From Lepidurus packardi (lineage: Eukaryota; Arthropoda; Branchiopoda; Notostraca; Triopsidae), in contig JAKZAN010000001.1 of the NCBI GenBank assembly GCA_023053545.1, forward strand, positions 62,001-126,000: a stretch of 64,000 nt of DNA. Reading direction: 5' to 3'. The notes beneath the pieces are model-generated. The model was not told the origin of the DNA. It ran no database searches and saw only the letters and a program-made list of their open reading frames with translations. Below, one piece after another: positions 1-64,000 of the stretch. The first letter of the stretch is position 1; every line of letters starts with the position of its first letter. A program made the position numbers and the translations under genes.

Positions 1-2537
1 GGGACCAAAGTAGTCCACGCCTATGTTCGAAAAGGGTGGACTAAATGCCTCCAGGCGTTGTCGAGGCAAAGCCGACATCAACGGAACGTTCGGCTTCACT
101 CGATAACGTTTACAGGTGAAACAATTATTTACCATCTTGTTGACAGCCGCTCGTCCACCCGTTACCCAGTGCTGGAGACGTAGATCAGCGAAGGTCCGCT
201 CGGTTGATCCATGAGCGAGCCTTTCGTGGGCTTGTCGGATTAAGAGGGTGGTTAGCGGGCTGGTAGGGCTCAATAGAATTGGGTGCTTGACGTCGGATGG
301 GAGATCAGCGTGTTGGATTCTTCCACCAACTCGCGTTAAGCCTCCTTCGTCAAGGAAGGGGGTGAGCTTCAGAAGTTTCGAGTTACGCGGAAGCAGACGT
401 TCAGCCTTCAGGGCGGCATAATCAGACGAAAAAAGACGTCTTTGTTCCAGTTTGATGAACTCTACGGAAGCGTCTCTGCATTCGGCGACTGTCAGGGGCC
501 CCCTCAACACCGGAAACTTAGAAGGGCGCGAATTCTTGATAAAACGAAGAACCCATGCCAGGGTCCGCTTCAGTCTATGCAAGTCCGACGTGCTTCTCAG
601 AACTTCAAGCGGCTCACTCCGATCTATTGTAATGTTGGCTATCATCAACGGTAAAACTTCGGGCTCGGTGTTGTCAGGTTCGTCTTGAACTTGCGCGGCG
701 GGCCACTCTGGGGGCGGGCGCTGGAGGAAGGCCGGCCCGTTGAACCATCGGTTCGGTGGAAACCTGCCTCTAACCCTCGGGAACTGTCGTCAGCTGGGTT
801 CATCCTTCCCGGAACATGTTTCCACTGGCTGGCCTTAGTTAATTCCAGGATCTCGGTAACCCTATTGGCCACAAAAGTTTTAAATTTGCAGGTCTTCGAG
901 TAAATCCAACTTAAAACCGTAGACGAGTCAGTCCAAAAATGAATCTCGTCAAGCTTTAGTCTTAGTTCCGTGGAAGCCCTGTGGGCCATTCGGGCGGCTA
1001 GCAGGGATCCTCGGAGTTCGAGGCGAGGAATAGTAAGCTGCCGCAAGGGTGCCACACGGGATTTAGCTGTAACAAAGCTAGTTGTGATCTCGGTTGAGCC
1101 TGAGACGCGTAAGTAAGCTACGGCCCCAAAGGCAAGCTCCGACGCGTCAGCAAATACGTCAAGTTGGACGGAATGGGGGTTGAGCACGGGTTGCAGGCAT
1201 CGCGGGATAGTAACAGCTTCCAGTTTTCGGATGTCGGACAGCCAACAACTCCAACGTGCAGCTAGGCCTTCGGGAATTTCGTCGTCCCACTGCAGCTCTT
1301 GCAACAGGGTTTTGGCCGTCAAGGTGATTGGAACCAGGAATCCGATAGGATCAAACACGCTCGCCACAGTGCGCAGTATTTCCCGCTTTGTCGACTTCGC
1401 GGGCATATGCTTTACGCGGAATACAAAGCTGTCTGTCTCATCATTCCACCCGACGCCAAGAGTCCTTTCTACGGGCAGTCGGTCTAAATCAAGGTCCATA
1501 TTCGGGTCAACGCGGTCTTCAGCCGGGAAGGAAGCTAATGTTTCCGATATCATCTTGCATGTTGTGGGTGTAACTCCTAGTGATTCGGTCGTCCAAAAGG
1601 ACTTGACGCTCTCATGAAGGTCATCGACAGTTATGTTCATGATATGCCGCTTGGTGGGGAACACAGACTCGACTTGGACTGGTCCCCTCAGGCTCCATCC
1701 AAAAGGAGTAAACAGCGCGCGTGGCCCTCTGACTCCAGGAGGCGGTTTATCATCAAAATGAAGAGCTTCTGGTACGTCAGTGCCAATGAAAACGGTTACC
1801 TCGCCAGGCTCAGCTTGGTTCAATGGCAGATCTTGCAAGTGCGGCCAGACTTTCTTAAGATGGGGAATATTCCTCTTGCGGAAGGTCGATACCAGCGTCG
1901 GAACTGCCGTAGCTTCATCAGCTAAAAAGACGTGTTTCCCATCTAGCGAGGCGATAAGAAAATCCACCGTTGGGACCATCATGGAATCGCTCCCCTTGAA
2001 CGTCTTGAGGTCTGCTTCTTCCATCGGGCCCTTCAGGTTCAGTTTGCGGGCCATGTCTTGGTGGATAAGCGTTCCATCGCATCCGGGGTCTAGAAGGGCG
2101 AACGTGTCGATTCTTCTACCATTAGCTCGGAGTTGGACTGGTACGATACAAAGTAGAGACACCTTGCGGCGCTTCAGCCATGGAGGAGAGTCTTCGCTCT
2201 TGTGGCAGCTCACGTTGTTCACAGCAATGGAGTCTTGGCTAGATGTCGCTGGGATCTTGGCTTCGCCTTTTCTGGAGTACGTAGGGGGTCGGTGAAGTAA
2301 AGTGTGGTGCTTGGCTTTGCACCCGGCCTCTCCACAAACAGCCTTCGCAGAGCAATCCTTGGCCAGGTGTCCATCTCCCAAGCAGCGGAAACAAAGTCCT
2401 TTGTCCTTCGCTTGACAGGCTCGTTCTTCTGCCGACAGCGCGGCGAAGGACCTACAAACCGCAATTTCGTGCTTAGGCTTTTTACAATAAGCGCATTCAG
2501 AATTATCTTCGCGGCCAGTAGCAAGTACGTTGACCAC
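1..2537 (-). pseudogene. pol part of BEL/Pao copy A
   Basis: Visible parts on the minus strand are CCHC knuckles (Y-C-K-K-P-K-H and C-F-R-C-L-G-D-G-H), a protease-like motif (L-L-D-P-G-C-D-G-T), an A17-type segment (S-V-F-D-P-I-G-F) and an RNase H segment (V-F-A-D-A-S). An H2C2-type integrase start follows at 1-640. The same order recurs in copy B, which supports one shared source element. Confidence 0.8.
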
Positions 2538-4167
2538 CCTGGGGTCTTCGACTTCCGTGATCCGCGCTTAGATTTCGCCTTGTGGCTATCCTTCTCGTCG
2601 TCGGAATCGTCGGTATCGGGCAATGTGCGGACGTTGCTTGCAGACTCCACTTTGGTCTCCAGCCAGGAGTCGAAATCCAGAAGATGCGCAGGTCGTGGCT
2701 TGAGCCTTTCGATGTCCTCTCCCCATTGGCTCATCAGTGGCAGCTTGTCCTTCAGCTGTTGCACCAAAACTGTGGACTTGAACTCGTTGTCGTGACCAGA
2801 AGCGATAAGGGTGTCTGCGGCATTATGAAGCTCTTCGGAGAACCCTTCCAATGCCTCAAAATCGTTTTCTTTGAACTTGGCGTACTTCAGCGCGCTTCGC
2901 AAACAGGCATTCGTGACCTTTTGCGGGTGGCCGTATTTCCGGTGGAGCTTCTCCAAAGCTCTTCGGTAAAGCACCGGGTTGTTTAGAGCTCCCCGGACGG
3001 TTTTCCGCACCTTCGGGTCGAGTAATTGTCGGAGAACCGCCATGCGTTGGTCATCAGGTTCCAGTACGTCGTGGACCATGGACTTAAACGTAGAGATGAA
3101 CAATGGCCAGTCTTTAGGGTTCCCGGAGAAAGGCATGATGTCTATCTTCTGCATTTGTGCGGCCCTGCAGCTATGCGACGGCTTCGAAGGAGGTGTTTCC
3201 GAGGAATAAATCCAAGCCTCGTTTGGGGTTATGGGTGGCAAGGCAATCAGGTAATTCGTAGAAGACGGCACGCTTAAGGGCAGCGACGAGGTTACCATGG
3301 GCTGTTGATTCGTAGCAGTCAAGGCCGAGCTTACAGCAAGGTTAAGGACAGGCGGAGGATTTCCAACTGGATGGGGAATAGAGGTGTTGGGACTAACTTG
3401 CGTATTGGGTACAGGGTTCAAGGATCAAAGATGCAAGTGCTTCTCGATCAAATCTTGAAGCTCTCGTTGTTTCTTCCTCTTCAGCAACTCCTGCCGCTCG
3501 ATCTCAAGCTCCCTAAGTCTCCTCTCCTCAGCTGCTTCCTCCCTGGCATTCCTCTGGAGTTGGTTCAGCTCAAGCTCTGCTAATTGCTGTTCTTGGCGCA
3601 CAGCCTGGAAGAATGAGAGGTGTTGGTGCTACCGCTTGACATTTGCGAGCGTTGAGACGGGGCTATCGACGCCACTGTGGACGCTGCTGAGCTGCCGGCC
3701 CGTGAGCGAATATATTTGTCAATAGCCACATAGCAACTGTTGACTGAGGCTTCAACGTCAGCGATCCAACTTAAGTGGTCTTGTCCGAAAAGCATATGCT
3801 CAGCTTCCGCTTGGACAAGTCTTTCGTTGAGCTCTGTACATTCTTGAAGACGCTCTACGAGTTGCGTTCGGTAGTCTTTGATAAGCGACCGGGACGATTT
3901 TTCGTCGATTGCTTTGTGGATTTTGGTCAGAAGTCTGGTTGTTTGCGCCTTCGATTGGGTTCGAAGCGCTTTTACGACATGCGGTTCTTCAGGAACGCCA
4001 TGTTCTTCATCACTGGAATCTTCGGCTTGTCTACTTAAGATCTCTCTGGAAGGTCCGGGATGAGGAGGATCAGCCACAACACGACTTTCAGCGGGAGTGC
4101 GCTGATCTTCTTGTCTTCCTCCTGCGGGAAGAGCTCTCGCTGTCTCCGTAAGTGCGTTTTTCGACAT
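2219..4167 (-). pseudogene. gag part of BEL/Pao copy A
   Basis: This holds a charged, coiled-coil-rich N-terminal part (3580-4167) and a Pao-type gag core (2219-3421) with F-S-G-N-P-K-D-W-P, L-R-Q-L-L and K-Y-G-H-P stretches typical of that family. The product would assemble the element's cytoplasmic particle. It is treated as a fossil part and its reading is interrupted. Confidence 0.8.
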
Positions 4168-4201
4168 AATTACTTCAGATTCCCGGGTTTCGGCACCAAA
4201 A

Positions 4202-4480
4202 TGTTATATATGCGCAGGTTTTAAAACTTCCAAACAATCAAAACCCACTTCAACTCGACTATACTTTTGTCCGTCTCGTCTCGCTGTTCGTTCTCCGCCT
4301 TTCTTGTCTAGCGACTAAAAAAGGTCTGTCTTCCCTAATTCTTGAAATATCAAAAAACATAGGTCCGGTTTTCCCTTGAACCCATAAAACGTCACCCAGT
4401 CGAGGTCGATGTCCCATGAGTCAAGTCAAAGCAGGTCCAGTCCTTAGTCATCCCTTCCGGATTCGCATTTATCCGGAACA
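4202..4480 (-). repeat. LTR of BEL/Pao copy A (279 bp)
   Basis: The segment starts TGTT and ends AACA, the usual inverted LTR ends. It aligns along its length with 60727-61046, which is the LTR of copy B and is longer (320 bp). The primer-binding-type stretch lies directly inside it at about 4180-4200. On the outer side it abuts the 12-bp repeat array at 4481. Confidence 0.88.
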
Positions 4481-4590
4481 CGGGTCTCTGATCGTGTCTC
4501 TAATAGGGTCTCTAATCGGGTCTCTGATCGTGTCTCTAATCGGGTTAACAGACGTGCACTTTGATCGGGACTCTGGCGGGAATCTTACTC
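4481..4590. repeat. 12-bp tandem repeat array (GGGTCTCTGATC type), site 1
   Basis: At least five imperfect units of GGGTCTCTGATC or GGGTCTCTAATC are followed by a shared tail that includes GTTAACAGACGTGCACTTTGA. Related arrays lie at 29492-29560 and 59906-60006. Here the array directly abuts the BEL LTR. Confidence 0.85.
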
Positions 4591-5397
4591 TGCGTTTGTC
4601 ATCATGAATTGAAAATTCCACAAATAATTAATTTTGTCATTTAGCTTATTTAAAGTCGGGCCGGAAAATCAGGTCAGGGGAAAAAACTGGCAAGAGAAAA
4701 CTCAGCATGTCTGGCCAAGCCTTTAGGGATCCTAAATGGGAAGTTGCACATCCTCAAAGAAGAAACGGTGCAATGACGAGTCGCGCCACTGAAATTAGCC
4801 TTGACGATCAGCGATGGCTCTCGAGGAGAGTTTGTTATCAAGGCAAGGAACCTTTTTTACCTTCACACGAATGTCTCAAATGAATCCGTCCACAATCCGT
4901 ACAAACGACTCGTACTATAAGAAAAGATGCTCAAGGAACCTGTGGGACATTTGTGGCAAGCCTTGGGATTCTTGGTCTAGAAACTGGGCAGCGACACTGC
5001 TGCTGTCGAAAATACACGAGCAATGCTGGATAAGGTGACGGAAAAGTTCGTTGCATCACTGCAGAGGACTATGACTTGGTAAGTTGTAAAATTAAATAAT
5101 AGATGACGTTATAAATTGAGGGAAATATATATTAAAGTCTTTTGCTACGAAACCATTCTGACAGGTACTATATTTCAGCCTTTTTGCGCAACAAAAACTG
5201 AGATCAATGTTTTGCGGGGAACTTATCTTTTGCTTGCTTTTGAATATGTTATCCTCTTGTTTCTTCTCCTTTCTTTGTGGAATGTTTTCTCGCTTAAAGT
5301 TTGCGCAACATTGTTAAGTTTAAACTGTCCGGGACTTGCACCGCCTCCAGTTTAATACTCGACGGACCAGTTTAACACTCGACAGTTTAATACTCGA
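4591..5397 (+). other. no clear gene; possible decayed exon at about 4708-5082
   Basis: One plus-strand reading gives an exon-like stretch containing E-S-V-H-N-P-Y-K-R-L and A-M-L-D-K-V-T-E-K-F-V-A-S-L, and it ends at a GTAAGTTG donor near 5082. It has in-frame stops, so it is not coding as it stands, and I do not recognise the family. From 5352 to 5398 there are three copies of a short repeat, AGTTTAAYACTCGAC, immediately before the sidekick fragment. Confidence 0.35.
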
Positions 5398-7288
5398 CAA
5401 GATCACAACAGCAATTCATATGTTCTCAAAGATTTAGAAGAGTTCGCAAGCTACGAAGTCACAGTAAAAGCCTTTAACGACGTCGGAATGTCCTTCGCCA
5501 GTCCAGTTGCCAAAGAACGCACCCGAGAAGGAGGTAAAAAACATTTCCTTTATCAAATCATTCATTAAAACAACATTTCATTTACAAAAATGTTCAATAT
5601 TTATCATTAAGTTAAAGTTCCAAGCGCTGGGCCGAAATCCGTAAGAGCCAATGCAACCTCATCCACCACTGTCGTAGTGAGTTGGGACCAAATCCCCGAA
5701 AACTTGCGAAATGGAGGGATTCTGGGCTACAAAGTCTACTATGGAGCTGCCAACTTCCGATTTAGGGTACTTTTAACCTTTTAAAATGCCTCTAAAGCAC
5801 TAAAAACTGATTTTTTGAATTAGAATAAGGAAGTTCTGGGAAATACGACACTGACAACGACCTTAACAGAGCTCAAAAAGTGTACCAGTTACCAAATCCA
5901 AGTGCGAGCGTACACCAAAATGGGCGATGGCACCCTCAGTACCGTTCCTGTGATCGCCCAAACCTGGGAAGATGGTAAATTCCCCAAATATTCCTTAAAA
6001 AGAGTTCAGATCTCATCCAGTTGTCTTGAATGTTCATAGTTCCCGGCCCTCCTTCGAACGTTTCGTTCCCTCATGTCTCTCTAACGAGCGCTCGAGTCGT
6101 CTGGGACGTTCCAGATGAAGCTAACGGCCAAGTGTTGGCCTATCGCGTGGCGTACGTCATGAAGGACGCAATGAGAAGCAATCCACCGACTTTACGCCCA
6201 TGGATCGCACCTACCGCGTCACCAACATGGAAGCATAGCAGTTTTATATCTTCCAAGTCTCGGCACAGACCAGTCAAGGTTGGGGACAAGTTGCTTTAGC
6301 TCGAGTCTACACTACGAATAGCAGGGAAAGGCCCCAAGCGCCCTCTGCCCCCTTTATTAGCAGCTCGCAGATCCAAGCGAGGCAAATCACCTTCAGTTGG
6401 ACGCCTGGACGCGATGGTTTTGCCCCTTGAAGGTGAAAAAATGACCAAAATATCAATCGAAATGAAGTTTTCATTCGATTTTTTTATCATTTAAAGGTAT
6501 TACACGGTGGAATATAGAGAAGGATTACAAGCACCGTGGGTAACTGCATCAGAACGTGCAGATCCAGCGCAAGCTTCGTATACGGTCCACGGTTTGAAGC
6601 CATTTACGAACTACCAAGTCCGTTTACGGGCGGTAAACGACATGGGTCCTTCGAATTGGTCGCCCAATTCCGAGAGCTTTCGCACTTTGTCGGCTCCGCC
6701 GGCATTGCTGGTACCTAACGTGAAAGTTGTACCCATAACGACCACGAGTGTGCGAGTATCATGGACAATCCTGAGCGAATCCGCTTGGAATGGAGATTCG
6801 GGTACTGGCATGTATCTGGTGGAGTACCGGCAGATGGGCGAGTTCCCTGTACTCTCCCAAAACAGCCAGAAGGAAGAAGTTATGGGAGTTAAGGTAGAAA
6901 TCATTCCCAATTTTATTTATTATTTTATTTTATTTATTGTTTAATTAACTTTTAATAGGATTGTTTTCCTTTTTAGACATCGTATATAGTACTGGATGGG
7001 CTTGTGAGGGATCACAACTACGAGGTGACAGTAACGGCAGCTAATTCACAAGGAAAAGGACCGCCTTCTCCACCAGCGACAGTATTTGTAGGCGAAGCAG
7101 TTCCTACGGGAGAACCGCGGAATCTGACGTTGGTTTCAACGTCGCCAACGGAATTAAGACTCACTTGGGCAGCTCCAGGGATAAGCGAGCAAAATGGGGA
7201 TCTTTTAGGGTACAAGGGCTTGTATTTGGCCCAAGGCGAAGGACTCGAAAAGGAGGAAATGGAGGTGGTACCAGCCTCTGCCACTTTG
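5398..7288 (+). pseudogene. sdk: sidekick-like cell-adhesion protein fragment (several FN3 domains)
   Basis: Six exon-like pieces with GT-AG borders (about 5398-5533, 5618-5766, 5824-5974, 6040-6432, 6497-6893 and 6977-7288) encode consecutive fibronectin type III repeats. The wording matches Sidekick, for example V-P-G-P-P-S-N-V-S-F-P, K-V-V-P-I-T-T-T-S-V and A-V-P-T-G-E-P-R-N-L. Sidekick is a homophilic immunoglobulin/FN3 adhesion protein of cell junctions and synapses. Only this internal run is present; there is no Ig region, transmembrane segment or tail. The 6040 exon is broken by a frameshift near 6180 and an in-frame TAG near 6238, and a further one-base shift lies near 6428. The fragment stops at 7288, where a duplicated block begins. 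Confidence 0.8.
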
Positions 7289-8560
7289 GTGAGCTTTCTT
7301 CAATTGCGCGGTGTTTTCAAGCTTGTCTACCGAAGACGATGTCAAATTTGGAAGTCGAGGTAACTTTTTCGTTTCCCCCAAATAACTGTTATGACTCGTT
7401 TGTAATCGTTTGTGTCTCGTTATGACTCGTTTGTATAAGTTCCGACTAACTTTTTTCCCACTTCTGTGTTTGTTTTGTAGGACCTCCGTAATGGAGACCG
7501 CAGAAAGAGGGTGGAACGGAATCCTTTTGGGGCTGTGAAACTCGTCCATTGTTTCGAAGCGAAAAGATGTGAATAAGTTGACTTGGCCAACGACTCAATC
7601 GTCTAGAACTTTAACTCTTTCTTGTCTTGTTCACCGAGTGTCGACAAAAGGTACAAACGCCGAATACTATAAATTGTTTCATAGTGGTTAATAGTGTTTG
7701 TTTTTTCTTTTCTTCTAGTTCTCGGAGCCACAATGAAGCTACAAATGTGAAGCAAAGTATCATCCACTTTAGAGAAAGACGAAGATTCTTGTGAACTGCC
7801 GTTGTTAAATTCACTAGTTTTGTCCATGGCGTTTATAACGACAGGTAAAGTGTTTTAATGTTAAATGAACTCGATTTCCGGAAATGAATATCTGCTTGAT
7901 TGTGTAGGTTACTGTTGGCTTCAGATGGAGCTCCGTTTGCGCTAGTATTCCGTCTCGACAAATTTGTGAGCTGGTCCGATCATTTGGACAGGTTCTTTGA
8001 AGGGTAAGTTGGTCCTTTGATAATATCACTCCAAAAGGAGTTTTCTGTAGTGGAAGTTTTTCATTCATTCGTAGCGTTTTCTCATTCCTCTTTGCTCTAG
8101 GCTTCCGTTTTTGCGCCCCTAGTGTTCTTTCCTCGCTATTTAGTAGCGCAGGCATTCCTAAAGAAGATTATCCGTGCATCTATGGCGATTCCCCAGCTGC
8201 AATACCGAAGATCACCGTCATCATCAGCTCTTCCCCCAACTCTTGCCTTTGAACGCCGTCCGAGCTAATCATCTGTACGTCGCCTTTGATTCGGATTCGC
8301 CCTTTCTTGTGATGGAACTAGGAAACCCAGAGGGCACCAGGTATGCTAGGAGGTTTGGTTGCGGTAAATCGCCTAAAGATTTGCTGCAGTTTAACCTTCT
8401 GGGGGCAGAAAAGCTTCCGTTGCTCCATTATGCGTTAGGTCTTCGCGTTTTAGGTCTTTAAATGGTAGCAACGGAGCTTGGGCACCTAAACAACCATGTC
8501 CGATAAGAGAACTCGGAGCTTGGGCGCCTTCTTTCTCCTTCGGCCGTACAAGCGAGACAA
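7284..8560 (+). other. unrecognised exon/intron-like segment, first copy of a duplicated block
   Basis: This stretch matches 51809-53100 closely, with small indels. It shows several intron-like gaps with GT and AG borders, for example at 7362-7481, 7671-7720, 7845-7907 and 8005-8100. No frame stays open across the supposed exons, so it may be a decayed gene or a non-coding transcript. One short piece reads L-Y-V-A-F-D-S-D-S-P-F-L-V-M-E-L-G-N-P-E-G. Part of it resembles a more diverged stretch at 50520-50630. I do not recognise a family. Confidence 0.5.
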
Positions 8561-8718
8561 TCAAAATGTACCAATTTCATTATTAATGTGTTGTTGGGGT
8601 TGGGAACCTATAATGAGACATCGGTATTTACTTTAATACCTGATCCCCCCTTAAACCTCGTAAAGTATAGTTGCCTACTTCCAGCTTCCGCGCTTTTCTT
8701 TTCTGAGGTGTGGTCCAT
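8561..8718 (-). pseudogene. stray NLR first exon with a short novel second exon
   Basis: The minus strand carries the first exon of the NLR family (8679-8718, beginning M-D-H-T-S-E-K-K) and a GTAGGC intron 1. The splice acceptor is the same as in the full genes. The next exon (8561-8607) starts like NLR exon 2 but soon diverges to H-I-N-N-E-I-G-T-F and a stop. The read-through product would be 28 residues. No RHIM-like core and no NACHT domain follow. The same arrangement recurs at 53111-53248, so it predates the block duplication. Confidence 0.6.
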
Positions 8719-8719
8719 C

Positions 8720-9530
8720 TGCGAGAAAGAGTTTGCGAAACACTTTGCAAAAGTTCAAAGCGGGGTACAACTACAGACGAGCAAGGGGAATGAAGGACAG
8801 GAAACGATTCTTAGGCAGCAGGTAGAACAATTTATACGAGGAAGTAGCAGGTGGAAAGAATTGGAAAGGCCGTTCACTAAATGGGAGTTTAACGAAATTT
8901 TAACAAGATTACCCAGCTCTAGCCAGGGGAGGGACTTCACTACAAAATAATCAGTAACTTACCAAACAACTTCAGAGAAGCTTTGTATAACATCTAGAAC
9001 CTGATACTAAGAGTAGGCCAAGTACCCAAAGAGTGGAAAAACGCAACGGTAATTCCGATATTAAAACAAGGGAAAAGCGCAGAAAAAGTTGAATCATATA
9101 GACCCATTGCTTTGCTCTCGTGTCTAGCGAAAATTTTTGAACGTTGACTAGTAAAAGGATTAAATTGGATAACTGAAACGTATAACATAATGTCAGTATA
9201 TCAAACGGGGTTTCGACCAGGAAGAAGTACAATAGATCAACTAGTCAGAGTGAAGGAGGCTGAATCTATCCAGGCGGAAGACTGTACAGCTTTACTCCTA
9301 CTAGATCTTTAACATGACTCGGTTTGGTCAAGCAAACTATTAGCAAAATTAGGGGAAGGAGGCTTTAAAGGGAAAATATTACAGATTGTACAGGACTTGC
9401 TTACGAACAGGACAATGGAAGTCAGAATAGGTGCGACGACATCAAGAAAAGTAAACTTAAGTAAAGGTACACCACAGGGATCAGTTTTGAGTCCATGGCT
9501 CTTGAATAGTATGATTAGTGATTTCCCACG
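8720..9530 (+). mobile_element. LINE relic: linker and front half of reverse transcriptase
   Basis: Plus-strand frames read non-LTR reverse transcriptase blocks in order: E-S-Y-R-P-I-A-L-L-S near 9085-9120, Y-Q-T-G-F-R-P-G-R-S-T near 9200-9230, and K-G-T-P-Q-G-S-V-L-S-P-W near 9462-9500. Several in-frame stops and shifts are present, including stops near 8948, 8993, 9146 and 9310. The relic ends abruptly at about 9530, where TMEM64-like sequence starts. Its missing C-terminal part appears at 15000-15691. Confidence 0.8.
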
Positions 9531-9934
9531 GTTTAAAGTCGTTTTATTCGCTCGACTCACGCCGATCCCCTTTGGCCTGCAAAACGCCGTCTTCGCTGTA
9601 AGCTCAACTTTCAGTTCTATTCAAAGAAAGGGACAAAAGCTACTTACTACCACTACTTCTACCTAATAATCGTTGTTATTGTGTTGACCATTTTACTAAA
9701 GGAAACGAATTAATCTCGGTTTTTCTTTCGACAGCTTAGTCTGGGACAGTATATGGTAGCTACAGCCCTAGGGCTTTTGCCAACACAGATCATTAATGTA
9801 TACCTGGGCAGCACGTTAAGATCTATGCAAGATGGCTTGACAGACGAGACAACAGCCACTACAGGTTACATTGTCTTCGCTATCCAAGTATGTATAGAAG
9901 TCTCTAAAATGGTTTTGTAAAGTTGTCCCTAAAG

Positions 9935-10290
9935 TGGGCTTGAACGTCGTCTGCCAAGTCAGCTTAAAAGTCGGCTCGGAAGTTTACTAGAAAGGCCGCT
10001 TAGAAGTGGGCTTCCAAGTCGCCTAGAAAGACGTCTTGGAAGTTAGCTGGAAAGTCGACTAGACAGTAGACTTGGAAGTGGACTCAGAAGTTGGCTTAAA
10101 AGGTGACTACGAAGTCCGCTTGGAAGTTGCTTGCAAGGCCGCTTAGAAGTCGACTTGAAAGTCGTCTCAGAAGTACGCTTAAAAGGTAGCTCGTGAGTTG
10201 ACTGGGTAGTGGGCTTGAAAGTCGACTCAGAAGTCGGCTTGAAAGGTAACTAGAAAGTCAGCCTGGAAGTCGGCTTGGAAGGATGCTTTG
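9935..10290. repeat. 12-bp minisatellite inside a TMEM64-like intron
   Basis: About 28 imperfect units of a 12-mer close to AAGTCGGCTTGG run head to tail, with variants such as AAGTCGACTTGA and AAGGTAGCTCGT. The array sits in the intron between the exons at 9734-9889 and 10813 onward. It makes spurious periodic ORFs on both strands. Confidence 0.8.
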
Positions 10291-10887
10291 TAGTCTCTGA
10301 AGTTGCGAGAATTGGATAGTTTTTGAAGCCTATATAATTCATAATAGACTTTCGGCTGTTTAAAAACTGTCCAAGACGCCTTGCAAGCATATAACTTCAA
10401 AACAAGCGTAATTAAAAAATTACCAAAGTAGAATGTAGTAGAGTGTTTCAATTTATAGACGCTTGATGATTCATTACTGTTTGTTTTAATTGGTCTGAAG
10501 CTGGAACTCCTAAAAGTCAAAACTTCAGCCATAACAATTTTTTTAAAAAAAGTTTAAACGTTCTCAAACGGACAGATGGCCACAGATTTCCAAAAGCTTA
10601 CGTTTTAGAAGATATAAACAAAAAAGGTTTCGAACTTTCATTCCCAAACTTTTGTGTGGGGATGTTTGTTGTAAGTGAAAACATACGAAAGCTTTTAAAA
10701 GTCAAAGCAAACCACTGTGTTTGATTTCACCTATTTAACTTAGCAAAGCAATTGAAAGCTAGCTAAAAATAGAAAGCCAAACTTGTAACGCTTTCGTTGG
10801 TTGATTTTTCAGATTTTGATTAGTGTGGCAGTTATGGCGTATGTGGTACATCGCGCGCGTAGAGAACTCCAAATACTCATGCTGCAT

Positions 10888-11111
10888 TGTAATGACTTGT
10901 GTTTCAGTATTTAATATGACCCTTGTACCTGAGTGATACCAACATTGCCAATCGCGGTACCTGACCTTGGAGCAGGATTGCGAATAAAAGATAACAAGTA
11001 GAGAGAGCTAAGGAGAAAGGAGGTCCAACATAGCGTGTGAATTAACCTGAGCATTATCCATAATACAAGCATCCATCGGCAATCAAAACCTGTGTAGTTA
11101 GCTCCATCACA
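10888..11111 (+). repeat. left LTR of compact Gypsy-like element
   Basis: This 224-bp TG...CA repeat matches 12854-13077 without a difference that I could see. Confidence 0.88.
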
Positions 11112-11210
11112 TAAATCTGGCGACGAGGATAGTGAAAAAATAACCACGCTTGCACTGCAAAAGCAAATACCAACCTGCCAATAAGCACGAACACGGCAAG
11201 CGGTTAGAAG

Positions 11211-12743
11211 ATGGAAGAATTACGGCCACAACTGACATTATTTGACCCCTATACGGACGAACGAACAGCCGGCCAAAGATGGGAGAGATGGTTAAGAGGT
11301 TTCAACACGGCCGTGGCAGCGTTTGATATCCAGAGCGACAAGCGGAAGAAGAACATGCTGTTGCACTACGCAGGAGAGGATGTTCAAGACATAGTGGAGA
11401 CCCTGGATATAACACCATTACCGAAGACATCGTCTACGGCGACGGATGGAGCATCAACGAAAGCTGAGAAGGAAACGGTTTATGAGGCACTGTGCCGAGC
11501 TCTCAATAATTACTTTAATCCTAGGAAGAAGACGGCGTACCAGATCTACATGTTTCGTCAAGAGAGACAGAAACCGGATGAGTCTATGGACGCATTTCAG
11601 ACAAGGATAAGGAGAATGGCGAAGCATTGTCAGTTTGCTGATGTGGAAACAGAAATCAAGATGCAGATAATCCAAAACTGCGCGTCGGATAAGTTCCGCG
11701 AGCGACTCTTAGAAAAGCCCGACATCCCGCTCAGTAAAATTTTAGACAAAGCAAGAGCGATGGAAAGTGCCGCCCAACAGGCCCAGCAGATGTCAGCACC
11801 CAAGGCAGAACAGGTCAACCGTCTCATGCCCCTGCCAGCCGATGCCAACAAACAATGCAAGTTCTGTGGCAAACGTTATCACGACAAATTGGAGAATTGT
11901 CCAGCACGAGGGAAGAAATGTAACGGCTGCGGAAAACTGAACCATTACCAAAAATGTTGTCTTTCCAAGCAGGGCATAAAGCATCGCCGCATCACACCAT
12001 ATTGGCCTGCAGCCAATGGGGATGCAGAAAGATTCATGCGAAATCTCAACAAATTAGTGCGAACGTCTGTAGCGGCCAGAGTAGATTGGAAGACAAGACT
12101 CCCGTCATTTTTACTGGCCTATCGGTCAACTCCTCACGCATCGACAGGTGTCAGCCCGGCCCAGCTGATGTTCGGAAGGAATATTAGCACCAAGCTGCCG
12201 CAAGTGAAGATCAGCGACAACACCAGTCGCAAGACAGAAGAGGCACTGCAGAACGATCGACGAGCAAAAGAAAAAATGAAGCTGCACGCCGACCGTGCCA
12301 ACAAAGCCAAACCGAAGAACCTGGAGGTTGGAGAAATGGTTTTGTTGCGAGACAAAGAGCCTCTGCGCAATAAGATGAAACCTGAGTACGAAAGCAACCC
12401 GTACCGCGTCACAGCGGTGAAAGGGACGATGGTCACAGCAAAGAAAGAAGACAAAGTAATCACGAGAAACGCTAGTAGCTTCAAGAGGTTCCTTACACCG
12501 ATAGGAACTCTCCAGCCTTCCACTGAAGCAGTGTCTGATGAGCAGCCTGATCAACAATGGCAAAAGCAGCAGACACCCATCCAGCAAGAGAGGAGGCAAA
12601 ACGCGGAAGCTCGTGAAGAAATCGAACATGAAGAACAAGAAGTTCGCGAAGAAGGGGAGAAGCCGCCGGATAAGAGGAGGCCACGCCCACAACGCACAAG
12701 AGCCGTCCCAAGTCGATTGAAAGACTATGTGCTCTCGAAGTGA
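11211..12743 (+). CDS. single open frame of the compact LTR element: gag plus integrase C-terminal region
   Basis: A 510-residue open frame starts 100 bases inside the left LTR. Residues about 1-200 look like retrotransposon gag (F-N-P-R-K-K-T-A-Y, F-R-Q-E-R-Q-K-P-D-E). A CCHC knuckle C-K-F-C-G-K-R-Y-H lies near residues 219-231. The later part matches Gypsy integrase C-terminal sequence (Y-W-P-A-A-N-G-D-A-E-R-F, A-Y-R-S-T-P-H-A-S-T-G), and a charged, glutamine-rich tail ends it. It belongs to the fossil element and is not a host gene. Confidence 0.75.
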   Translation: MEELRPQLTLFDPYTDERTAGQRWERWLRGFNTAVAAFDIQSDKRKKNMLLHYAGEDVQDIVETLDITPLPKTSSTATDGASTKAEKETVYEALCRALNNYFNPRKKTAYQIYMFRQERQKPDESMDAFQTRIRRMAKHCQFADVETEIKMQIIQNCASDKFRERLLEKPDIPLSKILDKARAMESAAQQAQQMSAPKAEQVNRLMPLPADANKQCKFCGKRYHDKLENCPARGKKCNGCGKLNHYQKCCLSKQGIKHRRITPYWPAANGDAERFMRNLNKLVRTSVAARVDWKTRLPSFLLAYRSTPHASTGVSPAQLMFGRNISTKLPQVKISDNTSRKTEEALQNDRRAKEKMKLHADRANKAKPKNLEVGEMVLLRDKEPLRNKMKPEYESNPYRVTAVKGTMVTAKKEDKVITRNASSFKRFLTPIGTLQPSTEAVSDEQPDQQWQKQQTPIQQERRQNAEAREEIEHEEQEVREEGEKPPDKRRPRPQRTRAVPSRLKDYVLSK

Positions 12744-12853
12744 TCAATGCATGTCAGTGCAAAGAAAACAATTTGGTTTAATGTGTTTCGTTAACTATTC
12801 AATTTTCCCAAAAGAACAAATGTAATTTTCTTTCTAACTAAACAAGGGAGGGA

Positions 12854-13077
12854 TGTAATGACTTGTGTTTCAGTATTTAATATGACCCTTGTACCTGAGT
12901 GATACCAACATTGCCAATCGCGGTACCTGACCTTGGAGCAGGATTGCGAATAAAAGATAACAAGTAGAGAGAGCTAAGGAGAAAGGAGGTCCAACATAGC
13001 GTGTGAATTAACCTGAGCATTATCCATAATACAAGCATCCATCGGCAATCAAAACCTGTGTAGTTAGCTCCATCACA
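12854..13077 (+). repeat. right LTR of compact Gypsy-like element
   Basis: This is the second 224-bp copy. It is preceded by a purine tract and followed by the duplicated target CTGCAT. Confidence 0.88.
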
Positions 13078-13173
13078 CTGCATGAAGCCAAGAACAATAA
13101 CTTGTTATATTCCAAGGATGCTGAAATGGAGAAGAACAGTCACTTGAATCTGACCAGCACCTTTGTGGTTTAG

Positions 13174-13596
13174 AAAAGAACAACTTCAAAATACGGGGAA
13201 CGATGGAAACTTACTTGTGCATATATGTGCATATATTCTTACTTGACAAGTTTGCCCTTCTGCGTTCCAAGCCTGGGTATATGCAGCACAGAACATGAAA
13301 AAATTGGGAACGAAAGTTGAATTCAAGTAACTTACCTGTATCGGCCCCCAATAAGGCACACGACTAACGTCGCGGATACATGTCCGCTGTACTAAAGAAC
13401 CGTTTCATACACACAACCTTCTCGAGACAACGTCGTCCTGTCGTAAGGTGTTTCGACCCACGACAAATTGCCCAATGGACGTCCGCCTTCTAAGGGCGTC
13501 GTGGAATCTATTGCATGGCAGACGCAGGAAGCTCTGGAGCAGTTCTATGCATAAAGTTGGAAAAAGCTAGAATCGCAGTCATTTCTGATAGTTCTT
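13174..13596. other. spacer without recognised gene
   Basis: I see only the 3' flank of the TMEM64-like gene, a short TGTGCATATA duplication near 13217-13235 and low-complexity sequence. Nothing coding is recognised. Confidence 0.4.
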
Positions 13597-14107
13597 ACTT
13601 GTTTTTCTGAGAAAGGTTCTACCCACTGAGCTCCAGAAACGGTTGACCCACTACAGGTTCGAGTCACCGGATTGCTGCTTTCATCAAGGCAAATCTGGGG
13701 AGGTGTGACGTCAAGCTTGGTTGGACTCTTTGACCAACTCCCCCAGCCCAGAAGTACGACGCACTCCTTTCCAGGGAACACCGATCCGCTGCGAAGAATT
13801 GTGCCCCACTCAAAGTGCCGTCTCTAGTACGGTTTACGAAGAAACTGATAGTTTCCAGTGTGTTCCTTTTAAAAGGCGACTGCTTAGTGGAACTGCCACT
13901 CAGGAGTGCGTTGAGTGACTCGATCTCCGTCTCGTAGAAAGTCATATTTTCCAGGGCTCTGCCCTTGAAAGTTTCACTTAACATGGAGACAGTGATAAGC
14001 AAATCAGAACCATTCTGTTGATACGAAATGTCTTCGCCCACAAGGTAAACGCTCGAAGCAGGGACAAGTCTTAGGTCGAAGGTTCTCGGGTCATTGTTCA
14101 TCTCCAT
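13597..14107 (-). pseudogene. adhesion-GPCR-like ectodomain fragment with hormone-receptor-type motif
   Basis: The minus strand has an open stretch from 14107 (starting M-E-M-N-N-D-P) to about 13780. A second, shifted frame then reads P-P-Q-I-C-L-D-E-S-S-N-P-V-T-R-T-C followed by G-A-Q-W-V-E-P-F. That C...R-T-C...W spacing resembles the HRM domain found before the seven-helix region of adhesion and related class B receptors. An ACAA|GTAAGA donor near 13596 would end the exon. No membrane helices follow. Either an intron was missed or a frameshift lies near 13780. The assignment rests on one motif. Confidence 0.45.
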
Positions 14108-14999
14108 TACGAGCTATAACTATAAAAGGCCTAAATTCAATTTTCTACATCTATCTTTAGTAAGAAAATACCTTTCTTAGCGGCTGATCGTTTATTTATG
14201 GTTGATTATTGATTTATGGAATTGGTAGCAATCCAGTATTCGTTTTCAAAGGAGGTAAAACGAACAGGAAAATGGTCAGGGTCTTTTCCACAAAGTAGAA
14301 ACACGAAATACTGATCAGAAAACACCCCCCATTACATAAAGCTGGGTTTCCAAGGAATCTAGATAACAAGTCCTTGGTATCCGCTTATATTGCTTATGTG
14401 GGCATCAGAGCGATGAGTACGGAACCGCTGAACTAAACTGGCGAAAGTATCTTGAAACTGGTGCATCTCATTGGTCTTGCCATATTTCTTCATACAAAGT
14501 TTGTTGACGATTCTTTAAACGGTTGTAAATGTGGAGTTATTTTCTATAAGACGGCACAAAAAACGAAAATCGGATTTTTACCATCCACCAATTATCAATG
14601 ACTCTTGTCTTGTCATACACTTACTTTTTAAGAAAAAGCAGACAAAAAGATGGATTTTAGAATTCAAATCTCTTTCAAATTGCCTACGATTAACTAGAAT
14701 TGAATTACAGCTGGAAAAAGGAGCCAGGAAAGATACTAGCGCCATCTCTTTTCAGGCCATAATACTAGATTGTGTTATGGTCTGTCTTTTGGAAACAATT
14801 GGACAATTGAAGTATCTTTTGAAAATGTAACGTTTAATAAAATCAATTCAGCGGTTTTATCACACCAATTGACTGATTGTAACCCTAAACATGTTCAATA
14901 ACCTGTTCGGAAATGGCACGCAACTTTTTTAAATTCCATTTTTACTTTATTTTATTACTGTGCATCGAATTCTGCATTTGTCGGTGGCGAAAGTTGTGA
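14108..14999. other. spacer without recognised gene
   Basis: AT-rich sequence with one open frame of 99 residues (14531-14830, plus) that shows no recognisable domain. A TATAAAAGG stretch at about 14121 has no evident gene downstream. Confidence 0.35.
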
Positions 15000-15691
15000 A
15001 AAGTTTGGGGGATCACTTTCGACAAGGAACTACAATTTAAGCAGCACATGAAAAAGATGAGAGAAAGGGAAATGAAAGCTACCTTAATACTTCAAAAATT
15101 GGCAGGGACAAGCTGGGGAGCAAATATTAAAACGATGCTAACGCTTTATAAGGGACTAGTAAGCGCAAAATTAGAATATGCGGTAGTTGTTTTTAAAGAC
15201 GCCAATGAGATCACGTTAAAACGCATAGAAACCATAAACAGAGCAGTAGGAATAATTCTCGGGGCAATGAAAACCACGCCCAAATCTGTGTCACTGTGCT
15301 CAACAGGACTAACACCACTCCGAGATAGCTGGGAAGAACTAGCTTTAGAGTCCTCGATCACAGGGAAAAAAGAATATATGCACAAATTAGTACATAGATA
15401 GAAGCCTACCAACTCCCGGAAAGAGAAGCAGGAAATATCTATGAGAAAACAATCGCCCCATGGGATTTTGATGTAACAGGTCTAACTTCCGGCGAAGACA
15501 TCTATAACCTGTTCAGGGGATATGTGAAGACATATCTTTCCTCCCCAGTGGAGTTTCTTAGCCAAGTTTTAAGTCTTCTTAGACTAGAAACACTCCTTTC
15601 TGCAGTAGCCGTACTGACTGGCCATGTGGCCATAACCGTAAGTAGGACATTAAATGAGGATAAAAATGAAAGTATAAAAACCCTTCAATGA
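15000..15691 (+). mobile_element. LINE relic: C-terminal half, tail to tail with NLR copy 1
   Basis: Plus-strand frames read G-I-T-F-D-K-E-L-Q-F-K-Q-H-M-K-K, A-K-L-E-Y-A-V-V-V-F and I-N-R-A-V-G-I-I-L-G, the post-catalytic part of a LINE reverse transcriptase. A further open stretch ends at K-T-L-Q near 15690. The same sequence recurs at 53455-54140. It probably belongs to the same element as 8720-9530, from which it is now separated by 5.5 kb of other DNA. Confidence 0.7.
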
Positions 15692-16104
15692 GTCCTGTAA
15701 GGTAATGTAAACCTGCAGTGACATCGAAATGCTGCTTGTAAGCGGTTCCGAGAGTGAAATTCCGTTTAAATACGCTATAATTACAAACGAAATGGCTGAA
15801 ATTAGCAGAGCGATACTAACATTCGATACTAGCAGTGCTTAGTAAGACTGTAGTGGACGGGTTAACTATACAGCTTTCTTATTCGCAAAATAAACTAAGA
15901 AGGAAGATTTTTGCCTCGAGGGAATTTGAGACCATAGAAAACGGTTGGAACGTGTACTATAATGCTTTGGCGTTGTATTAATGAAAAAAAGTTGAATGGG
16001 GTACTTAAAGGGCGGAATTTGGCATACATCCACAAGGATATACTTCTTTGATTAATAGTTTTCGAAATTGCTACTGGATCTTTCAACAGAATTAAATACG
16101 CAAT
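15692..16104. other. spacer between LINE relic and NLR copy 1 stop codon
   Basis: Matches 54141-54533 next to NLR copy 2. It contains the likely 3' untranslated region of the NLR gene on the minus strand. No other feature is seen. Confidence 0.4.
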
Positions 16105-19100
16105 TTACACCGGGAACCAAAACTCGTACACATTTTCTTCTACGTACCTAATCCGGTATTCTAATTTTCGTTCTCTGAACACATGCATAGCATCACATGC
16201 TTCCTCCTTAGATAAGTCATGCAGCGTTAACGAAGTATTGCATTCATTGTCGTTTGCTTTTCCTGGCCATTTTTCAGCCTTGTCTGCAATAGCATGGAAT
16301 ATACCAATTGTTCCATAGTGCCGAAAGTGAAAAGATAACTTTTGAAGCATAGGAACACTTAAAACTATTTTCAACAAAGCCAAGACAATATTACTGCCTT
16401 TCAAAGCTTCCTCATCAATGGAAAATAGTGGACTTGAAGGATCAGGACCTATGGGGATCTCTGATAAATCAGATGTCAAAATTCCCAGGTTGACTCTCTT
16501 CATCTTCGGACAGCGTTGAAGGGCTTCTTGGATCAGATCCAGCATCAGAACTTCGCTGTTTGGCCAAAAGTTGTATCTTAATGACAAGTCTTCAATATTG
16601 TCTCCACTACTTCTGGTTAAGGCCTCCAACAACTGGTTGCCATAGAACTCCCTGTCATTGTTTGGAGTCTCTCCATAGATTTGGCCAATGGAGAGCGTCC
16701 GTAGTTTAGGTGCAGTTAGGTTCAACCAACTAAACAATTCGATTGGAAACGTGCAGAGCTTGATGGTCAATTCTTCCAGGTTTAGTGCCACATTTCTCCA
16801 AGCAAGGAGGAGCTCTTGGTTCTCATCAGCTGACGGAAGCAATCCAACAAGCCTCAGAGAAACGAACTCGAGATGAAGCCTTTTCAGACAGCATTTTTCC
16901 TTGACCGCGTACTTGCTGATTTCAGTAACCTGTAATACGAGTAAGAAGGAATTTCTTCGTATAAACAAGGGTGAATTGTGATTGAAATATTCATGAAATG
17001 GGTGGTGGCGCGAATATGAAAAGTCTCTAGGTAAGTGAAATTGTACAATTTTCTCACTCACGTCAAATTGGAAACTCATTCCGTAAAGCTTTAGCGTTTC
17101 AAGTTTACTGGCGAGCATCACTAGGTCTTCAAGCAGTACGTCTCTACTATTCTCGAGGTGCAGCGAAGTGAGACTGCACCCAGGCTCCGAAAGTCGTTTT
17201 AATATTGGGTTCAACACACCAGAACTAGAAAAACCTCGTTAGTTAATAGTTGTGATTACGTGGCTATTGTCCTTATACTGTAAGCTCAGGTGTTGCAAGT
17301 GAGACAACCACTTCTCAGCCAAGACTTCCGATAGTAGTGTTGTATCATAATCATACCCTGCAATAAGAATTCAAAGAGTAAGTTGGAGTGTGTTGCTGCA
17401 TCACCTTGGAGACGTCCACATGACATGATATCAACGTCTGCGATCCAATAACTACAGCGCTCCCTCGTACTTACCATCTAGATCGAACTCGAAACGCTTG
17501 AGACGGCAAGTTTCAGGAACCTCTTGCATGGCCTCGGTCACGGCCAGTATTAAATCTAAGTATTAAAAATAGCCAAAATAAAATCCAGATATTTAATTTA
17601 ACCTACCTCCTGAAGCGCTATGGAATCTCAATTGAACAGGACAGGAAGCAGATTTAAGAAGCTCCTGAAGACTGTGAACTAATTCTTGTCGCGTTTGGTC
17701 GCCAGTTATGCTGTATCTTATATCACATTCCAATTCATGAAGAACAACACCGGACTTGGACAAAGTCTGCAACACAACTGAAAAATTGTGTGCCTTAAAA
17801 CCCCCTCCCAAAAGAATGGAAATGGGGCAATCCTTGGGTGATGCAAAGAGTGCGTTTGTTCTTCCAGTGTTCTTCTTGCCGAGCTCTTCAACCAGTTGAA
17901 GCAGAGTTAGGCTAGGCTCAACTGAGCTACCTCTGAGAAATAACTCTGGTCCAGCTTCGGTGAACAGCTCGTTCGGCAGAGCATCTTTAAATTCGGACCA
18001 GGTACCAGCGGCACCATATTGGGTGAAATAATTTTTCATAAAGTATCTAAGACAGTAGGAAGGAAACTTAATGACACGGAAAGCGTCGACTAAACACCTC
18101 GACTCTCCCATTTCCATCAGGGAAACCGTAACTTCATGGAAGCTGGCCTTAAGCCGATACAGGTCAAGTAAGTTCTGTTCCAAAAGATTCCGGTCGGTTT
18201 CTCTACCAAGATAGTAGGCGGCTAGAAATTCTGCCGTGGTTCGATGAGGAACTTGGTAACGAGGAATCTTCTCTTTGGTGTCTTGGATCAGAACACCAGC
18301 CTCGATTAGTTGAGTAACTTTGACGTCGGTAGTTTCAGCCTCTTCTTCGTTTCCCGTTATATCAAATAAGGTGAAGCTCATGCTATAGGTTTTCAGACTG
18401 TTGATGCAAAGACGACCAAACTCTTGGAGGTAGCTTTCGTGACCTTTGCGGATCCGACTGCCGAGGATATTCATATTCCACACTTGGCCAGCTTTCTTTC
18501 TGGCTGCGCGGTAGAGGTTCCGGTTGATCATGGCAAAGTAAAGACCCGAAACAGTTGAAGGTAGTTCACGGTTCGGGCACTCGCTGACTAAGCAGCACAT
18601 CATGACGCAAAGCAGTGGACATTGAGCTAGTTCCTTGTATGGACTCTTGACTAGTACCTTCCGCATGAATTGCTTGAATTGCTCCAGACTGAGTCGTTGA
18701 GCTTCAGGCTCTAGTTCGTAAATTTCTTCAACATTTTTAAAATCATCGATACTAGGTAGGATCGAGTCATCCAGTTCGCTATCGGAATCCGACACTCCGA
18801 GCGGTCTATCGAAACAATTTATCACATCGGCTTTGGTTAAGTGACCTGCCTTGATGAAGAACTTGCCAACTGCCACTGCCACTTGTCTTTGTCCAAAGCC
18901 TTGCACTGTTACAAGCAAGGCATTACCTTTGACATGATCGGGTACATGTCCGAATCTCGATGTGAGCACCACGTGGCACTTCATCATGTCTTCTTTCTTC
19001 ATAATCCGATTTACCCCTTCCTTGGTCTTAGCATTCGCCTCATCGTACCCGTCCAGCAGAATCAGAAACTTTTCTGCTCTTTCACTCTCTAATACATCTT

Positions 19101-19922
19101 CTAGTAGCCATGTTTTTTTACCATTCAGTTTCATCTTCTTTTTGTAGACTTTTTCCATGTAACTCAAGATGTTTCCCTGGTTGAAATTTAGGAACAAATA
19201 GAGCCTTGATGATCCATGTTTAAGTAGACTTACATCTTCACCAACGGAGCCCAGTTTTACTACAAACAGTAGACTAAAAGGACTGGTGTACTTGGTATGA
19301 TCGTTTGAGTCGCTTTTAGACCAATCAGAAGCGATCTTAAGCATCAAGGTTGACTTTCCATAGCCGGCGTCTCCTTCGATCAGAATGCGGTAACTACCCC
19401 CTTTCGGAAAATGTTTCTGAAATGCCCATCGAGTGCGCTAGATGAGTTTTAAGAAAATGAAAGTGTAATTCTTACCTGACATTGTTCAAAAAGTTTTTCC
19501 ACGCCAAACTTAGTTGAGTCTTCTAAGGTTAGCTCCGTATAGAATTCGTCGATGTCCCAAGTGTACTCGGGGCACCACGGCAGTGGAGAAGCTTTGCACA
19601 AGGCAGTCGAATAGTACTCTTTCAAGTCTTCGCACTAGAAAAGCAAACGCATACAGTTGTTGACATTGCTACTATCAATGAATTCGAGCCTTTACTTCTA
19701 ACTTATCCATGTCCGCGGGTTGGTTTCCAAGGTTAGCGACACCACCAATGCAAACATTTTCAGCACGATTGACGGTAACTGGACCATTGAAGGTATTAGT
19801 AATGCTTTGTTGGGAACCTATAATGAGACATCGGTATTTAATTTTAACCCCTCATACCCCTTAAACCTCGTAAAGTATGGTTGCCTACTTCTAGCTTCCG
19901 ATCTTTTCTTATCCGAGTCCAT
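16105..19922 (-). CDS. NLR copy 1: RHIM-like motif, NACHT ATPase and LRR protein, complete eight-exon model (1,090 aa)
   Basis: Exons by GT-AG borders are 19889-19922, 19696-19817, 19476-19634, 17607-19416, 17475-17555, 17279-17357, 17062-17224 and 16105-16929. They total 3,273 nt and keep one frame to the stop. Residues 12-52 carry a short beta-rich segment with core V33-C-I-G36. The NACHT domain starts near 106: Walker A G-D-A-G-Y-G-K-S-T at 120-128, Walker B F-L-I-L-L-D-G-Y-D-E at 222-231 and a sensor-like L-T-S-R at 256-259. An acidic linker S-D-S-E-L-D-D, a helical region and C-terminal leucine-rich repeats follow. NLRs of this type are cytosolic nucleotide-dependent sensors that oligomerise, usually in immunity. 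The Walker A lysine is encoded upstream of the first in-frame Met of exon 4, so the spliced model is needed. The gene lies tail to tail with a LINE relic. Confidence 0.85.
19744..19755 (-). other. core of RHIM-like motif in NLR copy 1 (V-C-I-G)
   Basis: Exon 2 encodes T-F-N-G-P-V-T-V-N, four residues, then V-C-I-G-G and an N-x-G-N. RHIM cores are (I/V)-Q-(I/V)-G inside beta-prone, Asn/Gly-rich sequence, as in RIPK3 V-Q-V-G. Here Q is replaced by C. The placement before a NACHT domain mirrors amyloid signalling motifs at the N termini of fungal and bacterial NLRs. The call is by eye. Confidence 0.45.
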
Positions 19923-21578
19923 CGTGCCAGTATTTTTCCTCGTCTTATCCACGATGGAACTTCAGCGGTTGAATTTTCCTACTAGAAATGTTTTGTTTGT
20001 TTAAAAACATGAATTCCCAACACATAAAGAAAGCAGCAAACCACGCAAATCGGATTTGAGCCATGTCGGAGGAGGTACCTCAGATGGGATAGAGTGAAAA
20101 CGAGCTCATGTAAAACGACCGTGTTAGAGACGACCGAGCATCTAATGGCTTATATCGGAGCAGAGCTAAGAAACCCGGGTAGGTCTGACTCGAATCGCTT
20201 GCCCCGTCATTTTTCATTGTTGAATAAGCAATTTCAGGCGTTTTTTTCAGCAATTGACAAAAGGGCTAAAATCGTTTGAATGAGGGAAACAACATTTAGA
20301 CTTGCTCTGAACGCGCTTTAAAAATGAATTTTTCAATCTGTCGTCTGGACACGCATAAACTATTCTTTTCTAACTAAACTTTTTCTAAATAAACTATTTC
20401 ACTTACCACTTTTCATAGTTTGATCTTTACATGGTATCTAATATCCACAGTGTCAGTGATAGATTCTTCTCAGATGACTTGAACAAATTAAAGTCGTTAA
20501 ACTTACAAGAGTGTCACTTGAAGGTTGAGCTAATCCAACTAAATGTTTGATTCACTCAACTCAACCTTTCGCAGTTAAATAAGGTTCCGTATGTGGCCAA
20601 GAAGCCAGACACTCGTTTGGCCTCATTGCTCTGTAAACTGGAATCTTTATCCGTAACTCTTAGCGATTCCGCCTTATCGTTATCTCTTTCGATAACCCTG
20701 TATGAATCACCAACATGCCACCTTCCTCGGGGGGTCGGATCTTTTCTCCTAACTAATGCGAATTGGTTGAATCTTTCTACCCAATCTTTCCATACCGTTA
20801 TCTGGTTTGTTGTCGCCAGCTGACGCAATAGAAATTCTTGTCTGCGCAATCGGTGACCTCTAAATATGGATATGGCCTCTGTTCTGCTTTTCGTTGCTTG
20901 GGCTCCAAAAATCGAATGTTTACTTTTGTAAAGAAACTATTATTTCCAAACTTCTATCAGTTTTCCTAATTAGCTCTCCGGACGAGTCAAAAAGCAGAAC
21001 ATCGTCTTGGATTCTTTTCCCTTCAACCAACAAGTCAACCATACAAACGTACAATACTCTACATCCTACAATACTACTACAATACAATAAATGGCATTGG
21101 CTATGGATAACGGGATGGCTAAGTAAACCGTTGTGAAGGAATCATCGCGGTTTCCATCCATGAACCGAATGGTCACTTTATTCAACTCTCGATTTTCGAA
21201 TTACTCGCATGGTCTCATAGTGCTCTTTATGGAAATCCATTCGGCACAGCGCTTGTCTGCACAAGCATTGCAGACTCTAGCCATGAGGAAGTAGTTTTGT
21301 ATAGTTCGACTTGTTGTTCCGTGAAGTTGGTTTCGTTTTTTAACTCCCCGATGCAGTATCTTTCAATATCAATATGGTGAGTACATAGTTGACAAGGTTA
21401 TTTCGTGGAATACTAGCAGGCTGTTGGAACTATCCGAATTCGCTGATCCAACAATCATCATCAGATCGTTTTCATTGCCTGTTGTGCAGTTAAAGGGGGG
21501 GGAGATGGAAGTAAAAGTTTAAGTAAGATTTGTTTTTCGCATTGTGCATTTATCCACCAATTTTGGTGTTAGGAGATT
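19923..21578. other. gene-poor stretch upstream of NLR copy 1
   Basis: The first 120 bases match the upstream side of NLR copy 2 and then diverge near 20040, which marks the edge of the duplicated block. Beyond that I see one unrecognised 97-residue open frame on the minus strand (20556-20849) and no domain. Confidence 0.4.
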
Positions 21579-23830
21579 AGGATATTATGGACAAAATATA
21601 CGAAGGTGTTGTGTTTAGATCCGGAGCAGACCCAGCAGCAAAATTTCTCTCCGTTTCACTTTCCGAAGCTGGAGAAAAGATGGAGACTACCTTAATGAGG
21701 AGATGGATCCTCCTATGGTTACTATGATGGATCCTCCATTTGCAGACGAGTACGAAAAACATTAAAATGCCTTGCACCGTATCCCACGTGGAAATCACTA
21801 GTATCACGTAATTATTATCACAAAACATGCTCACTAGTCCCAGAACCCACGACACGCCCATCAAAACAAATATGCGAAAGGATGTGACCAGCCTTACAAA
21901 GAACCCCATTCAGTGAAATGTCTTTGTTTTAACTGCTAAGAGTTAAATGGTATACCTTTTGCTGACGTATTTCTTGGAGACGTTGGCTGCCTTTGAAATG
22001 TTATAGTAGCAAACTGTGGCCCAGATGAAGCTTATGATGTTAACAATTACGACTATTCCAAAATGACCCATGAGGAAGATGTACAAAATTAAAGTACCTT
22101 ATTGGAAGACAAATTGCAAATTAACTTAAAAGAACATCCCGTAGGTAGGCATTCTTTACTCGCTTACATGGAATGCATGCGTCTAGTTCAGGCGCATGAC
22201 TCAGTTGAAGAAGCCCCTCAAAAAGTAAGGGAATACCCCAAGCCAAGCCTGAGTTGAACACAAATCTTCGAGTTTGCTTTTTGACGCTTTGTTGATTAGT
22301 CTGGGCGTATCTTGATTTTTAATTAACAACTTTAGTATGAGAAGAAAATAAAAAGATAAGAACTTATGTTACCTAAACATGCTAAGTATATCCAGGGATA
22401 CTATTCCCGTCCATGTAATGGTCACGAAGAAAAAGTAGCGCGAAAAACCAACTAATAGTGAAATTCAGATTATTTGTTTGGAAAAGGCTTTTAGATAGGA
22501 GGTTACTATACGAAGAATAGGATCGGTAAGGGTCCAAAGGCTGGGGTATAGCCTGCAGGTCATTATGACGTACAATAGGCTCATAGAGCCCACTAAACTC
22601 ATTGTGTTCTTGCTGCTTTCTTTCTTGCGAAGTTTTTCCAAAAAAGCGTAGACCAGTAAAGTGACCGCCATAAAAATAGCAGAAATAAAATGTAACAAAG
22701 AGTAGACTACTAACCCACTCCAGTCATCTAGTGTCCTTCCCATTTCCGAACGTTCACTAAGTAAAGACATTTGAAAAGCCAGAAAAGTAGCGGAAATTCA
22801 ATATAACAAAGAGTAGACTACTAACCCACTCCTGTCATCTGGTGTCCTTTCCCTTTCCGGAGCTTCGCTAAGTACGGAATCCTGCCAGGAATGCATGTAA
22901 CCATCATAAATGAATGAACTGAAGCTTGAAAGTTTCTATAGCGCGTGTTCCGCAATCGTTACCGAATCTTTTCCATCCTTTTGAATGTCCATCTTGAGAA
23001 GTTCTTGGACGTAGGTAGAATTTAGCAAGTAGTAGGTATCAGTCGAAATGGGCTCACGAGGAACTTGTAGAGAGGAGTTACGATTCTTGGTTGGAACAGA
23101 CGGCAACGTGCAATTTAAAACTTGGCCAGCTGGACAACATTTCGGGATTGCTACTTTGGATTCTAAGCAAGCAACTACAATGCTTTGGCTATTTCTGTCA
23201 GAATCAAAGCAAACCTTGTGCATAGTGAAGGAGATATTTCGAGATATTTCGTGAATACCCGGTTGTCCCTTTGTTAACTTTAAGAATTTGTCCTTTTTCC
23301 TTTTAAAACTTTGCATGTCAGTATATTCTGGGCAGATTTTGCGATAAATGATTTGAAAGTTTTCCGTTTCAGAAATGTTGACGCTGCTTAATATCTTTTC
23401 GTTATTCATAGGTTCGTCATCTTGATGTCCATCTGCAACGAACTGAGGGAGTTTGCGTGAAGAATCCTCATCCGAATCGGACATGGAACCCATAGGACAA
23501 CACTTGCGGGAGCAATTTGTCGTATTGCATTCTGTTTGTATGGTAAGTTGATTTTTTTCCATTTCGGTTTCACGGGTTAATGCTAGCGGATTTACCTGAA
23601 AAGAATAGAATTTAATTTAAAGTTAACTTGATTTTAAAGTGATTTGTACTCCGGCACAAATTCAAGGACTTCATCAGAAGCATAACTTCATCAGAAGTAG
23701 AAGAATAACTTACAGCTTCTTTTGTAGAGTCACTGAAATAAAGTGCTAACACGGGGTTTGCTATTAAAATATAGATTAGTACAAAGAAGTCCGTCTTCCT
23801 TTCGCACTGTATTTTATCTGTATTTCGCAC
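21579..23830 (-). CDS. Methuselah-like class B GPCR (multi-exon; start and one join uncertain)
   Basis: A first exon (23714-23830) encodes a hydrophobic signal-like run F-F-V-L-I-Y-I-L-I-A-N-P-V-L-A and joins in frame to 23595. The ectodomain exon down to about 22970 is rich in Cys (N-C-S-R-K-C-C-P, C-C-P-A-G-Q) and N-glycosylation sites. Helices follow: TM1-2 at about 22510-22760 (V-Y-S-L-L-H-F-I-S-A-I-F), TM3 at 22382-22450, TM4 at 22152-22250, TM5 at 21957-22100, and TM6-7 at 21590-21909 (F-V-L-M-G-V-S-W-V-L-G and D-T-V-Q-G-I-L-M-F-F). This is the class B/Methuselah layout of a plasma-membrane receptor. No in-frame ATG precedes the signal segment (the frame opens at GTG), and a stop sits just before the TM6 exon, so the copy may be partly decayed. 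Confidence 0.6.
22676..22880. repeat. tandem partial duplication of the GPCR TM1 exon
   Basis: About 95 bases at 22676-22770 recur at 22783-22880 with changes. Both contain AACAAAGAGTAGACTACTAA. Both copies end in a TTACTTAG- or GTACTTAG-type acceptor, so two alternative TM1 exon starts exist. Confidence 0.65.
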
Positions 23831-23837
23831 TGTACTA

Positions 23838-25690
23838 TATCAGTAAGTGCTTGAGAACACACGAGCTTCACTCGACCAAAACGCTTTTCAACTGAATTGC
23901 CTTCCTAGGGCATTTCTATCATGTTCCAAGTATCGGAAAAACCACAAGTTCTCATTTTTTCCAGAAACTGGTTTGTGGTCATTAAATGCAAGATGCAACC
24001 TGTATGCAAACTCGCATGGCAACTTTTTCAAACCTTTGCTATCCGCGTTAAAAGGTTTTCGCATACGCTTCTAAAACTTCCCCGCACGAGCGCCAAGAAA
24101 CGGAATTTGAAGGTCAATTTTCTTCATTAAAAACCTGTTTTCATTCATAATTACCAGATGCAGTCGAAGTACCCGACGTAGGGATTGAGTACACCGAAAC
24201 TAGTACACTGTTAAAAGTATCGGAAATGTGTAGAGAGTGTTACGATTCTTGGTTTGAGCAGACGGCAACGTTTACACTCTAACTGGTTTTTGGTCATTAA
24301 AATGCAAGATGCCACCCTGTATGCAAACTCGCATGGCAACTTTTTCAAACCTTTGCTGTCCGAGTTAAAAAGTTTTCGCATACACTTCTAAACATACCCC
24401 GCACAATAGATTTATTACAAGTTCTGTCCCATGTGGGACTGCAGGTAAGGAATTAGGCATCGATTTAAGTATTCCCTGTATCTCATTCATTCACTCAATT
24501 TTGTCCTTTTGACTTACGAAGGAGGATTTTCACATGACAGTATTCTTACATCATTACATCATTGTTGATTCTTACATCAAATAGTACAAATAGACTGTCA
24601 AATACATTGCAAAAGTCAATTTTCATGAACTATTAAACTCGATTGTACACTTTTTGACCTTTAGGATAAATTAATCTTCAAGTTTGCCTTTTTCTTTTGT
24701 CTTGTCTTTCATTTTTCAAATCTCCATGTAATTTTCCACTTGGATTTACATAATGCATTCCATTTCGAATTACACTGGTGCTTTTTACGTTTCACATCCT
24801 ATCCGCACCCCGCGTTTTGCAGCCTTCCGTGTCCGCTTTTATTAGCATAACTTGTTCAAATGGAGGACCAGATTTAAGCACGAGTTCCCTAGATTACCCT
24901 TCTGAAATATAGAGAGAATTCTAACTTGGCTTAAATCGCTGAACTTGGAGCTTTGCTCCGTTGCAAGCCTTTTTACTGAGCAGTAAAGATGCACACGGCT
25001 CCAACGTCAAGCAAGAACTCTTTGTATTCTTCATACAAAATTACGTTTATACTAAGCTGAAGTCTTGGTCGCTCGTCGTCGTCATTGGTCAGTTAAAGAC
25101 TTTAAACGTCTAGAACATGTGCGAAGTTTGTTTTTTGTCAGTCATGATAGGTTTTCGTCATTCTGATGATAGGTTTTCGTAGTTCTTGACCTGATGGCAA
25201 GAAAAGCATGCAAGGTTAAGGTCAGGGACAGGTATTGAAAGGTCAAGGGAAAGAGTTAGCATACAAAACGTAGGTATCGCGAAAGAGTGGTAGTCGTCGT
25301 AGAGTAGTCGTTATAACCTGATCAGAAGTCGATTAATGTAGTGGACAGGAAAGATTACCAGTGTTTCGTTGGTTTTGTTTCATTTGTGCGAGTCTTTATC
25401 TACTCAATAAATCGATACGCTACCAACCAAAATAAAAGTTCGAACTCAACAGTCATAAACCGTCCTACGGGGGGCCCATGCAAAAGATACCCCTTTTCTG
25501 GCCTGTCAATCGTACGAGTCAGTTTTCAGCCTAGTTACATGTTAGTTACGCCTTCCTCGAGCTCCGTACATCTGGAGTTTAGGGAGAAAGGGTAAAGTTC
25601 TCAAAGTAACATGCAAAAGTTGTAAACTTTAACATTTCGTCCGAACATAACTTATTCCTAGGAGATGGCGGGGGAATCTTGATAACTAAA
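23838..25690. other. gene-poor stretch with a short dispersed duplication
   Basis: About 120 bases near 23975-24105 recur at 24288-24410 (both contain GCATGGCAACTTTTTCAAAC). Just before the second copy, 24224-24275 resembles part of the GPCR ectodomain exon at 23063-23111. I see no gene from 24410 to 25690. Confidence 0.45.
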
Positions 25691-26875
25691 TGTGTTTTTA
25701 TTTTTTGAAATTCCTCTAGTTGACGAAAACCAAATTTGGGAAACAAAGACGAAGTGGACAATGGAAAGTCTTCGAGTAATTGCGCAGGATCCTCGAATAA
25801 CGACAACACTCCAAAGCAAAATACTCAGTAAATACTCAAAAATACTCAAAATACTTAAAAATATTTTTTTTTTTTACCAATTGAATATGTTCCCGAGTCT
25901 CAATCAAATTCGAAATATCCTTGCACACTCAAGACAAAAGCAACCTCCACATCTTGCACCAAAACACCGAGCACTGTCATTTGTCCAGTAAGCAATGAGC
26001 AAGTTTTAAGGTTGAAAAGCAATTAGATGAAGATGGCGTATCTTCTACAACCTCGAGTTCCACCTGCAAGGTAGCAGCATGCAAGATGACAAACCTAACG
26101 TTCGTCGAAAAGAGGATGACATCTTGTGGAGAAAGTCACCCTTGATCTTACTCAATCTTTACGTTCCAGCAGCAATGCCAGAGTAGCTCTAACCGATCTT
26201 TCGACTAACGAATCCGAAATAAAAAAGGCTCGGAAAGTTTGCTTGATTAGTACAAGCCCGAAATCCCCACGATCAAGTCGGAGATTGGAGCAAAATAATT
26301 CACCTGGGGCAATTCGTTCTCCGAAAACTGCCCTCGGCAGATCCAAATCGGCGATCGGTCTCTCAACTTCAGCGGGTCCTAGTTCTCCCAACACTCTTGC
26401 GAGACAAAGTAAAACTTGACCTAAGCAAGCCAGTCGATTTCCTCCTCGACGTTATTTGCACAGTCCGTCAAAGCGGAAACCCGAATCATTGAGACGGAAG
26501 CTATTTTCTTCCCCACTCAAGAACCCTTCTTCGTCAGTCCTTTCTCCATCGAAGAAGGTATTCCACGCAGAACCTATGAAATGCTGTATTACTTGGAAAA
26601 TTTCAAAAATATTCTTGATTCCATTCAAGGCGATCCTCATTACGCGTACTTGCTCCATTCTAACGACCGCCAGCACATTGCAAACTTCATGAATTTAACT
26701 CCGAACGTCAAGAAGCTTTACGTTCGACTTTTCCAGCTGAAATTCGCTGGGCACCGAATCGAGAAAATCGACTATGCCGAGGTAGGTCCCAACTTAGAAC
26801 CTTATTTGCTAGACATTTTCGGACATTTTCTGTCTGGTGTTCGTAGTAATAACCTACTAATTGCGCGATAATAAG
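25690..26875 (+). pseudogene. FAN1: FAN1-like nuclease, N-terminal fragment
   Basis: Near 26575-26870 the plus strand reads M-L-Y-Y-L-E-N-F-K-N-I-L, K-L-Y-V-R-L-F-Q-L-K-F-A and I-D-Y-A-E-V. This matches the region of FAN1 just before its nuclease domain. FAN1 is a nuclear DNA interstrand-crosslink repair nuclease. The preceding 400 bases are rich in Ser, Pro and Lys (S-P-S-K-R-K-P, V-L-S-P-S-K-K), as in FAN1 N termini, but in frames that shift near 26430 and 26570. The catalytic VRR-NUC part is absent and the frame ends at 26871. An exon-like piece at 25721-25830 behind a CCTCTAG acceptor may belong to it, but I cannot tell. Confidence 0.6.
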
Positions 26876-27220
26876 ATTCGGTATTAAAAACAGCGCGCGC
26901 AATCAAGGCCGTTGGGTAGGATTCACGCCAGTAAGGAATCTTAATCCGCAAACTTGCGAAAAAATCCGTGAACTCGCCTATGTTAATCGTTAGTTTATGT
27001 TAAAGAAAGGTAGAATAGTGGGCTATAAAAGCTTATTCCACTCGTGCCAACCAAACAGGAGAAGATTGAAACGAAATTAAAGTATATGGGTTGTTCTGGT
27101 TAATTTTTATAGGCCTGTTGCTGCAAAGTTAAACCTAAGAAAAATTTGTTTTAGACAAATAACCATAAGAATGGCCTAACTTATTCTAACCTAAAATGCC
27201 TCACCTGGAGCAAAGTAAGG
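26876..27220. other. spacer without recognised gene
   Basis: Nothing coding is recognised. From about 27220 the sequence becomes the reverse complement of the region upstream of NLR copy 2 (near 58570), which marks a breakpoint. Confidence 0.4.
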
Positions 27221-27369
27221 CTCTGATGTTCGCAGTTTGCTGCTTTTAATGTAAACTACAAAGGGCGTGGCAGACAGGGCTTCAGATAGTTACCTTGTTT
27301 ATGTGTTGTGAATGCGTGTATAAAACAAACATTTCCCTTAGAAAAATTCAACCGGTAAAGTGACATAAG

Positions 27370-28629
27370 ATGTGGTTGTGGACGCATATGTGGACACAAA
27401 GCACTACTAATACCTTCAGTGGTCCAGTTACCGTCAATGGTGCTGAAAATGTTTGCATTGGTGGTGTCACTAACGTTGGAAACCAACCAGTGGACATGGA
27501 TAAGTTAGAAGTAAAGGCTCGAATTCATTGATAGTAGCAATGTCAACAACTGTATGCGTTTGCTTTTCTAGTGCAAAGGCTTGAAAGAGTACTATTCGAC
27601 TGCCTTGTGCAAAGCTTCTCCACTGCCGTGGTACCCCGAGCACACTTGGGACATCGACGAATTCTACACGGAGCTAACCTTAGAAGACTCAACTAAGTTT
27701 GGCGTGGAAAAACTTTTTGAACAATGTCAGGTAAGAATTACACTTTAATTTTCTTAAAACTCATCTAGCGCACTCGATGGCCATTTCAGAAACATTTTCG
27801 GAAAGGGGGTAGTTACCGCATTCTGATCGAAGGAGACGCCGGCTATGGAAAGTCAACCTTGATGCTTAAGATCGCTTCTGATTGGTCTAAAAGCGACTCA
27901 AACGATCATACCAAGTACACCAGTCCTTTTAGTCTACTGCTTGTAGTAAAACTGGGCTCCGTTGGTGAAGATGTAAGTCTACTTAAACATGGATCATCTA
28001 GGCTCTATTTGTTCCTAAATTTCAACCAGGGAAACATCTTGAGTTACATGGAAAAAGTCTACAAAAAGAAGATGAAACTGAAAGGTAAAAAAACATGGCT
28101 ACTAGAAGATGTATTAGAGAGTGAAGCAGAAAAGGTCCTGATTCTGCTTGACGGGTACGATGAGGCGAATGCTAAGACCAAGGAAGAGGTAGATGGGATT
28201 ATGAAGAAAGAAGACATGATGCAGTGCCACGTGGTGCTCACATCGAGATGCAGACATGTGCCCGATGATGTCGAAGGTAATCCCTTGCGTGTAACAGTGA
28301 AAGGCTTTGGACAAAGACAAGTGGCAGTGGCAGTTGGCAAGTTCTTCATCAAGGCAGGTCACTTAACCAAAGCCGATGTTATAAGTTGCGTGGAAGGTCT
28401 GAAAAGTTTAAACAAGAGAACACTATATAACCCAGACACGAGATTTTCCCAAAAGTCGGAAGACCTACCTAGTATCGATGATTTTAAAAATGTTGAAGAA
28501 ATTTACAAACTAAAGCCTGAAGCTGAACCACTCAGTCTAGAGCAATTCAAGCAATTCCTACGGAAGGTACTAGTCAAGAGTCTGACTTACTTACTTTTAT
28601 ATATACCCCAATCACTTACCAAAACTTGA
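27370..28629 (+). CDS. NLR copy 3: short form with RHIM-like motif and NACHT, no LRR (379 aa)
   Basis: Exons 27370-27510, 27572-27730 and 27790-28629 join in one frame. The ATG at 27370 follows an in-frame TGA. Compared with copies 1 and 2, exon 1 and intron 1 are missing, and the upstream ATG now runs straight into exon 2, so residues 1-10 are new and the motif core V28-C-I-G31 stays near the N terminus. Walker A G-D-A-G-Y-G-K-S-T lies at 115-123 and a V-L-I-L-L-D-G-Y-D-E Walker B follows. Family similarity stops near 28582 (R-K-V-L-V-K-S). A short tail from flanking DNA ends at TGA. The NACHT helical region is cut and the LRR part is absent. It could be a dominant-negative or adaptor-like form, or a dead copy with a frame still open. 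Confidence 0.6.
27451..27462 (+). other. core of RHIM-like motif in NLR copy 3 (V-C-I-G)
   Basis: Reads T-F-S-G-P-V-T-V-N-G-A-E-N-V-C-I-G-G. It differs from copies 1 and 2 at N to S and R to G, both outside the core. Confidence 0.45.
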
Positions 28630-29492
28630 CTAAAATAAAGCCTGTAATAAACTGTGCTTTTTTATTAAACATTGTATTTCCGCTTTGCTTGCACGGGATA
28701 ATTTCAAGCCAAAAGAAATGTCATACGAAGATTGGTACACGTTCTTTTTAAACAACTTAATGTTCCCTTTCAATCATAGACATACTTTATATGGATAACA
28801 CAATCCAATTCCAGGTTAGTATGATTTTCACAAAAAGCAAGATGACATCAAGACCTGTAATAATTAATCGGACTTTTTTATTTCACACTCCTTGGGTCAT
28901 TTATTTTCCATGGTCTTGCTGGATTTATTACTATTTATTACTGCTGGATCTTATATATATATATCTTATATATTTTCTTATATATAGAGCTACTATTACG
29001 CAGGTTAAATTCTCTTACCAGCGAAAGGATGCCGAAATTCCAATTCCTGCTTCACTAAATTGATCACTTCAGCTTGTGTCCGCCCAGACAAAGGAATCCA
29101 TTTTTTCTTGAATCGAGGATCAAGCAGGGTTCCTGAAACATAATCCACATCTGTCAAAAACAATCTCCATAGTCTATTTTAATTAAATGATCTTACGTAA
29201 AAGGTATCATTAAGGACATATCCCAAACATCGCTTTAAGGATTCGTGAAATACTTGAGCCGTTTGACGGCAATAAAGTACCAACGTGCTGTCGGGGTTCA
29301 CAGATGTATCCGAGGATGTTCTGTTAACCATATCCAAATACGCTGGTATGACTAGTCCAAGGGTTTCCGAATCCTTTTGAAAAGCATCGGTGGCAAGTTT
29401 AAAAGGTCCAAGCAGAACTACAAGTTCTTTAAGCATCTTGCAATGTAATGCTGAAAGTTGTCCGAGTTTCTTGCACGCATTCAGCTTGTTGT
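28600..29492 (-). pseudogene. hAT-family transposase C-terminal fragment, copy 1
   Basis: Minus-strand exon 29197-29492 reads L-K-E-L-V-V-L-L-G-P-F-K-L-A-T and V-I-P-A-Y-L-D-M. After a 46-base intron, exon 29019-29150 reads L-L-D-P-R-F-K-K-K-W, the common hAT/ZBED motif. The third exon present in the second copy is replaced here by an AT microsatellite (28955-28985). The 5' end is cut at the 12-bp repeat at 29492. Only the dimerisation-side part remains and no terminal inverted repeats are seen. It could instead derive from a domesticated ZBED-type host gene. Confidence 0.65.
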
Positions 29493-29575
29493 GGGTCTAT
29501 CGGGTCTCTGATCGGATTAACAGACTTGCACTTTAATCGGGTCTCTGATCGGGCCTCCAGACAGTGGCAAAGGAA
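29492..29575. repeat. 12-bp tandem repeat array (GGGTCTCTGATC type), site 2
   Basis: Contains GGGTCTCTGATC units and the shared tail with TTAACAGACTTGCACTTTAA. It directly abuts the cut end of the hAT fragment. Confidence 0.8.
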
Positions 29576-30886
29576 GGAAGGAGAATGTCAGGATTTCTAA
29601 CGACATAAGAGTATTGTTTAACAGTCCAATCAGCTATATATCTAGACATAATGCAGATATGGATAAATTTCTGCATGTTATACCTTACTACGTGTGTTTA
29701 TGCATGCGGAAACAAGGGCAGGGACGCGAGTTCTTAACAGATGGGGGAAAAAATTAATCAAAAATCCATTTGACTTTGAAAAGATTCCCACTTTGAAGGC
29801 AAAGAAAGGAAGATATGTAACCAAACACGGAAAGAACACAAATGTAAAGAGAATGGTTCTCTTCGGAATCTCTGAGTCTTTTTTTAAAAATTCAATTAGA
29901 TGAAAGACGTATTGTTGAATACATGAATAGAACTGGCCGAAACTGTCGTGTGGCGTTTTATAGGATTATTCAATCATCTGTATATATTATCATTTTCTAA
30001 TTTAACTGGTTTATCGTAAATTTTATCAGAAATATTGCTATTTTTCGGCAATGCGACATAAGGACGACTCGAAACATGGACTCTGTGTTACCCGACACAA
30101 GGACGCCGGGTCCCGACACAAGGACGACGAGTCCCGACAGAAGGACCCAGGCCCCGACAGAAAGCGATTAAGCCAATTAGTATGTGGAATTAGAAAGTGA
30201 TTAAGCCGTATTAAAGGACATGTCACAAGGCTAGGTTGGGTTACGATAGGTTAGGCGTCTTTCTGTCGATGTCCCGAATCCTTGTGACGTATTTTTCAAT
30301 ATGGTTCAAGCACTTTCTAATCCCTCTTGTGCTTAACGAATGAGCAGAGACTGTTTGAACTCGAAATTCTATTGGTCCCTTAAAAGATTATGGACCTGGC
30401 GTCCTTCTGTCAGGACCACAAGTCCTTGTGTCTGCTTCCCAATTTTTCCAATTTTTTTCTGATTTTCTAATTAAAAGATACCAGCTACCATAACTGTTTT
30501 AGCAGTGGGGAAGTTGTTTGTCTGTATTGTATAGAATTTATTTTTCTTGGAAACTAATGAAATTGGCGTTCTTAAAAGTTTGTTTCCTCTTTAGTCAAAA
30601 CCAAAATCTAAAAACGAGACCTCGCCAAACCAAACTAATCATGTTTGCGCAATTGCAAAGCTAGCATAGAAAAGGCTGGCTTCTAATGCCAACAAAAGCC
30701 TTACAATTGTATGCATCTAAGCCTTTCTTTTTGATTCAAGTCCTTCGTTCAACAAGCCCAAGTTTCCTAGTTTTCCGTAAAAACCTATACGTTTCCTTCA
30801 GACTGCAAACGTTGTCGGTTCCAAAGCATTAGTTAATCTTACAAAGAACGTAAATCCTGAGTGTGAATGTTTAAAGGTTTCAAGAG
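29576..30886. other. spacer with an inverted repeat, no recognised gene
   Basis: A 69-residue open frame (29694-29903) has no recognisable domain. The inverted repeat at 30115-30432 is listed separately. The rest is AT-rich. Confidence 0.4.
30115..30432. repeat. imperfect inverted repeat built on a 21-bp unit
   Basis: The left arm (30115-30155) contains GACACAAGGAC and GACAGAAGGACCCAGG. The right arm (30392-30432) is its reverse complement at most positions (CGTCCTTCTGTC, AGTCCTTGTGTC). The left arm is itself part of a short direct array of about 21-bp units (30090-30160). It may be a foldback or MITE-type element. Confidence 0.5.
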
Positions 30887-30900
30887 ATTTCGGATACTTT
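30887..30900. repeat. left copy of a 14-bp target-site duplication
   Basis: ATTTCGGATACTTT lies at the poly(A) end of J1 and recurs at 39218-39231 at the 5' end of J2. The last three bases merge with the T run. Confidence 0.65.
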
Positions 30901-31043
30901 TTTTTTTTTTTTTTTTTTTTTTTCTATTTAATCTCAGCGTGAGCAAAGCTCTTTGCCGATATTTATTTTCTTTCTTTCCAATTTTCTGTTTTACAATGTT
31001 ATCACTATTTAAACTTTAAACCAATGGGCTTTCCTCTAAATGA

Positions 31044-34000
31044 CTAGAGTAGTGCCCTCCCTTGTTTGTATATTTCGCGGGAGCTGTTTATGAAACTTTC
31101 AACTGCTGCAAAGATCTTCGGGTTTGTTAGAATGGTTTGCATATTGAAGTGAACTTTTTCTTTCGATAGTTTTTGAAGAAGGATTGCTCTTGGTTTGTTT
31201 AGCCACCTGCAATGGTAGAGAATGTGTTTGAGGTCTTGAGAACTTTGAGCGTAGCACGGGCAGAAAGGGTTGTCAGTCTTCTTTATACGATGGAGAAAAG
31301 CCAAGGAAGGATAGTGTGAACAGCGAAGTTTTATCAGGGTATAAATTGTGTGTCTGTTTATGTTTAATTTGCAAATGGGTGAGGATTCAGGAGTAATTCC
31401 TAAACTTAACAATGTTGAAGTTTTTTTAGTCCAATTTTCCACCCATTTTTGTTTGAATATGCTTTTAACTGTTTTTGGGATCTCTTGGGTTTCCCGATTA
31501 CAGTTAAACTGGGAGACCAATTGTTCGATTCGATATGAGCAAGTTGCGTATGAGGAATGACGAGGAGGATCCATGTTTCGGAGGTCTGCTGCATTTCTTG
31601 TTAAACCGAATCTAATCAGCCTTTCTTCGACGGCCAACTTCAGTGGAGGGATTCCAGTCTCTACTTCTAGGGTTGATGTTGGAGACGTTTTAAATGCTCC
31701 GGATATTATTAACAAGGCTTGGCGATGAAGGTATTTTAAAGTGGGGGATTTTTCGAACTTGAAGTTTGACCAGGCTGGTAGGCCGTAAAATATCTTAGAA
31801 TAAAGTGTAGCTAAAAGCAGAGATCTCAGCTGGTTAGTTCTTATAGCTGGAATATTATGGGACAAGTTTCGTATTTTCAGAATAATAAAATTTCCTTCGG
31901 CTGCAAGTCGATTAACATGCGATTTCCAGGATAGCTTTGTATCAAATAAGAGGCCAAGATAACGAACGTGGGGTCTTGGGATGATGGTGATATCACCCCA
32001 TGTAAGGGGCGTATCGTCAGGGTATCTTTTCTTTGAGAAATGTATCAGCTCTGTCTTGCTTTGACTGAAAGTGAGGTGAACACTAAGACTCCATTTCTCA
32101 AGTGCTTTCAGGGCATTTTGAAGCATCCTGATATTCACTTTCCCAGATGATCCGCTGATAGCTAAAAGTAAGTCATCAGCGAAAGCCTGCACACGGATGC
32201 GTTTGCTTTTGAGAAGTTTTAATGCTCCATCTATATATGTGACGAACAAAATTGGTGATAGGGGTGATCCTTGAGGGAGTCCTTTGCTGACATGAAAAGT
32301 TTGGCTCCTGTGGTTACCATGCTGGACGTAGATTGTGCGATCTGCTAAAAAGTTTTGAAGCCAATCTGCGACGTAACTTGGAACCTTTTTCTTTTTCAGT
32401 ATTTGGATTAACTTTCTATGATTAACATTATCAAAGGCTCCTTCAATGTCCAATAGAAGCGCTGTTGTAGTTTGATGTTTGTCGAATCCATTTAGGATTT
32501 GATTACTCAGGGCAAGCATAGCATCTGTGGTCGATTTCTTTGGACGAAAACCCCACTGATAGTCAGAGAGAAGCGATTTTTGTTCCATATGATCTAATAT
32601 TTTTAATGCAATCGTTTTTTCTAAAACTTTTCCTAGTGTGGAAAGTAAGGTTATGGGGCGGAAACTCTTATGTGTTTTATAGTCTGCCTTTTTGGGTTTA
32701 GGAACAGGGAGCACTTTTCCGATTTTCCAGGCGGTAGGAAAATACGAGTATTTTAAGGAGGCGTTAAAAATATTTACCACTATATTTCCGATTACTTTCC
32801 AGGTGTTTTTTAACACTATAGGCTGTATGGCATCATCTCCTGGTGCTTTAATATTAGGTAAAGCTCGCACGAGTGTTTTGAGCTCCCGCCAGGATATTTC
32901 TGGATATCTTTGCTGTCTTCTGAAATTGCATTTTCTTACGTTCTGATAGTTCGAAGTTTGAGTAGCTGAGAAGAACTTTTGCGCCAAAAAATTTAGTTTG
33001 TTAATTTCGTCCTCGAAAACGTCCCCTTGTTGATTTAACAGTTGTTCCAGGCTGTTTTTCGTTGTTTTTTCACGGTTTGCTCTATCCAATCCCCAGAGTA
33101 TTCTGTTGTCAGGAGTTTTTAGTTTCTGTTCCCAATATAAATTTTTTGCTACACGGCATTTGCTTGTGTACAAATTTCTCATAGTTTTCCATCGGGCTTG
33201 GTCTTGTACAGTTCTTGAATTTTTATAAATCCTTAGGCTTTTAGCTGTTTCTTTCCGGAGGTTTGCTAGTTCTTTGGACCACCAGGGATTTTCTCTTTTG
33301 GAAAGATTTGTTTTGGGGATATTAAGTTCCATTGCTTTATGTAGTGCTTGCGTTAGATTTTTAACTGTGTCGTCTAATTCCTCGGGGCCCGATATGTCAT
33401 GATATTTTATTTTACTTTTTTTCAGTTCCTCATTGAGAGTATTGTTTAATTTAATCCAGTCCACTTTATTATAGCTCCATATCCATGATTTAATTGATTC
33501 CTTATGGACATATATTTCTATTATAATTGCTTCGTGGTCCGATTGGTTGATAAAATCTGGGCTTTTAAAAATGGAGTGTCCGACGAAAGGTAGGCACTGG
33601 GTTGTAACAAACGTTAGATCTAAAGTGGATGAATTGCCTCTTTCGTTCAAGAAAGTAGAAAAGTTATGTTCATTTAAGATGGTCAAATTGTGGGTTGTGG
33701 TAAATTCGAACAGTTGGGTGCCTGGGATATCCGGGCTATGGTCTTCCCAGGCCCAGTGGTGAGCGTTCATGTCTCCACTGAAGATAAGACGTGGTGAAAT
33801 TTTTGAATATTTCTCCCAAATTTCTTGTAGTAATTTTTCTAAATCTTGGGTGAATCGTCTGTATACGCCGATTACTATAAATTCTGGGCGGTTATGACCT
33901 GGGAGTATTTTGATAACCGAATAAAGTTCATTTGTTTCAAGAATTTTCATATAGGAGGTATCCTGGTTTTTGAAAGTTGCTATCCCCTTATATTCGCCAG

Positions 34001-34205
34001 CTGGGGAATAGGTTACAAAGTTGCGAAAGGTTTTGCCAGGGGATAAGTTTTGTGGGGGTTCTAAGATAAATACGGCTTCAAAGTCACAATCGCTGGATAA
34101 ATTTATAGTTTCTTGTAGTTGCTGAAAATTTTTCCTGATATTGTGGATAAATATTTTAATCGGTTTATCGTTCATTTCAAATTGGTTATTGATTGTGATG
34201 ACCAT
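31044..34205 (-). CDS. J1 ORF2: endonuclease and reverse transcriptase (1,053 aa)
   Basis: The protein nicks target DNA and reverse-transcribes the element RNA. The APE-type endonuclease is at the N terminus: I-L-E-P-P near 48, G-D-M-N-A-H-H-W at 144-151 and a later S-D-H-E-A. Reverse transcriptase blocks follow: S-F-R-P-I-T-L-L-S, G-F-R-P-K-K-S-T, L-L-L-D-I-E-G-A-F-D, G-L-P-Q-G-S-P-L-S-P and the catalytic F-A-D-D near 675. A C-terminal C-P-C...H...C cluster closes it. Length and order fit Jockey-clade ORF2. All catalytic residues that I can place are present. Confidence 0.92.
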   Translation of the reverse strand: MVITINNQFEMNDKPIKIFIHNIRKNFQQLQETINLSSDCDFEAVFILEPPQNLSPGKTFRNFVTYSPAGEYKGIATFKNQDTSYMKILETNELYSVIKILPGHNRPEFIVIGVYRRFTQDLEKLLQEIWEKYSKISPRLIFSGDMNAHHWAWEDHSPDIPGTQLFEFTTTHNLTILNEHNFSTFLNERGNSSTLDLTFVTTQCLPFVGHSIFKSPDFINQSDHEAIIIEIYVHKESIKSWIWSYNKVDWIKLNNTLNEELKKSKIKYHDISGPEELDDTVKNLTQALHKAMELNIPKTNLSKRENPWWSKELANLRKETAKSLRIYKNSRTVQDQARWKTMRNLYTSKCRVAKNLYWEQKLKTPDNRILWGLDRANREKTTKNSLEQLLNQQGDVFEDEINKLNFLAQKFFSATQTSNYQNVRKCNFRRQQRYPEISWRELKTLVRALPNIKAPGDDAIQPIVLKNTWKVIGNIVVNIFNASLKYSYFPTAWKIGKVLPVPKPKKADYKTHKSFRPITLLSTLGKVLEKTIALKILDHMEQKSLLSDYQWGFRPKKSTTDAMLALSNQILNGFDKHQTTTALLLDIEGAFDNVNHRKLIQILKKKKVPSYVADWLQNFLADRTIYVQHGNHRSQTFHVSKGLPQGSPLSPILFVTYIDGALKLLKSKRIRVQAFADDLLLAISGSSGKVNIRMLQNALKALEKWSLSVHLTFSQSKTELIHFSKKRYPDDTPLTWGDITIIPRPHVRYLGLLFDTKLSWKSHVNRLAAEGNFIILKIRNLSHNIPAIRTNQLRSLLLATLYSKIFYGLPAWSNFKFEKSPTLKYLHRQALLIISGAFKTSPTSTLEVETGIPPLKLAVEERLIRFGLTRNAADLRNMDPPRHSSYATCSYRIEQLVSQFNCNRETQEIPKTVKSIFKQKWVENWTKKTSTLLSLGITPESSPICKLNINRHTIYTLIKLRCSHYPSLAFLHRIKKTDNPFCPCYAQSSQDLKHILYHCRWLNKPRAILLQKLSKEKVHFNMQTILTNPKIFAAVESFINSSREIYKQGRALL

Positions 34206-35577
34206 CCCTGGTGCAAGTTCCTTTTGCTGCCAGGTTCTTTGTGTTTTCTTGGGGGTTTTTTGGTCCTCTTTTCTTTATTTCCTCCGCTCGAATAAGGCAA
34301 ATTCTATCGTAAGATGCGTGACTACCCTGGCAATTTGCGCATTTAAATTGGCTGCTTTGGCACTCCTTGGTTGAATGTTGCTCGCTTGCACACTTGGCGC
34401 ATTTACTGGATCTGCTTGTACACTTTTGTGCGAAGTGGCCATACGCTTGACAGCGAAAGCATTGGATGACCAGGGGTGGATGGGCCTCTTCAAGTTGAAC
34501 TGTTCTATTGAAGGCAAATAGGGCTCCTACCTTCAGTAGCGTGTTTTTTTCCTCCTGGGAGTTGCAAGTGTACATGATAGATCCATATGCTTTGTCACTG
34601 GTTGGGTTCAGCCATTTAATTTGATTTGGCGAAAAGGTAATTTCTAGGATTGAGTTTTTCCTTGTCAAATGTTGGCTAATTTCTGTTTCTTGTTTGTCTT
34701 TCGGCAGTTGGTGGATAACGATGTTAAGATTAGGGCGATGTTCAATTATTTTAACCCGACCGAGATTTTTCAAATTTGCAGTTTGGATGGCAGTTCCTGC
34801 CTTTATTTTGTCCTCTTTGGACTTGAAAGTGATGAAAAGCTTTCCTTCTTCCTTCTTTGTGGCCAGGACTGGGCTTGGTAAGCTTGGTTCAATTTTTGCC
34901 AAGTCTTCGTCGATGAGCTCAAGTAATTCCTTTCTCGGTATGGTTTTTCCCCATTTTTCTGGATCTTCTTGCTGGATGATCAATATTTCTTCAGGGAGTG
35001 TGGATTTGGTTGGTTTTGGGGTGTTAGCCCGAGCTGTATTCCCTAGTTGATCTGGAGCGAGGTTTGTGGTCCGAGGAGTTTTTTTTCGGATAGCTTCTGA
35101 CCAGGTTTCTTTCACCTGTGTTGGGGTCTCTTGAGAGCGGTTCATTTTGTGGAGTTCATCTTTAAGAGACTGAACTTCCTCAGTTAAGGAGATAATTTGT
35201 CCTATAAGCAGATCTTGATTTTCCTTGAGGGTCTTGTTTGATTCAATTATTATGGTTTGGTTCCCGTGCAGCAATCGGATTTGCGATAGCAGAAGATCGA
35301 GGGTTTTGGAGTGGTATTCCTCATCTGAGACTGAATGTTTACGGGAAGTTTCTTCGCGCATAGGAGACATTGTTCTTTTCCGGGATTGAGAGTTTTTTTT
35401 GTGACGACAGTCAGGACACGTTGTAGCCAGGTGGTGGTCTTTTGTAAAGCTTTCGCTACACATTGTACAGCGAAGTATGAGCGGTGGGTTTTTAACTTGG
35501 CTTTCAACCCGGTTGGCAAGGTCACCAGGTTCACCACGTGTGCCCTGCGCAAGGCAGGGCACTGGCTCCCCGTCCAA
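34186..35577 (-). CDS. J1 ORF1: gag-like nucleic-acid-binding protein (463 aa or longer)
   Basis: Near the N terminus is a C-T-M-C...C-P-D-C pair. A predicted coiled coil follows at about 80-150, then a basic middle domain with V-I-H-Q-L-P-K-D. Three CCHC knuckles lie near the end: C-F-R-C-Q-A-Y-G-H, C-A-K-C-A-S-E-Q-H and C-A-N-C-Q-G-S-H. The product would coat the LINE RNA. The position given as start is TTG, and the frame is open for about 39 more codons upstream, so the true start may be lost. Confidence 0.85.
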   Translation of the reverse strand: MDGEPVPCLAQGTRGEPGDLANRVESQVKNPPLILRCTMCSESFTKDHHLATTCPDCRHKKNSQSRKRTMSPMREETSRKHSVSDEEYHSKTLDLLLSQIRLLHGNQTIIIESNKTLKENQDLLIGQIISLTEEVQSLKDELHKMNRSQETPTQVKETWSEAIRKKTPRTTNLAPDQLGNTARANTPKPTKSTLPEEILIIQQEDPEKWGKTIPRKELLELIDEDLAKIEPSLPSPVLATKKEEGKLFITFKSKEDKIKAGTAIQTANLKNLGRVKIIEHRPNLNIVIHQLPKDKQETEISQHLTRKNSILEITFSPNQIKWLNPTSDKAYGSIMYTCNSQEEKNTLLKVGALFAFNRTVQLEEAHPPLVIQCFRCQAYGHFAQKCTSRSSKCAKCASEQHSTKECQSSQFKCANCQGSHASYDRICLIRAEEIKKRGPKNPQENTKNLAAKGTCTRDGHHNQ

Positions 35578-35699
35578 TTTGATAGGGGCTTGAGCATAGC
35601 TCGTTGCCTCTTCTTTATTGACTATTTCTGTTTGTGTTACATAGGCTTTCGTACCAGGTATATTATATGGAGAAAAAATGTCATTTGATTAAAAGGAAC

Positions 35700-38600
35700 T
35701 TTTAAATAACGCATTTGTTATACTTTTATTTTAAAGTTTTAAGATTTTTTTTGCGGAATTGATATAATTGGTGATTGGGATTGAGGTTTTTTGGTTAGTT
35801 AAGATTTGTTCGGGTTTGAAATGTAGTATTGCTTTGACTTAGCGTTCTAAGTAAGATGGCTCTAGGTTTGTTTAACAGTGGGCAATGAAAAAGTATATGA
35901 GTTAATGTTTGGCGGAAGTAGTTAGTGCAAGGACAAATCATGTTAGAGGTTTTTTTAATCCGAAATAAATATGATTTTGTGGGGAAGTGTGTTGTTCTTA
36001 ATTGGATGAGTGTAGATATGATTTTGTGTGCATGATTAGATTTGCAAATAGGTTTTGAGTAAGGATTGATGTTTAAATCGTGGAGGGGAGAGATTTGTGT
36101 ATTCCACTCTTCTGTCCATTTCAGCAAAATTATTTGTTTAATTGATTTTTTAATGTCTTCTTGTTGGAGTTTTTGAAGAGGGTTTTGTTTTTTTGTCATT
36201 TCGATAAAGAGTGAGCATGAGGTATACCGTTTATGTATGGGAGTTGAAGTGATTACGGTGTTTGTTTTGTGGGCAAATCTTAGAATTCTTTCTAATTGTA
36301 AAAGATCCAATGGGGGTACCCCTGTTTCTATCTGTAGAGCTGAAGTTGGGGTGGTCCTCAGAGCACCAGTGATGAGAAGGAGTGCGTTTCTGTGGAGTGT
36401 TCTTAAGGTTGGAAATGAAGAGAGTTTAACATTACTCCAAGCAGGTAATCCGTAAAGTAATTTGGAGTAAAAGATGCTTAGAACTAAAGTTCTTAATTGA
36501 TTAGTTTTTATAGATGGAAGGAAGTTAGTTAATTTTTTTAGTCTGGTTAAGATATAGTGGCCTTTTGAGGATAGGTGGGCGATGTGTTTTTTCCAATTTA
36601 ATTTTGAATCGAATATAATTCCAAGGTAGCGCACTTCATCTTTTGGAGGAATGATTTCTTGTCCCCATTTAAGTGGTAGATTTTGTATAGTTCTTTTCCT
36701 TGAAAAGTGTACGAGTTCAGTTTTTGTTTTCGAGAAAGTTAGTTTTACATGTTCACTCCACTTTTCTATGTCTTTTAGTGCTTTTTCGAGGGTTTTGATA
36801 TTACCTTTTTCTGATTTGCCCCTGATCAAAAGAAGTAAGTCGTCCGCAAAAGCCTGGATTGTTAATCTTTTACTTTTGATAATTTTCAATGCATCGTCAA
36901 TGTAGATTAGAAAGAGGAGAGGGGCGAGCCTTGAGGAACGCCTTGTTTTAAATGGAAATTTTGACTTGTGTAAGGGCCGTATGTGCTGTATCCTGTTCTA
37001 TTATCTAAGAAGCTCTTAAGCCAGTTGATTAGGTTGATAGGGATCTTTTTCTTTCTTGCCTTTTCAAGTAAAACTGCATGGTTGACATGGTTAAACGCTC
37101 CATGAATGTCTAGTAGAAGGGCCGTGGTAATTTTACCTTTGTCAAAACCATGAAGGATATTATCTGAGAAGTTTAGCATAGCATTTACAGTAGATCTTTG
37201 ATTTCTAAATCCCCATTGGTTTTCTGATAGGATATTTTTTTGTTCTAGGTAGTCTGTGATTTTTTTGGCTATGCATTTTTCTAGGATTTTGCCAAGATGA
37301 GATAGTAGGGCGATGGGACGAAAATTATTGTGGGAGGAATAGTCATTTTTACCTGGTTTTGGTATTGGGAGAATTTTGGTCGATTTCCAGGCTTTAGGAA
37401 AATAAGATAATCTTATGGATGAATTAAATAGTGCAGTTACAGCATAACCAATGGATAGCCAAGTCTTTTTAATGAGTATTGGTTGTATATTGTCTTCGCC
37501 AGAGGCTTTGAAGAGGGGAAGGTTTTTAATTAATTCTGATAGTTGTTCGTAATCCAGAAGAGCGAAACTTGTTTGTCTAGTTATGTATAGATGGTCAAGT
37601 TTATGTACCTGTTTTTGTACAGTAATTTGAGGGATTGTGGTGATCGGAGCTGGTAGATCTAACATTTTTTGAGCTAGAAAGTCTAATTGTCAGTAATCTG
37701 TTTAAAAGATTTTCCTGTATCATCTAGTAGTTGGTCTAATGAGTTTTGGTTTGCGTTGGATCGAAATTTGTGATCTAATTTCCAGAGAATTCTAGAGTCA
37801 GGAGTGTTCATTTTTAGTTGCCAATAGTTCGCTCGAGTTTGACGACATTTCATAGTGTATAAGTTCCTAGCATCTTTCCAAGTTCTTTCATTGTTTTGGG
37901 TTGGTGACTTTTTATACAATTGTAGGTGTTGTGCTGTTAGTTTTCTAACGAGGTTTAGATCTTTTGTCCACCAAGGACTTTTCTTTCTCGTTGAATTGAT
38001 TTTTGGGATATACTTGCTGGCTGTATCGGTAAGGAGTTTAGTTAAAAGTTGTGTGGAAACATCTATTTCCTTGGCTATTTCCTTGAAAATCATTTGTTTT
38101 TATTATTTTCTATTAGTTCTGATAAGGTGTTGTTGATTAGTTCCCAGTTGGCCAGTTTATAGTTCCATTGTTCGGGTCTATATTGAACAAAAGGGGCTTT
38201 GATTTTTAGGAGGATAGCTTGATGATCAGATTCGTTTAGAAAATCAGGGTTATCTAGAAGACGAAGGTGAAGAAGGTGGGACATTTCAGAAGAAGCGAAA
38301 ACTAAGTCTATTGTGGAGGATTCGCCCTTTTCGTTCATGAATGTAGGGACATTCCATTTATTTAGGAGGATTAAGTTTAAGGAATAAGTGATAAAATCGT
38401 ATAGCTGAAGGCCAGGTTTATCCACTTTTTTTGCCTCCCAGTGCCAGTGATGGGCATTAAAATCGCCACAGATAATTATGTAAGAATTTATCTTTTCTAA
38501 TTCCTTCCAGATTTCAGTAAGGAGTGATGAGACTTCATTTGTATGTCTTCTGGAGATTGTAACAAGAATTATGGGGAGATGGTTTTTGAATGATATTTTG

Positions 38601-39217
38601 GTTAGAGAGTAAAGTTCTCGAGATATTAATATTTCAATGTGATGGGCTGAATTATCTTTGAAGCTAATAGTACCAATATATGAAGAGTCAGGTTTAGTGG
38701 TTTGGAAGTTTGAAATTGTTGTAAAGTGAAAATTAGTTGGAGGTTCGAGAATAAAAGCTACGTCAGAGTTGTGGTTGTGTGCTTCACGCAGTGTTTCAAA
38801 AAGTTGATTCTTGTTTTTTCGGATATTATGAATTAGAATATTGGTGGAATGAGAAGAAGAGGAATTACATCGAGTTTGAGACAGGAGGGGTTTTGGTTTG
38901 GCTTGTTTTGAGGTTAACTGGCGGCTTTTTTGATAGCTGCTATTCTTGATGGGCACGAGTGATCGAAGGCTGTATGGTTACCTCTGCAGTTGGAGCATTT
39001 TAAGCGGGCTCCCCGTCCATCTGCCTGATAATCTAGCCAATTAATCCAAACCAGTGAAACAAAAAACAAAAGCTGAAAACAGTGTAACTTTTGAGAGTCT
39101 AATGGGATCTTTCCAGATTAATCCGTTTCTTAACAACAGTGATATGGATTTCACAGAAAGACACCTCACTTTCACAGAGCGATTTGACACACGTCCGACC
39201 AACAGGTCTTCTGTCAC
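35700..39217 (-). mobile_element. Jockey-clade LINE J2, broken, with 5' untranslated region
   Basis: Endonuclease (38090-38956, G-D-F-N-A-H-H-W-H-W) and reverse transcriptase (F-A-D-D-L-L-L-L near 36850) pieces lie in several frames, with shifts near 38090, 37670 and 36900. ORF1 is mostly gone: its first codons (M-D-G-E-P near 39022) run straight into its last zinc knuckle (L-K-C-S-N-C-R-G-N-H). About 190 bases of 5' leader extend to 39217 and include a downstream-promoter-like GGACGTGT. The 3' end meets J1 near 35700 without its own poly(A) run. Confidence 0.8.
39189..39196 (-). promoter_or_regulatory. DPE-like internal promoter motif of LINE J2
   Basis: The minus strand reads GGACGTGT about 20-30 nt from the inferred 5' end. 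Jockey, Doc, F and I elements carry an RGACGTGY-type downstream promoter element at about +28, so the match supports a full 5' end at 39217. Confidence 0.45.
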
Positions 39218-39231
39218 ATTTCGGATACTTT
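39218..39231. repeat. right copy of the 14-bp target-site duplication
   Basis: ATTTCGGATACTTT, identical to 30887-30900. Together the two copies bracket both LINEs as one insertion unit. Confidence 0.65.
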
Positions 39232-39399
39232 CTGATCCACGAAACTATTGTAAAGTTAAATGCTAATTGTCCAAAAGTAATGCTAATAACCCAAGTGTTT
39301 ATGAAGGAGCTGTTTGGAATCTAAAGTTTGAAAAAGTGATTTACCAAAGCCCCGAGCAGTTTTCTGTTTAGTATGTACTGTAAACTTTCTTTGGTTTAG

Positions 39400-39592
39400 G
39401 TACTGGGCAGTAACAAGCATTGATTACGTCCAAAAACGGACCCGGTAGCGAGTGCTGCTTATAGTCGCAGGCGTATGGTGTGCCTCATTGTTAATTTCAC
39501 TCGGTCCAATGTTTGGTTGGAAAGACTCGAAATGGTATGAGCGTGTATTGGTCTTCAAGATGTGTCTGGTGAGCCAAGACGTCGCATATCAG
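39400..39592 (+). pseudogene. 5-HT1-like serotonin receptor exon (TM3 end to extracellular loop 2)
   Basis: The exon has a TTTAG acceptor and a CAG|GTACTT donor. It reads Y-W-A-V-T-S-I-D-Y-V, then V-W-C-A-S-L-L-I-S-L-G-P and F-G-W-K-D, and ends C-L-V-S-Q-D-V-A-Y-Q. This wording is typical of arthropod 5-HT1-type receptors: DRY-adjacent loop, TM4 and the loop cysteine. An in-frame TAG at 39446-39448 sits where the R-T-P-R-R loop would be, so the exon is dead or the read is wrong. A possible following exon-like piece (about 39915-40138) starts with a membrane-like M-L-L-V-Y-Y-Y but is not convincing. Confidence 0.65.
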
Positions 39593-40990
39593 GTACTTTT
39601 GCCAGTCCTATTTTCCTTATACTAATCCTGTATTTCAATCATTCCGTTTCTTATTAGTTTAATCTAATACGATTCTATAAACTTAAATAATGTTATGATT
39701 TTAAGACACTATATTCTATACATTCCATTTAGTCATCTTTTATTTTTCGTTACGTTACGTTCGTTTCTTTTCTTTAAGTTCGAATTTCAGACTGTCTTAC
39801 GCATGTTATGATTATAAACACTCGAATAATATAAGATATAAAATAGCACTGGGTAAACCTCTTTAACTCAGCTTTTATTTCTCTTTACAATTCTTTCCAT
39901 TTTCTTCTCTTAGATTAAAGTATTCATGTTGCTTGTATACTACTATACATTTGGCAGAATAGAGTTATACAAAGCGGGCTTAGACCCATGCGACTTTGAG
40001 ACCCAATATCGAAGGAGGACTGTTCTCGAGTCCTTTGAACTTGAAAGGGTTTTAAGGGATACGAAACTTGAAAGTAACTCTAGAAGCTGTAGAAGAGGAC
40101 AGATAGAGCTGACAAAGAGCCAAAGTTGGAGCCGTTAGAGCAAAAACACCGAAGAACAAAATCCCATTTGTCTTCCTGTTTGGTCGGAATAAAATCGAAG
40201 TTGTTTACTGTTCTACCTTCATCTGTCCCTATCCAACCAAAGCTATACCCGATCAGCTTCAGTGACGTCATCACAGTATGGAAACGTCTGATCCACAACC
40301 TCCAACCGGTTCAACCTGCACTATAAACCAACCTGACAACACCGACCAAGAAAATGGCCAAAACATGGATACACATAATCCAAAGGTGATAACCTGCGGA
40401 GGCTGCAATGAACCCTTGAGAAAGACCACGCGAGAGCCAAAACCTGCCCATCCTGCAGAAATGAAGCCGCAACCAAAAGAACCAGAACACACTCACCAGG
40501 AGGAACCGTCAGGGTTACACGAACTCGCTCATCTTCAGTTGAGAAAGCAAATGAGGATAAGTTCGAATACGTAGCAAACACCATCCGAAACATCCAAGAA
40601 AACCAAACGTTATTAATCCAAGAAGTGGCCAAGCTCACGGATACCATCCAGACACAAAGCACGTGGATCCAGAATCTGGAAAAGGAGCTCAGTTCACTAC
40701 AACACCAAAGAGAAAACACAATTTCCGATGAAGCTTCATGGACACAAGTCGTGAAACGTGCCCGAAAACCCCCAAGAATACCCGAAGTTGACGTCCCTAC
40801 CCCCGCTAATGTAGGAGTCACCAACAGCAATGTTAACAAAGCTACCCCAAGGCCCCATCAAGAGTACGAAAATGTACTGGTAATTCAACAGCAAGACGTC
40901 TCAAAACGGAACCTTACAGTCGCAAGGAGAGACTTGTTAACTCTTGTCGAACAAGATATTGTTATAGACCAAGGCCAAGGCTAGGGGGCC

Positions 40991-41159
40991 TGTAGGGAAC
41001 GATAGGGGAACCACCACCTTGCTGTTTGTTGTGTTGTTAATTGGTTGTCTTAACGCTGGGCAAACGTCTACTCGGGGAAGGGTATAAAACACCGATGTTC
41101 CCAGTTAATGGGCAGTAGAGCACAGACTTGAATACAAGCCAGAAAACTAAGCCGTGACA
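40991..41159 (+). repeat. LTR of nested Gypsy-like fossil (about 169 bp)
   Basis: It starts TGTAGGGAAC and ends CCGTGACA, with a TATAAAA-type stretch at about 41082. Ends are inferred from the TG/CA rule and the adjoining primer-binding-like site, since no second copy is available for comparison. Confidence 0.6.
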
Positions 41160-44100
41160 TTTTGGTGTCAGAAGTGGGATCTGAACTTAGGGCGGCATTA
41201 AGCAAGATTGCTGGCGCTGTTGTGAATTGGCAAGACACACGCGGATACCTCTTTACTGACTGGAAGGATTGGAAGAAGGAGCTTCGATGTGCCTTTGGGA
41301 AACCTCTGACCCTGGAAGAATGGAGCAGTCAAATTCAATCCAGAGTCCCAGAACCTGATGAGCCCACTACGACGTATCTGTACGGTAAATGGCGCTTGGT
41401 CAAGAAATGCCCCGTACAACTTACACCAGAAGAGCAGATTCATCGGATAGCGCGTGGTCTACGACATTCCGAACTGGCCATAGCAGTACTTGCCCAGAAA
41501 CACACCTCTGTCGAACAGTTCATCGAAACAATAACCCAGATGGAACGCATCTCTAGCCCTGTGCCAACAAAGCCCATCGCAGTTGTCCATGAACAGCCTC
41601 CTCCCCTTTACGCGAACCCGCCAGATCCTTCGGTCAGCGGCATGAAGACCCTGATCAGCTCCCTCGACGAGGTTGTAAAACGTCTTGCCGTTTTGGAAAA
41701 GTCAGTCAAAAACTCCGAAGGTCGCCAGACCGTATGCTACTACTGCCATACAAGTGGACATTTCGGTCGAGATTGCCCAGTAAGGACCCAGAGAAGAGAC
41801 AGGAGCCCCCGGGACCTCACGGATACAACTTGCTTTCATTGCCAGAAGAAAGGCCACATCGCCCGTCTCTGTCCAGAACTCCCAAGCCGGCTCGTAAGGG
41901 CAGAGTCGGCTGAAGATTCCAAAGTCCCCATGGCCGCTACAGTACCGTCCGTTTTACCCACCATCGCAGTCACTTTGAAAGGGATCGGGACTATTATAGC
42001 ACTCGTCGACTCAGGAGCAGCCCTTACGCTCATACGAAGGGACGTCTTGGCGGGAGACAATTTCGCCATCAAACAGTATTACGGGATACCGTTAGCTAGT
42101 GCTGGTGACAGTCCGGTTCCGGTACTCGGAGAACTCAACTTGGAGATTTCGCCACAGGAGATCGACAGGAATATCTGCCAACGAATGCTAGTGGTTCAGT
42201 CTGCGCCTTTTCCACTTTTTCTTGGTGTCGGTTGGATGATTAGTGTCATCACATCACTGATTAGTGTCATCACATCAATGCTAGTGTCATCACTATGGGG
42301 ACTTCTGTCAGGGTAATGGTTGATTTGGAGAAGTCCTTGACATGTACAACGTTGTATGAATCAGTTACTGACCATACTCCTCCCTCCCCCTAAATACACC
42401 GTTTTCGAACACTTACTCAACTGCTGAACTCCCCGAACGACGACATAGACATTGACGGTGGCCACGGTAACGATTCCTCCAAAGTCCCTGTGTTTTGTAG
42501 AAACTAGTGTCCCAGTGTCAGTTCAAGGCACACTGCTTACTCAGACAACCCTGAAGTCCACGCCCGGGAAAGAATGGTTTAGTCCGGCAAGCGTCATAGA
42601 AGGATCGGAGGGGCGAGCCATGATTCCTGTCATCAACTTCAATGATGGACCGTTATTACTTCAAGGGAAGCAGCCGTTAGTGAAAGTAGAAGCAGTCGAC
42701 ACCGTCACCAACTTTGATACATCTGCCAGACCAATTGTCGCCACTGCCCTTCCAACCCAATCTACCATACCGAGCCTGGAATTTCGGGACCGGCAGATTG
42801 GAGAACATCTAACCGAATCGGAACGCGCCGACCTTGTGGGACTACTGGGGAAATATAGGCCCTCTTTCTCTTGCGGTCAGTTATCGTCCCACGGAACTAA
42901 GCTCGTCCAACATGCTGTCGACACTGGTGAGCATCGCCCTATTCATGTTCCTCCGAGGAAAATATCCCCACAAGGACGCATTATCGTCTCAGAGCAAGTA
43001 GCGAAAATGACGGAACAGGGCATTGTAACCGCTTCCCAGAGTCCGTGGTCATCTCCTGTCGTGCTGGTTCGCAAGAAGACCGGTGAATACCGATTCTGCG
43101 TAGATTATCTTACGATTATCTACGCAGATTAGATTATCTACGCAGATCTATCTTCTGCGTAGAATTATATGATGTATTGGTTTTCGGACGCACCTTTCAA
43201 GAACACCAAGAGCGTTTAAGCCTTGTCCTCTCTGCAATGGAGTCCGCCAACTTAATCTTGAATGTTGATAAATGTAGCTTTGCACAGGACGAAGTAACTT
43301 TTCTTGGTCATCGCGTTAGTCGTTTTGGAACCGGACCTGATCCATCAAAAGTCGAAGCCATCTCCAATTACCCTGTACCTGCGAATACCAAGGAGTTGAA
43401 ACGCTTTTTGGGGATGGTTGGGTACTTGGTTGGGTACGTTTTGCCCGAAACTTCGCCACCATAGCCAAACCTTTGTACAGCCTGCTCAAGGAATTCTCTC
43501 GCTGGGCTTGGGAAGCTCTCCAAGAAGAGGCGTTCACGAGATTAATCCATACCGATGCAAGTTACGAGGGACTGGGAGCTGTGCTAATCCAAAGACGTGG
43601 CAGCGAGGAAGTCACCGTGGCATATATCAGTCGGCGCCTCTCCCCTTCGGAAGCGAAATATCACAGCAACGAGTTGGAGTGCCTCTGCGTCGTTTGGGCT
43701 GTCCAGAAACTCCGTTCCTACGTTTTTGGACGACCGCTTATCGTAGTTACCGACAGCACGGCTGTCACCTACATTTTCAACAAGCAAGACGGCAACGCCA
43801 AGTTCTGTCGGTGGGCTCTGGCTCTTCAAGAATTCGACATTACTTATGAGCACCGGAGGGGGAAGTTAAACGTTGTTGCCGACGCCCTTTCACGGGCACC
43901 GAACAGTCAACCCACGTCCCTGAGTTCATGCCAGTATGCCCTGCCGTTGCCAAAATACCGGCTGAAGAATTGGTAACTGAACAGTATGCAGACGGAATTC
44001 TAGCCCGGATACTGAACACTCTGACCAATCCTGAGCAAGAAGACCCAAGCAACTTCCGGGAACGGTTTACGACGAACCGCGGAGTATTCGGTAGACGAAA

Positions 44101-45105
44101 GAGCGGGACCGGTAGACCATTGCAGCTTGTATTGCCCCGGGCTCATCGACGAAAGCTACTCCACGCCTTCCATGACGGTCCCGATGGGGGTCACTTGGGC
44201 TATGCAAAAACCCTGGAAAAGATTCACGCGCAATACTGGTGGCCCGGTATTCATAGAACAGTTCGTCGCTATGTGAGAGCTTGTGTCCGTTGTCAGAAGT
44301 CAACAGTCCCACCTGGTCGCCCGCTTGGTTTATTGCAGCCTATCGCACCGTCGATGCAACCCTTTGAGAAGATCGGCATAGACCACGTCGGTCCATTGCC
44401 ATTGTCCTCAAAACGAAACAGACACTTGTTGGTAGCAATAGACTACCACAGCCGATGGGTCGAGGCACGTGCGGTCCCCGATACTGGCTCTGCGCAAGTC
44501 TGCCGCTTTCTTAAAGAGCAAATTCTCACCCACACGATATCCCCTGGATGGTATTCCGGGGACAGTACGTTCCATTGCCGTCTGTCGTATAGCTTCAACC
44601 CGATCAACAAATTGCGCAAAGGATTCGGCTGCTTCTTCAGGCCACGGGAATAGGGTATCTTCCGGTAACGTCGGGACCCGCCCGTACACAATTTGAAACG
44701 GACCGAGTCTGGTCGTTTCTTGAACCGCTGTATTCAAGCAAAAGACCGCGTCGTGTATAAAGCGATCCCAATGTTTCTGATCACCGTCGACCAATCCTGC
44801 GACTATTTCCCTCAGAGTACGGTTGACGCGCTCGCAAAGCCCGTTGGCCTGAGGATGGTAGGCGGCGGTCATGGAATGGTGGATATCCCAGTTGTCCAAG
44901 AATTCTTCGAGCTGCTGAGCGGTGAAACCGGTCCCTCTGTCGCTGACGATACTTGTGGGAACTCCGTGTTGGGAGATGCCCGAAGTTCTCGCCCAAGTAC
45001 ATTGGCCCTCTCCAAATCGTCCGCCGAGTTACCGACGTAACTTAGCATGTCCAGGATTTACCAGGCCGAGAAACACGGACGAGACTCCGAATCTTCCCGG
45101 TACAT
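40991..45105 (+). mobile_element. Gypsy-like LTR retrotransposon fossil nested in LINE J3
   Basis: One LTR is visible at the left (40991-41159, TG...CA), followed by a primer-binding-like TGGTGTCAGAAGTGGGA. Parts seen are gag with two CCHC knuckles and a protease D-S-G-A motif (41162-42235), a reverse transcriptase to RNase H region (42452-43976) and integrase with an H2C2-type start (43928-44650). Integrase sequence also lies on the minus strand (44408-45050), so the element is rearranged. No second LTR was found. It is broken, with several interruptions, and is younger than the LINE it sits in. Confidence 0.85.
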
Positions 45106-45908
45106 GTGAGCCAGATACAAAAATACCAGTCCAAAAGGCAAATGAAATGATGGAAACTGGAAATCTTTTAAAAGAAACTACACTTTCCCAACTCGGATCC
45201 GTAAAGACTGTCGTGAGAGAACGTAACCGGAAGATAGTTATTCACCAACTTCCTCGCGACCTCGACCTGAACACTATTTGTACCCATGTGTCAGAGAAAA
45301 ACTCAGCACTCGGCGTACCTTTTGTAGCAGACCAAGCGAAATGGACCCGAGCAGCACGAAAAAGTTTGGATCAATCTGGTACATCTGCTCAACAACAGAG
45401 GAAAACAGCAAACTTCTCCACGCAGCAGCGCTCCTCGCCTTTAACAGGTTGTACAGATCGAGATCACCTCTAATCCAATGTTTTAATTGCCTCGCTTTTG
45501 GACACATTGCCTCAGCTTGCAAACGCCTAATCCCCACCTGCGCAAAATGCGCATCAGCAGAGCACCAGCAGCATCAGCAGAGCAACAAACGCCTGCCACG
45601 TCAAAGAACTGAAATGTGCGAACTGCCGCCGCAAACACGAAGCCTTTGACCGTTCATGCCCAGCTAGGATTGCTGCTCTCGAAAAACTGACAAATAACCC
45701 GACGGCAACGACATCGTCACAAACATGAAACGCACGACTAGAAGTGACGCTCAACAAACAACTGACGTAAACCAACCTGACCAACAACGGAGGAATAAGC
45801 ATCATCTTTCATAACATACGGAAAAGCTTTTTCCAACTTGCAGAGACTCTGAGAGAAGCAAACATCCAAGAAGCGAAAGCAGTCTTCATACTAGAACCAC
45901 CTACAAAG

Positions 45909-47279
45909 ATGGCGAATCAATCTCAACAGGGCTGTGACCTAATTATGCCTCCGACGGAGTATACAGGGGTGGTCTGTTTCAAGAGACCAAATACGTTCCA
46001 TTTTCAAATCCAATCAGTACAAGAATTGTACTCCATTTCAAAAGTACAACCGGAGAGTCTACCTTCCATAACACTTGCATGCATCTACAGAAGGCAAACC
46101 AATGATCCACTCAAACTACTCACCGAGATGTGGCACCAGTTCAACGACACCACCTCTCCCATCATTCTATGCGGCGACTTTAACGCACATCACTGGTATT
46201 GGGAAAACAAACCTCCAGACGGACCGGGTTCACAGTTGTACGATTTTGTCACGGAGAAAAACAGGGTCCTTGTAAACGAATGGAACACGCCCACCTTTCA
46301 AAAGGAAAGAGGAGATTCCTCAACAATAGACCTCGTCTTTGCCTCACCGAAGATCGCAGCATGCATGCAAATGATACCCCTAAATAACAACTCTTTCCCC
46401 AACTCGTCGGATCACAACGCTTTCTCCTTACGGATACGTACACCTGTTGAAGAATTCTCCCCGCCATTTTGGAACTACAAGAAAGCCGATTGGAAATCAC
46501 TTAATGAAGACCTTTCCAATAAATTAAACGAAATGGAAAAGACAGTGACACAACTCAACTCTACCGAGCAACTTGATAATGCAGTTGGCCGTCTATCCGC
46601 TATTCTCGCAGACACCGCTTCAACGGTCATCCCAAAAATAAGTTTATCGAACCAAAACAATCCTTGGTGGAATTCTACACTCAAATCCTTAAAGAAAGAT
46701 GTAGCTAAGAAACTAAGAACGTACCGCTCCTACCCAAATGCTAACAACGATAGAGTCTGGAAGGACGCTAGACACGAATACACTAGTCAATGCCGAAAAG
46801 CCAGGGAGAGATACTGGGAAGACAAAATGTCTACCTCAGACACAAAGTTGCTATGGAACTTGGACAGGAAAGCACGGAAAACGGCCACAAATAGCTCACT
46901 TGACCTTCTTCTCGACTCAAACCGGAAAACTTTCCAAAACGAAACGGAGCAACTAAATCACCTCGCAGTGAAACTACTGGAAGCAGACCTTAGCCCACCC
47001 ATAAACAACCAACCTAGGAGGATGCAACCAGATGTAAGTGAACGGCCGAAATGCAGACATGAAGTTCAGCACACAATTTCACACGCTGAAATTACAACTA
47101 TTGTGGACCACCTCCCACCCCTAAAAGCTCCCGGCACAGACCTTGTACAACCAACTCTTGTAAAAAACACGTGGAAATTGATTGGACCTTATAGAACTGG
47201 ATTTTTCAACGCAAGTGTAAAGCTAAAACACTTCCCAACCCCCTGGAAAACCGATCTTCCCCATCCCAAAACCTGGTGA
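45909..47279 (+). pseudogene. J3 ORF2 front part: endonuclease and linker (456 aa open)
   Basis: This is the longest open piece of J3 ORF2. It carries C-I-Y-R-R-Q-T-N, G-D-F-N-A-H-H-W-Y-W, S-S-T-I-D-L-V-F-A-S and S-S-D-H-N-A-F of the APE-type endonuclease, then the linker W-W-N-S-T-L-K-S-L-K. It stops at a frame shift just before the reverse transcriptase core. Confidence 0.8.
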
Positions 47280-48400
47280 AACGGACTACTCCACCTATAA
47301 GAGTTTTAGACCAATTGCCCTTCTATCGTGCCTGGGAAAAATACTGGAAAAAATCATAGCAAACAGGATTACAACCCACCTCGAAACCAATAACTTACTA
47401 TCCTCAAATCAATCGGCCTTTCGCACAAAGATGTCAACAACAAACTCGCTAATCACGCTGTCGGACAAAATCCTAAACGGTTTCGACAAAACGAAAGTGA
47501 CATCTGCTCTCCTTCTAGACATCGAGGGAGCTTTCGACAATGTTCTACACGGAAAACTCCTCCAGAAAATGAGAAAGAAAAGATTCCCAACCTACATGTC
47601 TGAATGGGTACGAAGCTTTCTTGAGAACCGTTCAGGCTTCGTAATAAACGGCCCATCTTTCAGTGATACCTTCATCATGCTTAAAGGTGTACCACAGGGC
47701 TCTCCCCAATACTCTTTCTCCTCTGTATAGACGACGCACTCCACCTGCTCAAACAAAAACGTATCACCACAATTGCGTACGCCGACGACCTGCTCCTCGC
47801 GGTGACAGGCTCATCTAGCAAGATCAACGTTAAAATTCTTCAAAATGCCCTTAAAACGTTGGAGAAATGGAGTAAGAATCTAGGCTGTATTTTCTCAAAA
47901 GGCAAGACGGAACTCATACACTTGTCGAGGAAAAGAAGGGACGAAACTTAACCTGGAATGAAGACGTTATATGCCCCAAAGACAGCGTTCGCTCTCTTGG
48001 CCTAATTTTCGACACGCACTTGAACTGGTCAAAACAAGCTGCTCATCTTGCCTCAAAAGGGCATCACACAATTAGCAGACTACGCCAATTAATCACCTTC
48101 CTACCAACTATTAAAGTCAACCAACTAAGAACGCTGGTCCTGAGCCTCTACTCGACAATTCTGTACGGTCTTCCAGCCTGGTCTAACACTAAGCTACCCT
48201 CCCTTGCCCCTGTACGAACACTACATAGACAAGCCCTGCTTCTTATTACCGGTGCACTCAAAACTGCCCCCACTTCAGCTCTTGAAGTTGAAACAGGCAT
48301 TCCTCCTTTAAACCTCCTCTCGCTCGAAAGAACTCTAAGATTCAGCCACAACAACTCGACTATCCCAAACGCCATCGCATTTGGTTACAATCCCGTGTTG

Positions 48401-49989
48401 CAGAAACTTAGGTTTGGTTATCCTGGCCTGAACTTTTATTTGCCCTATCTGTTTTATCTTTAGTAATCTATCCGTTTCGTCCTAATTGGTCGGGAAAACC
48501 AACAGTTCTCCTGCACGCGTTACTTTGATTTTCATTTCTCTCATATTCAAATCTCCCACCATTTTATTCATTTTGAAGGGCCTTAGCTTATCGAAACGCT
48601 CCTCATTTTCTGCTGCTCGGTATTTCTCCTCCGCTTTCTCTAATTCTTCCTCTGTATCCGTTTACGTAGTCGAAACCTGTAGTCTTCTACGTTTACTTCC
48701 TACATCAACCTGAGCTTTCTCCATGCTTTACTTTCTTTACCTTGTTTTTTCTATAGGAAACCATTTTAAACCTCCATCTTTTTCTGCATTCTCGTCAAAC
48801 CAGACAACCGACCCGTCAAACAAGCCCACTCGGAATGCTCCCAGTCAAAAGAAGTTTTAAATTCCACTAGAAAACGTTCCTCCAGCTACCGTCTCTAACA
48901 ACTTACTTAAAGCGAACTTCGTTGACACCCGGACTTCAAGCTCTGCCCTTCACGATGTTCCTATTAAGGGAACGGTGCCAAGAGTTCGCGCGGAGCGAAA
49001 TTCGACTGCAAAGTTACGACAAGGAACCATTCTTCTCACTCCGTCCGAATCACGCGAGAATTCCTTGTCAAGAAGCTCGAATTCCAACTCTTTGGACTGG
49101 CCGGCCAGCTTGGGATTCGGATCCGAGCCTGAAGCTGGCCCTCCGGTGTCAGAAAAGCGCATTTTGAAGAAGAGCCGAACGAAATTACCTACGGCAACCC
49201 ATTGTCCGCCAGACTCCGACGTTTTGGGTCTGAGAATCTCCCTTTGATTTTCGAAAAGCCACTTTTACTGAATTTAATCTCTTTTTCTGTTGCAGGTAAA
49301 GTAGTTTCGGTACCCGATATTTCGGTACCCAATATTTTAATTTTTTTTCCTTTTACAAAAATCATTGAATTTTGTATTCAACATGTGTAAAACGTATTGT
49401 TAAGACGCCAAATGCCAGAATACGGAATATATAGAAAACCCGGTGCCCAATCACGCTGCTCGTTGCTAATGTTGCCATGGCCCTTGGATACAGACCTTTG
49501 TTTATATAGGCACTTGCCGCCACTTTGCGTAGACGACGGAATTAGAGAACCCAAGCCATATTGTGAACAGACGCCCAGTGTAGCACACGTCAGGTAATTT
49601 GCTCCCGTTTTATTTTAAATGTATCAACTCCATCCGACTTTGATTAAACTGAAAGCAATCAAAGCTTAACTGTTAAGCAAGCCGTGTGCATATTTTCACA
49701 TTTTGTTAATTAAATGCGTCATTACTGAATATTTTCGAATTATTCCTGCGCCATGTTTTTGAACGTTTTCAAGTTTCTTCGCTCCCACTGGCTACATATT
49801 GCCATTAATTCGCTTAACAATAAGTCTGAAGTTCCCGTACACTGCTTTTCGTTTCCTTTAATGAGACGAAAATTATTTCTCCACTTTTTAAAAAAATAAA
49901 AAAATCTGATTTTATTCATTAACAAATTTCGCTGATTTCATCAAGTCTCATAACTACCAACAAAGATACACTCCCGAGGAAAAATCCCG
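48401..49989. other. stretch without recognised gene
   Basis: A plus-strand stretch at about 48880-49247 is open and Ser-rich (S-L-S-R-S-S-N-S-N-S-L-D-W), between a possible TTCTATAG acceptor at 48756 and a stop at 49247. Stops interrupt the part upstream. A TTGCAG|GTAAAG boundary lies near 49297. It could be a decayed host exon, but I do not recognise it. Confidence 0.35.
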
Positions 49990-52900
49990 TGTTTTTTTAA
50001 AAAGAAAATATCAGTGGAAACCAATTTATCCCATTTTCCGGTCGAAAAAGGTAATACGAAATATTCCCCAGCAATGGCCGCCATAGCCGGCACCGCGTCC
50101 GAAGCGAGCGTAGCGAACAATTTGCTGTCTTTGTTCCGTGCCGCTCAACGCGAGAGCATTCGCATACACGGCTGGTCCGCCAGGTTTCGGTTTGTCAAGT
50201 CGGGTGGGATGACGTGCTTTTTTCCGTGACTCAAATCAAACTTGTTAAAGCTTGTTAACAGTATTAGTAAGAGTTGTTCCTTTTCTATTTATTAGGTGGT
50301 GACAAATTTCACAAACAGTTTGCAAGTGTTCAGTGCGTGGTCCTTTCTCTCTTCCCGTTCCGCTCAGCCAACTTGATCACCGTGCGTTTTGCCATCCTTT
50401 TGGAGAAGCAAAAGACAAACGCAACTGTATCTGCTATTTATCTGCAAAGCTGAGGCTGCGTGGAGACAGCTATTATTCACCTTCTGATGGGACCTGCCAG
50501 GAGAACCAGAAGGAAAGGTATGCCAGGAATTCAAAGTGTTGTGGCCGGTTAGGTCTTTTGCTGCAACATTTGAATTTCCTGGGGGACAGAAAAGCTTTCG
50601 CTGTGCCATGCAATAGGTCTTAAATGGCAAAAGCAGCGAAAACTTTTCTGGGGTCATGGGTCAAACGGGTGGTGGAAGCCTCGACTGAAGAACGCGAAGA
50701 CGTCGCCAGGCAAAGGAAAAGGTTACGTCTGTGGACATTTCTGGCTGAGTACATTATTTTCTGTTCAATTTTAATGTTGGAAACACGTTAGTAACGAAAC
50801 CTTCATCTCTTTTACAGGCTTTCCCTCCATTTAGCGCTCCGTCTGCGATTTTGCCGTGTTTTCAAGATTGTTTGCTGTTTTGGGGGCCGGATAAGAACTT
50901 TTCAGAAGAGGTAAGAGCTTATTTTTATTTTTTCCAATGTGGTTTTTTGGTTTCTTTCCCTAGCCGAGGCGTTCACTTTATGTTTGAACATATTGGTAAT
51001 AGGTTCAGAGAAGGTAGACTCATTTTCAAGTGTTTCAGTAGCTGAGTTTAGCGCTTTTATTCCTATTTTACCGTTTTTATTCTTGTTCCTTTTTTTTCTA
51101 GGACGCTCGAAGGCTCTGGGTTGCAACAACTAAGAAAAAGGGGAGTTGAACCAGCACCTGGTCAACTTCTGACAAATTTTCGTCTTTCCTACCCTTGCTA
51201 CGGCTACGAGGCGGGGGAAGGGACACATTGGAGTCTTTTCGGAAAGGGGAGTACATTTCGTGTATTACTATCTGCTTTCGGCTGTGTTCGTCTTTTTGGG
51301 CAAGTCAAAGTCAAGTCAAGAGTTTGTGCAGGGAAAGCTTCGCTTATGCTAGCCCGGGCAAAGCTTTTGGGTTTGAAAGAAGGAAAGCAGTTCTTGGTCA
51401 GTGTTTTCTTTCTTTCAAACTGGTCGCATTTTGTCATTTTTGAAGGAGATTTTATCTCAGCTTAGGATAATTTCTTGTAAATTTTCTGAGAAAACGCCCG
51501 GAAGAGAACTGAGCTGATGGCATGACGGGTTAGTTACAACTATATTAATATCTTTTTATTTATTTATTTAGTTTTTCGCTTCCAATAAGAAGGTGGACAC
51601 GTTAAGCAATCCTTGGTCCTGTGGTTCAGATGACCTTGAGCTCCTGACTCGAGCTGAGTGGACTTGGGACATGGATTTTCTGTACTGACGGTATTACGTT
51701 TGACATTAAGTTGAATGCCTTTTCGGTGCTAATTTTCTCATTCTCCCAATAGGGTTTGGAAAGAAGGAGCGCTTTGTATTGTACCATGCGTAATCCCTGT
51801 GGTCTGGTTCCTTTGGTGAGCTTTCTTCAATTCCGCGGTGTTTTCAAGCTTGTCTACCGAAGGCGATGTCAAATTTGGAAGTCGAGGTAACTTTTTCATT
51901 TCCCCCAAATAACTGTTATGACTCGTTTGTAATCGTTTGTATCTCGGTATGACTCGTTTGTATAAGTTCCGACTAACTTTTTTCCCACTTCTGTGTTTGT
52001 TTTGTAGGACCTCCGTAATGGAGACTGCAGAAAGAGGGTGGAACGGAATCCTTTTGTGGCTGCGAAACTCGTGTCAGTGTCTCGAAGCGAAAAGGAAGAT
52101 GTGAATAAGTCGACTTGGCCAACGACTCAATCGTCGGGAACTTTAACTCTTTCTTGTCTTGTTCACCGAGTGTCGACAAAAGGTACAAACGCCGAATACT
52201 ATAAATTCTTTCATAGTGGTTAATACTGGTTGTTTTCTCTTTTCTTCTAGTTCTCGGAGCCAAAATGAAGCTACAAATGTGAAGCAAAGTATCATCCACT
52301 TTAGAGAAAGACGAAGATTCTTGTGAACTGCCGTTGTTAAATTCACTAGTTTTGTCCATGGCGTTTATAACGAAAGGTAAAGTGTTTTAATGTTAAATGA
52401 ACTCGATTTCCGGAAATGAATATCTGCTTGATTGTGTAGGCTAGTGTTGGCTTGAGATGGAGCTCCATTTGCGCTAATATTCCGTCTCGACAAATTTGTG
52501 AGCTGGGCCGATCATTTGGGAAGGTTCTTTGAAGGGTAAGTTGGTCCTTTGATAATATCACTCTAAAAGGAGTTTTCTCTAGTGGAAGTTTTTCATTCAT
52601 TCGTAGGGTTTTCTCATTCCTCTTTGCTCTAGGCTTCCGTTTTTGCGCCCCTACTGTTCTTTCCTCGCTATTTAGTAGCGCAGGCATTCCTAAAGAAGGT
52701 TATCCGTGCATCTATGGCGATTCCCCAGCTGGAATACCGAAGATCATCATCATCATCAGCTCTTCCCCCAATTCTTGCCTTTGAACGCCGTCCGAGCTGA
52801 TCCCGCTGATCGTCTTTACGTCGCCTTTGATTCGGATTCGCCCTTTCTTGTGATGGAACTAGGAAACCCAGAGGGCACCAGGTATGCTAGGAGGTTTGGT

Positions 52901-53110
52901 TGCGGTAAATCGCCTAAAGATTTGCTGCAGTTTAAGCTTTTGGGGGCAGAAAAGCTTCCGTTGCTCCATTATGCGTTAGCTCTTCGCGTATTAGGTCTTT
53001 AAATGGTAGCAGGCACCTAAACAACCATATCCGATAAGAGAACTCGGAGCTTGGGCGCCATCTTTCTTCTTCGGCCGTACAAGCGAGACAATCAAAATGT
53101 ACCAATTTCA
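49990..53110 (+). other. unrecognised exon/intron-like locus; right part is the second copy of the duplicated block
   Basis: From 51809 to 53110 the sequence matches 7284-8600 closely. The left part (49990-51800) is unique here and shows further exon-like pieces with GT-AG borders, such as one ending at T-T-T-T-C-T-A-G near 51100 and one after CCCAATAG near 51750. No long frame is kept across pieces. A stretch at 50520-50630 looks like a diverged relative of 52890-53000 (both with CTGCARYWTTTRARYTT-like and AGAAAAGCTT stretches). It could be a decayed gene family or a non-coding transcript. Confidence 0.45.
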
Positions 53111-53248
53111 TTATTAATGTGTTGTTGGGGTTGGGAACCTATAATGAGAATCGGTATTTACTTGAATACCTGATCCCCCCTTAAACCTCGTAAAGTATAG
53201 TTGCCTACTTCCAGCTTCCGCGCTTTTCTTTTCTGAGGTGTGGTCCAT
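53111..53248 (-). pseudogene. stray NLR first exon, second copy
   Basis: Exon 1 (53209-53248) encodes M-D-H-T-S-E-K-K as in the full genes. The acceptor at 53138 leads into the same diverged exon 2 as at 8561-8607. It belongs to the duplicated block. Confidence 0.55.
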
Positions 53249-53254
53249 CTGCGA

Positions 53255-54140
53255 GAAAGAAGAGTTTGCGAAACACTTTGCAAAAGTTCAAAGCGAGGTA
53301 CAACTACAGACGAGCCAGGGGAATGAAGGACAGGAAACGATTCTTAAGAACACTTTAGACGAGGAAGTAGCAGGTGGAAAGAATTGGAAAGGCCGTTCAC
53401 TAAATGGGAGTTTAACAAGATTACCCAGCACTCGCCAGGGGAGGGACTTGGTTCATGGAAAAGATGAGAGAAAGGGGAATGAAAGCTACCTTAATACTTC
53501 AAAAATTGGCAGGGACAAGCTGGGGAGCAAATATGAAAACGCTTTATAAGGGACTAAAGCGCAAAATTAGAATATGCGGTAGTTGTTTTTAAAGACGCCA
53601 ATGAGATCACGTTAAAACGCATAGAAACCATAAACAGAGCAGTAGGAATAATTCTCGGGGCAATGAAAACCACGCCCATATCTGTGTCACTGTGCTCAAC
53701 AGGACTAACACCACTCCGAGATAGGTGGGAAGAACTGGCTTAAGGTATCGCAACAGAATGATGGAACGTCCTTCTGAAGACGAGGTAGTATTCAGAGTCC
53801 TCGATCACAGGGAAAAAAGAATATATGCACAAATGAGTACATGGATAGAAGCCTACCAACTCCCGGAAATGGAAGCAGGAAATATCTATGAGAAAACAAT
53901 CGCCCCATGGGATTTTGATGTAACAGGTCTAACTTCCGGCGAAGACATCTATAACCTGTTCAGGGGATATGTGAAGACATATCTTTCCTCCCCAGTGGAG
54001 TTTCTTAGCCAAGTTTTCAGTCTTCTTAGACTAGAAACACTCCTTTCTGCAGTAGCCGTACTGACTGGCCATGTGGCCATAACCGTAAGTAGGACATTAA
54101 ATGAGAATAAAAATGAAAGTATAAAAACCCTTCAGTGAGT
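53255..54140 (+). mobile_element. LINE relic next to NLR copy 2 (internally shortened)
   Basis: The start (E-F-A-K-H-F-A-K-V-Q-S, L-T-R-L-P-S-T-R-Q-G-R-D) matches 8722-8935. Near 53455 it jumps to the C-terminal part matching 15045-15690 (M-R-E-R-G-M-K-A-T-L-I-L and Y-L-S-S-P-V-E-F-L-S-Q-V). The catalytic core of reverse transcriptase is therefore missing. An open frame (53725-54138) covers the C-terminal end. Confidence 0.7.
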
Positions 54141-54533
54141 CCTGTAAGGTAATCTAAACCTGCAGTGAGCATCGAAATGCTGCTTGTAAGCGGTTCCGAA
54201 AGTGAAATTCCGTTTACATATGCTATAATTACCAAGGAAATTAGCATTCGATACTAGAAGTACTTAGTAAGACTGTAGCGGACGGGTTAACTATACAGCT
54301 TTCTTATTCGCAAAATAAACTAAGAAGGAAGATTTTTGCCTCGAGGGAATTTGAGACCATAGAAAACCGTTGGAACGTACTAGAATGCTTTGGCGTTGTA
54401 TTAATGAAAAAAAGTAGAATGGGGTACTTAAAGGGCGGAATTTCTTACTGGCATACATCCACTAGGGTTTACTTCTTTGATTAATAGCTTTCGAAATTGC
54501 TATTTGATCTTTCAACAGAATTAAATACGCAAT
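54141..54533. other. spacer between LINE relic and NLR copy 2 stop codon
   Basis: Aligns with 15692-16104. Probably the 3' untranslated region of NLR copy 2 on the minus strand. Nothing else is seen. Confidence 0.4.
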
Positions 54534-57500
54534 TTACACAGGGAACCAAAGCTCGTACACCTTTTCTTCTACGTACCTAAGGCAGTATTTTAGTTTTCGT
54601 TCTCTGAACACATGCATAGCATGACATGCATTCTGCTTATATAATTTATGCAGCGTTAACGAAGTATTAGATTCATTGTCGTTTGTTTTTCCTGGCCATT
54701 TTTCAGCCTTGTCTGCAATAGCATGGAATATACCAATTGTTTTATGGTACCAAAAGTCACAAGATAAAGTTTGAAGCATAGGAACACTTAAAACTATTTT
54801 GAACAAAGCCAAGACAATATCATCGCTTTTCAGAGCTTCCTCACCACTGGAAGATAATGGACTTGAAGGACCAGGACCTATGGAAAGGATCTTTGATAAA
54901 TCATATTCCTGAAATCCCAGGTTGACTCTCTTCATCCTCGGACAGCGTTGAATTCCTTCTCGGATCGGATGCAGCATCAGAACTTCGCTGTTTTGCCAAA
55001 AGCGGTTTAATAATGAAAGCTCTTCAATATTGTCTCCACTACTTCGGGTTAAGGCCTCCAACAACTGGTTGGCATAGAACTCCTTCTTTGGAGTCTTTCC
55101 ATTGATTCCGCCGATGGCAAGGGTCCGCAGATTAGGTGCAGTTAGGTTCAACCAACTAAACAATTCGATTGGAAACGTGCATCCAACGATGGTCAATTCC
55201 TCCAGGTTTAGTGCCAGATTTCTCCAAGCAAGGAGGAGCTCTTGGTTCTCATCAACTGACGGAAGCAATCCATCAAGCTCCAATGAAATTTCATTAAGAT
55301 GAAGCCTTTTCAGACAGCATTTTTCCTTGACCGCGTACTTGCTGATTTCAGTAACCTGTAATACGAGTAAAACGGAATTTCTTCGTATAAACAAGGGTGA
55401 ATTGTGATTGAATTATTTATGCAAAGGGTGATGGCGCGAATATGAAAAGTTTTTGGGAAGTGCAGTTGTACAATTATCTCACTCACGTCAAATCGGAAAG
55501 TCGTGTATGAAAGCTTTAGCGTTTCAAGTTCACTGGCGAGCATCACTAGGTCTTCAAGCAGTAGGCCTTTAGTTCCCTTGAGGCTCAGCGAAGTGAGACT
55601 GCACCCTGGCTCCGAAAGTCGTTTTAATATTGGGTTGAACACACCATAACTAGAAAAACCTCGTTAGTTAATAGTTGTGATTACGTGGCTATTGTCCTTA
55701 TACCTCATGCCCAGGTGTTGCAAGTGAGACAACCACTTCTCAGCCAAGACTTCCCATAGTAGTGATGTATCACCATCAAAATCTGCAATAAGGATTTAAA
55801 GAGTAAGTTGGAGTGTGTTGCTGCATCATCTTGGAGACGTCCACATGACATGACATCAACGTCTGCGATCCAATAATTACAGCGCTCCCTCGTACTTACA
55901 CAGAAGATCGAACTCGAAACGCTTGAGACGGCAAGCTTCAGGAACCTCTTGCATGGCCTCGTTCACGGCCGATATAAAATCTAAGTATTAAAAATAGCCA
56001 AAATAAAATCCAGAAATATAACTTAACCTACCTTGTGAAGCTCCATAGAATCTCAATTGAACAGGACAGGAAGCAGATTTAAGAAGCTCCTGAAAACTGT
56101 GAACTAATTCTTGTCGCGTTTGGTCGCCAGTTATGTTGTATCTTCCATTACATTCCAGTTCATGAAGAACAACACCGGACTTGGACAAAGTCTGCAACAC
56201 AACTGGTAAATAGTGTACCTCAGAACTCATATCCAAATAAATGGAAATGAGGCAATCCTTTGGTGATGCAAAGAGTGCGTTTGTTCTTCCAGTGTTCTTC
56301 TTGCCGATCTTTTCAACCAGTTCAAGCTGAGTTAGGCTAGGCTCAACTGAGCTAACTATGAGATATCCCCCTTCTCTATGTAGGAGGTCCAGCTCGTTCG
56401 GCAGAGCATCTTTAAATTCGGACCAGGTTCTAGCGGCACCATATTGGGTGAAATAATTTTCCATAAACTTGTTAAGACAGTCGGAAGGAAACTTAATGAC
56501 ACGGAAAGCGTCGACTAAACACCTCCACTTTCCAATTTCCATCAGGGAAACCTCAACTTCATGGAAGCTGGCCTCTAGCCGATACAGGTCAAGTAAGTTC
56601 TGTTCCATAACATTCCGGTCGGTTTCTCTACCAAGATAGTAGGCGGCTAGAAATTCTGCCGTGGTTCGATGAGGAACTTGGTACCGAGGAATCTTCTCTT
56701 TGGTGTCTTGGATCAGAACACCTGCCGCGATTAGTTGAGTAACCTTGACGTCGGTAGTTTGAGCCTTTGATTTGTTTCCCGTTATGTCAAACAAGGTGAA
56801 GCTCATGCTTTCAGTTTTGAGACCGTTGACGCAAAGACGACCAAACTCTTGGAGGTAGCTTTCATGACCTTCATGAATCTGACTGTCGAGGCCACTCCAG
56901 TTCCACATGTCAACGTCTTCTCCAGCAGCTCTGGCTTTCTTTATGTATGCGCGGTACAGGTTGTGGTTGATCATGGCAAAGTAAAGACCCGAAACAGTTG
57001 AAGGTAGTTTACCGTTGGGGCACTCGCTGACTAAGCAGCACATCATGACGCAAAGCAGTGGACATTGAGCTAGTTCCTCGTAAGGACTCTCGTATTCTAC
57101 CTTCCGTAGGAATTGCTTGAATTGCTCCAGACTCAGTCGTTGAGCTTCAGGCTTTAGTTCGTAAATTTCTTCAATATTTTTAAAATCATCGATACTAGGT
57201 AGGATCGAGTCATCCAGTTCGCTATCGGAATCCGAGTCGTCGAGTTCGCTATCGGAATCCGACACTCCGAACAGTCTATCGAAACAATTTATCACATCGG
57301 CTTTGGTTATGTGACCTGCCTTGATGAAGAACTTGCCAACTGCCACTGCCACTTGTCTTTGTCCAAAGCCTTTCACTGTTACAAGCTGGGCATTCTCCTT
57401 GACATCATCGGGTACATGTCCGCATCTCGATGTGAGCACCACGTGGCACTGCATCATGTCTTCTTTCTTCATAATCCGATCTACCTCTTCCTTGGTCCTA

Positions 57501-58431
57501 GCATTGGCCTCATCGTACCCGTCAAGCAGAATCAGGACCTTTTCTGCTTCACTCTCTAATACATCTTCTAGTAGCCATGTTTTTTTACCTTTCAGTTTCA
57601 TCTTCTTTTTGTAGACTTTTTCCATGTAACTCAAGATGTTTCCCTGGTTGAAATTTAGGAACAAATAGAGCCTTGATGATCCATGTTTAAGTAGACTTAC
57701 ATCTTCACCAACGGAGCCCAGTTTTACTACAAGCAGTAGACTAAAATCACTGGTGTACTTGTTTGAGTCGCTTTTAGACCAATCAGAAGCGATCTTAAGC
57801 ATCAAGGTTGACTTTCCATAGCCGGCGTCTCCTTCGATCAGAATGCGGTAACTACCCCCTTTCCGAAAATGTTTCTGAAATGGCCATCGAGTGCGCTAGA
57901 TGAGTTTTAAGGAAATTAAAGTGCAATTCTTACCTGGCATTGTTCAAAAAGTTTTTCCACGCCAAACTTAGTTGAGTCTTCTAAGGTTAGCTCCGTGTAG
58001 AATTCGTCGATGTCCCAAGTGTGCTCGGGGTACCATGGCAGTGGAGAAGCTTTGCACAAGGCAGTCGAATAGTACTCTTTCAAGTCTTTGCACTAGAAAA
58101 GCAAACGCGTACAGTTTTTGACATTGCTACTATCAATGAATTCGAGCCCTTACTTCTAACTTATTCATGTCCGCGGGTTGGTTTCCAACGTTAGTGACAC
58201 CACCAATGCAAACATTTTCAGCACGATTGACGGTAACTGGACCATTGAAGGTATTAGTAGTGCTTTGTTGGGAACCTATAATGAGACATCGGTATTTAAC
58301 TTTAACCCCTCATACCCCTTAAACCCTGTAAAGTATGGTTGCCTACTTCCAGCTTCTGAGCTTTTCTTTTCTGAGGTGTGGTCCATCGTGCCAGTATTCT
58401 CCTCCACTTTCGATCTCTTTGACGGCCACAT
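54534..58431 (-). CDS. NLR copy 2: RHIM-like motif, NACHT ATPase and LRR protein, complete eight-exon model (1,102 or 1,117 aa)
   Basis: Exons are 58347-58386 (or to 58431), 58154-58275, 57934-58092, 56032-57874, 55900-55980, 55704-55782, 55487-55649 and 54534-55355. All join in one frame. Exons 2, 3, 5, 6 and 7 have exactly the lengths seen in copy 1, and six of the seven introns match copy 1 within two bases. An upstream in-frame ATG at 58431 (M-W-P-S-K-R-S) would add 15 residues; copy 1 lacks it. The motif core V-C-I-G, Walker A G-D-A-G-Y-G-K-S-T and Walker B V-L-I-L-L-D-G-Y-D-E are all kept. The acidic linker after NACHT is duplicated here (S-D-S-E-L-D-D twice, near 57205-57270). The C-terminal LRR part has L-T-I-V-G-C-T-F and L-R-T-L-A-I-G-G-I repeats. 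An intact frame after clear divergence suggests a working gene. Confidence 0.85.
58202..58213 (-). other. core of RHIM-like motif in NLR copy 2 (V-C-I-G)
   Basis: Exon 2 context is F-N-G-P-V-T-V-N-R-A-E-N-V-C-I-G-G-V-T-N, identical to copy 1 except just after the core. Confidence 0.45.
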
Positions 58432-58570
58432 CTTGTGCGTGATGTCACTTCACCGGTTGAATTTTTCTAAGGGAAATGTTTGTTTTATACACGCATTCAC
58501 AACACATAAACAAGGTAACTGAAGCACTTTCTGCCACGCCCTTTGTTGTTCACATTAAAAGCAGCAAACT

Positions 58571-59230
58571 GCGAACGTCAGACGACAATAAAGATAAAGA
58601 CGACAGGCGAAGTGGCACTGCATCGTCGTCTGCTGCATTCACGACAGGTGTCGCTGCCTATTCAACTCCGGCTGACTTTGGTCCGAACACGAATTGACAC
58701 TATTATTTGGAGATGGGCGTGCTTAGGAAAGTGCATGTTAAAGAAAGGGGGCGGAATTTAGACCGTCACCGAACATTTCAATAATACCGACTAGTCCTGT
58801 AACGCTATATATACCCCAATCACTTACCAAAACTTGACTAAAATAAAGCCTGTAATAAACTGTGCTTTTTTATTAAAGATAGTATTTCCGCTTTGCTTGC
58901 ACGGGATAATTTCAAGCCAAAAGAAATGTCATACCAAGATTGGTACACGTTCTTGTTAAACAACTTAATGTTCCCTTTCAATCATAGACATAATTTATAT
59001 GGATGACACAATCCATTTCCAGGTTATTATTAAGGTTATATGTGCTGAGTCAATATACAGATATTATGATAAAATATCTTGTTTGAAGTATGCTTATATT
59101 ACTATACATAACATAATTTAACAAGTTAATATTATTCACACAAAAGAGCGAAGTATGATTTTCTCAAAAAGCAAGATAACATCAAGACCTGTAATAATTA
59201 ATCGGACTTTTTTATTTCACACTCCTTGGG
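58571..59230. other. spacer upstream of NLR copy 2 and downstream of hAT fragment
   Basis: From about 58803 it matches 28597 onward in the same orientation. It contains an extra AT-rich piece of about 120 bases (59028-59150) that the other copy lacks. No gene is seen. Confidence 0.4.
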
Positions 59231-59905
59231 TCATTTATTTTCCATGGTCTTGCTGGATTTATTACTATTTATTACTGCTGGATCTTTACTAAAAAGCGGA
59301 CGTATTTCACTGGTCTTTGGTTTCGGGTTGTTGGTGGCAGCAACGTCTGTCCCACTTGTTCCTTCCTTGGCTATGAAGAAAACAATCCCGTAACTATATA
59401 TAGAGCTACTATTACGCAGGCTAAATTCTCTTACCAGCGAAAGGATACCGAAATTCCGATTCCTGCTTCACTAAATTGATCACTTCAGCTTGTGTCCGCC
59501 CAGACAAAGGAATCCATTTTTTCTTGAATCGAGGATCAAGCACGGTTCCTGAAACATAATCCACATCTGTCAAAAGCAATCTCCATAGACTATTTTAATG
59601 AAATGATCTTACGTAAAAGGTATCATTAAGGACATATCCCAAACGTCGCTTTAAGGATTCGTGAAATACTTGAGCCGTTTGACGGCAATAAAGTACCAAC
59701 GTGCTGTCGGGGTTCACAGATGTATCCGAGGATGTTCTGTTAACCATATCCAAATACGCTGGTATGACTAGTCCAAGGGTTTCCGAATCCTTTTGAAAAG
59801 CATCGGTGGCAAGTTTAAAAGGTCCAAGCAGAACTACAAGTTCTTTAAGCATCTTGCAATGTAATGCTGCAAGTTGTCCGAGTTTCTTGCACGCATTCAG
59901 CTTGT
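59231..59905 (-). pseudogene. hAT-family transposase C-terminal fragment, copy 2
   Basis: Exons are 59613-59905, 59435-59566 and 59231-59370. The first reads L-K-E-L-V-V-L-L-G-P-F and the second L-L-D-P-R-F-K-K-K-W. The third, behind a TTCTTCATAG acceptor, reads S-E-I-R-P-L-F-S-K-D-P-A and ends at TGA. The N-terminal half, with the zinc finger and first catalytic Asp, is absent. As in copy 1, the 5' cut coincides with the 12-bp repeat array. Confidence 0.65.
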
Positions 59906-60006
59906 TGTGGGTCTAAGGGTCTATCGGGTCTCTAATTAGGTCTCTAATCGGGTCTCTGATCGGGTTAACTTACGTGTACTTTGATCGGGTCTCTGATCGG
60001 GTCAAC
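59906..60006. repeat. 12-bp tandem repeat array (GGGTCTCTGATC type), site 3
   Basis: About six units plus the shared tail (GGGTTAACTTACGTGTACTTTGA). It lies exactly between the cut hAT fragment and the cut cuticle-protein exon. GGGTYAACTTAC occurs in both the repeat and the exon junction. Confidence 0.8.
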
Positions 60007-60231
60007 TTACCCGATGGCCGCACTCAAATCGTCAGCTACAAGGCTGACGACTACGGCAACGTTGCTGACGTCAAGTACATTGGAGAAGCCAAGTACCCCG
60101 AAGAAAAACCCTACAGAACTGCCCCTCAATACGCTGCCCCCCAATACGATGCCCCAGCCTACAAAGCTCCCTCCTATGAAGCCCCCAAGACCTATGCCGC
60201 CCCTACCCCTATTTACAAACCAAAGTATTAA
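60007..60231 (+). pseudogene. cuticular protein with R&R-type chitin-binding end, last-exon fragment
   Basis: The frame reads V-N-L-P-D-G-R-T-Q-I-V-S-Y-K-A-D-D-Y-G, then A-D-V-K-Y-I-G-E-A-K-Y-P, the end of the Rebers-Riddiford consensus. A Tyr/Pro/Ala-rich tail of Y-x-A-P repeats follows and ends at TAA 60229-60231. Such proteins bind chitin in the exoskeleton. The first exon with the signal peptide and the start of the domain are missing, and the 12-bp repeat array sits in their place, so it is probably not expressed. Confidence 0.75.
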
Positions 60232-60726
60232 GAGGTGTGATTTTTTGTAAAGCAGCTTGACAGAAGTATATCTTTTTATTTGTATTAATTTGTTATATAC
60301 TTGTATTATAGATGTCAAGTCTGGTCATGAAGAAACTAGGTTCTGAAAAGGGTATGCCAGCTTATAGTTAGTGGTCTTTCCATGGGACAAGAAGAGAAAT
60401 ATGGGAAAGTAAAGGTCAACTTGATCGACCTCAACCATCACCCATGCACATCGGGTGCATTCCTGTTCAGCTGAACGAGGGACTTCCATTACCTAGCCTT
60501 GAGCCACGCCCAACAGTTGACAAGCGGTTTAGCTAGCGCGGAACACTTCAGTTGGAAGCCAAACATACATGGATCCGAACATGGATCCAAAGAAAGACAT
60601 TTTTGAGGATTTCGAGTCTGAGAGGGACAGCAGTGACGAAGAAGGTGAGCTAACCCTTTGTGAATGGACCTACGTCTGGGAATTCCCCAATTTCTTAGAA
60701 TCACTCAACATGCTAGACAGGCCTGC
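60232..60726 (+). other. spacer with a small unrecognised open frame
   Basis: A 59-residue plus-strand frame (60569-60748) starts M-D-P-N-M-D-P-K-K-D-I-F-E-D-F-E and continues with an acidic D-S-S-D-E-E. Its last seven codons come from the BEL LTR, so the insertion cut whatever it was. A GAAG|GTGAGC splice donor at about 60641 is possible. No family is recognised. Confidence 0.3.
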
Positions 60727-61046
60727 TGTTATATATGCGCAGGTTTAAACTGACACGACACATGTATAGGGCTAACGTCTTTATTTTCAGTCTTAAAACT
60801 TCCAAACAATCAAACACACTTCAACTATATACTTTCGTCCGTCTCGTCTCGCTGTTCATTCTCCGCCTTTCTTGTCTAGCGACTACAAAAGGTCTGTTTC
60901 CCTAATTCTTGAAATATCAAAAGCGTAGGTCCAGTTTTCCCTTGAACCCATAAAACGTCACCCAGTCGAGGTCGATGTCCCATGAGTCAAGTCAGAGCAG
61001 GTCAAGTCCTTAGTCATCCCTTCCGGATTCGCATTTATCCGGAACA
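60727..61046 (-). repeat. LTR of BEL/Pao copy B (320 bp)
   Basis: TGTT...AACA ends. It matches 4202-4480 but is longer. It is flanked outside by GACAGGCCTGC and inside by the 3' end of the integrase region. Confidence 0.88.
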
Positions 61047-64000
61047 TAGCCGGCCCTGTTGCGGACGTAAACAATTCAGTCTTCAGGCTCGGCTATCTCC
61101 AGCAAACAAAGCTTCGCCGACGGTCGAACATATTCTCCATGCTTCGTTTCGATCAGCGCTGTTCGTACGAAGCCATCAGGTCCGGGGTAAACTTGGACCA
61201 CTTGGACCCGAGAGGCCAGAGACCTCTTGGAGTAGTTTCTTCGATCAGCAGCACGGCATCATCAGGCTGTAGGTTTCGGTTCGGCCTAACCCATTTCCTG
61301 CGTTCGATGATGGATGGTACATACTCCCGCAACCATCGGCGCCAGAACCGCTCCGTGATGGCTTGTGAAGCTCTCCAACGTTTGCGCGCGTTGAGGTCTT
61401 CGTTGGTTACCACTGCGATCGGTAGGTTTGGGTTAGCCCGGCCCAGCAAAAGGTGATTCGGAGTCAGTGGCTCTGGGTCATCAGGATTCACGCTGATCTG
61501 TGTCAGAGGTCTACCGTTCAGTAGCGATTCCACTTCAGCCATGACGGTTACCAGTACTTCATCGGTGACGGTCTGATTACGCAACGTGTACCTAAGAGCG
61601 ATTTTAGCCGAGCGAACGAGGCGCTCCCAAACTCCCCCGAAATGCGGGGATGCAGGAGGGGAGAAATGCCAATTGACGTCCCGCCGGGCTAACTCGCCCC
61701 TGATTTGGGTTTCGTTCCAGGCTTTCAAGCACGAAGTTCCTTTGCACCAGCGGTTAAGTTCGTCCCATTGTCGCTAAAGACATGCGTCGGGGTCTATGAT
61801 GTCTATCTTCTGCATCTGTATCCAGAGAGTGCGCCACTTCCAAGTGGACCGCACGAGTAACTAAACAAGTAATGAGACATACGTAACGCTTGTGAACCCT
61901 GCGGTGTATGACAACCGCGAATGGACCAAAGTAGTCCACGCCTATGTTCGAAAAGGGTGGACTAAATGCCTCCAGGCGTTGTCGAGGCAAAGCCGACATC
62001 AACCGTTCGGCTTCACTCGATAACGTTTACAGGTGAAACAATTATTTACCATCTTGTTGACAGCCGCTCGTCCACCCGTTACCCAATACTGGAGACGTAG
62101 ATCAGCGAAGGTCCGCTCGGTTGATCCATGAGCGAGCCTTTCGTGGGCTTGTCGGATTAAGAGGGTGGTTAGCGGGCTGGTAGGGCTCAATAGAATTGGG
62201 TGCTTGACGTCGGATGGGAGATCAGCGTGTTGGATTCTTCCACCAACTCGCGTTAAGCCTCCTTCGTCAAGGAAGGGGGTGAGCTTCAGAAGTTTCGAGT
62301 TACGCGGAAGCAGACGTTCAGCCTTCAGGGCGGCATAATCAGACGAAAAAAGACGTCTTTGTTCCAGTTTGATGAACTCTACGGAAGCGTCTCTGCATTC
62401 GGCAACTGTCAGGGGCCCCCTCAACACCGGAAACTTAGAAGGGCGCGAATTCTTGATAAAACGAAGAACCCATGCCAGGGTCCGCTTCAGTCTATGCAAG
62501 TCCGACGTGCTTCTCAGAACTTCAAGCGGCTCACTCCGATCTATTGTAATGTTGGCTATCATCAATGGTAAAACTTCGGGCTCGGTGTTGTCAGGTTCGT
62601 GTTGAACTTGCGCGGCGGGCCACTCTGGGGGCGGGCGCTGGAGGAAGGCCGGCCCGTTGAACCATCGGTTCGGTGGAAACCTGCCTCTAACCCTCGGGAA
62701 CAGTCGTCAGCTGGGTTCATCCTTCCCGGAACATGTTTCCACTGGCTGGCCTTAGTTAATTCCAGGATCTCGGTAACCCTATTGGCCACAAAAGTTTTAA
62801 ATTTGCAGGTCTTCGAGTAAATCCAACTTAAAACCGTAGACGAGTCAGTCCCAAAATGAATCTCGTCAAGCTTTAGTCTTAGTTCCGTGGAAACCCTGTG
62901 GGCCATTCGGGCGGCTAGCAGGGCTCCTCGGAGTTCGAGGCGAGGAATAGTAAGCTGCCGCAAGGGTGCCACACGGGATTTAGCTGTAACAAAGCTAGTT
63001 GTGATCTCGGTTGAGCCTGAGACGCGTAAGTAAGCTACGGCCCCAAAGGCAAGCTCCGACGCGTCAGCAAATACGTCAAGTTGGACGGAATGGGGGTTGA
63101 GCACGGGTTGCAGGCATCGCGGGATAGTAACAGCTTCCAGTTTTCGGATGTCGGACAGCCAACAACTCCAACGTGCAGCTAGGCCTTCGGGAATTTCGTC
63201 GTCCCACTGCAGCTCTTGCAACAGGGTTTTGGCCGTCAAGGTGATTGGAACCAGGAATCCGATAGGATCAAACACGCTCGCCACAGTGCGCAGTATTTCC
63301 CGCTTTGTCGACTTCGCGGGCATATGCTTTACGCGGGATGCAAAGCTGTCTGTCCCAGCATTCCACCCGACGCCAAGAGTCCTTTCTACGGGCAGTCGGT
63401 CTAAATCAAGGTCCATATTCGGGTCAACGCGGTCTTCAGCCGGGAAGGAAGCTTATGTTTCCGATATCATCTTGCATGTTGTGGGTGTAACTCCTAGTGA
63501 TTCGGTCGTCCAAAAGGACTTGACGCTCTCATGAAGGTCATCGACAGTTACGTTCATGATATGCCGCTTGGTGTGGAACACAGACTCGACTTGGACTGGT
63601 CCCCTCAGGCTCCATCCAAAAGGAGTAAACAGCGCGCGTGGCCCTCTGACTCCAGGAGGCGGTTTATCATCAAAATGAAGAGCTTCTGGTACGTCAGTGC
63701 CAATGAAAACGGTTACCTCGCCAGGCTCAGCTTGGTTCAATGGCAGATCTTGCAAGTGCGGCCAGACTTTCTTAAGATGGGGAATATTCCTCTTGCGGAA
63801 GGTCGATACCAGCGTCGGAACTGCCGTAGCTTCATCAGCTAAAAAGACGTGTTTCCCATCTAGCGAGGCGATAAGAAATCCACCGTTGGGACCATCATGG
63901 AATCGCTCCCCTTGAACGTCTTGAGGTCTGCTTCTTCCATCGGGCCCTTCAGGTTCAGTTTGCGGGCCATGTCTTGGTGGATAAGCGTTCCATCGCATCC
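60727..64000 (-). mobile_element. BEL/Pao LTR retrotransposon fossil, copy B (cut by window edge)
   Basis: It runs on the minus strand from beyond the right window edge to its 3' LTR at 60727-61046. Parts seen in element order are the protease-side region, the A17-type segment and RNase H (62562-64000), then integrase with an H2C2-type start and core (61153-62565; N-C-F-T-C-K-R-Y-R, W-H-F-S-P-P-A-S-P-H-F-G-G-V-W). From 61922 on it matches copy A from position 1 at nearly all sites. It is broken, with a few interruptions. Confidence 0.9.

Follow-up and report, generated by a model that had tools for sequence, protein, structure and literature searches.

The NACHT-LRR genes of the arthropod DNA analysed here (a stretch of 64,000 nucleotides, hereafter the window, corresponding to C1:62001-126000 of a 108.6-Mb genome in 344 contigs) carry at their N terminus a short motif exon that is real and more widespread than the initial annotation had recognized. 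The best single reading of this exon 2 is a cryptic-RHIM (cRHIM)-like tag, and the main rival to this reading is a passive leader. With slightly less than even confidence, we propose that exon 2 is a cRHIM-type N-terminal signalling tag shared by a multigene family of arthropod NACHT-LRR proteins, which, once spliced to the NACHT exon, would act in immunity through amyloid stacking and in partnership with an IMD-type protein.

Three copies of the NLR gene and two remnants were delineated in the window:

19889-19922, minus strand: exon 1 of copy 1, 34 nt with an ATG start, from sequence and splice sites
19696-19817, minus strand: exon 2 of copy 1, the RHIM-like motif exon, class A, encoding (S)SQQSITNTFNGPVTVNRAENVCIGGVANLGNQPADMDKLE
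19476-19634, minus strand: exon 3 of copy 1, the NACHT linker, CEDLKEYYSTALCKASPLPW...
17593-19416, minus strand: NACHT exon of copy 1 (PF05729, E 1.3e-12)
16105-17238, minus strand: LRR-like open frame of copy 1, with an in-frame TAA just before it
58347-58386, minus strand: exon 1 of copy 3, 40 nt
58154-58275, minus strand: exon 2 of copy 3, motif exon, class A, from sequence and joined frame
57934-58092, minus strand: exon 3 of copy 3, from sequence and joined frame
55988-57874, minus strand: NACHT exon of copy 3, open frame
54534-55412, minus strand: LRR-like open frame of copy 3, from the open-frame list
27397-27510, plus strand: motif exon of copy 2, class A, with an in-frame ATG a few codons upstream and no separate exon 1
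27572-27730, plus strand: exon 3 of copy 2, from sequence and joined frame
27790-28629, plus strand: shortened NACHT frame of copy 2, an open frame of 286 aa
53133-53248, minus strand: remnant made of exon 1 and the first part of a class-D-like motif exon (SQPQQHINNEIG), with no NACHT frame close behind
8602-8718, minus strand: another such remnant, with exon 1 followed by a class-D-like motif exon that is broken, in a closely similar duplicate of the stretch at 53133-53248

The three 5′ introns of copy 1 are all bordered by GT/AG, and the joined exons remain open and read MDSDKKRSEARSSQQSITNTFNGPVTVNRAENVCIGGVANLGNQPADMDKLE, then the linker, then QKHFPKGGSYRILIEGDAGYGKS. Exons 1 and 2 together supply 52 codons, that is, everything ahead of the NACHT linker; exon 2 including its split codon encodes SSQQSITNTFNGPVTVNRAENVCIGGVANLGNQPADMDKLE, with the core peptide NTFNGPVTVNRAENVCIGGVANLGN placed directly before the linker. 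Copy 3 has the same layout and identical exon phase, and in copy 2 the motif comes straight after the in-frame ATG (MWLWTHMWTQSTTNTFSGPVTV). Related exons are thus present in all three copies, as had been claimed from the sequence at the outset. The additional claim that the motif appears only upon splicing of a 34-base first exon holds for copy 1, but neither for copy 3, whose first exon has 40 bases, nor for copy 2, which needs no exon 1. The TAA that precedes the LRR-like frame of copy 1 is located at 17239-17241 (minus strand), near a CTAAC...TTTTTCTAG acceptor-like stretch, and represents either a tiny intron or damage.

The NACHT domain of copy 1 is recognized by PF05729 with 48.4 bits against a cut-off of 26.7, and the first 105 residues of the protein match no Pfam family at E values up to 10, hence our statement that no CARD, PYD, Death or TIR domain is found at this N terminus. 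In this respect the initial annotation, which had suggested a NACHT gene that does without CARD, PYD or TIR domains, is supported. The LRR-like frame at 16105-17238 has no Pfam match; its AlphaFold model, of low confidence (pLDDT 55), displays an alternation of strands and helices, and a Foldseek search with this model returned TIR1 on top (E 4e-4), with NLRC4, NLRP3, NOD2 and ribonuclease inhibitor at E 0.01-0.07 in a list that also contains unrelated folds. Since the NACHT model is unusable (pLDDT 31) and the LRR model reaches only the value given above, structure contributes little to the argument. The host had been taken for a crustacean; that it is an arthropod is borne out by 150 scored matches to Chitin_bind_4 among 266 candidates in the genome, a cuticle-protein family that we regard as characteristic of arthropods. 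The window is otherwise dense in retroelement-like frames, located at 645-4203 (minus), 31044-38977 (minus), 41132-48463 (plus) and 61153-63452 (minus). The three frames that were scanned contain a Pao-type peptidase (645-2567), a reverse transcriptase with an endonuclease (31044-34274) and a zinc knuckle (41132-42316), and by eye the remaining ones resemble these. At 22936-23616 (minus) lies a frame of 226 residues with Cys-rich stretches, for which Pfam gave nothing at E 0.001.

When the linker and NACHT sequences were searched against the genome, 82 matches were obtained, several per gene, and the 5′ side was read for the best 30 of them (L009-L038; L015/L016, L021/L022 and L029/L030 are among the duplicates in this set). 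We distinguish seven classes of motif exons, A to G in our own grouping, at the same position. Class A (NTFNGPVTVNRAENVCIGGVANLGN) is found at 13 of the 30 loci with the tetrad VCIG; class B (NIFNGPFNVHGADGVSVGGNVNIEG) at three intact loci with VSVG, and additionally at L023, where it is broken before the tetrad; class C (SIGIANINNCKNVSVGSFNNVGN), also with VSVG, and class F (NTGTMSIYSEGGSVNIGNNFEMHG), with VNIG, at one locus each; and class G (VAVTKIGSVANVGN) at two. Class D (INNEIGKIKLQASRVLNVGGNIGN, tetrad LNVG) occurs together with class E at three loci (L025, L029 and L030), while class E exons of the FGRVNITNSTVHIGTRFENQGN type stand alone at two loci with the tetrad and at L031 without it, the class E tetrads being VHIG, VYIG or VYMG. 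Overall, [VIL]-x-[VIM]-G is kept at 23 of the 30 best NACHT loci, some of them duplicated, is replaced by T-K-I-G at two, and is absent from five (L020, L034, L035, L023 and L031); L020, L034 and L035 bear a nine-residue leader, MAGDLDKFK, in place of the motif exon. Classes that are different at most other places retain the tetrad and the alternating stretch before it, and classes A, B, C, E and G end in a common tail, VD[IMF]D[KT]LE or LD, ahead of exon 3. The core recurs as V-H-I-G, V-S-V-G and V-N-I-G in divergent members, so that the outcome named in the initial annotation as speaking against it, a loss of the core in more distant relatives, was not encountered. Conservation was judged mainly on members whose NACHT segments are 71-97% identical to that of copy 1, together with the class E exons of L047 and L052, which lie beside NACHT pieces 66 and 70% identical.

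Searching the genome with the class A peptide gave 25 matches without a stop in the matched stretch, and the class E peptide gave 14 without internal stop, two of which are pieces of one broken exon. By eye, classes A to F can be read with identical exon phases. A script covering phase-1 acceptors and phase-0 donors, and therefore leaving room for other phases, assigned a donor to 31 of the 32 distinct exons and a candidate acceptor to 22 of 32, in some cases inside the exon.

The initial annotation had interpreted exon 2 as RHIM-like. A core of the V-x-[IV]-G type in divergent members and the broader [VIL]-x-[VIM]-G at the 23 loci mentioned above support this interpretation, and several observations run against it. 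The expected profile support did not appear: PF12721 had no match among nine exon peptides (one each of classes A, B, C, D, F and G, two of class E, and L031) at E values up to 10 in a scan run with speed filters on, which drop most weak matches, and across the genome it gave two weak matches, both below the cut-off and outside NLR exons. The canonical RHIM tetrad is (V/I)-Q-(V/I/L/C)-G (PMC9444067), and the canonical Gln is missing from every class, with C, S, N, H or Y at the second position in classes A to F. However, PF12721 did not match the IMD-like protein of the same genome either, so the Pfam result says little and the profile may be blind to the cryptic type. The cRHIM of PGRP-LC, PGRP-LE and IMD, described in fly and mosquito without the canonical Gln (PMC9496462), is a closer comparison than the canonical motif. 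Defined as a tetrad without Gln, a cRHIM-type core is present at the same 23 loci, and class E includes V-H-I-G, the tetrad given for PGRP-LE and IMD of Ae. aegypti (PMC9531809).

Bare tetrads are common. The pattern [VIL]-x-[VILM]-G was counted 745 times in 317,773 background residues, or about 0.09 per 40 aa, in a set that is mostly six-frame translation rather than real protein and excludes the IMD frame and frames with NLR exon signatures. The tetrad alone is therefore weak evidence, and on this count we did not accept every V-x-V-G as a RHIM. Its presence in most members of a family whose exons are otherwise divergent is, at the level of sequence comparison, stronger evidence than the tetrad itself. 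Profile searches did not unite classes A to G: a class E profile reached class B at E 8-10 only and class F at 13, and an A/B/C profile reached class G at E 0.07-0.15 and class D at 3. Some automatic alignments placed tetrads out of register, that of F in one and those of E4 and F in another. Searches of the PDB returned nothing for class E or class C, a single match, to a bacteriocin (E 0.44), for a profile of 12 exons, and unrelated chains only (E 0.5-1.5) for the IMD motif and the IMD-like protein.

Substitution patterns indicate that exon 2 evolves fast. The class A motif exon has a pN/pS of 3.36 over 11 distinct sequences, with few differences, more of them changing the amino acid. In exon 3 of class A the value is 0.49, calculated from 7 distinct sequences, all of 159 nt, with L061 and four loci of 165 nt omitted. 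Comparisons between classes give pS 0.40 and pN 0.30 for A versus B and pS 0.29 and pN 0.35 for A versus B2, and seven class E exons have a pN/pS of 0.67. In class E, T17 and V18, the latter being the first tetrad residue, are constant despite synonymous changes. From these values, constraint on exon 2 is local at most. Rapid change would be expected of an arms-race module as well as of a loose leader, and such weak purifying selection counts against a strong form of the tag claim.

Exon class does not follow NACHT similarity. On NACHT segments of about 200 residues, identity is 97% between L011 (class C) and each of L012 and L014 (both class A), 96% between L024 (A) and L026 (B), and 95% between L010 (B) and either L014 or L015 (A). 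Conversely, the class B exons of L026 and L027 differ at one of 49 residues though their NACHT segments are 82% identical. As different classes sit on NACHT segments that are 95-97% identical, the motif exon behaves like a swappable module. Such exchange would be expected of an output module, but the same pattern would result from gene conversion confined to the 5′ end. At L025 and at L029/L030, a D and then an E motif exon stand in tandem before one NACHT; this arrangement looks like a possible pair of alternative first modules. The tag-less receptors L020, L034 and L035 could, by analogy, serve as dampers in the manner of fly PGRP-LF, which has no RHIM and acts as a damper (PMC9496462).

The genome has 12 Death-domain places, and 10 of them (all but L088 and L090) were read by eye for a similar motif. 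Among these 10, a motif of NLR-like shape was seen in L089 only. L089/L092, on contig C5 and thus away from the window, encodes a 217-aa protein, with three exons joined by eye, that combines an acidic N terminus and GNMIIVGDINISKAGVLHLGTSYTIN with a weak Death domain (PF00531, 20.8 bits, E 4e-4, below the cut-off of 22.6), with the motif GDINISKAGVLHLG upstream of the latter. Its layout is that of IMD, which makes it a candidate IMD-like gene and the candidate bearer of a motif matching the NLR tag; in the window frames, no second gene with a matching motif was seen in a profile scan whose best 45 matches were read. A pattern derived from the NLR exons, G-x-hydrophobic-x-[VIL]-x(4,6)-[VL]-x-[IVM]-G, is present in 12 of 16 NLR exon peptides (the exceptions being E5, E7, G and L031) and at two places in the 317,773 background residues. 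The IMD-like motif fits it only if the third tetrad position is widened to admit L, as do 178 of 20,000 IMD shuffles, a count that is optimistic because the motif was chosen after looking; the pattern match is consequently a lead. With three NLR profiles, 156, 1599 and 846 of 5000 IMD shuffles reached the score of IMD itself, pairwise alignments of NLR exons to IMD gave uncorrected p values of 0.023-0.56 over 20 tests, and a genome search with the IMD motif found itself alone. Because neither the profile nor the pairwise comparisons are significant, homology is not claimed. For 7 of 10 NLR exons, the best local alignment (gap cost 11, taken regardless of significance) falls within IMD residues 73-99.

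These observations lead us to a tentative mechanism. Upon ligand recognition, the NACHT domains would oligomerize and bring together tags made of a strand (G-x-hydrophobic-x-hydrophobic), a turn, the tetrad [VL]-x-[IVM]-G and a G/N-rich tail. The clustered tags would stack into a cross-beta seed, and the seed would then template an adaptor further down the pathway through a motif that matches the tag. The most plausible adaptor is the IMD-type Death-domain protein of this genome, which would relay the signal as in insects. For D. pulex, a single Imd but no PGRP is listed (PMC2685406); in 2015 its Imd pathway was described as either non-functional or activated in another way, and the question of its input was posed (PMC4833078). 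Here, a search for the PGRP-type Amidase_2 domain, of a kind that could miss a domain split over short exons, gave one match in the genome, at C344:35062-35397 (minus) in a 405-residue frame, which may stem from bacterial or phage DNA included in the assembly. NLRs bearing tags of the cRHIM type would close this gap. The broader scenario, in which an expanded NACHT-LRR family took over IMD input in branchiopods lacking PGRPs, with exchangeable cRHIM-type tags as its only output and tag diversity setting the adaptor or pathway, strikes us as unlikely in its entirety. If true, it could account for the triggering of IMD in crustaceans that possess Imd and lack PGRPs, and with tags of this kind on a family of animal NLRs the NLR amyloid-signalling mechanism would reach into animals. 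Our search of the open-licence literature, mostly at the level of listings, turned up no RHIM or cRHIM described on an NLR of an arthropod or another animal.

The reading that competes most seriously with a signalling tag is that exon 2 is coding but forms a flexible Gly/Asn-rich leader under little constraint, in which V-x-[IV]-G persists by descent or arises by chance and no amyloid is formed. We consider this quite possible, if somewhat improbable. The weak purifying selection on exon 2, the frequency of bare tetrads, the absence of RHIM profile support and the failure of profiles to unite the exon classes all speak for it, as does the nine-residue leader at 3 of the 30 loci, which suggests that a receptor may manage without a tag. 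Against it stand the tetrad and the alternating stretch kept among classes that diverge elsewhere, the difference in whole cassettes between near-identical receptors and, in class E, a published cRHIM tetrad (PMC9531809).

A tag that functions without amyloid, as a protein-binding motif, is improbable to our minds. It could be a docking peptide for another partner or for the product of a gene on contig C4, around 11329845-11330081 (L084) and an upstream frame, whose exons encode a CARD (PF00619, 2.4e-12) and a Death domain (PF00531, 2.2e-06) and which we presume to be a possible adaptor of the RAIDD/CRADD kind. This gene lies about 2-9 kb from NLR-family exons (C4:11321243-11327630); that neighbourhood is the sole link, and the NLR N terminus has no CARD or Death domain found that could be a docking site for the C4 adaptor. 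Least probable of all, and in our estimation very much so, is that pseudogene decay has overtaken many copies, some of those in the window among them, and that their motif exon is no longer made. The shortened NACHT frame of copy 2, the TAA before the LRR frame of copy 1, the solitary exon 1 fragments at 53133-53248 and 8602-8718, the D exon of L029/L030 that terminates in a stop, the lost donor of L033 and the stops inside 12 of the 30 best NACHT matches, some of which result from intron crossing (L021/L022), do point to decay. Yet 18 of these 30 matches have no stop, the NACHT frames of copies 1 and 3 exceed 600 codons with the splice sites of all 5′ introns intact, and the pN/pS of class A exon 3 (0.49) argues against decay. 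The cRHIM-type tag remains our preferred reading.

Set against known systems, the family resembles animal NLRs of the NLRC and NLRP types and shrimp LvNLRC in its NACHT domain and LRR-like C terminus, but has a tag of about 40 residues where no CARD, PYD or Death domain was found. With the canonical RHIM of RIPK1, RIPK3, ZBP1 and TRIF it shares a V/I-x-V/I-G tetrad in a Gly/Asn context, whereas it lacks the Gln and the Pfam match and belongs to another protein architecture. The organization is reminiscent of the amyloid motifs of fungal and bacterial NLRs (PP, sigma, HRAM, BASS), which likewise comprise several families of short N-terminal motifs located directly before NACHT or NB-ARC in place of a folded effector domain. 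In those systems the effector with the matching motif is usually the next gene, whereas none was seen among the matches read from the window frames; the present case is in an animal. The insect cRHIM of PGRP-LC, PGRP-LE and IMD is carried by proteins other than NACHT-LRR receptors, on which the tag described here is N-terminal, and the resemblance of this tag to the IMD-like motif of its own genome is not significant by profile or pairwise comparison. Nevertheless, both have a short hydrophobic tetrad that closes with Gly and does not contain the canonical Gln, the V-H-I-G of class E is the very tetrad given for Ae. aegypti PGRP-LE and IMD (PMC9531809), and an IMD-type gene is found in the same genome as the tagged receptors.
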